Of a stretch of DNA of 34,086 nt, positions 1 through 34,086 are shown in pieces. The stretch is taken from contig NZ_WTVQ01000048.1 in NCBI RefSeq assembly GCF_012910955.1, positions 1-34,086 on the forward strand. Direction: 5' to 3'. The notes under the pieces were generated by a model. It saw nothing but the letters and a program-made list of their open reading frames with translations, was not told the origin of the DNA and searched no databases. A program made the position numbers and the translations under genes. Each line of letters opens with the position of its first letter. Position 1 is the stretch's first letter. The DNA is from Aromatoleum diolicum. Its GTDB lineage: Bacteria > Pseudomonadota > Gammaproteobacteria > Burkholderiales > Rhodocyclaceae.

Positions 1-612
1 CCCCGCCCCATTGGCACCGCGGCTGGCGACGGGTTCGGGTGGGACGGGGGCCTCGACGGCTGCCACGGCAATGCGTGCGAGCTCGTCAGCGTTCGCCGCC
101 GTGTCCTTATCCAGGGCGTTGGTTCTTGCTCCGCGGCAGGCGAATTCCCATTCGGCTTCGGTGGGCAGGCGGAAGCGGTAGCGCTTCTTGTACAGCGCCG
201 TGAGACGTTCGGCGAAGGCGTTGGCCTGCTCCCAGGTCACCCGCGTTACAGGGAGGCTGTCGGCCGTGGTGCTGTTGCCCTCAGGCAGGGAGCCCATCAG
301 TCGTTTCCACTGTTTGCGGGTGACTTCGTGGCGGCCCAGCCAGTAGGCGTCGAGGCATGCCTCGTGCAGGGGGCCTTCGTCGGCCGACAGTGACTGCGTG
401 TAGTTGAGGCGGACCCAGCCGCCGTCGGCTTCAGGGGGCACTTTCGCGTCGTTGCCCATGTGGTAGCAGGCCTTGTCGACGCGGATGAATTCGATGCCGA
501 TCTGCGGATCCTGCCAGGTTTGCGGTGTGCTGCCGTTGGCAGCCTGCACAGTCGTTGCGATCAGGCCGCCGACGAGAAGCAGGGCTGCGGATATCGATTT
601 GATCGGTTTCAT
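1..612 (-). CDS. Secreted FGE-like (SUMF1 / formylglycine-generating-enzyme) domain protein, 3' end outside the window
   Basis: 204 codons are visible; the C-terminus runs off the left edge. The start is an ATG at 612 and shares an ATGA overlap with the stop of the upstream ResB-like gene, implying translational coupling. Residues 1-24 form a Sec signal peptide ending in VQA. After it come the usual N-terminal landmarks of the FGE-sulfatase fold (PF03781): an IGIEFIRVDKACYHMGN block, GPLHEACLDAYWLGRHEVT, a PVTRVTWEQANAFAERL block and RLPTEAEWEFACRGA. Family members include true formylglycine-generating enzymes, the NirV proteins of nitrite reductase loci and many non-catalytic binding proteins. 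The C-terminal half that would carry the active-site cysteines is not in the window, so the activity cannot be judged. Position as the last visible gene after the cytochrome and ResB suggests a periplasmic accessory role. Family call firm, function unknown. Confidence 0.85.
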   Translation of the reverse strand, partial: MKPIKSISAALLLVGGLIATTVQAANGSTPQTWQDPQIGIEFIRVDKACYHMGNDAKVPPEADGGWVRLNYTQSLSADEGPLHEACLDAYWLGRHEVTRKQWKRLMGSLPEGNSTTADSLPVTRVTWEQANAFAERLTALYKKRYRFRLPTEAEWEFACRGARTNALDKDTAANADELARIAVAAVEAPVPPEPVASRGANGAG

Positions 613-1640
613 GTGGTGAGGGGGGCTGCAGGTAGTGGGCGGAAAATGATGCGCGCGTAGAACCACACCAGCGACATCACTACGAGTGCGACGGCGCCGA
701 TGAGCCACGGCTTGGTGGGGTCGGCAACGATGCGGTAACCCATCCAGGAGTCGAGCCGAACATAGGTCAGTGTGCCGCCGGATAGTGCCAGTTGGTCTCC
801 GGGGGTGAGCGTGTGGCGGGTGTCGCCGATGCGCAGGACGATGCGCTGAGCCTCGGTCCCCGCGCCCAAGTTGGTGCGCACGCGCGCCCCGCGGGTCTCC
901 GCGGTGGTGCCGGTCTCCTCGGCGGTTTCGGGATCCACCATCAGCCACGCCTCGCGCCCGTCGGGCAGCACCCAGTCGTTGGCGCCTGCAAAGGCGCCGT
1001 TGTTGCTGTCGCGCAACTGTACGGTGCCCCATTCGTCGGCGCCGTCAGCCGTCTGCCAGCGGAACACCGGGGAAAATCCCCGATGTCGGCTGGTGTAGAT
1101 GCGGTAGCCGTTGATGACCAAGGGGATATCGTCGCCGATGTCCGCGGTGTGCGTCTGGCCGTCGTCCGATTGCCAGCGCACGCGGTTGTAGGTGGTGTGG
1201 AAGCGGCCGCGCTCGGGGTGGTTTTCGGTGAAACCGACGTTCGTGAAGCGTATCTCGGCGATGCGCCGATCATGCAATGCGCCGCTCTCTTCGTTGAGCA
1301 GACTACCGTCGAAACTCGTGCCGGCGGTGACGGTGGCCTGTCCTTCGAAGTAGGTGAGGCGCGCCAGGACCAGCGCGACGATCAGAGCCAACAGCGCGAG
1401 GTGGAAGACGAGCAGCGGGAGATCGGCGCGGAAGCGGCGGCTGGTAACGATCGCGGCGAGCAGATTCAGGGTCAGGAGGGAAAACGGCAGCAGCATGGCC
1501 AGGGTGGCGCTGCGCTCGGGTACTTTTGCCCACAATGCGGCCGCCGCCATGACCACGAAAAAGCTCGCGGACAATTTCGGCGAGGCCAGGGCGTTCAGCC
1601 AGCGGCGCATATTGACGGACGATCCCGGGGCATCCTTCAT
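609..1640 (-). CDS. ResB-like cytochrome c biogenesis membrane protein
   Basis: 343 aa from the ATG at 1640, which overlaps the stop of the 11-haem cytochrome as ATGA. Longer readings extend back through the cytochrome's 3' end and give arginine-rich non-protein-like sequence. An ATG at 1610 is the alternative start. Three hydrophobic segments lie near the N-terminus (about residues 20-38, 42-63 and 72-93), followed by a periplasmic domain of about 200 residues and one C-terminal transmembrane helix (about 311-332). This is the ResB/CcsB topology (PF05140) of System II cytochrome c maturation, in which ResB works with ResC/CcsA to carry haem across the membrane and ligate it to CXXCH. The protein is shorter than typical ResB. 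No ResC/CcsA partner is in the window; it could lie left of position 1. Coupling to an 11-haem cytochrome suggests a dedicated haem-attachment function (inference). Confidence 0.82.
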   Translation of the reverse strand: MKDAPGSSVNMRRWLNALASPKLSASFFVVMAAAALWAKVPERSATLAMLLPFSLLTLNLLAAIVTSRRFRADLPLLVFHLALLALIVALVLARLTYFEGQATVTAGTSFDGSLLNEESGALHDRRIAEIRFTNVGFTENHPERGRFHTTYNRVRWQSDDGQTHTADIGDDIPLVINGYRIYTSRHRGFSPVFRWQTADGADEWGTVQLRDSNNGAFAGANDWVLPDGREAWLMVDPETAEETGTTAETRGARVRTNLGAGTEAQRIVLRIGDTRHTLTPGDQLALSGGTLTYVRLDSWMGYRIVADPTKPWLIGAVALVVMSLVWFYARIIFRPLPAAPLTT

Positions 1641-4198
1641 TGGCAGCCGGATACGTCGGACATCCAGTCCTTGCCGCCATAGTTCGGCGCGCCGCAACTG
1701 GTTTCGGTCCACCGGCCGCTGGCCTGCCAGGTCCTGATACGCAATGCGGCCGAGTTGTAGTAGGGCGCGATGGTCTCGATGCTGGTGCTGGTGCCGTCGG
1801 TGGTGTTGTTGCCGACTGCCGTACAGCCGGCCGGCCTCCCGCCTTCGGGGCCGACGCACTCCAGATTAACGAGGAAGGCCTTGTTCTTCCAGCCGTGGGG
1901 GACTGCAATGTGGCAGCGCATGCAGGGTCTCGAGCTTTTCGTCGTGAATGAGTGCGATGCCTCGCTGGCGCTGCCGTCAAATCCACTGTTCGCGTTCGGG
2001 TTGTGGCAGCGGCCGCAGATACCCCCGCTGGTGTTGCTGTCGCGCGTGCTGCCGGGGGTAACGGTCAGATCCCACACGCCCTTCAGAATGAAGTTTGCCG
2101 AGGAGCCGTGCGGACCCTGCGCCGTGGCGAGATTGGGGGCATTGGTCGTGTCGGTCGGGCTCGTGCCCTGCGTCCAGGAGCCGGCGTGGCCATGGCAATC
2201 CGAGCAGTGCATCGTCTGCGTGCCGAGGTTGGCACGGAACGGCGGACGGAAGTTGTCCATTGTCGTGCCGTTTTGGGTGCGCTCGGCAGCATCCCGCCCC
2301 GTCGGCCAGATCACCGGGTGCCAGGAGCGGTGGTTGTTGCCAGTGGCGCCGCCGCCATTCGGCGAGGTGCCGTTGGGATCGCAGTCGCCTGCGCTGCAGG
2401 CGGTGCCGGCATTGCTCTGTTCTCCCTGGTCGCCGCCCGAGCTGGGGGTGTCGCTGGCGCTGACGGCAAATTCCGCGGCGACGTTGGTGTAGGTGGTCAT
2501 GCCGTTGGCGCTAGCGCCCGAAGGCGTGCCACCCGTGTAGCCGAGCGAGGGCATGCTGCTGCCGTAGTCGGAATGGCACTTGAAGCACAGCTGGTATTCG
2601 CGCGTGAGGTAGGTGCTGGTTTTCGCGGTGCTGGTATTGGCGCCCGGGTCGCCTTTCTTGACGGTATAGCTGCCCGGCGCTTGTGGCCACGTGGTCATGC
2701 CGCCATAGGTCGGTTCGACACCCCAGGTGCCGCGCAGTACACCGGAGGCGACGTTGCCTTCGGATCCAGCCAGGTCGTGAGTGCGTTTGTCCTTGTTGGC
2801 GTCCGCATTGGTGCCGTAGAACTTGCTGTTGCGGATCACGCGGTGGGGGTTGTGGCAGTCTGTGCACTCGACGTGGCGGTTGGCGTTGTTGCCCAGGCCG
2901 AGTTGCTGCGGGGTTTCGATGAAGTCGGCGTTGCTGATGTCGTGTCGCTCGGTGGTGTTGCCGCTGCCGCCTTGATCCGCGGTCTTGATCGGCATGCGGC
3001 GGGCGCGTTCGAACTCTGACTTGATGTTGGGGACGGTTCCGTTCGCGGTCCCGATTACCTTGGTCGCCGTACCCTGATGGCATTGGTAGCAGGTTTCTTC
3101 GATCGCCGAAACGCCGGAGGGGCTTGAGGTCGAGCCGTCCTTGTAGGTGCCGCTGTCGCTGCCGGTGCTGGTGGTGTCGACACCTTCGCGCAGCAGGCGC
3201 CGCGATCCCTGGACCGAATGGGTATCGTGGCAGTTGAGGCAGGCGGCCTCCCACACCCTTGTGCCAACGGGGAATTCGCGGCGGCCAGCGGCCAGGGACG
3301 TGTATGCCTCTTCGGCAACCGTGGTGTTGGCGTGCGCCGAGTTTGACCAGGTCGAACCGAGCTTGTTGTGGCAACCAAGGCAGATCTGGTCGTTGGCGGC
3401 GACGAAGTCGCCCCCGGCCGGCGCGGCTTTCTGCAGCCGGTTCAGGCGCAGGAACTTGCTGGCTTCAAGGTGCGGGTCATGGCAGCTGGTGCACTGTACC
3501 TTGCCTTCGTGGTCGAGCGGCAGCATCGGTTTAACGCCCGAGCTACGGGTGCCGACCACCAGCTTGTCGGAAACGGTATAAGGGGGTTCGCGCAGTTCGC
3601 CGTCGCCGATGATCGCGAGATCGGTGTCGCCCGCAGCGAGGGTCTTGTTGAAGGTGAAGGAAATCGGGTGATCATTGCGCAGATCGACCCCGAGATTGCG
3701 GGTGAAACCAGTCGTTGCACCGAGACCCGTCGGCATGGTGCCGGTGAGGCCGGTCACCGTCGCCGGGTTGGCTTTGCCATCGAGCACCCCGACGGTGCCC
3801 AGCGCCAGGGTGCCGTCATGACAGGACAGGCAAAGCTTGGAACTGCCGCCCGGCTGCGACAGGGCGCCGAAAATCTTTTCGGCATCGAGCGAGTTCGACG
3901 TGTAGGGCGTGTAGGTCGCTGCGTAAGTGTTGCCGTCAGCCGATGCGCCGCCGATCTTGCGGTTCCAAAGCGGCGATGGCGCAGTGGAGTTGGATGCGTG
4001 CGGGGTGTGACAGAAGACGCAGATCTGGTCTTCCGTGGTGGCTTTGGTCGTACCGGGGCCCGAGGCGGACAGGTTGTGCTTGGTGGCCTTGATGTTGGAA
4101 TTGGTGTTGAGCTGGGCGGGCGCGACTGCAACGTAGCCGAGCAGCGCGAGCGCCATGAGCGCCAGGGCGCGGGTCTTGCGAAAGTTTTTCATAACCAT
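1637..4198 (-). CDS. Secreted 11-haem c-type cytochrome (paralogue 1)
   Basis: 853 aa, starting at the ATG at 4198; a second in-frame ATG at 4192 is equally possible and neither has a clear Shine-Dalgarno site. A Sec signal peptide spans about residues 1-29 and ends APA before Gln. Eleven CXXCH haem motifs start at about C60, 123, 236, 273, 320, 370, 445, 538, 665, 728 and 759. Between them lie conserved-looking elements such as KHNLS, NDHPISF, a KFLRLNRL segment, and NNHRSWHP. Four extra cysteines follow the last haem motif (about 781, 792, 834, 852), possibly disulphides. No membrane anchor or lipobox is seen, so the mature protein is probably periplasmic or secreted. Nearly the same motif order occurs in the protein at 7667-10195. 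It is followed without gap by a ResB-like gene. Role in electron transfer is family knowledge; partner and acceptor are unknown. Confidence 0.93.
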   Translation of the reverse strand: MVMKNFRKTRALALMALALLGYVAVAPAQLNTNSNIKATKHNLSASGPGTTKATTEDQICVFCHTPHASNSTAPSPLWNRKIGGASADGNTYAATYTPYTSNSLDAEKIFGALSQPGGSSKLCLSCHDGTLALGTVGVLDGKANPATVTGLTGTMPTGLGATTGFTRNLGVDLRNDHPISFTFNKTLAAGDTDLAIIGDGELREPPYTVSDKLVVGTRSSGVKPMLPLDHEGKVQCTSCHDPHLEASKFLRLNRLQKAAPAGGDFVAANDQICLGCHNKLGSTWSNSAHANTTVAEEAYTSLAAGRREFPVGTRVWEAACLNCHDTHSVQGSRRLLREGVDTTSTGSDSGTYKDGSTSSPSGVSAIEETCYQCHQGTATKVIGTANGTVPNIKSEFERARRMPIKTADQGGSGNTTERHDISNADFIETPQQLGLGNNANRHVECTDCHNPHRVIRNSKFYGTNADANKDKRTHDLAGSEGNVASGVLRGTWGVEPTYGGMTTWPQAPGSYTVKKGDPGANTSTAKTSTYLTREYQLCFKCHSDYGSSMPSLGYTGGTPSGASANGMTTYTNVAAEFAVSASDTPSSGGDQGEQSNAGTACSAGDCDPNGTSPNGGGATGNNHRSWHPVIWPTGRDAAERTQNGTTMDNFRPPFRANLGTQTMHCSDCHGHAGSWTQGTSPTDTTNAPNLATAQGPHGSSANFILKGVWDLTVTPGSTRDSNTSGGICGRCHNPNANSGFDGSASEASHSFTTKSSRPCMRCHIAVPHGWKNKAFLVNLECVGPEGGRPAGCTAVGNNTTDGTSTSIETIAPYYNSAALRIRTWQASGRWTETSCGAPNYGGKDWMSDVSGCQ

Positions 4199-4260
4199 TC
4201 GTGAACCGTGGGTATAGGGGCGCTCGTGGGGTCGCTCGCGTGCCGCGCATGCTAAACGAA

Positions 4261-5856
4261 TTATGGGATCGGTGCGAAATTACGTGGTTCCGCGCCGGCC
4301 TGGATCTTGAGGTCGCGCCGGTGGGCATTGACATTGCGCAACATGGCCTTGACCTCTTCGGGCATGCGTTTGCCGGCCGCGGCCATTTCCTGCATCTGCC
4401 CGGAGAGGTAAGAGTGGTTGATGAGGATGTCGAATACGGACAGCATGAATTCACGCTTCCAGGTCGACAGTTCATCGAGGTTCTGGAACTTGTGCATGAA
4501 GAAGTTGCGTGCGGCACGGCCAAGTTCGCGTTCAACCTCTTCCAGCGTCATCGCGTCCGGTTTGACCACCGGCTGGACCAGGTTGTACTTGCTGTAATCC
4601 TTGGTCGCGACGTGGGCTTCGAGCTGCGGATAAAGGTCGGCATAGGGCCACGGTGCGATGGCGAGGAAGAAGGCCATGTCCGGGTTGTAGAGCTTGGCGA
4701 GTTCGACCGCTTCCTTGAAGGTTTCCGGAGTATCGGTCGGCATGCCGAGCACGAAGGAAGTCTCGGAAACGATGTCGGCCTGATTGATGATTTCGATGGC
4801 GCGGCGCGAGTCTTCGGCCTTGGAGCCTTTCTTGAAGAGATCGAGGGTGGCCTGCTGACCGGCTTCGACGCCGACGTAGATATGCTCGACGCCGGCGAGC
4901 GCGTAGCGGTCCATGATGTCCTCGTCGCGGACGATGTCGTCGACGCGGGTTTCCATCAGCAGGCGCACGCCGGGCTTGCGCTCGATCATCAGCTCGAGGA
5001 TGCGTTCCCAGCGGGCGCGGTCGAGCGTGGGGATCTCATCGGCGAGCATCGCGACCTGAACGCCGTACTTCTTCTGCAGCATTTCCAGTTCGGCAACGAA
5101 GTTTTCGGCGCTGCGTGCGCGCCAGCCACGGCGCCAGAACAGTTTTTGCGAGCAGAAGGAGCAGTCCTGCTGGCAGCCGCGCGCGGACGAGACGATCGCA
5201 AGGCGCGCGTTGTTTTTCGCCCGGTAGGTGTAGATCGGCCATTCGACCAGATCCCACGCGGTCGGCAGCGAGTCCAGGTCGCGGATAAAGGCCGCCGAGC
5301 GCGTGGCGATGACGCCACCGTCGCGCCAGAAGGCGAGGCCGGCGACCTTGGCCGGATCGTCGCCGGCATTGAGGCAGTTGAGCAGTTCCGGCAGCGTGCG
5401 TTCGCCTTCGCCGCGCACGACGAAGTCGATGACATCGTTGTCGACGCGCAGCATCTCCGGGTAGCAGAAGGTGGCGTGCACGTTGCCGATGACGGTGACG
5501 ATCTCGGGGTCGACTTCCTTGGCCAGCCGCAGCAGGCTAGTTGCAGCAATGATGGCGGCGGTGAAGGCGGACGTGCATACGACGTCGGGGCGGAAGTCTT
5601 CGAGCCGCTTACGGATGTCGTCTTCCTTGTGCCACAGCGACATGGCGTCGTAGTAATCGACTTCGTAGCCGGCTTCGCGCAGGGCGCCGGCGATGTAGAC
5701 GAAACCGACGTTGAGCCAGGTGCCGGCGGATTCGACCACGCCCGAGTGGTAGGGCACGGTGACCAGCGCGACCCGCTTGATCTTGCGCCGACGGGGGATG
5801 GCGGGCGTCACGCGTGGGGGCGGGACGAAGGTGATCGGGGAATCGGTTGTTTTCAT
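4261..5856 (-). CDS. Cobalamin-binding radical SAM protein
   Basis: 531 aa from the ATG at 5856, preceded by a weak AGAG ribosome site. Residues about 27-165 form a B12-binding-like Rossmann domain (VALVTVPYH, LREAGYEVDYYDA, GNVHATF, RGEGERTLPELL). The radical SAM cluster motif CxxxCxxC is at C228, C232 and C235, and the barrel continues with ADEIPTL, METRVDDI, VGVEAGQQ and ETSFVLGMPTDTPE. About 130 residues of helical C-terminal extension end the protein. B12 radical SAM enzymes typically methylate or rearrange unactivated carbon or phosphorus atoms; the substrate here cannot be read from sequence. The 62 nt gap to the 11-haem cytochrome downstream suggests one transcript. An FNR-like promoter lies 36-84 nt upstream of the start. 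A second, unrelated-looking B12 radical SAM protein is encoded at 14744-16165. Confidence 0.9.
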   Translation of the reverse strand: MKTTDSPITFVPPPRVTPAIPRRRKIKRVALVTVPYHSGVVESAGTWLNVGFVYIAGALREAGYEVDYYDAMSLWHKEDDIRKRLEDFRPDVVCTSAFTAAIIAATSLLRLAKEVDPEIVTVIGNVHATFCYPEMLRVDNDVIDFVVRGEGERTLPELLNCLNAGDDPAKVAGLAFWRDGGVIATRSAAFIRDLDSLPTAWDLVEWPIYTYRAKNNARLAIVSSARGCQQDCSFCSQKLFWRRGWRARSAENFVAELEMLQKKYGVQVAMLADEIPTLDRARWERILELMIERKPGVRLLMETRVDDIVRDEDIMDRYALAGVEHIYVGVEAGQQATLDLFKKGSKAEDSRRAIEIINQADIVSETSFVLGMPTDTPETFKEAVELAKLYNPDMAFFLAIAPWPYADLYPQLEAHVATKDYSKYNLVQPVVKPDAMTLEEVERELGRAARNFFMHKFQNLDELSTWKREFMLSVFDILINHSYLSGQMQEMAAAGKRMPEEVKAMLRNVNAHRRDLKIQAGAEPRNFAPIP

Positions 5857-5898
5857 TATTCTCTGTAAGCAATCGTGTCGGGGCGGACTACCGGCGGG

Positions 5899-5940
5899 AT
5901 GGTAGGTGAGCGGCGACCCGGCGGGTTTGACCTACATCAA
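5899..5940 (-). promoter_or_regulatory. Candidate FNR/Anr-dependent class II promoter of the radical SAM-cytochrome operon
   Basis: The inverted repeat TTGAC-CTAC-ATCAA at 5927-5940 matches the FNR consensus TTGAT-N4-ATCAA in 9 of 10 positions. On the minus strand a -10-like TACCAT is at 5899-5904, its centre exactly 32 bp from the box centre, the geometry of a class II site centred at -41.5. This predicts a start near 5892 and a 36 nt leader to the ATG at 5856. The site lies in the gap after the LuxE-like gene. Promoter activity is inferred. Confidence 0.6.
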
Positions 5941-5967
5941 CGGCATGGCCCAAGGCGTGCCGAAGCG

Positions 5968-5984
5968 GCGTGCAGGGGGCACGC
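5968..5984 (-). terminator. Small hairpin between the LuxE-like gene and the FNR-like box
   Basis: GCGTGC and GCACGC form a perfect 6 bp stem around a 5 nt loop, 20-36 nt beyond the stop of the LuxE-like gene. There is no U-tract after it on the minus strand, so it may be a weak terminator, a processing site or chance in GC-rich DNA. Confidence 0.25.
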
Positions 5985-6003
5985 TCGCGACGGTAGGGCG
6001 GAA

Positions 6004-7380
6004 TCAGGATGCGGAAATGTCGCGCGCCGGAGTGCTCGCGGCGGTGTCGCGCGGGATCGGGTTGGCGAGCATTTCCTCGCTGAGTTCGTCGCACGGACAG
6101 ACGGGCGGAGTCATTGGCAGCGGCGCGAGTGCCGATGTCATTGCTGCATCGGGCTGGCGGACACGGGCGAGTCCCATCTTGAAGCGGATCGAGAAGTTCA
6201 CGTACGCTTCGAGGAAACGGAAGATGCGCTTGTCGCCCATCGGGCCTACCGCACGTTCGCTCGGCAGCGGGGTGATCTTGCCGTCGACGACTTTGGCACG
6301 GCCGACGATCTGGAAGCTGCCGTCGTTGTCGACATAGCCGAGATTGTCGGTCTGTACGGCGAGCACGGTGGGCAGATTGGCGAGGTCGTAATGGCGCAGC
6401 AGACCGACCTCGCCGGGAGGCAGCGGCTGCAGGTCGTCAAGCCCAACCGCCGCAACGCGTGCCCAGGGGGGCGTCAGGCGCCGCCGCGCCGAGGGCGCGC
6501 CGAGGATCGCCGCGCGCAAGGTGTCGTCGAAATAGTTGGTGGCGCTTTCGGCCATGCCGAGCACGTTGACGCAATGCGAGGCCGGCAGGCCAAGGACTTC
6601 GCCGGCGAGGCGGAAATAGTCGTCCTGCGTGAGTTCGCCGAAGCGGCCGCGGTAGCCGCCGCCGTCGCCGATGCGGCTGCCGGTGGGGAGCCGGAAGCGC
6701 AGGCCGCGGGCCTTGCAGGCGTTGAAGAAATACACGAAGGCGGAGGTCGAGCCGATCATCGCAACCGGTATGCCGCTGGTTTCGGATTCGTCGAGCGCAG
6801 CGATCAGACCTTTGATGTCGAGGCCCGAGTAGTCGAGCAAGAAGCTGCTGTCGGCGGTGCCGAAGTGGCGCCGGGTTTCGTCCATGCCGACGGCCATTCC
6901 CATCGATGGCGCCATCTCGGGGCTCGGCGCAAGGATGAGAATCCGGCAGCGCTGGCCCTGCACGAAGTCTGGGAAGAGGTAGGCGCCCGTCATCACGCGG
7001 TTGGCTGACAGGATCAGGTCGCGGCCAACGTCGTCTCGGAAGATCTGCCCGCGCTTGTTCGCCGTCGTGCCACTGGTGATCTGCGCCATCACCGCCTGTT
7101 CCGGAGGGAAGGACGTGACGATGGTGGTCTTGAAACTATCGGTGGGGAAGGCGGGTAACCTGCGCCAGTCGGAGACCGCTCGAGGCGTGATACCCTTCGC
7201 CAAGCAAAATTCGCGGTAGGGCGCGTTGCGTTCGTACTGCCATTCGAAGATCTGGGGGGCGAGTTCTTCGAAGGGTGTCCGATCTCCGTCGACGCCAGCG
7301 ATAATCATCGCGCGGATGCGCTCGGCGAGTCGTTCGCGTTCGGGATCCGGCCTTGCGTCGGGGGATTCGGTGATGGTCAT
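6004..7380 (-). CDS. LuxE-like acyl-protein synthetase / AMP-forming acyl-activating enzyme
   Basis: 458 aa from the ATG at 7380; a GTG at 7407 would add nine residues, and neither start has a strong ribosome site. The protein resembles the LuxE family (PF04443) and related adenylating enzymes. It has the TDSFK segment near residue 80, the phosphate-binding ITSGTTANKRG loop with SGTT at 103-106, a Gly-rich GDGGGY turn near 238-243, MAESATNYFD near 276, and the adenylate-binding TDNLGYVDNDGSF followed by VGRAK at about 344-363. LuxE activates a fatty acid as acyl-AMP and holds it on a cysteine near its C-terminus. Here the C-terminal tail contains a CPC pair at 428/430 followed by an acidic stretch. 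No LuxC reductase or acyl-CoA gene is adjacent, so the acyl substrate and acceptor are unknown. It sits between two 11-haem cytochrome genes and has its own FNR-like promoter. Confidence 0.82.
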   Translation of the reverse strand: MTITESPDARPDPERERLAERIRAMIIAGVDGDRTPFEELAPQIFEWQYERNAPYREFCLAKGITPRAVSDWRRLPAFPTDSFKTTIVTSFPPEQAVMAQITSGTTANKRGQIFRDDVGRDLILSANRVMTGAYLFPDFVQGQRCRILILAPSPEMAPSMGMAVGMDETRRHFGTADSSFLLDYSGLDIKGLIAALDESETSGIPVAMIGSTSAFVYFFNACKARGLRFRLPTGSRIGDGGGYRGRFGELTQDDYFRLAGEVLGLPASHCVNVLGMAESATNYFDDTLRAAILGAPSARRRLTPPWARVAAVGLDDLQPLPPGEVGLLRHYDLANLPTVLAVQTDNLGYVDNDGSFQIVGRAKVVDGKITPLPSERAVGPMGDKRIFRFLEAYVNFSIRFKMGLARVRQPDAAMTSALAPLPMTPPVCPCDELSEEMLANPIPRDTAASTPARDISAS

Positions 7381-7521
7381 CGGCGGAGGCTCAACGGTTG
7401 CGCGCACCGACGGGACCGCCGACGCTCAGTCCGTGCGAGCGACCACTGGGAAGCTCGTGGGTCCGGATCAGCCTGAGTCTCATGCGCATCAATTGCCGGC
7501 GGCCTAGGGATAAGTGTGCGC

Positions 7522-7563
7522 ACTCTACCAACAGTCGCAACGGGACTTGTTGATCAAGATCAG
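7522..7563 (-). promoter_or_regulatory. Candidate FNR/Anr-dependent class II promoter of the LuxE-like gene
   Basis: Read on the minus strand, CTGAT-CTTG-ATCAA (7550-7563) matches the FNR consensus in 9 of 10 positions. A -10-like TAGAGT lies at 7522-7527 with its centre 32 bp from the box centre, exactly as for a class II site at -41.5. The predicted start is near 7515, giving a leader of about 135 nt before the ATG at 7380. The same geometry is found at 5899-5940. Regulation is inferred, not shown. Confidence 0.62.
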
Positions 7564-7631
7564 GCGGGGCTCTCGGCAGGCCGCGGCGGCCGCAGCTTAG
7601 TGCTGCCTATAGGGCCACGCATCTGAACAGA

Positions 7632-7653
7632 CCGGGCCGCTGCGCAGGCCCGG
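7632..7653 (-). terminator. Likely terminator hairpin after 11-haem cytochrome paralogue 2
   Basis: A perfect 7 bp GC stem (CCGGGCC/GGCCCGG) with an 8 nt loop begins 14 nt downstream of the stop at 7667. The minus strand continues TCTGTTC, a poor U-tract, so termination may be partial. It separates the cytochrome from the FNR-like promoter of the next gene. Confidence 0.55.
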
Positions 7654-7666
7654 TGGTGGAATCAAC

Positions 7667-10195
7667 TCACGGCGGGCTGGAGCAGGTGTTGGTCATCCAG
7701 TCCTTGCCCGTGGCCGGATTGGTGTTGTTGGAGGTGCTGCCCTGGCTGTTGGCGATCAGGTTGGTGCCGGTCTTTTGCGCCGATCCGCAGTCGGACTCCA
7801 CCCAGTTCGAGTTCTGGCGGAAGGTGACGATCTTGAGCTTTGCGCGGCGGTAGTACGGCCCTTCGCTGTAGTTGCTGCTGCTGCCACTGATTGCGACCTC
7901 CTTGCTGCCGCTCTGGCCCGCTTCGGCGCCAACATCGTTGAGGTTGACGAGGAACGACTTGTTTTTCCAACCGTGCGGCACCGCGACGTGACACCAGTTG
8001 CACCGCATGCTGCCGACCTTCTCTCGATGATATGAGTGCAGGTCGCCCCGGTCGCTATTGCGGAAACCGGTGGTGCCGCCGCCGTTGGCATATACCGTGG
8101 AATGACATCTGAAGCACAACGCGTTGGTGTCCGGACTGCCGCTGCTGGTGTTCCACGGTCCTTTCAGCAGGAAGTTGTTGGTCGAGCCGTGCGGCCCCCA
8201 CGGGTTGGTTCCGCTCGGCGTGATTGTGCCGGAGGCAGTGGCGTTGCCGTGGCAGTCGGTGCAGTGCATCGTCTGGTTGCCGACGTTGGCGTTCCACGGC
8301 GCGAGCCACGAATTGGCGCTCGCGCCGTTGCGCAGCGCCGTTGTCCGGCCAGTGATATCCATCACCGGATGCCAGGAGCGGTGGTTGTTGGTGTTGTTGC
8401 CGGCGCCGGCATCGGTGCCCTGGCTGCCTGGCGCGCCCTGGTGCGTCACAGGCGCCTGGAATTCGCGCGCCTGATTCGTGTAGCGGGTGTAATTGTTGCG
8501 CTCTGTGGCGGCCGCGGGGGTGCCGGGCGAGGCGAGCTCCGGTCGGCTGTTCCCGCTCGGATAGACGTTGTCGTCCGAGTAAGCGTAGTCCGAGTGGCAT
8601 TTGAGGCACACCTGGTATTCACGCGTCACCCACGTGCTGGCGACCGCAGTGCTGGCGCCTTGGCCGCCGTCGCCGGTCTTTTCGGTAAAACTGTTCGGCA
8701 CGGCGAAGAAGCTGCGTGAGCCGTATACCGGTTCGATGCCGAAGGCGCCGCGCAGCGCGCCGGATGCGAGGTTGCCGTTCGTGCCGCCCGGCGTGTGGGT
8801 GCGTTGGGTGTTCACCCCGGTGCCGTTGAACAGGCTGTTCCGGGTGACACGGTGCGGGTTGTGGCAATCGGTGCACTCGGCGTGGCGGTTGTTGACGTCG
8901 AGCTGGCCGAGCGTCGTGCGTTCTTCGGTGAAGTTGCGGTCCTTGATGTTGTGCGTTTCGACGCCGGATTTCTGTTCGCTGGTGGTGATCGGCATGTGCC
9001 GCAGCAGGCTGAAATCGGTCTTGATGTCGGGAACGCTGCCATTGGCGGTGCCGATGACGCTATTGGCGCTGGTGGTGTGGCACTGGTAACAGGTTTCCTC
9101 GACGGCCGAAACGCTGTTTGGCGAACTGGTGGAGCCGAGCTTGTAGCTGCCGACCCCGGTGCCGCCGCTGCTGCCACTGACGCCTTCGCGCAGCAGTCGG
9201 CGCGTGCCCTGGACGGCGTGGGTGTCGTGGCAGTTGAGACAGGCCGCCTGCCATACCTGGGTGCCGGTGGGGAATTCGCGCAGGGTGGCGGATTCGAGCT
9301 TGTAGGCCTCGTCGGCGATGGTCTGCGAGGCGTGCGAGGACTGTGACCAGGCTGTGCCAAGCTTGTCGTGGCAACCGAGGCAGATCTGATCGATGGCCGG
9401 GTTGAAGTCGCTGCCCGCGGGCTGGGAGGTCTGCAGACGGTTGAGGCGCAGGAATTTGGATGCGTTCAGGTGCGGGTCATGACAGGTCGTGCACTGCACT
9501 TGCCCGGCCCCGCCGGTTCCCGTGTTTTGAAGCGGCAGCAGGGGTTTGTAGCCCGAGCTACGAATGCCGATGACGGTGCCGGTGCCCACCGGGTGGCGCT
9601 GCTGGGCGTCCATCCCGCGCAATTCGCCATCCGTCGTTGCCAGCGTACTGTCGTAGGTGAAGGAGATCGGATGGTCGTTGCTCAGGTTGACGCCGAGGTT
9701 GCGGGTAAAGCCGGAGGTGGCGCCCTGCGGCCCGGCAGGCATCTTCCCCAGATCGGTACCGCTCATGGCCACCGACACGTTGGTTTTTCCGCCCAGTACG
9801 CCGACTGTTCCGAGTGCCATGGTGCCGTCGTGGCAGGACAGGCACAGCTTCGAACTGCCGCCGGGCTGGGACAGAACGCCCCCGAGGATGGTCTGGGCGT
9901 CGAGCGAGTTGGAGGTGTACGTGGTGTAGGTGGCGCTCGAGAGTTCGCGGTTCCACAGCGGCGGTGGCGCGGTCACGTTGGCGGCGTGCGGGGTGTGACA
10001 GAAGACGCAGATCTGGCTTTCGGAGGTGGACTTGACCGATCCGCTTCCCGACGTGGACAGGTTGTGTTTGGTGCTGGCGATGTCTGACTGCTGTGCCGCG
10101 GCAGGGCGGATGTCACCTGCCGCAATGAACAACATGAGCAGGGCAACAGTCAGGACATGCCACAAGCCTAGGGCGAGGGGCGGGCATTTACCCAT
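7667..10195 (-). CDS. Secreted 11-haem c-type cytochrome (paralogue 2)
   Basis: 842 aa from the ATG at 10195, chosen because a well-formed Sec signal peptide (hydrophobic core VLTVALLMLFIAAG, cleavage after PAAA) starts right there. The frame stays open 192 nt further to a GTG at 10387, but that sequence is hydrophilic and not signal-like. Eleven CXXCH motifs follow in the same order as in 1637-4198, with shared blocks: KHNLS, ICVFCHTPH, KLCLSCHDGT, NDHPISF, VQCT-CHDPH, KFLRLNRLQ, CLGCH, AACLNCHDTH, ETCYQCH, ECTDCHNPHRV, NNHRSWHPV and VPHGWKNKSFLVNL. The last haem is at MRCNWCH, followed by about 100 residues with two cysteines. No membrane anchor is visible. It is the upstream member of a cytochrome pair that flanks the LuxE-like and radical SAM genes. 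Periplasmic or extracellular electron transfer is the family expectation. Confidence 0.93.
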   Translation of the reverse strand: MGKCPPLALGLWHVLTVALLMLFIAAGDIRPAAAQQSDIASTKHNLSTSGSGSVKSTSESQICVFCHTPHAANVTAPPPLWNRELSSATYTTYTSNSLDAQTILGGVLSQPGGSSKLCLSCHDGTMALGTVGVLGGKTNVSVAMSGTDLGKMPAGPQGATSGFTRNLGVNLSNDHPISFTYDSTLATTDGELRGMDAQQRHPVGTGTVIGIRSSGYKPLLPLQNTGTGGAGQVQCTTCHDPHLNASKFLRLNRLQTSQPAGSDFNPAIDQICLGCHDKLGTAWSQSSHASQTIADEAYKLESATLREFPTGTQVWQAACLNCHDTHAVQGTRRLLREGVSGSSGGTGVGSYKLGSTSSPNSVSAVEETCYQCHTTSANSVIGTANGSVPDIKTDFSLLRHMPITTSEQKSGVETHNIKDRNFTEERTTLGQLDVNNRHAECTDCHNPHRVTRNSLFNGTGVNTQRTHTPGGTNGNLASGALRGAFGIEPVYGSRSFFAVPNSFTEKTGDGGQGASTAVASTWVTREYQVCLKCHSDYAYSDDNVYPSGNSRPELASPGTPAAATERNNYTRYTNQAREFQAPVTHQGAPGSQGTDAGAGNNTNNHRSWHPVMDITGRTTALRNGASANSWLAPWNANVGNQTMHCTDCHGNATASGTITPSGTNPWGPHGSTNNFLLKGPWNTSSGSPDTNALCFRCHSTVYANGGGTTGFRNSDRGDLHSYHREKVGSMRCNWCHVAVPHGWKNKSFLVNLNDVGAEAGQSGSKEVAISGSSSNYSEGPYYRRAKLKIVTFRQNSNWVESDCGSAQKTGTNLIANSQGSTSNNTNPATGKDWMTNTCSSPP

Positions 10196-10544
10196 GAGCG
10201 CAGTGTGGTTTTCGGTGCGCGCGATACCCCGCCGCCAGGTGCCGGTGCGGCCTGCTGCGTGGGGACTGCGGGGTACGAACTGACTGCGCTTGTCGTCGAT
10301 GTCGGGTTGGTCCATGGCGTTGGAGGGCGCGTTGACCTCTGGGGGCGAGTCACATGTAGCTGGACAAGCGTTGGCGCGGAAAATCACGCTTCCTGTCGAC
10401 TACCGGGTCGCATTGCAAGTTCCGGTCCTCCAGTGTGTCGGATCGGGAGCCGGTCACGCCAGCCTTTGAAACGGCTTTTTTCAATCCATTATCGGGTAGC
10501 GGCACCGGAATGAACAGTGTGGCGCCCCCGCGCGTCCGGCCGCT
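10196..10544. other. 349 bp intergenic region upstream of cytochrome paralogue 2
   Basis: No convincing gene. The region separates the cyclase stop from the cytochrome start, both genes reading leftwards, and must hold the cytochrome promoter or its read-through leader. I saw no FNR-type box here. A short AGCC/GGCT hairpin followed by T6 (10461-10481) reads as a weak terminator on the plus strand, where there is no gene to terminate. The cytochrome frame is open back to a GTG at 10387. Confidence 0.5.
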
Positions 10545-11960
10545 TCAATGGGCAGGGTCGTTCGGGGGCGTTTCGAGGTAGGGAAAATAGTGCCGGTCGG
10601 CGCCGACGAGGTGCTGGGCGACGACTTCGTAGGCGAGGAAGTGGAACACTTCGGCCACAGGCAGGTCGTCGTCGCCGCAGGCCCGATTGAAGAGGTGCGC
10701 GGCTTTCTCCAGCAACCGGGCGTGTTCGACGGCATGGGCATGTCGTCCGGGAAAACTGATTTCAGCGTGCAGCCGCTCTTCATCGGCAAAATGCGCGGCG
10801 ATGTCGTCGACGAGCAGCCGGAGCGCGTCGAGAATCTGCTCGCGCGGGGCGTGGGTCATGACTGCCTGCAACAGCCGATTGGCGTGGTCGAACAGCTGGC
10901 GGTGCTGCCGGTCGACGGTGGCATCGCCACTGCGGTAGGCGTCGCGCCACACCAGCTGTACCGGCGAACATGCCGCGCGTGCGCCGTCGGCGCGGAAGGC
11001 GGACTGCGGGTCGGCGATGACGCCATTGCGCCCCGACGACTTGGCGCGATACATCGCCCGGTCTGCGCGCGACAGCCAGTGATCGAAGCCCTCGCCGCAC
11101 TGGTATTCGGCGACCCCCACGCTGATCGTGACCTGGCGGGCGCTGGAGAGTTGTGTCGCGGCGACGCGCGCGCACAGTTTCTGGGCGAGCTGTTCCGCTT
11201 CGTGGAGCGGGGTGTCGGGGGCGAGCACGATGAATTCTTCCCCGCCCCAGCGGGTGATGGTGTCGGCGCGGCGGATGTCACTGCGGATGCAGCGCACCAG
11301 CTCCACCAGTACGTAGTCGCCGACGGCGTGACCAAAGTGGTCGTTGATGTCCTTGAAATGGTCGATGTCGAGCACCAGCAGCGCAGCCGGGTGGCCGTGG
11401 CGTTCGGCGCGCGACATTTCCAGCAGCGCTGCGTCCTCGAGGTGACGACGATTCCAGGCTCCGGTCAGGCGGTCGGTGTAGGCCAGGCGCTCCATCTGTT
11501 CGAGCGCGCGCAGCAACTCGGCATGGCGCGCTTCGGCGTAGTCGGCTGGATCGATCGGCGTGTCGGTGCGGGCGTGGGCGTCGAGTTCGGTGGCGATCAT
11601 GCCGGTGGCAACGACCTTGCCGTTGTGCGAGCGGATCGGGAAACGCGTCGTGAGGAAGCGTCGCGTGCGCAGGCCGACTTGAGCCTCTTCCTCGGCGTGC
11701 GTGACGCCGTCGCCGGGGGCGCCGCCGATGCGCAGCGCCTGGGGGGTGGACGCGTCGCGCAGGATGTCATCCTCGTGACGACCAAGCAGCGATTCTGCGG
11801 GCAGGCCGAGGACTTTTGCGAAGGCTTCGTTGGCATACCGGTAATCGCCGCCGTTGCCGCGAATGGCGATGAGTGCCGGGGACTGGTCGACCAGCGAATG
11901 CAGGAGCGACGTGCGCGGGTCACCGGCCTTCGCTGCCGGCGATGCTTGCTTTCCGCTCAT
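10545..11960 (-). CDS. PAS-GGDEF-hemerythrin diguanylate cyclase
   Basis: 471 aa, ATG at 11960. Domains in order: PAS (about 20-130), GGDEF (about 155-315) with GGEEF at 239-243 and an RRAD inhibitory I-site at 230-233, then a bacteriohemerythrin domain (about 335-465). The hemerythrin part keeps all seven expected di-iron ligands with family spacing: H353; H390 and E394; H409 and H413; H450 and D455. Cyclase signature residues (LVLDIDHFKDINDHFGH) are intact, so it should make c-di-GMP. The hemerythrin domain is known in this family to bind O2 at the di-iron site, so cyclase output is probably tuned by oxygen or redox state. No transmembrane helix is visible, so it is cytosolic. It is the first gene in the leftward run that leads into the FNR-linked cytochrome cluster, though 349 bp separates it from that cluster. 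Confidence 0.93.
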   Translation of the reverse strand: MSGKQASPAAKAGDPRTSLLHSLVDQSPALIAIRGNGGDYRYANEAFAKVLGLPAESLLGRHEDDILRDASTPQALRIGGAPGDGVTHAEEEAQVGLRTRRFLTTRFPIRSHNGKVVATGMIATELDAHARTDTPIDPADYAEARHAELLRALEQMERLAYTDRLTGAWNRRHLEDAALLEMSRAERHGHPAALLVLDIDHFKDINDHFGHAVGDYVLVELVRCIRSDIRRADTITRWGGEEFIVLAPDTPLHEAEQLAQKLCARVAATQLSSARQVTISVGVAEYQCGEGFDHWLSRADRAMYRAKSSGRNGVIADPQSAFRADGARAACSPVQLVWRDAYRSGDATVDRQHRQLFDHANRLLQAVMTHAPREQILDALRLLVDDIAAHFADEERLHAEISFPGRHAHAVEHARLLEKAAHLFNRACGDDDLPVAEVFHFLAYEVVAQHLVGADRHYFPYLETPPNDPAH

Positions 11961-12264
11961 TCGTGCTTCTCCCCGTGCGTGTGCGAAATACCCGTAATCG
12001 CGAAATGGTTTGCGATTTCGGCGATTTTAGCGGGATCGTGGGGGGATTTGCGTGAATCCGGTCACAAACACCCGGGATGGAAGGGAGTGGCGACGGCAGT
12101 GGTCAAACAGGGGTATAGTCCGGCCCGTTCAAAACCCTCGGGATCGCTCGCTTGTTCGCGGATTCGACCGGCTTCTTCGCCAATGCTGTCGCCATGTTGC
12201 CGTCCCGGTCGGGCGGGGTGAGCGCGCGCGTGCGCGTGCAGTCTTGCGTGCGGGGGGAAGGCGT
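11961..12264. other. 304 bp divergent intergenic region
   Basis: This lies between the hemerythrin cyclase (minus) and the GT9 gene (plus). A plus-strand -10-like TATAGT is at 12114-12119 without a recognisable -35. A 6 bp inverted repeat AATCGC/GCGATT at 11996-12001 and 12012-12017 sits near the cyclase start. The GT9 frame is open upstream from 12052, but the sequence there is Arg-rich and poorly protein-like. A 38-codon frame that begins at a TTG (12152) and whose TGA overlaps the GT9 start codon is also open. I do not call either as a gene. Confidence 0.4.
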
Positions 12265-13545
12265 GTGATCGGGCACGAGACCATGCGGCGCCTCGACCGC
12301 TTCTGCGGTATGCCTGCCTGCCTGCTGCTGACGGCACTGCGCCGTGTGCGGGGGCTGGTGCGTGGGCAGGATCGGCACGGCCGGCAGGCGGTGCGGCGCG
12401 TGCTGTTCGTGCAGCTGGCGGAGTCGGGCAGCATGGTCCTGGCCGACCCGGCGATGCGGGATCTGGCGACGCGTAGCGGTGCCCAGCTGTATTGCCTGAC
12501 CTTTGCGCACAATCGCGCCAGTCTGGCGATTACCGGCACGGTGCCGGAGGCCCACGTGTTCACGATCCGGACCGGTTCTGCACGTGAAATTCTGGGTGAC
12601 GCCGGGCGTTTTCTGCGCTGGGTGCGGCGGACGCGCATCGACGCGATCGTCGACCTCGAACTGTTTTCGTGCCTGACCGCAGTGCTGTGCCTGCTGACCG
12701 GCGTGGCGCGGCGGGTCGGGTTTCACCGCTTCGACGGCGCGGGCTTGTATCGCGGCGATCTCTATTCGCATCCGGTGGCTTTCAACCCGCAGCTGCACAT
12801 GGCGCAGAACTATCTCCTGCTGGTTGAAGCGCTGTTCGGCGTCGCGACGCCTCCCGCGCCGCGCGTGCCGACGGCGGCGCTGGAGCCGCGCGTGCATCGG
12901 CGGGCGATCAGTGCCGTCGAACTGGACGCCGTGCGCAAGCGTCTCGCCGATTGTCTGCCACCGGGCGCCGAAGCAAATGAGCGTCTGGTACTGGTGAATG
13001 CCAACGCAAGCGCATTGCTGCCGCAGCGGCGCTGGCCGCAGGAGCATTTCGTGGCACTGGTGCGCAGCGTGCTTGAACATTTTGCCGACGTTCGTGTACT
13101 GCTCATCGGGGCGGCCGAGGATGGCGCGACCACCGGGGCGATCGCGGCACAGCTGGCCGATTCGCGCTGCGTCGATGTCGCGGGACGCTTTGCGCTCGGG
13201 GAGTTGCCGGCGCTCTTCAGTCTGAGCGCGGTGATGGTCAGCAACGACTCCGGGCCGGCGCATTTCGCGGCGGTGACGCCTTTGCCGGTGATCGTGCTGT
13301 TCGGGCCGGAAACGCCGGTGCTGTTCCGCCCGCTCGGCGTGGCGACGGTGCTGAGTGCCGGCCTGGCGTGTTCGCCCTGCGTCAATGCCGGCAACCAGCG
13401 CCGTTCGCGCTGCGCCGACAACCAGTGCATGCAGCGCATTTCGGTCGATGAGGTGTTCGCGGCGCTGTGTCCGGTGCTGGAAGCGCCGGTTGTGCCGAGC
13501 GGGCTTGCGTGCCCGAACGACTTGCGGGAGGCTGCCGGCGTATGA
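12265..13545 (+). CDS. Glycosyltransferase family 9 (heptosyltransferase-like)
   Basis: 426 aa starting at the GTG at 12265, chosen because GGGGGAAGG lies just upstream at good spacing; the frame is open further upstream to 12052 and an ATG lies at 12283. The protein shows the two-lobed GT9 (PF01075) pattern. The N-terminal lobe has VRRVLFVQLAESGSMVLADPA and a LAITGTVPEAHVFTI segment. The C-terminal lobe has LVLVNANASALLPQRRWP, VLLIGAAEDGA, and the signature VSNDSGPAHFAA with FGPETPVLFRPLG. GT9 enzymes move ADP-heptose and related sugars onto LPS core or other glycans. A cysteine-rich stretch (CSPCVNAGNQRRSRCADNQC) follows, as is common in this family. The stop overlaps the next gene's start as ATGA, so the three genes 12265-16165 are translationally linked. 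Acceptor unknown; no other LPS genes are nearby. Confidence 0.88.
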   Translation: MIGHETMRRLDRFCGMPACLLLTALRRVRGLVRGQDRHGRQAVRRVLFVQLAESGSMVLADPAMRDLATRSGAQLYCLTFAHNRASLAITGTVPEAHVFTIRTGSAREILGDAGRFLRWVRRTRIDAIVDLELFSCLTAVLCLLTGVARRVGFHRFDGAGLYRGDLYSHPVAFNPQLHMAQNYLLLVEALFGVATPPAPRVPTAALEPRVHRRAISAVELDAVRKRLADCLPPGAEANERLVLVNANASALLPQRRWPQEHFVALVRSVLEHFADVRVLLIGAAEDGATTGAIAAQLADSRCVDVAGRFALGELPALFSLSAVMVSNDSGPAHFAAVTPLPVIVLFGPETPVLFRPLGVATVLSAGLACSPCVNAGNQRRSRCADNQCMQRISVDEVFAALCPVLEAPVVPSGLACPNDLREAAGV

Positions 13546-14747
13546 TCCCGCGCCGGCGCATTGCCCTGGAAGGGGCGGACCTCGTCGATGCGCTGCGTAC
13601 GCTGTGGGTGTCCCCCGCTCAGGCCGCAGCGCAGGTGGCGGCGTTCGAGCAGGCATTCGCGGCGACGATCGGTGTGTCGCATGCACTCGCCACCGCCAGC
13701 GGGCGTGACGCGCTGGGGCTGATTCTCGATGGCCTGGGACTGAGCGCCGGCGATCAACTGATCATCCCCGCCTACACGCTGGGTGAACTGGTGCCGCTGA
13801 TGCGCGCGCGCGGCATCGAGCCGGTGCCCGCCGATGTCGATCCGCAGACCTTCAATGTGACGGTCGATAGCGTCGCGGTGCGCCTCGGGCCGCGCACGCG
13901 GGGCATTTTCGTGGTGCATCTGCTGGGAGCGCCGTGCGACATTCGCGCCATCTGCGCACTCGGCGATGCGCACGGCCTGCCGGTTATCGAGGATTGCGCG
14001 CACGCGCTGGGCGCGCGGATCGACGGCCGTGCGGCGGGCAGTTTCGGCCGCGCCGCGCTGTTCAGCCTGGAGGCGACCAAGGCCGTGGCGGCGTTCGGGG
14101 GGGGCGTGTTGACGACCGCCGACGACGCGCTCGCGGCTGCGATCCGTGCGCGCCTCGCCGGACGCGAGCGGCGCGAGTGGCCGCCGGTGCGCAAGATGCT
14201 GCTGAAATTCGTCGAAGAGGCAGCGGTGCGCAGTCCCGCCTATGGCGTACTCGCGCGCCTGATGTTCTCGAATCGGCGCGCCGGGGGCTTCGACCGCTTC
14301 TACCGCCGTGCCCATGACCGGGTGCGTGGCACGGCCGCCGCTTTCAGCGCCTTTCAGGCGCGTGTCGGATTGCGCAAACTCGCGCGCGTGGGCGATCGTC
14401 AGCGGCGTTTGAATGCGCAGTGGCAGGCGCTGGCGCAACAGCTGCCGTCGCGCTTTGCCAGCCAGCACCGCGACACCCTGGGTGAGGCGGCGTTCTACAA
14501 TTTTGTCGCGCGCTTCGATGGCGACATCGCCGAGTTGCGCGCGGCGGCGCAGCGCCATGGGCTCGACCTCGGCATCGGTGGCGAGGTGATGGACGACACC
14601 GCATCCATGCTCGGTCTTGCCGACTGCCCGGGAGCCGCCGCTTCGCGCGCCCAGGCGGTGCTGATCCCCCTGTACGAGGGGCTTTCCGAACGCCGGCGCC
14701 GGCGCATGCTCGATATCCTTCATCGCCTTGCGCGGGAACTGCCGTGA
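13542..14747 (+). CDS. DegT/DnrJ/EryC1-family PLP aminotransferase
   Basis: 401 aa, ATG at 13542 overlapping the GT9 stop; a GGGAGG ribosome site lies 10 nt upstream. Fold type I features of the nucleotide-sugar aminotransferase family are present: SGRDALGLIL near residue 53, an IIPAYTLGELV block, the VIEDCAHALGA motif with D151 expected to pair with the pyridine nitrogen, and the Schiff-base lysine K180 in SLEATKAVAAFGGGVL. A C-terminal half rich in arginine includes an FDRFYRRAHDRVRGT segment. Such enzymes install amino groups on keto-sugars or act as PLP-dependent dehydratases or epimerases on sugars. The next gene starts with a GTGA overlap. With GT9 and radical SAM neighbours, an amino-sugar or modified glycan product is likely (inference). 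No sugar dehydratase gene is seen locally. Confidence 0.88.
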   Translation: MIPRRRIALEGADLVDALRTLWVSPAQAAAQVAAFEQAFAATIGVSHALATASGRDALGLILDGLGLSAGDQLIIPAYTLGELVPLMRARGIEPVPADVDPQTFNVTVDSVAVRLGPRTRGIFVVHLLGAPCDIRAICALGDAHGLPVIEDCAHALGARIDGRAAGSFGRAALFSLEATKAVAAFGGGVLTTADDALAAAIRARLAGRERREWPPVRKMLLKFVEEAAVRSPAYGVLARLMFSNRRAGGFDRFYRRAHDRVRGTAAAFSAFQARVGLRKLARVGDRQRRLNAQWQALAQQLPSRFASQHRDTLGEAAFYNFVARFDGDIAELRAAAQRHGLDLGIGGEVMDDTASMLGLADCPGAAASRAQAVLIPLYEGLSERRRRRMLDILHRLARELP

Positions 14748-16165
14748 GTGCGCATGTGCACCCGGTGGTCGTGCTGCGGGTGGACCGCGAGGCCGGGCGC
14801 CACACCGGTCATCCACGCCACCTGCATCCGGCGCTGGACCTGAAATACATCCAGGCGGGGCTGGAGTGCGCGCTAGGCGTGGCGGTGCCTTTGCTCGATG
14901 GCTGGCTGAGTGAATTTTCCGCCGATGCATTCGTCACGCGCGTGCTGGCGCTGCGCCCGCGCTGCGCGGTGATCCGTGGCGTGACCTGGTGCCTGGACGA
15001 GTCGGTGCGTGTCGCCGCCGCCCTGCGTGCCGCCGGGGTGGTGACGATCGCCGTCGGTCAGCAGGTGCAGCATCTGGCACGAGCGGGGTTTGCAGGCTGG
15101 CACGCGGCTTACGATCTGGCGATTCCCGGCGAGCCGGAAGAGGAGGCGCCGCGCCTGGTACAGCGCCTCCTCGCAGGGGAACCGCTGGCGACGTTGCGAC
15201 GCGAATGCCAGCAGCGCATCGCTGCCGGCGAGACGGTGCTGGTGAGCGCCCCGGATGCGCTGCCGCAGGGGCGCGTCGAGCCGGATGAGCTGCGCGCGTA
15301 CGCCTTCCCGTTTCCGGTGCGTGGCCGTCCGGTCTCGCGTTGGGGCTATGTGCTGACGGCCTGGGGCTGCCCGCGCCCGTGCCGGCATTGCACCGCCATC
15401 GTGCGCAAGAGCGTGGGACGCGATTTGCGCGTGCGTGAGGTCAGTGCGGTGGTGGACGAAGTGCTGGCGCTGCAGGCGGCGGGCGCCCAGGCGATTGCGT
15501 TCGAGGACGATTCGCTGCTGGTGCACCGCGGCCGTTTCCTGCAACTGGCGGATGAACTGGTGCGGCGCGACGTGCGCCTGCCGTGGATGGCCAATGCGCG
15601 GCCCGATGAACTCGACGCCGAACGCGTTGCCGCTGCCGCTGCGGCGGGGGCGGTGCTGCTCAAGGTTGGTGTCGATAGCGGCTCGGCACGGCTGATCGAG
15701 CATCTGGGCAAGACCGCCGACGGACCGGGCTGGATCGCCGCCACCGAGACGGCATTCGATCTGCTCGATCGCAGCGGTATCGGTTCCGTGGCGCTGTTCA
15801 TGGTCGGAATGCCTGATGAGACCCTGGCGGATGCCGCGGCGACGCTGGCGCTGGCGCGGCGCATTCGTCCCGATTACCTGCAGATGCAGATCTATCGTGC
15901 CTATCCGGATGTGCCGCTGTGGAGCCAGTTGCCGGAAGGCGCGCGCGCGCGCGGCGCCGAATATCACTACCTGGCGCCGACAAGCAACTGCAGCCGTATT
16001 CCGGCCAGCGAGCTGTTGAGCCTGCAGCGACGCTTTTACCGCAGTTTCTACCTGCGTCCCGCGTTCGTCGGACGCCACCTTGCGCGCCACTGGCGGCATT
16101 ACCTGTCGGCCGACGCGCTCGCGCGCGCACCGGCGGCACTGGCTTATCTGCTGCGCGGTGCGTGA
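14744..16165 (+). CDS. B12-binding-domain radical SAM protein of a glycan-type operon
   Basis: 473 aa from the GTG at 14744, overlapping the aminotransferase stop (GTGA). Residues about 1-150 form an alpha/beta domain like the B12-binding region of this superfamily (VLRVDREAG, an RCAVIRGVTWCLDESVRV segment, GVVTIAVGQQ, DLAIPGEPEEEAPRL). The radical SAM motif CxxxCxxC is at C209, C213 and C216 in AWGCPRPCRHC. Barrel landmarks follow: IAFEDDSLLVHRGRF, WMANARPDEL, LLKVGVDSGSARL and VALFMVGMPDETLADA. A helical C-terminal region contains an RRFYRSFYLRP segment. It differs from the radical SAM protein at 4261-5856 in N-terminal sequence and context. Reaction and substrate cannot be told from sequence. 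A GC hairpin follows the stop. Confidence 0.88.
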   Translation: MSAHVHPVVVLRVDREAGRHTGHPRHLHPALDLKYIQAGLECALGVAVPLLDGWLSEFSADAFVTRVLALRPRCAVIRGVTWCLDESVRVAAALRAAGVVTIAVGQQVQHLARAGFAGWHAAYDLAIPGEPEEEAPRLVQRLLAGEPLATLRRECQQRIAAGETVLVSAPDALPQGRVEPDELRAYAFPFPVRGRPVSRWGYVLTAWGCPRPCRHCTAIVRKSVGRDLRVREVSAVVDEVLALQAAGAQAIAFEDDSLLVHRGRFLQLADELVRRDVRLPWMANARPDELDAERVAAAAAAGAVLLKVGVDSGSARLIEHLGKTADGPGWIAATETAFDLLDRSGIGSVALFMVGMPDETLADAAATLALARRIRPDYLQMQIYRAYPDVPLWSQLPEGARARGAEYHYLAPTSNCSRIPASELLSLQRRFYRSFYLRPAFVGRHLARHWRHYLSADALARAPAALAYLLRGA

Positions 16166-16190
16166 TGTGCGCCTGGTGGCCGGATTGACG

Positions 16191-16216
16191 CGCCGCCCCT
16201 TGGAGGGCGGGCGTTT
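16191..16216 (+). terminator. Terminator-like hairpin after the GT9-DegT-radical SAM operon
   Basis: CCGCCC (16193-16198) and GGGCGG (16205-16210) pair around a 6 nt loop, followed by GCGTTTC. The stem can extend with one bulge. It lies 28-51 nt beyond the radical SAM stop, in the gap between convergent genes, and may serve both strands. Confidence 0.5.
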
Positions 16217-16239
16217 CGCCGGACGATACCGATGAGCGC

Positions 16240-16587
16240 TTAGTGGCCGGAGCAGCCGCAGCCGCCGCCGCCGCCACCGCCGCATCCGCCACCCTGGCGT
16301 GCGGCCGCAGGTTCCGCTGCGGGCTCGCTTGCCTGCAGTTGAACGCGGAAATCGATGACGATGTTGCCCGGTTCGCGCGCGACGTAGGCGATGGCGATCT
16401 GCGAGCCATAACGTTGCTGGATCTGGCCGAGCAGCGGCACGGGATCGTGGTCGTTTACGAAACGCATGGTTTCGCCGTCCTCGAGCGATTCGAGGGCGCC
16501 GAAGATGGCGGCGTGGCGAAAGCGCTTGGCGACGCCGCGTGCGTCGAAGGGGAACACGGCGTTGTCGGTGATCGGCAGTTCATTCAT
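16240..16587 (-). CDS. DUF2249 domain protein with a Gly/Cys-rich tail
   Basis: 115 aa from the ATG at 16587, preceded by a strong GGAGGA ribosome site 7-12 nt upstream. Residues about 35-92 match the DUF2249 pattern: a FGALESLEDGETMRFVNDHDP stretch (cut here by design at its core), PVPLLGQIQQRYG, and a final IDFRVQL strand. DUF2249 proteins are small cytosolic proteins often found beside or fused to hemerythrin domains and redox genes; their exact function is not established. The last 17 residues consist of Gly, four Cys, Ser and a terminal His (pattern C-G7-C-G-C-S-G-H preceded by GGGC... as one run), which looks metal-binding. The gene is alone on the minus strand between the radical SAM operon and the binding-protein operon. 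Confidence 0.8.
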   Translation of the reverse strand: MNELPITDNAVFPFDARGVAKRFRHAAIFGALESLEDGETMRFVNDHDPVPLLGQIQQRYGSQIAIAYVAREPGNIVIDFRVQLQASEPAAEPAAARQGGGCGGGGGGGCGCSGH

Positions 16588-16787
16588 GGAAGCATCCTCC
16601 GGGGTGGGGGCGGCGGAAAGGTGCCGCAGAGTTCGGATGCTAGGGGGCGCCCCGCCGTCGCGCCTTGAGCCAGAACAAGAATTGACCCGCCGGCGATGCT
16701 TCGGGCGCCTGTCCAGATTATGACAATGTGCGTGACGACGCATGCTGTGTTACTTTCTGTAAAAAGAAGAATGAACAGGGAACCTGC

Positions 16788-17990
16788 ATGTCGTCGATCG
16801 CAAAAAAAACCGCATGGTATGGGGTGTTGTGCGTATTCCCGATTGTTCTGGCGTTCGCTGCGGCGATTGCGCAAGCGGCGGGCAAGCCGCCGGTGCTTCT
16901 GGCGATCGATGCCGAATTCGGCGTCATGGCGTCTACGTCGGCTCAGGCGATTCAGCGCGGTGCGGAGATCGCCGCGGCCGAGATCAACGCCGCAGGCGGG
17001 GTGCTGGATGGGCGCCCGCTGCAGGTCGTCACACGTAACAACAACTCGGTGCCGGCGCGTGCCACCGAGAATTTGCGCGAATTGGCGGCCGACCCCGATG
17101 TGGTCGCGGTGATGTCCGGCAAGTACAGCCCGGTGGTGCAGCAGAATCTGCAGCTGATCCATGAGATAGGCATGCCGTATCTGTTGCCCTGGGCGGCGGC
17201 GGACGTCCTGACCGAACACCCTTATGCGCCGGATTTCGTTTTTCGCCTGTCGATGCGTGACAGCTGGGCGATCGCCAAGATGATCGGCAGCGCGGAAGCG
17301 CGCGGCTATCGTCGGATCGGACTGATCCTGCCGAACAGCGGCTGGGGGCGCAGCAACCGCGCGGCCGTGGAGAAGCTGCTCGACGGCGCCGGCCGGACCA
17401 CGCTGGTCTCCGAGCAGTGGTACAACTTCGGCGATGAGCAGTTTCAAGTCCAGTACGATGCGCTGAGAAAGGCCCGCGCCGATGTGATCCTGCTGGTCGC
17501 GAATGAACTCGAAGGCGCGGCGCTGGTGGCGGAAATCGCCCGCCGTCCGGCGTCCGAACGCGTCCCGGTGCTGTCGCACTGGGGGGTGACCGGCGGCGAG
17601 TTCTTCAAGCGCACCGCGGGGGCGCTCGCGCACGTCGACTTTTCCGTGGTACAGACTTACAGCTTCATCGATGCCAACGATGCGCGCGCGCGACGCGTGT
17701 TCGAACGCGTGCGCGAGCGCTACGGCGTCTCGAGCTTGCGCCATATCGAATCCCCGGTCGGCTTTGCGCATGCCTATGACCTTACCCATCTGCTGGCACG
17801 CGCGGTGGCGTCGGCCGGCAGCACGGATCGGCGGGCGATCCGCGGTGCGCTGGAGCAATTGGGCGAGTATCGCGGTCTCGTCAGGCACTACCGGCGGGCA
17901 TTCACGCCGACCCGACACGAAGCGCTCGATGCCGGGCAAGTCTTCATGGCACGGTACGCGCCCGATGGTGCGATCGTGCGTGTCCGCTAG
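16788..17990 (+). CDS. Orphan periplasmic LivJ-type (type I) substrate-binding protein
   Basis: 400 aa, ATG at 16788 with AGGGAA a few nt upstream; the open frame starts earlier but adds a non-signal-like segment. A Sec signal peptide covers about residues 1-32 (hydrophobic core GVLCVFPIVLAFAAA, end AQAA). The mature chain has the type I periplasmic-binding-protein layout: IQRGAEIAAAEINAAGGVLDGRPL, VVAVMSGKYSPVV, LLPWAAADVL, GYRRIGLILPNSGWGRS and VILLVANELEGA. Family members bind branched-chain amino acids, amides, urea or aromatic acids; the ligand here is not evident. No Liv permease or ATPase genes are adjacent. Instead a membrane GGDEF-EAL protein begins 12 nt downstream of the stop, so the binding protein likely serves as the ligand sensor for that receptor (inference). 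Confidence 0.9.
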   Translation: MSSIAKKTAWYGVLCVFPIVLAFAAAIAQAAGKPPVLLAIDAEFGVMASTSAQAIQRGAEIAAAEINAAGGVLDGRPLQVVTRNNNSVPARATENLRELAADPDVVAVMSGKYSPVVQQNLQLIHEIGMPYLLPWAAADVLTEHPYAPDFVFRLSMRDSWAIAKMIGSAEARGYRRIGLILPNSGWGRSNRAAVEKLLDGAGRTTLVSEQWYNFGDEQFQVQYDALRKARADVILLVANELEGAALVAEIARRPASERVPVLSHWGVTGGEFFKRTAGALAHVDFSVVQTYSFIDANDARARRVFERVRERYGVSSLRHIESPVGFAHAYDLTHLLARAVASAGSTDRRAIRGALEQLGEYRGLVRHYRRAFTPTRHEALDAGQVFMARYAPDGAIVRVR

Positions 17991-18002
17991 GACGTGATTG
18001 CG

Positions 18003-21000
18003 ATGGATGAGGACGCCGATCCGAAGGCCGGTGTGAAGTCCTTTCGTCTCGGCTTGCGCGGCCGGTACACCGTATATGGCGCGGCGCTCACCGCCGCGGT
18101 GGTCGTGCTGCTGACGACGCTGTCCTATTTCAATGCGCGCACGCTGGCGCATGGCATCGCGGAAGCTCAGCTGACGCACATGGCCAATTCGATCGGGGAA
18201 CCGATCGAACAGGCGCTGCAGATTGCCCACCGCGAAGCCGTCTCGCTTGCCGCGCAGCCTTTGCTCGCCAATGCCCTGCTGGATTCAGAAGGGCGCGACG
18301 CGTATTTGCGGCCGTTTCTCGCCCGCCACGAGCTTCCGGTGAATATCGATTACAACCTGATCCTGACCGATCATCGTGGCGAGCCGCTCGCGGCCCGCAA
18401 GGCTTTGCAGAGTTTCCGCGGGGAATCCTGGTTCGATGCGGTGATCACGCGCGGCGAAACCCATGCCGGAATCGAGCGGCGCGGCAGCGATGCCGTCCTG
18501 CGGATTGCCATTCCAATCCTGTATCGGGTGACCGGCACCCATGAGGGCGCGCTGGTGTTCGAGTCCAATCTCAGCGCCTGGCTGCAGGGAGACGCGTCGC
18601 CATTTGGATCTCATGGTGACGGCGTTGCCCAGGTGGAACTCCTGGTTGGCGACATGCCGATCGTGCAGCGGTCGTTTCCGCAGGATGCGACGACCCTGGT
18701 GACGAGCACGCGGACGATCGCGGCCCATCTGCCGATCGCGATGCCCTTGCAGGTCCGGGTCAGCATGGACGACAAGGTCTATGAGCGCCCGATCGAATCC
18801 CTGCTCACGGAGCACCTGTGGTGGGGGCTGCTCGCCATTTTGCTGGTGGCGGCAGCCAACGGCGTGGTGGCGCGTACGCAGACGCGCCGCATCGAGGATC
18901 TGGCCGAGGAGGCGCGCAGCATCGCGCTCACCGGCCACCCGCGCGGCGGCTTGATGCTCCATCACTTTGGGAATGACGAAGTCGGCGACCTGGCAGCGAG
19001 CCTCGTGCGGTTGCTCGAGGATCTCAAAGCCCACCAGACCGAACTCGAAGCGCAGGTGGCCCAGCGCACGGCGGATCTGAACCGTGCGCAGTCGATTGCC
19101 TGCGTCGGCAGTTGGGTATTTCAACCGGGCTCCGATGTGCTCGAACTTTCGCCGGAAACACGGCGCATTTTCGGCGTGGTGGAGGGCGCCAGGTTTTCCT
19201 GGCACCGCTTGCTGTCGCGCGTTCATCCGGAGGATCGCGACAAGGTCGGTCAGGCCTGGCGAGGCGTGCGCGAAGGCAAGCGCTTCGACATCGAACACCG
19301 CATTGTCGTCGCCGGCGAGGTCCGCTGGGTGCGCGAGGTGGCGGAAATCAGCGTCGCCGGGCCGAATGATCCGCCCCGCACTGTCGGTACCGTGCAGGAC
19401 ATCACTGAACGGCGCCTGGCGGAGGCGCGCATGCGCGAAGCGATGGTGGTGTTCTACGCGTCCAGTCAGGGAATCATGACGACCGACGCGGCGGGGGTGA
19501 TTTCGTCGGTGAATCCGGCGTTCTGCCGGATCACCGGTTTTGCGCCGGAGGACGTGATCGGACACAAATCCGTGATCTTCAGCTCCGGGCGGCATGACAA
19601 GACATTTTACGCAGACATGTGGGCGGCGTTGAAAGCACGCGGGGAATGGGAGGGCGAGATCTGGAACCGGCGCAGGAGCGGCGAGATTTATCCGCAGTGG
19701 CTGACGATTTCGGCGGTGCGTGGCGAGCGGGGCAATATCGTCGAATACGTTGCCCTGTTCAGCGACATTACCGAGCGCAAGCAGCACGAAGACGCGATCT
19801 GGCGGCAGGCGAATTTCGATGCGCTGACGGGGCTTGCCAATCGCAGTCTGTTGCACGACCGGCTGGGCCAGGTGCTCGCGCAGGCGCGGCGTAGCGGCAG
19901 GAAAGTCGGCCTGCTGTTCCTCGATCTGGACGGGTTCAAGTGGGTCAATGACACGCTCGGCCACGATGTCGGCGACGTGCTACTGACCGAGGTGGCGCAG
20001 CGTCTGAAAGGCTGCGTGCGCAACCAGGATACGGTGGCGAGACTGGGCGGGGACGAGTTCACCATCATCGTCGGAGAGCTGCACGATCCGGAGGACTTGC
20101 GCGGCATCGGCGAGAAAGTCCTGCTGGTGCTGAGCGAGCCGTTCGCGCTGGCCGGAACGAGGCACCAGATTTCCGCCAGTATCGGCATCACCGTTTTTCC
20201 GGACGATGGCGAGGACCTGCAGACCTTGCTGCGCAACGCCGACATCGCAATGTACAAGTCCAAGCAGAACGGCAAGAACCGCTACCATTTCTATTCGCGC
20301 GACATGCAGGCGGATGCGCTCGAACGGATGCGTATCGAAACGGAGTTGCGGGTAGCGCTGGCGCAAGACGCGTTCGTGCTCGAATACCAGCCGATCGTTG
20401 ACGCCGACAGTGGCGAACTGGTCGGTGCCGAAGCGCTGATCCGCTGGCTGCACCCGCAGCGCGGTATGGTCGCGCCGGGGGCCTTCATCCCGGTGGCCGA
20501 GGACAGCGGGCTGATCGTGCCGATCGGGGCGTGGGTGTTGCGCGAGGCGTCACGCCAATGGCACGAGTGGGATATGCGTGGTCTTGCGCCGCTGCGGCTG
20601 ACCGTGAACGTTTCCGGCGTGCAGTTTCGCGATGCAGGGCTGCCGGCCTTGCTGGCCAGCGTGCTCGATGAATATCGCGTGGACTCCGGCTGCCTGATGC
20701 TGGAAATCTGCGAATCGGTGATGGTCGATGGCAATAGCGCAGCCGAAGCGCGCATGCGCGAAATCAAGGATCAAGGTGTCGGCTATGCGATCGACGACTT
20801 CGGCACGGGTTTCTCGTCCCTGTCCTGCCTGAAGCGCTTCCCGGTCGATATCGTCAAGATCGATCGCAGTTTCATCCACGACTGTCCGCAAGACCGCAGC
20901 GACGCGCATCTGGTCGAAGCGATCATCGCCATGACGCACAGCCTCGGACTCAAGGTCGTGGCCGAGGGGGTCGAAACCGAGGCCCAGCTTGCGTTCCTGC

Positions 21001-21155
21001 GCGCCCTGGGGTGCGACTATCTGCAGGGATTCCTGATTGGCAAACCGCAGCGGGCGGGCGAATTCGAGGCGCTGATGCGGCGGCGACGGATGCTGCTGCC
21101 GCCGATCGACGGTGCGCCGCAGGAGGCGGCTGCCATGGCGCCCGCGGAAGCTTAG
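18003..21155 (+). CDS. Membrane PAS-PAS-GGDEF-EAL c-di-GMP signalling protein
   Basis: 1050 aa from the ATG at 18003 (AGGA 10 nt upstream); a GTG at 17994 is the alternative start. Layout: transmembrane helix at about 25-42, periplasmic sensor region to about 270, second transmembrane helix about 272-291, HAMP-like linker and coiled coil to about 365, PAS about 365-480, PAS about 485-600, GGDEF about 605-770 with GGDEF near 682 and an RNQD I-site five residues before it, EAL about 785-1030. Cyclase signature residues are intact. The phosphodiesterase domain also looks active: EALIRW, NVSGVQF, LEICESV, IDDFGTGFSSL, KIDRSFI and VVAEGVET are present. Both activities are therefore possible and may be switched by the sensor. 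Its stop overlaps that of the convergent dadX by four bases (TTAG). It is co-transcribed with the orphan binding protein upstream. Confidence 0.92.
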   Translation: MDEDADPKAGVKSFRLGLRGRYTVYGAALTAAVVVLLTTLSYFNARTLAHGIAEAQLTHMANSIGEPIEQALQIAHREAVSLAAQPLLANALLDSEGRDAYLRPFLARHELPVNIDYNLILTDHRGEPLAARKALQSFRGESWFDAVITRGETHAGIERRGSDAVLRIAIPILYRVTGTHEGALVFESNLSAWLQGDASPFGSHGDGVAQVELLVGDMPIVQRSFPQDATTLVTSTRTIAAHLPIAMPLQVRVSMDDKVYERPIESLLTEHLWWGLLAILLVAAANGVVARTQTRRIEDLAEEARSIALTGHPRGGLMLHHFGNDEVGDLAASLVRLLEDLKAHQTELEAQVAQRTADLNRAQSIACVGSWVFQPGSDVLELSPETRRIFGVVEGARFSWHRLLSRVHPEDRDKVGQAWRGVREGKRFDIEHRIVVAGEVRWVREVAEISVAGPNDPPRTVGTVQDITERRLAEARMREAMVVFYASSQGIMTTDAAGVISSVNPAFCRITGFAPEDVIGHKSVIFSSGRHDKTFYADMWAALKARGEWEGEIWNRRRSGEIYPQWLTISAVRGERGNIVEYVALFSDITERKQHEDAIWRQANFDALTGLANRSLLHDRLGQVLAQARRSGRKVGLLFLDLDGFKWVNDTLGHDVGDVLLTEVAQRLKGCVRNQDTVARLGGDEFTIIVGELHDPEDLRGIGEKVLLVLSEPFALAGTRHQISASIGITVFPDDGEDLQTLLRNADIAMYKSKQNGKNRYHFYSRDMQADALERMRIETELRVALAQDAFVLEYQPIVDADSGELVGAEALIRWLHPQRGMVAPGAFIPVAEDSGLIVPIGAWVLREASRQWHEWDMRGLAPLRLTVNVSGVQFRDAGLPALLASVLDEYRVDSGCLMLEICESVMVDGNSAAEARMREIKDQGVGYAIDDFGTGFSSLSCLKRFPVDIVKIDRSFIHDCPQDRSDAHLVEAIIAMTHSLGLKVVAEGVETEAQLAFLRALGCDYLQGFLIGKPQRAGEFEALMRRRRMLLPPIDGAPQEAAAMAPAEA

Positions 21156-22213
21156 CCCTGGTATTCGAAGCGCACGCGCTTGACGTTGCACAACAGCTCA
21201 TAGGAGATGGTGTGCACAGCTTCGGCGATGCGATTGACCGGGATATTGGCGCCCCACAGTTCGACGCGACTGCCGAGGCCGGCGTCGGGCAGGTCGGTGA
21301 GGTCGACGGTGAGCATGTCCATCGATACGCGGCCGATCAGGCGCGTGCGGACACCGTCGACGGCGACCGGGGTGCCGTCGGGCGCGGTGCGCGGGTAGCC
21401 GTCGGCGTAACCGAGCGCGACGAGCCCGACGCGGGTCGGGCGCTCGGCGTGAAAGCGTGCGCCGTAGCCGAGCGGGGCGCCGGCCGGAATCTCGCGCACC
21501 GCCATCACCGCGCTTTCCAGCGTCATCACCGGGCGCAAGCCGTTGGGTTCGTCGGGCATCGGGTCGGCCCCGTACAGCAGGATGCCGGGGCGCGCCCAGT
21601 CGCGGTGGGCGGCAGGCCAGCCGAGGATCGCGCCGGAATTGGCGAGGCTGCGCGGGCCGGGCAAGTCGCGTGTGGCGGCGTCGAATGCGGTGAGCTGTTC
21701 GGTGGTGGTGACTACATGCGGCTCGTCGGCGCGCGCGAAATGGGTCATCAGCGTGATGTCGCCGACCTTGCCGCTGTCCTTGAGGCGCTGCCACGCAGCC
21801 CGCAGTTCGTGCGGCAGGAAGCCGGCGCGGTTCATGCCGCTGTTCATCTTGAGCCACACCTGGAGCGGCAACGCCGGTTGGGCGTGGTCGATGATGCGGA
21901 TCTGCTCGGCATGATGGACGACGATCCACAGGTCGTGACGCACAACCTGTTCGAGTTCGTCGGGGCTGAAAACCCCTTCGAGCAGCAGGATCGGCTGATC
22001 GATGCCGGCGGCGCGCAGTTCGAGTGCTTCTTCGAGAAAGGCGACGGCGAAACCGTCGACGTCGGCCGCCAGCGCCCGGGCGCACGGCACGGCGCCGTGA
22101 CCGTAGGCATTGGCCTTGACGACGGCGAGCGCCCGGCCGCCGTGGCGGCTGCGGGCGAGATGGTAATTGTGACGCAGGGCGTCGAGGTCGATCAGGGCGC
22201 GGGCGGGTCTCAT
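21152..22213 (-). CDS. dadX: Alanine racemase (DadX/Alr type)
   Basis: 353 aa, ATG at 22213 overlapping the dadA stop as ATGA. This is a PLP-dependent racemase that interconverts L- and D-alanine. Seen in sequence: the PLP lysine K33 in [11 protein letters not shown]122 in the KMNSGMNR segment where the family carries a carboxylated lysine, R129 in the same block, the catalytic tyrosine Y250 in LGYGARF, and the C-terminal [11 protein letters not shown] motif. Length is normal for the family. Linkage to dadA and a divergent Lrp-type regulator supports the catabolic isozyme DadX rather than a housekeeping Alr, although it may supply D-alanine for peptidoglycan if it is the only copy in the genome. 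Confidence 0.95.
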
Positions 22214-23511
22214 GCGGCGGGGGACAGGTTCAGACCTTGTGAGCGGGAAGTTGCTACTTTGCCATAACGCGCGAGTCCCAGATCGCCGTAACGGATCGCT
22301 GGTTGCCTCCCCGTGACCAGATCGGCCACCAGCTGGCCCGAACCGCAGGCCATCGTCCAGCCCAGCGTGCCGTGACCGGTGTTGAGGAAGAGCTCGGGGT
22401 AAGCGGTGGCGCCGACCACCGGGGTGCCGTCCGGCGTCATCGGGCGCAGGCCGGTCCAGAATTCGGCGCGCGCGAGGTCGCCGCTGCCGGGGAAGAGGTC
22501 GTCGACCACCATTTCGAGGGTTTCGCGGCGGCGCGGGTTGAGCGACAGGTCGAAGCCGGCGAGTTCGGCCATGCCGCCGACGCGGATGCGGTCGTCGAAG
22601 CGCGTCATCGCGATCTTGTAGGTCTCGTCGAGCACCGTGGACACCGGTGCGGCTGCGGCATCGACCAGCGGAACGGTGAGCGAGTAGCCCTTGACCGGAT
22701 ACACCGGCAGAGCGAGGCCGAGCGGCGCGAGCATGTCGCGCGAGTAGCTGCCGAGTGCGAGCACGTAGCGGTCTGCCGCGAGCACTTGTTCGCCGACCTG
22801 CACGCCGATGACGTCGCCGCCGCCGACGAGAATCTCGCGAATGTCCTGGCCGAAGCGGAACTCGACGCCGAGGTCGCGCGCCTTCTCGGCGAGTCGGGTG
22901 GTGAACAGGTGGCAGTCGCCGGTTTCGTCGTTGGGCAGGCGCAGGCCGCCGGCAAGTTTGTCCTTGACGCGGGCGAGTGCCGGTTCCGCATGCGCGAGGC
23001 TGTCGCGGCCGAGCAGTTCAAACGGTACACCGCATTCGTGCAGCACTTCGATGTCGCGCGCGGCGGCATCGACCTGGGCCTGGTTGCGGAACAGCTGCAG
23101 CGTGCCGCGGCTGCGTTCCTCGTAGCTGACGCCGGCGTCGGCGCGCAGCTGGCGCAGGCAGTCGCGGCTGTATTCGGACAGCCGCATCATGCGTTCCTTG
23201 TTCACCGCGTAGCGGTTGGCCGAGCAGTTCTTCAGCATCTCGACCATCCAGCGCAGCTGGTGCAGGCTGCCGTCGGCGCGCAGCGCGAGCGGCGCATGGC
23301 GCTGGAACAGCCACTTGAAGGCCTTCAGCGGGATGCCGGGCGCGGCCCATGGCGTCGAATAGCCGGGCGACACCTGGCCGGCGTTGGCGTAGCTGGTTTC
23401 GAGGGCCGGTGCGGGCTGGCGGTCGATGACGGTGACCTGCGCGCCGTTGCGGGCGAGATACCAGGCGGTGGTGGTGCCGATGACGCCGCTGCCGAGAACG
23501 AGAACGCGCAT
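22210..23511 (-). CDS. dadA: D-amino acid dehydrogenase small subunit, DadA
   Basis: 433 aa, ATG at 23511. This is an FAD-dependent enzyme that oxidises D-alanine and other D-amino acids to 2-oxo acids and passes electrons to the respiratory chain. The N-terminus has the dinucleotide-binding [19 protein letters not shown] motif ending in an acidic VIDRQ strand. It continues with [34 protein letters not shown], the [10 protein letters not shown] block and the C-terminal FAD contact region [16 protein letters not shown], all typical of DadA. Length matches the family. With dadX downstream it converts L-alanine to pyruvate and ammonia via D-alanine. A divergent Lrp-type gene and palindromes lie upstream. 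Confidence 0.96.
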
Positions 23512-23567
23512 GGTTGACTCCCGATGTCCTGCTGTATTGGATATCGCTAGTCTATGTAGCGTTGGAT

Positions 23568-23599
23568 AGTGAAAGTCACTTAAATGGCGTGCATATGCA
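23568..23599. promoter_or_regulatory. Candidate Lrp/DadR operator palindromes in the dadA-lrp intergenic region
   Basis: Two symmetric elements are visible in the 134 bp divergent region: AGTGA-AAG-TCACT (23568-23580) and the perfect palindrome TGCATATGCA (23590-23599). The region is AT-richer than its surroundings, as expected for promoters and Lrp-type binding. Assignment to the adjacent regulator is an inference. Confidence 0.4.
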
Positions 23600-23645
23600 G
23601 TGATAAATAGGTATCTTGAACGCGATTTTCCGCTGGAGAAGTGAA

Positions 23646-24110
23646 ATGCGCGAGCTTGACCGCACTGACCGCCGCATCCTCGATTTGCTGCAGAAGGATG
23701 GGCGGATTGCGATGACCGATCTGGCCCAGAAAGTCGGCCTGTCGGCGACGCCGTGCACCGAGCGCGTGCGGCGCCTGGAGCGCGAGGGGGTGATCACCGG
23801 CTATCACGCGCGCGTGAATCCCCAGGCGCTGGGGAAGAACCTGCTGGTATTCGTCGAGATCAAGCTGTCCGCCAAGTCCGGTGAAGTCTTCGATCGGGTG
23901 AAGAAGGAGTTGCTGTTCGTGCCCGAGGTGATGGAATGCCATCTGGTGTCGGGCGATTTCGATTATCTGGTGAAGGCGCGCATCACCGAGATGAGCGAGT
24001 ACCGGCGCCTGCTCGGCAACATTCTGCTGAAGTTGCCGTCGGCGGCCGAATCGCGCAGCTATGTGGTGATGGAGGAGCTGAAGGAAACGCTGTACCTCCC
24101 GGTGGAGTGA
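23646..24110 (+). CDS. Lrp/AsnC-family transcriptional regulator, probably of the dad operon
   Basis: 154 aa from the ATG at 23646, with GGAG seven nt upstream; an upstream in-frame alternative start adds ten residues but lacks a good ribosome site. The N-terminal helix-turn-helix runs about 5-55 ([49 protein letters not shown]). The C-terminal half is the RAM ligand-binding domain ([29 protein letters not shown]). It reads away from dadA, the arrangement seen for DadR/Lrp-type activators that respond to alanine. The regulator therefore likely controls dadA-dadX and itself from the shared intergenic region. Confidence 0.92.
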
Positions 24111-24147
24111 AGGGCGTGCGCGCGCGCGCCGGGGCGCAGTGAGCAGC

Positions 24148-24870
24148 TCAGATCAGGCCGGGGATTTCCGGGCGGAACAGCGCGTCGGCGATCGGGGCGT
24201 CGAACTCGACCGTGTCGATGATCGAACGGCCGATATAGCGGCCCATTGCGTAGTGATGTTCGATCGCCGGGTACAGGCGGCCATCGACGCTGCGGAAATC
24301 GTCGTAGATGGTGCCGAATACCATCTCGCCGCCGTGCGGGCTGGGCAGGATGCCGCGCGAGCGCATCACGCGCCCGCTGGCCGGGTCGACTTCGGCAACC
24401 AGACGCAGCCCGTCGGCCAGTGGCAATTCGACGAGATGCAGACGCCCGTCGCCAAAAGCGTATTCGCCGCGGTCACGCAGTGTGTCGCGCGCGGCGAGCA
24501 GGTTCCACGGCAGTGCGATGCGCGCGGCCTGAAGGATCAGCGCGCTGCGGAAGGCTTGACCCATTGGCCTGTTGCGTTGCCACGCGATCGGCCCGTCGAC
24601 GATGCGGGTTTCGATGCCGTTGGGGTAGTGGATCTCGATGCGGAAACGCTCTGCGCCCCTGTAGGCGCGCAGCAGGGCGCCTTCGCCCTGCATGTGGGAA
24701 ATGGTGCGTCCGCGTTGCAGGATCGACGTCGGCGGGGCTGCCGTGCCGTACGCCTGCACGATGCGCTCGAGCAGCGGTCCGAGATCTGCCGCCACGGCGA
24801 GCCCGGTGCATGCCAGCAACGCTAAGGCCGCCAGTGTGCGAAGCCCCGTCCGCAGCAGGGGGGCGATCAT
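24148..24870 (-). CDS. Exported protein of unknown function, LolA-like appearance
   Basis: 240 aa, ATG at 24870. An N-terminal signal sequence has the core LRTLAALALLACTGLAVAA. It can be read as a signal peptidase I site after AVAA or as a poor lipobox ending LLAC. The rest alternates short beta strands (GAERFRIEIHYPNG, ETRIVDGPIAWQ, RLHLVELPLADGLRLVAEVDPASGRV, MVFGTIYDDFRSVDGRLYPAIEHHY), resembling the LolA/LolB-type half-barrel that carries lipids or lipoproteins, but I do not recognise a specific family. Its start is only 3 nt from the stop of the EF-hand gene upstream, so the two are one operon. No function is assigned. Confidence 0.7.
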   Translation of the reverse strand: MIAPLLRTGLRTLAALALLACTGLAVAADLGPLLERIVQAYGTAAPPTSILQRGRTISHMQGEGALLRAYRGAERFRIEIHYPNGIETRIVDGPIAWQRNRPMGQAFRSALILQAARIALPWNLLAARDTLRDRGEYAFGDGRLHLVELPLADGLRLVAEVDPASGRVMRSRGILPSPHGGEMVFGTIYDDFRSVDGRLYPAIEHHYAMGRYIGRSIIDTVEFDAPIADALFRPEIPGLI

Positions 24871-24873
24871 CGC

Positions 24874-25191
24874 CTACTCCTTCTTCCAGCGGTCGTGACC
24901 GATGAATTCTTCCCAGTTGAGGAAGCCGTCGCGATCCTTGTCCATCTGGTCGAATTTTTCGGCCATGTAGCTGAAGCGTCCTGCAACCTCTTCGCGCGAC
25001 AGGCGGCCATCCTTGTCGGCGTCGGCGCCGTCGAAGCGCTCGCTCGCCTTTTGTTGGGCGGCCCGGCCGATTTCTCCGCGCCGGTCGTTCTGGTCGAGCG
25101 AGGGAATGCGTGACTGGGCGGTCACGACGACGGGCGTGGCAAGCAGCACCGCCAGCAGGGCGGTTGCGAGGGAGGGCAGGGCGGAGTGCAT
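24874..25191 (-). CDS. Periplasmic EF-hand (calcium-binding) protein
   Basis: 105 aa, ATG at 25191 with GGAAG seven nt upstream. The open frame continues further upstream without a good start. A signal peptide spans about 1-26 (core LATALLAVLLATPVVVTA). Two canonical EF-hand loops follow: DADKDGRLSREE and DKDRDGFLNWEE, with acidic residues at loop positions 1, 3, 5 and 12 and Gly at 6. The stop is 3 nt before the start of the exported LolA-like gene, indicating coupled expression. The protein should bind Ca2+ in the periplasm; partner unknown. Another EF-hand loop in this window lies in the tri-haem cytochrome at 31821-32252. Confidence 0.88.
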   Translation of the reverse strand: MHSALPSLATALLAVLLATPVVVTAQSRIPSLDQNDRRGEIGRAAQQKASERFDGADADKDGRLSREEVAGRFSYMAEKFDQMDKDRDGFLNWEEFIGHDRWKKE

Positions 25192-25607
25192 GATCGACTT
25201 CCGGCAGGACCAGGGGGTGAGGGAGGGGCGCTGCGGTGTTGCCGCTTGCGGGCATGTGAGGGAAATGTTCCGCCAATTCGGCGCCGCTGGCAATTGCGGG
25301 CTGAGCGTGCGTTCCCCTGCTGCGCTGCAATGTGTTCCAGCTTGTAACACCTGTGTCATCGGCAATGGTCCGGCTGTGTCAAAGCGGATCATTTTGTAAT
25401 GCTATGTTCAGCCAACGTGGCGCGAAAATCGAGGAAAACGCGGTAAAAATGTATTAATGATCTCCTTGGCCCGGAGCTTGCAATGTCCGCCCAAGCCCGC
25501 CGCACGGCGTGGCTGCGCGCATGTTTCGTCGCCTTCCGGCAGCTCGGCTCCGCATGCGACCGCGACATAAACAAGGCAACAAACCAAAGGCCAAGGAGGC
25601 AAGAAAA
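25192..25607. other. 416 bp divergent intergenic region between the EF-hand gene and the porin
   Basis: No gene is supported here. The porin has a long upstream region. An extended -10-like element TGC-TATGTT is at 25400-25408 without a clear -35. AT-rich sequence at 25411-25460 and a purine-rich leader before the porin start (25569-25607) suggest an untranslated leader of up to 200 nt. Such leaders of outer-membrane protein genes are often targets of small RNAs, but no specific element is recognised. Confidence 0.4.
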
Positions 25608-26786
25608 ATGATTTCTCGTGCGAAATCCGGTGTATTCGGGCGGACGGCTCTCGCCAGCGCGCTGTGCGCACTCGGCCTGGGGCAGGCTCATGCGGTGAGC
25701 TTCTCGCAGGGCGACTCGACGATCGACATCAACGGCACGATCAACGGTTTCTATTCGAACCGGACGGCGGAAAGCGGGGGCGTGAAGACCACGAATTCCG
25801 CGCTCACCAACGGCCTGTTGCCGGGCTGGATCAACTTCGTGTTCACGACCAAGGTCGAGGGGCTGGACGTCAAGGCGCACGTGGGTTTTGCGCCGGGCAT
25901 CAACGACAAGTCGGACGTCGTCGGCCTGCCGAGCAATCCGGGTTGCGGCGGCGCGACCGGCTGTGACAGCCCCTTCTCGCAGATCGACACGCGCAACCTG
26001 TATTTCCAGTTCGGCGCGAGCGACTGGGGCACGATCAAGCTCGGGCGCGACATCGGCCTGTTCGGCCAGAAAATCATCCTGTCCGACATGACCCTGCTGG
26101 GCCTGGGCGGCAACAGCTACGCGGCGACGCCGTTCAACACCACTTTCGGCATGATCGGCCACGGCTATATGTACACCGGCTTCCAGCCGCAGATCACCTA
26201 CACGACGCCGACGATGGGCGGATTCTCGGCGTCGGCCGGCATCTTCGATCCGAACAAGTTCGCCGGTGACGAGACCAAGGATCCCGGCTTCCAGGCGATG
26301 CTGAACTACGACTGGAAGGCGGGTGCGAGCACGACCGGTTCGCTGTGGGCGGGCTTCATCCACCAGGGCACGAGCGGCGAAGGCAGCTTCGACGCCAACG
26401 GTTACGAACTCGGCGCCAAGGTCGGCATCGGCAACTTCGAGGCGGTGGCCTACGGCTTCGACGCGAAGGGGCTGGGGCTGTCGACGGTCGGCGCGCTGTT
26501 CTTCTCGCCTTTCGACAAGAACAAGGGCAAGGGCTACTTCGTGCAGGGCACGTACAAGTTCGGCAAGACCAAGGTCGGCCTGAACTACGGCGAGAACCGC
26601 GACAGCGGTGGGGCTCTGTCCGAGACGAACAAGTTCCGCTCCGCGACGCTTGGCGTGTACCACAGCCTCAACAAGTACATCACGCTGGTCGGCGAATACA
26701 ACCGCGAGAAGGGCACCGGCGGCGACATCTTCCCGGGCGATCTGAAGACCCGCACGATCTCGCTGGGCGGCATCCTGTTCTTCTAA
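25608..26786 (+). CDS. Gram-negative general porin (outer-membrane beta-barrel)
   Basis: 392 aa, ATG at 25608 with a near-perfect AAGGAGG ribosome site eight nt upstream, indicating high expression. The signal peptide covers about 1-29 and ends QAHA. The mature chain is a 16-strand-type porin: alternating amphipathic strands, WGTIKLGRDIGLFGQ (the usual GNLTLGR-like porin block), and a final strand TRTISLGGILFF ending in Phe, the C-terminal signal for BAM assembly. A CGGATGC cysteine pair in the loop near residue 115 (GCGGATGCDSP) may form a disulphide. Betaproteobacterial porins of this type form trimers for small hydrophilic solutes; the substrate preference is not evident. Confidence 0.93.
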   Translation: MISRAKSGVFGRTALASALCALGLGQAHAVSFSQGDSTIDINGTINGFYSNRTAESGGVKTTNSALTNGLLPGWINFVFTTKVEGLDVKAHVGFAPGINDKSDVVGLPSNPGCGGATGCDSPFSQIDTRNLYFQFGASDWGTIKLGRDIGLFGQKIILSDMTLLGLGGNSYAATPFNTTFGMIGHGYMYTGFQPQITYTTPTMGGFSASAGIFDPNKFAGDETKDPGFQAMLNYDWKAGASTTGSLWAGFIHQGTSGEGSFDANGYELGAKVGIGNFEAVAYGFDAKGLGLSTVGALFFSPFDKNKGKGYFVQGTYKFGKTKVGLNYGENRDSGGALSETNKFRSATLGVYHSLNKYITLVGEYNREKGTGGDIFPGDLKTRTISLGGILFF

Positions 26787-26805
26787 TTACGCTGCATTTC
26801 GCGTG

Positions 26806-26838
26806 CGAGGACGGGTTCATGACATGGGCTCGTCCTCG
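26806..26838 (+). terminator. Hairpin after the porin gene
   Basis: A perfect 8 bp stem CGAGGACG/CGTCCTCG encloses a 17 nt loop, 20 nt after the porin stop. There is no clear T-tract after it (ATCAATGTTG), so it may be a terminator or a 3' mRNA-stabilising structure. Confidence 0.45.
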
Positions 26839-26872
26839 ATCAATGTTGCATGGAGGGAGGCCGTCAGGGGCC

Positions 26873-26878
26873 TATATT
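26873..26878 (+). promoter_or_regulatory. -10-like element of the TerB-like gene
   Basis: TATATT in the context GGGGCCTATATTGC precedes the start at 26917 by about 40 nt. A very similar GGGGCCTATACTGG precedes the tri-haem cytochrome gene. No -35 at normal spacing is recognised. Confidence 0.35.
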
Positions 26879-26916
26879 GCGGGTATTCTTTTGTTTCCCG
26901 ACTCTAAGGCATGCTG

Positions 26917-27321
26917 ATGATCGATCCGGATATCGAGGCGCAACGCGCCGTGGCCACCGAACTGGTGGCGCTTGTTCTACTGGCCGACGGGGTGCTCGCG
27001 AGCCGGGAACTGGAAGCGATGGATCGGCACGGTATTCCGCAGTTGCTGGGCGTGTCGCGTGACGCGCTGATCAAGTCCGTGATCGACCACTGCCGCAAGT
27101 TGCTGCAGCGGCCGGAGCGTATCGACCCGGTGCGCTTGGTGGATATCGAGCGTTTCGAGTCAATGCTCGACCGGATTGTCGCCCCGACCCTGCGCGAGAC
27201 GGTGTGCCGCGTGATGCTGGTGCTGGCAAAGGCCGATGGGGTCATCTGCCAGCCCGAACAGACGCTGCTGCGCGACGTGCTGACGCGCTGGGGAATCGCG
27301 CTGGAGCGTCTGCGCGACTGA
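26917..27321 (+). CDS. TerB-like small helical protein
   Basis: 134 aa from the ATG at 26917, favoured over the ATG at 26911 because AAGG (26906-26909) lies seven nt upstream of the former and only one nt from the latter. The sequence is all-helical and shows the TerB/DUF533-type repeat: VALVLLADGVLASRELEAMDRHGI in the first half and VMLVLAKADGVICQPEQTLLRDVL in the second, each with an A-D-G turn and a following acidic residue. TerB-like proteins are linked to tellurite or metal stress and membrane-associated complexes, but many stand-alone copies have no known role. A GGDEF-EAL gene follows on the same strand after about 175 nt. Confidence 0.65.
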   Translation: MIDPDIEAQRAVATELVALVLLADGVLASRELEAMDRHGIPQLLGVSRDALIKSVIDHCRKLLQRPERIDPVRLVDIERFESMLDRIVAPTLRETVCRVMLVLAKADGVICQPEQTLLRDVLTRWGIALERLRD

Positions 27322-27497
27322 GCGGCGCGCGTGCCGCGGCGGCGGTCCGCATGGGCGATGCGCGTCGCGCCGGTCTTACGCGTTGGTTGCCGCGGCGGCA
27401 ATAAAACGTATCATGTTCCCGGATGCCTGCTCCGGCCGCGCCTGCGCCGCGAGGGGGCGGCGTGACCCGCCTGCGCTACGGGCGGGGCGGGAAAGAC

Positions 27498-29945
27498 ATG
27501 GGCGCGCGTATGTTCAGATTGACCCGGTATTTTTCGCTCGCCAGCGGCCTCGCGATTCTGGCGATGTCGGTGCTGCTGCTGTGGGCGTACCGCAGCAGTG
27601 AGGTTGCCGAGCGCACCGAGATATCGGGCGTGCGCAACGAGATGCTGGCGCGCACTTTCGCCAACGCGATTTGGCCGGAGTTCGGTGCGGCACTGGTCAA
27701 TGCATCGGGCCGCGATGCGCAGGCCCTGCGCGAGCAGGCCCTGACGCGGCGCCTGCACGACAGGATTCGCGAGCTGTCGGTCGGCGTGCCGATCATCAAG
27801 ATCAAGGTTTACGATTTGCAGGGCAAAGCCGTGTTTTCGACCGTCGCGCGCGAGATCGGCGAAGACAAGCGCGACAACCGCGGATTCCTGTCGGCCCGCA
27901 ACGGCGCGACGATCAGCGAGATGGTGTACCGCGGCAAGATGAGTGCCACCGAGGGCGAGATCGAGAACGTTAACGTGGTCTCGAGTTACATCCCCATCCG
28001 GCCCGATCCCGACGGGCAGGTGAAGGCGGTATTCGAGCTGTACGCCGACGTGTCGGGCGACATCAGGGAAATCGACCGTGATTCCTGGCGGCTGTTGTTG
28101 GGTCTGGCGATCAGTTTTGGCATCCTTTACGGGGTGCTGCTGCTGATCGTCGGGCGCGCCGACCGGATCCTGCGGCGCCAGTACGAGGCGATCCGCGAAA
28201 ACGAGACGAGCATCGGCACGAAGAATCTGGCGCTCGAGGCGGCCAACCAGCGCTTGCACATGGCGGCGAGCGTCTTCGAACGCAGCATCGAGGGCATCGT
28301 CATTACCGACCCCGAGCAGCGCGTCATCGAGGTGAATCGCGCCTTCACCGAGATCACCGGCTACACGCCGGAGGAGTCGATCGGCAACACGCCGCGCCTG
28401 CTGTCATCGGGCTGGCACGACGAAGCGTTCTATCGCGCGATGTGGGACGCGGTGCGCGAGCAGGGATATTGGCAGGGCGAGGTGACCAATCGCCGCAAGA
28501 CCGGCGAGGCGTATCGTCAGTGGCTGACGCTGTGTGCCGACTATAACGACCATCGCGAGGTCGTGTACTACATCGGCATGTTCTACGACATCACCGAGAA
28601 GCGTCTGAGCGAAGAGCGCATCGCGCGCCTGGCCTACTACGATGCGCTGACCGGACTCGCGAACCGGCGACTGTTCGAGGACCGTCTGGAGAACGCGGTG
28701 CTGCTGGCGCGGCGCAATGGCACGAGCCTGGCGGTATTGTTCATCGACCTCGACCGCTTCAAGCCGGTCAATGACAGTCTCGGGCACAAGGCGGGTGACA
28801 CGCTGCTCAAGCAGGTAGCCGCACGGCTGAGCGGGATCGTGCGCGATTGCGATACCACCGCGCGGCTCGGTGGCGACGAATTCGCGATGTTGCTGGGGGG
28901 GGAATCCTACGAGCGCCGACAGGTCACCGCGGCGGTCGCGCAGCGCATCCTCGACGCGTTGTCGGCGCCTTTCATGATCGAGAACCGCGAGATCGCTACC
29001 GGCGCGAGCATCGGCATCAGCTTTTATCCGACCGACGGCGCTACGCCGGAGATCCTGATCAAGCATGCCGATGTGGCAATGTACCAGGCCAAGCGCAGCG
29101 GCCGCGGCCGCTACCGCTTCTTCCTGCCGGAGATGAATGCCGGCGCGCTCGAGCGGCTCAGCCTCGAGGAGAGCCTGCGGCATGCGCTGGAGCGCGACGA
29201 ATTCGAGCTGCATTTCCAGCCCAAGGTGTGCACGGCCAGCGGCACGCTCACCGGCGCCGAGGCGCTGCTGCGCTGGCGTCACCCCGCGCGCGGTCTCGTG
29301 CCGCCGGCGGAGTTCATCCCGATAGCCGAGGAGACCGGCTTGATCGTGCCGATCGGTGCCTGGGTGCTGGAGCAGGCCTGTCGCCAGGTGATGGAATGGG
29401 CGCAACGCGTGCCGTCCGGCTTCCGCATTTCGGTGAACCTGTCGGTACGTCAGTTGCAGGGCGACGTGGATGAAACCGTCCGGGAAGTGCTGGCGGCAAC
29501 CGGGGCCGACCCGTCGAAAATCGAGCTGGAACTCACCGAGAGCATGCTGATGGGGGATACCGAGCGCGCGATCGCGCTGATGGACACGCTCGCCGGGTTT
29601 GGCGTGCAGCTTGCGCTGGACGATTTCGGTACTGGTTACTCGTCGCTTGCCTATCTGAAGCGTTTTCCCATCCACAAGCTGAAGATCGATCGTTCCTTCG
29701 TCAGCGACCTGCCCGGCGACCGTGGCGCCATCGCCATCGTCCAGGCGACCATCGCGCTCGCGCACAGCCTCGGTTTGACGGTCGTTGCCGAAGGCGTGGA
29801 AACCGCGGGGCAGCTGGAATTCCTGCGTGAAGCAGGATGCGGCGAATGCCAGGGGTATCTGTTCGGTCCGCCGGTCCCGGCCGCGCAGTTCGCCACCATG
29901 CTCGGAGACCCGCAAGTGCAGGTAATCGGGCGCCAGGCACCATAA
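27498..29945 (+). CDS. Membrane PAS-GGDEF-EAL c-di-GMP signalling protein
   Basis: 815 aa from the ATG at 27498 (GGGAAAG a few nt upstream); the open frame extends to 27423 with a Pro/Gly-rich low-quality segment. Layout: transmembrane helix about 11-30, periplasmic region to about 200 with a [15 protein letters not shown] segment, second transmembrane helix about 201-220, PAS about 255-375, GGDEF about 380-545 with GGDEF near 458 and an RDCD I-site five residues before it, EAL about 555-805. EAL catalytic blocks are intact ([49 protein letters not shown]). Both synthesis and hydrolysis of c-di-GMP are therefore possible. It shares domain order with 18003-21155 but has a shorter N-terminal sensor and one PAS fewer. 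Confidence 0.92.
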
Positions 29946-29946
29946 A

Positions 29947-29967
29947 ACTCCCGCGCGGTGGGGGAGT
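29947..29967 (+). terminator. Hairpin after the GGDEF-EAL gene
   Basis: ACTCCC and GGGAGT form a 6 bp stem around a 9 nt loop, starting directly after the stop codon. The following CTACGATATTTCC is only slightly T-rich, so termination strength is doubtful. Confidence 0.4.
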
Positions 29968-30056
29968 CTACGATATTTCCATTGCTGTAATATTGCGCAC
30001 CTTCCGGGGCTCGCGGCTGTACGCGTGCCCGGAAGCTCGCCTGCCGGAGGGCTGCC

Positions 30057-31706
30057 ATGCGCATTCGAAAACTGATCAAACCTCTGGCCATACTCGTCGG
30101 CTGCCTGCTCTATGCCATTCCCGACTGGCTGACGGATGAGTTCGGTTCGGTGAGTATCGACCAGGTGCTCTATCACCTGCGTTTCGGCGCGGAAGGACTG
30201 CTCACGAGCGATCCGGAACTGACCCGCCGCTTCCTGTGGCGCGCGCTCGCACTGCCGACTGCGCTGGCGCTCGTGCTGTGGGGCGTGGACGAGTGGGCCA
30301 ATCATCTGCGCGCGAATCCGCACAAATGGCCGGTGCCGTGGCTGCGCCGGGGCTACTACTGGGTGCGTGTCGGCATGCGCCGACTGGGCGCGGCGCTGCT
30401 GCGCCTGACCCGTCACGGGGTGTCGCGTGCGATCCCGCTGATTGTGCTGGGGGCCGGCGTGGCCTACTTCATCGACAGTTTTTCGCTGGCGCGCTATGTG
30501 CGTGCGTATTTCGGTGAGGACTATTTCGCCGGCTCCTATGTCGATCCGGCCCGTGTCGCGGTCAAGAGCGGCAAGGAGAAACCGAAGAACCTGGTGCTGA
30601 TCTACGTCGAGAGTCTCGAGAACACCTACTCCGATCCGGCCTTGTTCGGCCGCGACCTGCTGCACCGGTTGACTGCCTACAAGTCGAAGCCGCGCGTGAT
30701 CTCCTTCGACAACTACCGCGAGATGCAGGGCGCGCATTTCACGATCGCCGGCATCGTCGCGACGCAGTGCGGCCTGCCGCTGAAGTCGGTGGCGCTGTTC
30801 GGCGGCAATGTGCAGGGTGAGCAGGTCGAGCGCTTCCTGCCGCGCGCCCGCTGCCTCGGTGACATCCTGGCCAGCCACGGCTACACCAATGTGTTCCTCA
30901 ACGGCTCCAGCCTCGCGTTCGCCGGTGTCGGCAAGTTCTTCCAGGATCACCATTACAACAGGGTGGTCGGGCGCGAGGAATGGATCAGCGAGGGCGAGCG
31001 GCCCGAGCTGATGAGCGGCTGGGGCCTGCATGATGACGATCTGTTCCGCCGCGCGCGCGGCGAGCTCGACAAGCTGATGAAGTCGCGCAAGCCGTTCAAC
31101 CTGACGGTGCTGACGATCGACATGCACCATCCCTACGGCCATTTGTCCTCGCACTGCGAACGTCAGGGTTTCCAGGACTTCGAGGGCATCGTCGAATGCA
31201 CCGCCGGACAGGTGGCCGATTTCATCGACTACATCGCGGCGAAGGGCTGGTCGGATCGTGTCGCGGTGGTCGTGCAGGGCGATCACCTCGCGATGGGCAA
31301 CACGTCGTACGACAAGCTGATCAAGAACCCCGAGCGCCGCGTGTTCAACCTGCTGGTCGGGGCCGACAAGAAGGTGACGAAGAACACCGACGAGGTGACG
31401 CACTTCGACATGCTGCCGACGATTCTCGATCTGGTCGGACTCAAGGTGGAAGGCGAGCGCGCCGGCCTGGGCTATTCGGCGATCGGCCCCGTGACCGTGC
31501 CGCGACCGACTGACCGCATCGCGAAGATGACCGAGCAGCTGATGAACTACAGCGCGACCTACCGTGCGCTGTGGGAGCTGCCGCCGCTTCCGGGGCCGGA
31601 CGGTGACGGGGCTGCGGACGTGATCGTCACGCCGGTGCCCCCGCCGCCGCGTCCGCCCACCCCGGCGCCGGCGCCGTCGCCGCGCAAGGTCGGTCACAGC
31701 GACTGA
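30057..31706 (+). CDS. MdoB/LtaS-like phosphoglycerol (sulfatase-fold) transferase
   Basis: 549 aa, ATG at 30057 with GGAGG six nt upstream. Three N-terminal hydrophobic segments (about 6-25, 58-80, 125-143) anchor a periplasmic alkaline-phosphatase/sulfatase-fold domain (PF00884). Residues expected for the LtaS/MdoB metal site and nucleophile are visible: E185 in YVESLENTYSD, T229 in GAHFTIAGIVATQCG, and D409-H410 in VVQGDHLA, plus H357 in TIDMHHPYG and the THFDMLPTILDLVG block. In proteobacteria such enzymes move phosphoglycerol (or related groups) onto osmoregulated periplasmic glucans; in Gram-positives they make lipoteichoic acid. A Pro-rich C-terminal tail (about 527-541) is unusual. 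Assignment to MdoB/OpgB-type is likely, but no glucan synthesis genes (opgGH) are nearby. Confidence 0.85.
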   Translation: MRIRKLIKPLAILVGCLLYAIPDWLTDEFGSVSIDQVLYHLRFGAEGLLTSDPELTRRFLWRALALPTALALVLWGVDEWANHLRANPHKWPVPWLRRGYYWVRVGMRRLGAALLRLTRHGVSRAIPLIVLGAGVAYFIDSFSLARYVRAYFGEDYFAGSYVDPARVAVKSGKEKPKNLVLIYVESLENTYSDPALFGRDLLHRLTAYKSKPRVISFDNYREMQGAHFTIAGIVATQCGLPLKSVALFGGNVQGEQVERFLPRARCLGDILASHGYTNVFLNGSSLAFAGVGKFFQDHHYNRVVGREEWISEGERPELMSGWGLHDDDLFRRARGELDKLMKSRKPFNLTVLTIDMHHPYGHLSSHCERQGFQDFEGIVECTAGQVADFIDYIAAKGWSDRVAVVVQGDHLAMGNTSYDKLIKNPERRVFNLLVGADKKVTKNTDEVTHFDMLPTILDLVGLKVEGERAGLGYSAIGPVTVPRPTDRIAKMTEQLMNYSATYRALWELPPLPGPDGDGAADVIVTPVPPPPRPPTPAPAPSPRKVGHSD

Positions 31707-31764
31707 GCGTGCAGCGGCGGCGGTGCCGGGGCTGCCAGGGGTCAGGGTTGGTCGCGCGGGGGCC

Positions 31765-31804
31765 TATACTGGATCAGGAGCCCGATCTGGGTCCGGAGCC
31801 CGAT
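31765..31804 (+). promoter_or_regulatory. -10-like TATACT and a tandem repeat upstream of the tri-haem cytochrome
   Basis: TATACT (31765-31770) has no clear -35. Just downstream the 10 bp GGAGCCCGAT occurs twice, 31777-31786 and 31795-31804, 18 bp apart (near two helical turns). It could be a leader element or regulator site, or chance. Confidence 0.35.
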
Positions 31805-31820
31805 GCGGCTGGGAGGCGGA

Positions 31821-32252
31821 ATGCGTGCCAAGGGAATCGTTAGGGGGGTGCTGGCCGGCGTGCCGGCGTTTTGGGTTGCGCTGGCCCTCGCCGCCGGCCC
31901 CGATTGTCGGGATTGCCATGGCGGGGCTGAGCGTCCACCTGGTGCGGGGGACTATTCCGCCTACTATGCGAACCCGGCGCGTCACCACCCGGTGGGCGTG
32001 ACACAGCCGGGACCGGACCATCCGGCCTACCGGCAGCCGGGCGCGGAGTTGGAAGGCATCGCCTTCTTCGACAGCAATGGCAACGGTAGCCTCGATGCGG
32101 AAGAAGTCCGTTTGTCGGATGCCGGTACGGTGGAGTGCTATTCGTGCCATCGCGAACATGGTGGCGACGAACCGCCGGCGGCGTCGCCGGCGACCTATTT
32201 GCGCGTGAGCGAGCGTGACAGCGCCTTGTGCATGATCTGCCACCGCATCTGA
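31821..32252 (+). CDS. Small secreted tri-haem c-type cytochrome with an EF-hand loop
   Basis: 143 aa from the ATG at 31821, four nt after GGGAGG; an upstream in-frame ATG at 31803 lacks such a site. Signal peptide about 1-26 (core VPAFWVALALAA). Three CXXCH motifs start at C29 (CRDCH), C106 (CYSCH) and C137 (CMICH); the last ends three residues from the C-terminus. Between haem 1 and 2 lie HHPVGV and a canonical 12-residue EF-hand loop, DSNGNGSLDAEE at 84-95. The order haem, H-P-I/V motif, haem with C-HxxH, a Y/F-LR segment, haem resembles haems 2 to 4 of the 11-haem cytochromes at 1637-4198 and 7667-10195, so it may be a single-module relative. Role: periplasmic electron transfer, possibly Ca2+-dependent (inference). 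Confidence 0.85.
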   Translation: MRAKGIVRGVLAGVPAFWVALALAAGPDCRDCHGGAERPPGAGDYSAYYANPARHHPVGVTQPGPDHPAYRQPGAELEGIAFFDSNGNGSLDAEEVRLSDAGTVECYSCHREHGGDEPPAASPATYLRVSERDSALCMICHRI

Positions 32253-32282
32253 GGCGGCGCGAGCAGGACAGCCGCGCGGCGC

Positions 32283-33287
32283 CTAAGCCACGTCGGTGGG
32301 GCGATTTACTTCGACCGAGACGTGGATGAGTTCTTCGTGCGGCGCGAGCGCCCGTTTTACGGCGGTCGGGGTGATCGCGCGATCGTCGCTGAGCACGCCG
32401 ATGATGACCGCGAAGCGGTTGCGGCCGACACGCCAGACGTGCAGGTCGATGATGTGCGGCGCCACCGGCCAGCACGGGTGGGTGGCGAGTGCATGGCGGA
32501 TCTCGGCGACCACCGGATGATCCATCTCGCGGTCGAGCAGCACGCGGGCGGTGTCGCGGATCAGGCCTTGCGACCAGCGCGCGACCAGCACCGCGCCGAC
32601 GATGCCCATCACCGGATCGAGCCAGTTCCAGCCGTACAGCATGCCGCCGAGGAGCGCGACGATGGCCAGCACCGAGGTGGCGGCGTCGACGATGACGTGA
32701 AGGTAGGCTGCGCGCAGGTTGAGGTCGTGGTGGTGGTCGTGATGGTCGTGGCTGCGATGATGGTGCCCGTGCGTGTCGGCGTGCGCCTGGGGGTCGTGGT
32801 GCGCGTGCCCGTGATGTTCATGCCCGTGCTGGCCGGCGCGGTTGAGGATCATGGCGCAGACGATATTCACGATCAGGCCGATCACCGCCACCGTGATCGC
32901 TTCGGCAAAGCGGATCTCTTGCGGTGCGAGCAGGCGTTCGAACGACCCGAAAAGCATCGCTGCGGCGACACCGATCAGGAAGATCGCGCTGGCGAAGCCC
33001 GCGAGGATCTCGATTTTCCAGGTGCCGAAGGCAAAGCGCGGATCGTCGGCGTAGCGGCGCGCGGCGGCGTAGGCGAGCGCGGAGAGGCCGATGGCGAGCG
33101 CGTGCGAACTCATATGCCAGCCGTCGGCGAGCAGTGCCATCGAGTTGAACCACCAGCCCGCGACGATCTCGACGACCATCGTCAGCGCGGTAATCAGCAT
33201 CACCAGCCGTGTGCCGCGCTCGGCGGCGAGGTTGCCGTCGTCGAACGTGTGGTTCGGGGTCCAGTCGCTCGGCGTGTTGGCGGACAT
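32283..33287 (-). CDS. dmeF: Cation diffusion facilitator, DmeF-like Co/Ni (Zn) exporter
   Basis: 334 aa, ATG at 33287, 21 nt after the stop of the regulator gene. Six transmembrane segments fit the CDF family (PF01545). The second helix carries the metal-site sequence LADGWHMSSHA, in which the second acidic residue of zinc CDFs is replaced by His, as in DmeF-type cobalt/nickel exporters. The fifth helix has HVIVDAATS (HxxxD). A cytosolic loop between helices 4 and 5 is extremely His-rich (about residues 154-188), typical of metal buffering. The C-terminal domain (IIDLHVWRVGRNRFAVIIGV) is the cytosolic dimer domain. Together with the RcnR/CsoR-type gene this is a metal-efflux operon. Co/Ni specificity is inferred from the motif and neighbour. 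Confidence 0.88.
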   Translation of the reverse strand: MSANTPSDWTPNHTFDDGNLAAERGTRLVMLITALTMVVEIVAGWWFNSMALLADGWHMSSHALAIGLSALAYAAARRYADDPRFAFGTWKIEILAGFASAIFLIGVAAAMLFGSFERLLAPQEIRFAEAITVAVIGLIVNIVCAMILNRAGQHGHEHHGHAHHDPQAHADTHGHHHRSHDHHDHHHDLNLRAAYLHVIVDAATSVLAIVALLGGMLYGWNWLDPVMGIVGAVLVARWSQGLIRDTARVLLDREMDHPVVAEIRHALATHPCWPVAPHIIDLHVWRVGRNRFAVIIGVLSDDRAITPTAVKRALAPHEELIHVSVEVNRPTDVA

Positions 33288-33308
33288 GTGCGGGCTCGGT
33301 ACGTTGGC

Positions 33309-33575
33309 TTACAGGTACTTGGTGAGCTGCTTGAGCTCACGGATCGCGTCGCCCGCGCCGCGCCCTTCGGCGATGGCGTGTTCGAGGCAGTGGTCGATGT
33401 GGTCCTGCACCAGCGTCTTCTTGGCACTGGCGACGGCGCTTTCCACCGCCTGCAGTTGCTGCGCGATGTCGATGCACGGACGCTCGGTCTCGAGCATCGC
33501 GAGGATGCTGCGCAGATGGCCTTCGGCGCGCTTCAGGCGCTTGATGATGTCGGGATGGGAGGTGTGCGTGCTCAT
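33309..33575 (-). CDS. dmeR: RcnR/CsoR-family metal-responsive repressor, DmeR-like
   Basis: 88 aa, ATG at 33575. All-helical DUF156 protein of the RcnR/CsoR family: HPDIIKRLKRAEGHLRSIL, one central cysteine in ERPCIDIAQQLQAVESAV, and the LVQDHIDHCLEHAI block with His ligands in the second metal-binding helix. His near the N-terminus (H4, H7), a Cys, and His in helix 2 are the Co/Ni-type ligand set of RcnR and DmeR, while copper CsoR lacks the N-terminal His. It would repress its own operon until cobalt or nickel binds. The start lies 12 nt from a G-tract inverted repeat that is a good operator candidate. Confidence 0.88.
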   Translation of the reverse strand: MSTHTSHPDIIKRLKRAEGHLRSILAMLETERPCIDIAQQLQAVESAVASAKKTLVQDHIDHCLEHAIAEGRGAGDAIRELKQLTKYL

Positions 33576-33586
33576 GGTGTCTATCC

Positions 33587-33605
33587 TATCCTGGGGGAGG
33601 GGATA
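33587..33605 (-). promoter_or_regulatory. Candidate DmeR/RcnR operator before dmeR
   Basis: TATCC-N9-GGATA with a G5-A-G4 centre (TATCC TGGGGGAGG GGATA) is a perfect 5 bp inverted repeat around a GC tract. RcnR/CsoR proteins recognise exactly this design, a G/C run flanked by AT-rich inverted repeats. It sits 12 nt upstream of the dmeR start, where a bound repressor would block the promoter. A further partial copy, CTATCC, lies at 33581-33586. Confidence 0.6.
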
Positions 33606-33633
33606 CGGCAAGCAGCCTCCTGGCAGGGGAGAG

Positions 33634-33966
33634 CTAGGGCCGCGAAGCCGATTCGACATGCACGGCCAGCCACACCGTGGCCGGGCCGGTGGATTCGACG
33701 CGGTGGCGGCAGTGCGCGGGAATCGTCAGCCAGTCGCCGGCGCGCATCGCTTCGCGACGGTCGTCGGCGAACGCGATCACCGCTTCGCCCTGCACCACCA
33801 TGACCCATTCAGTCTGTGTCTGGTCGTACCAGAACCCTTCCGGGCTGGCGTGGCCGTCGGAGACGATGCGCTCGATGCGCAGTTGCGGGTGCTCGAACAA
33901 GGTGTCGAAGGTTTCGTCGGCGCCCGGCGGCGGCAGGGCTGCGAACAGGTTTCCTTGCATGGGCAT
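33634..33966 (-). CDS. Small cupin-domain protein
   Basis: 110 aa from the ATG at 33966 (GGAG ten nt upstream); an ATG at 33960 is also possible. A single conserved cupin barrel (PF07883 type) fills the protein: IERIVSDGHASPEGFWYDQTQTEWVMVVQGEAVIAF gives the first motif region (quoted here only in part as EGFWYDQTQTEW), and AGDWLTIPAHCRHRVES the second. Expected metal ligands are partly present (E of the TEW block, H of PAHCRH). No catalytic function can be named; such single cupins bind metals or small molecules. It is transcribed in the same direction as dmeRF, but the dmeR operator lies between them, so it may be a separate unit. Upstream sequence to the window end (33967-34086) shows no gene. 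Confidence 0.8.
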   Translation of the reverse strand: MPMQGNLFAALPPPGADETFDTLFEHPQLRIERIVSDGHASPEGFWYDQTQTEWVMVVQGEAVIAFADDRREAMRAGDWLTIPAHCRHRVESTGPATVWLAVHVESASRP

Positions 33967-34086
33967 GTGCGGCGGGCTCCGTTTGAGGCGGCGATCTGCA
34001 TCCCGGACTGCGACCGCGCCGCGGGGCGGCATGACGGACGCCAGATCCATGGCGAGGCCGCAGGAAGGGCGGTGCAAGGATAGCTG

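Follow-up and report, generated by a model that had tools for sequence, protein, structure and literature searches.

Gene content of the locus

The window analysed here is an entire contig of 34,086 bases from an Aromatoleum-like host, whose kin are known anaerobic degraders of pollutants. Positions 1-10195 carry six co-directional genes on the minus strand in the order cytA, LuxE-like, B12-radical SAM (rSAM), cytB, ResB and FGE-like (Table 1). An earlier note on this DNA had described these six genes, with two paralogous 11-haem cytochromes and overlapping ResB- and FGE-like genes among them, and in this it was borne out: all are present with the Pfam domains as named, and the overlap measures four bases, as does that of cytB and ResB. 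FGE1 is assigned solely from its FGE-sulfatase domain match. The contig ends within this gene and stops short of CcsA. A promoter scan returned zero promoter-like sites, and a terminator scan 13 terminator-like sites vs 9.9 (sd 3.7) in shuffles. Additional to the earlier note are the OmcE-like N-terminal third of the cytochromes, the similarity of rSAM to BchE and the continuation of the locus by FGE2, TPR and CcsA.

Table 1. Genes at the locus and linked neighbours in the window
Feature	Position	Strand	Evidence
cytA, 11-haem c-type cytochrome, OmcE-like N-terminal third	7667..10195	-	11 CxxCH; PDB match; signal peptide by eye
LuxE-like, probable acyl-adenylating protein without KGCS cysteine	6004..7407	-	Pfam LuxE 7e-17; conserved C-terminal CPCD extension
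rSAM, B12-binding radical SAM protein, BchE most similar	4261..5856	-	Pfam B12-binding 2e-28, Radical_SAM 2e-23
cytB, second 11-haem cytochrome, cytA paralogue	1637..4198	-	11 CxxCH; 54% identity with cytA
ResB-like cytochrome c synthase subunit (System II)	609..1640	-	Pfam ResB 2e-11
FGE1, FGE-sulfatase-domain protein, truncated by contig end	1..612	-	Pfam PF03781 2e-17; signal peptide by eye
PAS-GGDEF-hemerythrin protein, upstream of cytA, linked, not in cassette	10545..11960	-	Pfam
Glycosyltransferase family 9 protein (GT9), linked neighbour	12052..13545	+	Pfam PF01075 2.7e-25; position conserved
DegT-family aminotransferase, linked neighbour	13467..14747	+	Pfam PF01041 7.8e-56; position conserved
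rSAM2, second radical SAM protein, linked neighbour	14744..16165	+	Pfam Radical_SAM 2.6e-10

The cassette in related genomes

The eight genes LuxE-rSAM-cytB-ResB-FGE-FGE2-TPR-CcsA behave as a cassette. The order was found again in seven further loci, two of which begin at a contig end without upstream genes, and is thus the same in 8 loci overall, another genus included; because of this recurrence it is not a product of chance. In 7/7 relatives' loci FGE1 is followed by FGE2, TPR and CcsA. Among 13 genomes of the genus, LuxE and rSAM are both present and adjacent in 6 and both lacking in 7, and sharing the same genomes ties the pair to the cytochrome cassette. Laboratory strains that bear the cassette include A. 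toluvorans and A. evansii. Close LuxE homologues (at least 612 bits or 85% identity) were detected in 9 genomes including that of the window, and rSAM adjoins LuxE in 8 of them. The all-phyla contig scan used patterns from a single LuxE protein and reaches close relatives only; genome searches were otherwise confined to Pseudomonadota. Wide genome samples score only some of the first-look candidates (18 found and 4 scored in this genome), so misses are possible.

Recurrent linkage of the LuxE-like and radical SAM genes with 11-haem cytochromes and ResB, which the earlier note had named as support for its reading, is what these genomes display, and the enzymes do not occur mostly apart from the cytochromes. 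Its claim that the six genes form one functional unit stands for the link of the pair with the cytochrome cassette but not for the boundary: two genomes that lack LuxE and rSAM, G103 and G104, still have cytA in this place, and FGE2, TPR and CcsA lie beyond the contig end. In G104 a GT87 gene directly follows cytA, whereas in six relatives it follows CcsA; the arrangement looks as if the cassette had been cut out. In G103 the cassette is gone at the locus and GT87 is missing there too. Both genomes retain rSAM2, and the PAS-GGDEF-hemerythrin gene adjoins cytA whether the cassette is present or absent.

Identity to the window was 89-92% for rSAM (6 orthologues) and 77-86% for LuxE, vs 55-67% for cytB, 41-78% for ResB and 37-75% for FGE1. 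By this measure the two enzymes are better conserved than cytB, ResB and FGE1, though cytoplasmic enzymes often are.

The ninth genome, Noviherbaspirillum denitrificans, gave the first impression of a LuxE without cassette, and no cassette-type rSAM was found in it. Yet LuxE stops there at a run of N, i.e. a scaffold gap, and a cytB-ResB-FGE-FGE2-TPR-FGE-FGE2-CcsA stretch starts at a different gap. These gap borders weaken the impression, and the case is probably an assembly break.

The cytochromes and haem attachment

cytA and cytB contain exactly 11 CxxCH each, all 22 haem motifs being ordinary, and 11 CxxCH are present in 13/13 homologous cytochromes compared in the alignment. cytA (alignment with 5 orthologues) matched PDB 7tfs, the OmcE of Geobacter, with 2.7e-24 and 9yuq with 8e-16, and cytB matched 7tfs with 3.5e-23; the profile E-value of the OmcE match was 1.9e-30. 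The match covers residues 16-231 of OmcE and the N-terminal third of the 11-haem cytochromes. In the alignment of this chain segment the four CxxCH of OmcE and 4/5 of its other His are kept in 13/13 cytochromes, while the fifth His is kept in 0/13; ligand roles are not implied by these counts. cytA and cytB differ from OmcE in having 11 haems in about 840 residues instead of 4 haems in 232. OmcE-type cytochromes form extracellular filaments, and an inter-subunit haem ligand of OmcE is described in PMC12954529. A separate OmcE-like 4-haem gene is located on a different contig of the same genome (5e-30 to 7tfs), and in three relatives such a gene is 22-38 kb away from the nearest 11-haem gene.

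ResB is located in the window and CcsA further downstream in 7/7 relatives' loci. The relatives' CcsA matched Cytochrom_C_asm with 1.2e-25 and TIGR03144 with 138 bits, which is below the cut-off of 188. As in System II (ResB-ResC or CcsB-CcsA), ResB and CcsA occur together, here with a TPR protein in one cassette. The set is a second one: the three relatives examined hold another ResB-CcsA-TPR set beside OmcE-like genes. In Wolinella, dedicated enzymes serve CX15CH and CXXCK motifs (PMC12285233, PMC10663686), whereas the haem motifs of the cassette cytochromes are ordinary. Taken together, the locus very probably serves cytochrome maturation and electron transfer.

In the wide sample, in which misses are possible, an 11-haem cytochrome was present in 24/398 Pseudomonadota genomes. 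From 17 of the 23 other genomes 18 loci were obtained, with ResB near the cytochrome in 17/18 and CcsA in 16/18, while LuxE, cassette-type radical SAM and FGE were found in 0/18. Thus ResB and CcsA commonly accompany this cytochrome where the two enzymes are lacking, and the enzymes are an addition. By the same token, dedicated haem attachment alone is no sign of an unusual haem.

The BchE-like radical SAM protein

rSAM matched TIGR02026, the family of the Mg-protoporphyrin IX monomethyl ester anaerobic oxidative cyclase BchE, over nearly its full length with 405 bits, which does not reach the cut-off of 481. Besides its Pfam B12-binding and Radical_SAM domains it has CxxxCxxC in the alignment and shares with BchE the stretches YxSGxxExAGxW, ADExPT and KYNxVxP. 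Identity was 35-40% to 11 BchE over 430-500 residues and 31% to three other BchE-like paralogues. Leaving aside its own, the matches of rSAM in the 398 genomes were BchE in 7/7 cases, with 740-823 bits on TIGR02026, and a BchJ-like gene adjoins 6/7 of these. In contrast, neither bchJ nor a similar bacteriochlorophyll gene was found among the neighbouring genes of the cassette rSAM. Of the plasmid matches 10/11 carry the annotation BchE or its cyclase, and the remaining record has none. A second BchE-like paralogue in the same genome outscored the cassette rSAM on TIGR02026 (460 vs 405 bits). HpnR (150 bits) and a ladderane-type family (98 bits), other B12-radical SAM families, matched rSAM as well.

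One tree, flagged for long branches, united the cassette rSAM and the type of the 460-bit paralogue at 97/96, while the first tree had placed rSAM elsewhere; both were disturbed by long branches. Because of this conflict a position as sister of BchE is not secure, and we relied on pairwise similarity instead. The predicted structure of rSAM had a mean pLDDT of 49.5 (7-row alignment), too low a confidence to be used.

The LuxE-like protein

The LuxE-like protein matched PDB 7xc6_E (LuxE) with 8.5e-13. TSGTT is an adenylate-forming stretch, and the C-terminal cysteine of LuxE carries the acyl group. TSGTT is present in 13/13 rows of the LuxE alignment. KGCS was found in 0/7 cluster rows reaching the C-terminus vs 5/5 LuxC-paired rows, where the acyl-carrying cysteine is taken to be the KGCS of the LuxC-paired homologues and the match to 7xc6 LuxE ends before that column. 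A gene for the acyl-CoA reductase LuxC adjoins 5/5 of these more distant LuxE homologues, whereas neither LuxC nor an acyl carrier gene was found among the eight cassette genes. Thus the protein shares with LuxE acyl-protein synthetase the LuxE domain and TSGTT, but lacks the LuxC partner and the KGCS cysteine and has a C-terminal extension with an invariant CPCD; its earlier description as an acyl-activating LuxE has to be qualified for want of this cysteine. We know of no LuxE-type ligase that acts on a porphyrin. The predicted structure (mean pLDDT 40.5, 8-row alignment) was of too low a confidence to be used.

Discussion

Gene content, conservation, the relationship to OmcE and the fact that the two enzymes are present together or absent together are direct observations. 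We propose that a specialised cytochrome for electron transfer is produced from this locus and would work outside the cytoplasm. The cassette would supply one 11-haem OmcE-type cytochrome along with a System II set of its own for haem attachment; the LuxE-like protein and the BchE-like rSAM would be tailoring enzymes, probably cytoplasmic. The former may activate a carboxylate as adenylate, and the B12-radical SAM protein may then oxidise, cyclise or methylate the activated compound. That the two tailor these cytochromes in some way is somewhat more probable than that they do not.

As for the target, we tentatively suggest haem itself before attachment, although the odds are rather against it; the altered haem would be exported and then attached by ResB-CcsA. 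The suggestion draws on analogy: in bacteriochlorophyll synthesis the C-13 propionate is methylated first and BchE then closes the ring, BchE acting after this methylation according to PMC5972617, and activation of a carboxylate ahead of a BchE-type enzyme would resemble this sequence. A specific form, in which the LuxE-derived ligase activates a haem propionate, rSAM forms a new bond (e.g. an exocyclic ring or keto group) and ResB-CcsA inserts the altered haem into an 11-haem OmcE-type cytochrome whose potential is thereby tuned, is unlikely. The 22 ordinary CxxCH, the score of rSAM below the BchE cut-off and the persistence of cytA without the enzymes speak against haem as the target.

The pair might instead modify the cytochrome polypeptide or a glycan, e.g. 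by an unusual acyl or methyl group. By family assignment LuxE-type proteins activate acyl groups, the locus is flanked by GT9, DegT and GT87 genes, and OmcE is reported to be glycosylated (PMC11077965). Yet GT9, DegT and rSAM2 remain with cytA in G103 and G104 despite the loss of LuxE and rSAM and hence do not depend on the pair for their place, and a tetrapyrrole is the substrate of the nearest named relative of rSAM; we regard such a modification as rather improbable. Much the same holds for a free small molecule (modified lipid, quinone-like mediator or signal) as the product of the pair, with the cytochrome a partner or merely co-regulated. The scores of lipid and cofactor B12-radical SAM families and the LuxC genes beside the distant LuxE homologues are in its favour, but the cassette is devoid of LuxC and acyl carrier genes, and rSAM is far nearer to BchE than to the lipid enzymes.

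It is very unlikely that the two enzymes are unrelated passengers between two cytochrome genes. The 11-haem cytochrome does occur with ResB and CcsA alone, but the joint presence and joint absence of the pair in the genus, the same order in another genus and its better conservation than the surrounding cytB, ResB and FGE1 argue for a connection. A genuine BchE, left as a remnant of photosynthesis, was rejected on score and gene neighbours and is extremely improbable. BchE proteins are the best matches outside the clade and the family match is near full length; on the other hand, rSAM scores far below the seven BchE, lacks BchJ beside it and is highly conserved beside cytochromes.

Literature searches retrieved no paper joining LuxE, radical SAM and multiheme, none on a multiheme cytochrome of Aromatoleum, although papers do name the genus together with extracellular electron transfer, and nothing for BchE with cobalamin with anaerobic cyclase. 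As far as these searches go the gene combination is not described. In known cytochrome wires the bis-His haems are nominally identical and their potentials are set by the surroundings, as described in PMC12954529. The combination of a cytochrome, its own haem-attachment set and a BchE-like enzyme raises the testable prospect that in some bacteria it may instead be the cofactor or the protein that is altered. With this locus, a multihaem module for electron transfer is seen in Aromatoleum, and because some genomes of the genus have the cassette enzymes and others lack them, the two kinds can be compared directly.

Gene order in the window and in related genomes

The window is a complete contig (C89, 34,086 bases) from a genome of 5.1 Mb. 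Gene calls and family searches gave the minus-strand order cytA, LuxE-like, B12-radical SAM (rSAM), cytB, ResB and FGE-like (FGE1), exactly as the earlier note had described it, with FGE1 interrupted by the contig end. Beyond FGE1, relatives carry a second FGE-domain protein (FGE2), a TPR protein and a CcsA-type cytochrome assembly protein. The closest named relatives at the cytochrome locus are Aromatoleum toluvorans, A. toluolicum and A. evansii. The cassette LuxE, rSAM, cytB, ResB, FGE, FGE2, TPR, CcsA had an identical order in the loci of seven relatives, and the window follows it up to FGE1.

Cassette-type rSAM, scoring 394 bits or more, was detected in 6 of 13 genus genomes; LuxE occurred in exactly those six, adjoining. 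G104, a genus genome without the enzyme pair, had a 439-bit rSAM match, but of a different BchE-like type (31% identical). Retention of cytA was read in two (G103 and G104) of the seven genus genomes without the pair; both kept cytA and, upstream of it, GGDEF-hemerythrin, GT9, DegT and rSAM2. In G104 cytA is directly followed by a GT87 gene, whose homologue comes directly after CcsA in six cassette loci; none was found in G103 or in the approximately 1.1 kb covered past CcsA in A. evansii. All three relatives checked (G044, G103 and G009) have another ResB-CcsA-TPR set by OmcE-like genes, so that the cassette copy is an additional one in G044 and G009. The proposal that positions 1-10195 form one functional unit was partly supported, with the boundaries of the unit redefined.

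The PAS-GGDEF-hemerythrin neighbour suggests control of the cytochromes by c-di-GMP and by oxygen or redox state. In Noviherbaspirillum denitrificans a truncated LuxE stops at one 10-N scaffold gap, and a truncated cytB with ResB, FGE, FGE2, TPR and CcsA starts at another, far away on the same contig. This suggests a misordered scaffold across one cassette; cassette-type rSAM was not found in that assembly.

Features in and outside the window
Feature	Location	Position	Strand	Remark
PAS-GGDEF-hemerythrin protein	window	10545-11960	-	adjoins cytA in every locus read that extends there
GT9, DegT aminotransferase, second radical SAM protein (rSAM2)	window	12052-16165	+	conserved set beside GGDEF-hemerythrin gene; same direction as cytochrome operon in MAG loci L018 and L025
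Small conserved protein	window	about 16240-16743	-	between rSAM2 and substrate-binding-protein gene; Gly/Cys-rich C-terminal tail in relatives (L017, L112)
BchE-like B12-radical SAM paralogue, 460 bits	L020, contig C122 of the window's genome	1823-3544		
BchE-like B12-radical SAM paralogue, 515 bits	L130, genome G814	9961-11532		
10-N gap at truncated LuxE	L026, N. denitrificans	10933		
10-N gap at truncated cytB	L119, N. denitrificans	7965		

The 11-haem cytochromes

CytA and CytB each contain exactly 11 CxxCH motifs. In a sequence search of solved structures they matched OmcE (7tfs) at 2.7e-24 and 3.5e-23, and also 9yuq, another multihaem cytochrome; a profile built from 13 homologues reached OmcE at 1.9e-30. 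When the 13 cytochromes were aligned with OmcE residues 16-231, 11 motif and 14 other histidines were invariant, which would suffice for bis-His ligation of 11 haems. The four motif histidines of OmcE and four of its five other histidines were conserved in 13/13 cytochromes, the fifth in 0/13. What OmcE filaments do physiologically is in dispute (PMC11077965).

Including the window's own, 24 of 398 Pseudomonadota genomes possess the 11-haem cytochrome. We sampled 18 loci from 17 of the 23 others at a family threshold of E 1e-8, and found ResB nearby in 17, CcsA in 16 and TPR in 10, while LuxE, BchE-like rSAM, FGE and FGE2 were each absent (0/18). Other multihaem or trihaem cytochromes were close by in four loci with gene lists; for one of these, family search verified a PPIase, an NHL protein and a trihaem 'nanowire' domain. 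In the same sample no LuxE match (E 1e-20) came from these 23 genomes, and their only rSAM match (G713, E 1e-60) was a BchE elsewhere on the chromosome. Thus the 11-haem cytochrome commonly forms a module with ResB and CcsA, to which LuxE-like and rSAM are an addition.

Aromatoleum-group genomes also hold an electron-transfer island (L111, L113, L115, L116, L127, L128, L129) of OmcE-like 4-haem cytochromes, another ResB-CcsA-TPR set and, named by reading, SurA/PPIase-like, trihaem and NHL-type proteins. Where both share a contig, the nearest 11-haem gene is 22-38 kb away.

The two enzymes

The cassette LuxE-like protein keeps the TSGTT stretch but has no C-terminal KGCS, which 5/5 LuxC-paired homologues carry. 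In LuxE a cysteine bears the acyl group. A C-terminal extension with an invariant CPCD was seen in 7/7 LuxE-like sequences reaching that region. Its sequence marks the protein as a divergent ligase rather than a strict LuxE.

The rSAM scored 405 bits on TIGR02026 (BchE; cut-off 481). Its matches outside its own genome, seven in 398 genomes, scored 740-823 bits, and a BchJ-like gene lay near six of these seven BchE within the stretch read, one being confirmed by family search. Pairwise identity was 35-40% to 11 BchE and 31% to three further BchE-like proteins, of which one belongs to the same genome; another B12-rSAM type gave 23-26%. Ten of 11 plasmid matches were annotated as BchE or its cyclase. 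One tree, which carried a long-branch warning, placed rSAM with the other BchE-like type. The same-genome paralogue (460 bits) scored above the cassette rSAM, and the G814 protein (515 bits) exceeded the cut-off yet lacks the shared N-terminal motif; therefore a BchE family name does not establish function. The motif is likewise absent from the same-genome paralogue, and no chlorophyll genes were among the listed neighbours of either. Both are possibly misannotated as BchE.

Discussion

We hold haem to be the most likely single target of the enzyme pair. It was chosen because rSAM resembles a porphyrin enzyme, because a carboxylate-activating partner mirrors the step preceding BchE, and because both enzymes appear cytoplasmic, where haem is available before export; by eye, neither has a signal peptide. 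BchE closes the isocyclic ring once the C-13 propionate is methylated, as stated in an excerpt of PMC5972617. On the other hand, the same cytochrome has ResB and CcsA without the enzymes and all haem motifs are ordinary, which counts against haem. Modification of a protein or glycan by the pair is nearly as likely, and so is production of a free small molecule.

The gene combination was not found in the literature searched, which is limited evidence of novelty. Taken together, an electron-transfer-type cytochrome and haem-attachment genes are joined by two enzymes that are present or absent as a pair. With haem as the preferred target, the LuxE-like and rSAM enzymes would tailor the cytochrome by altering its haem before export.
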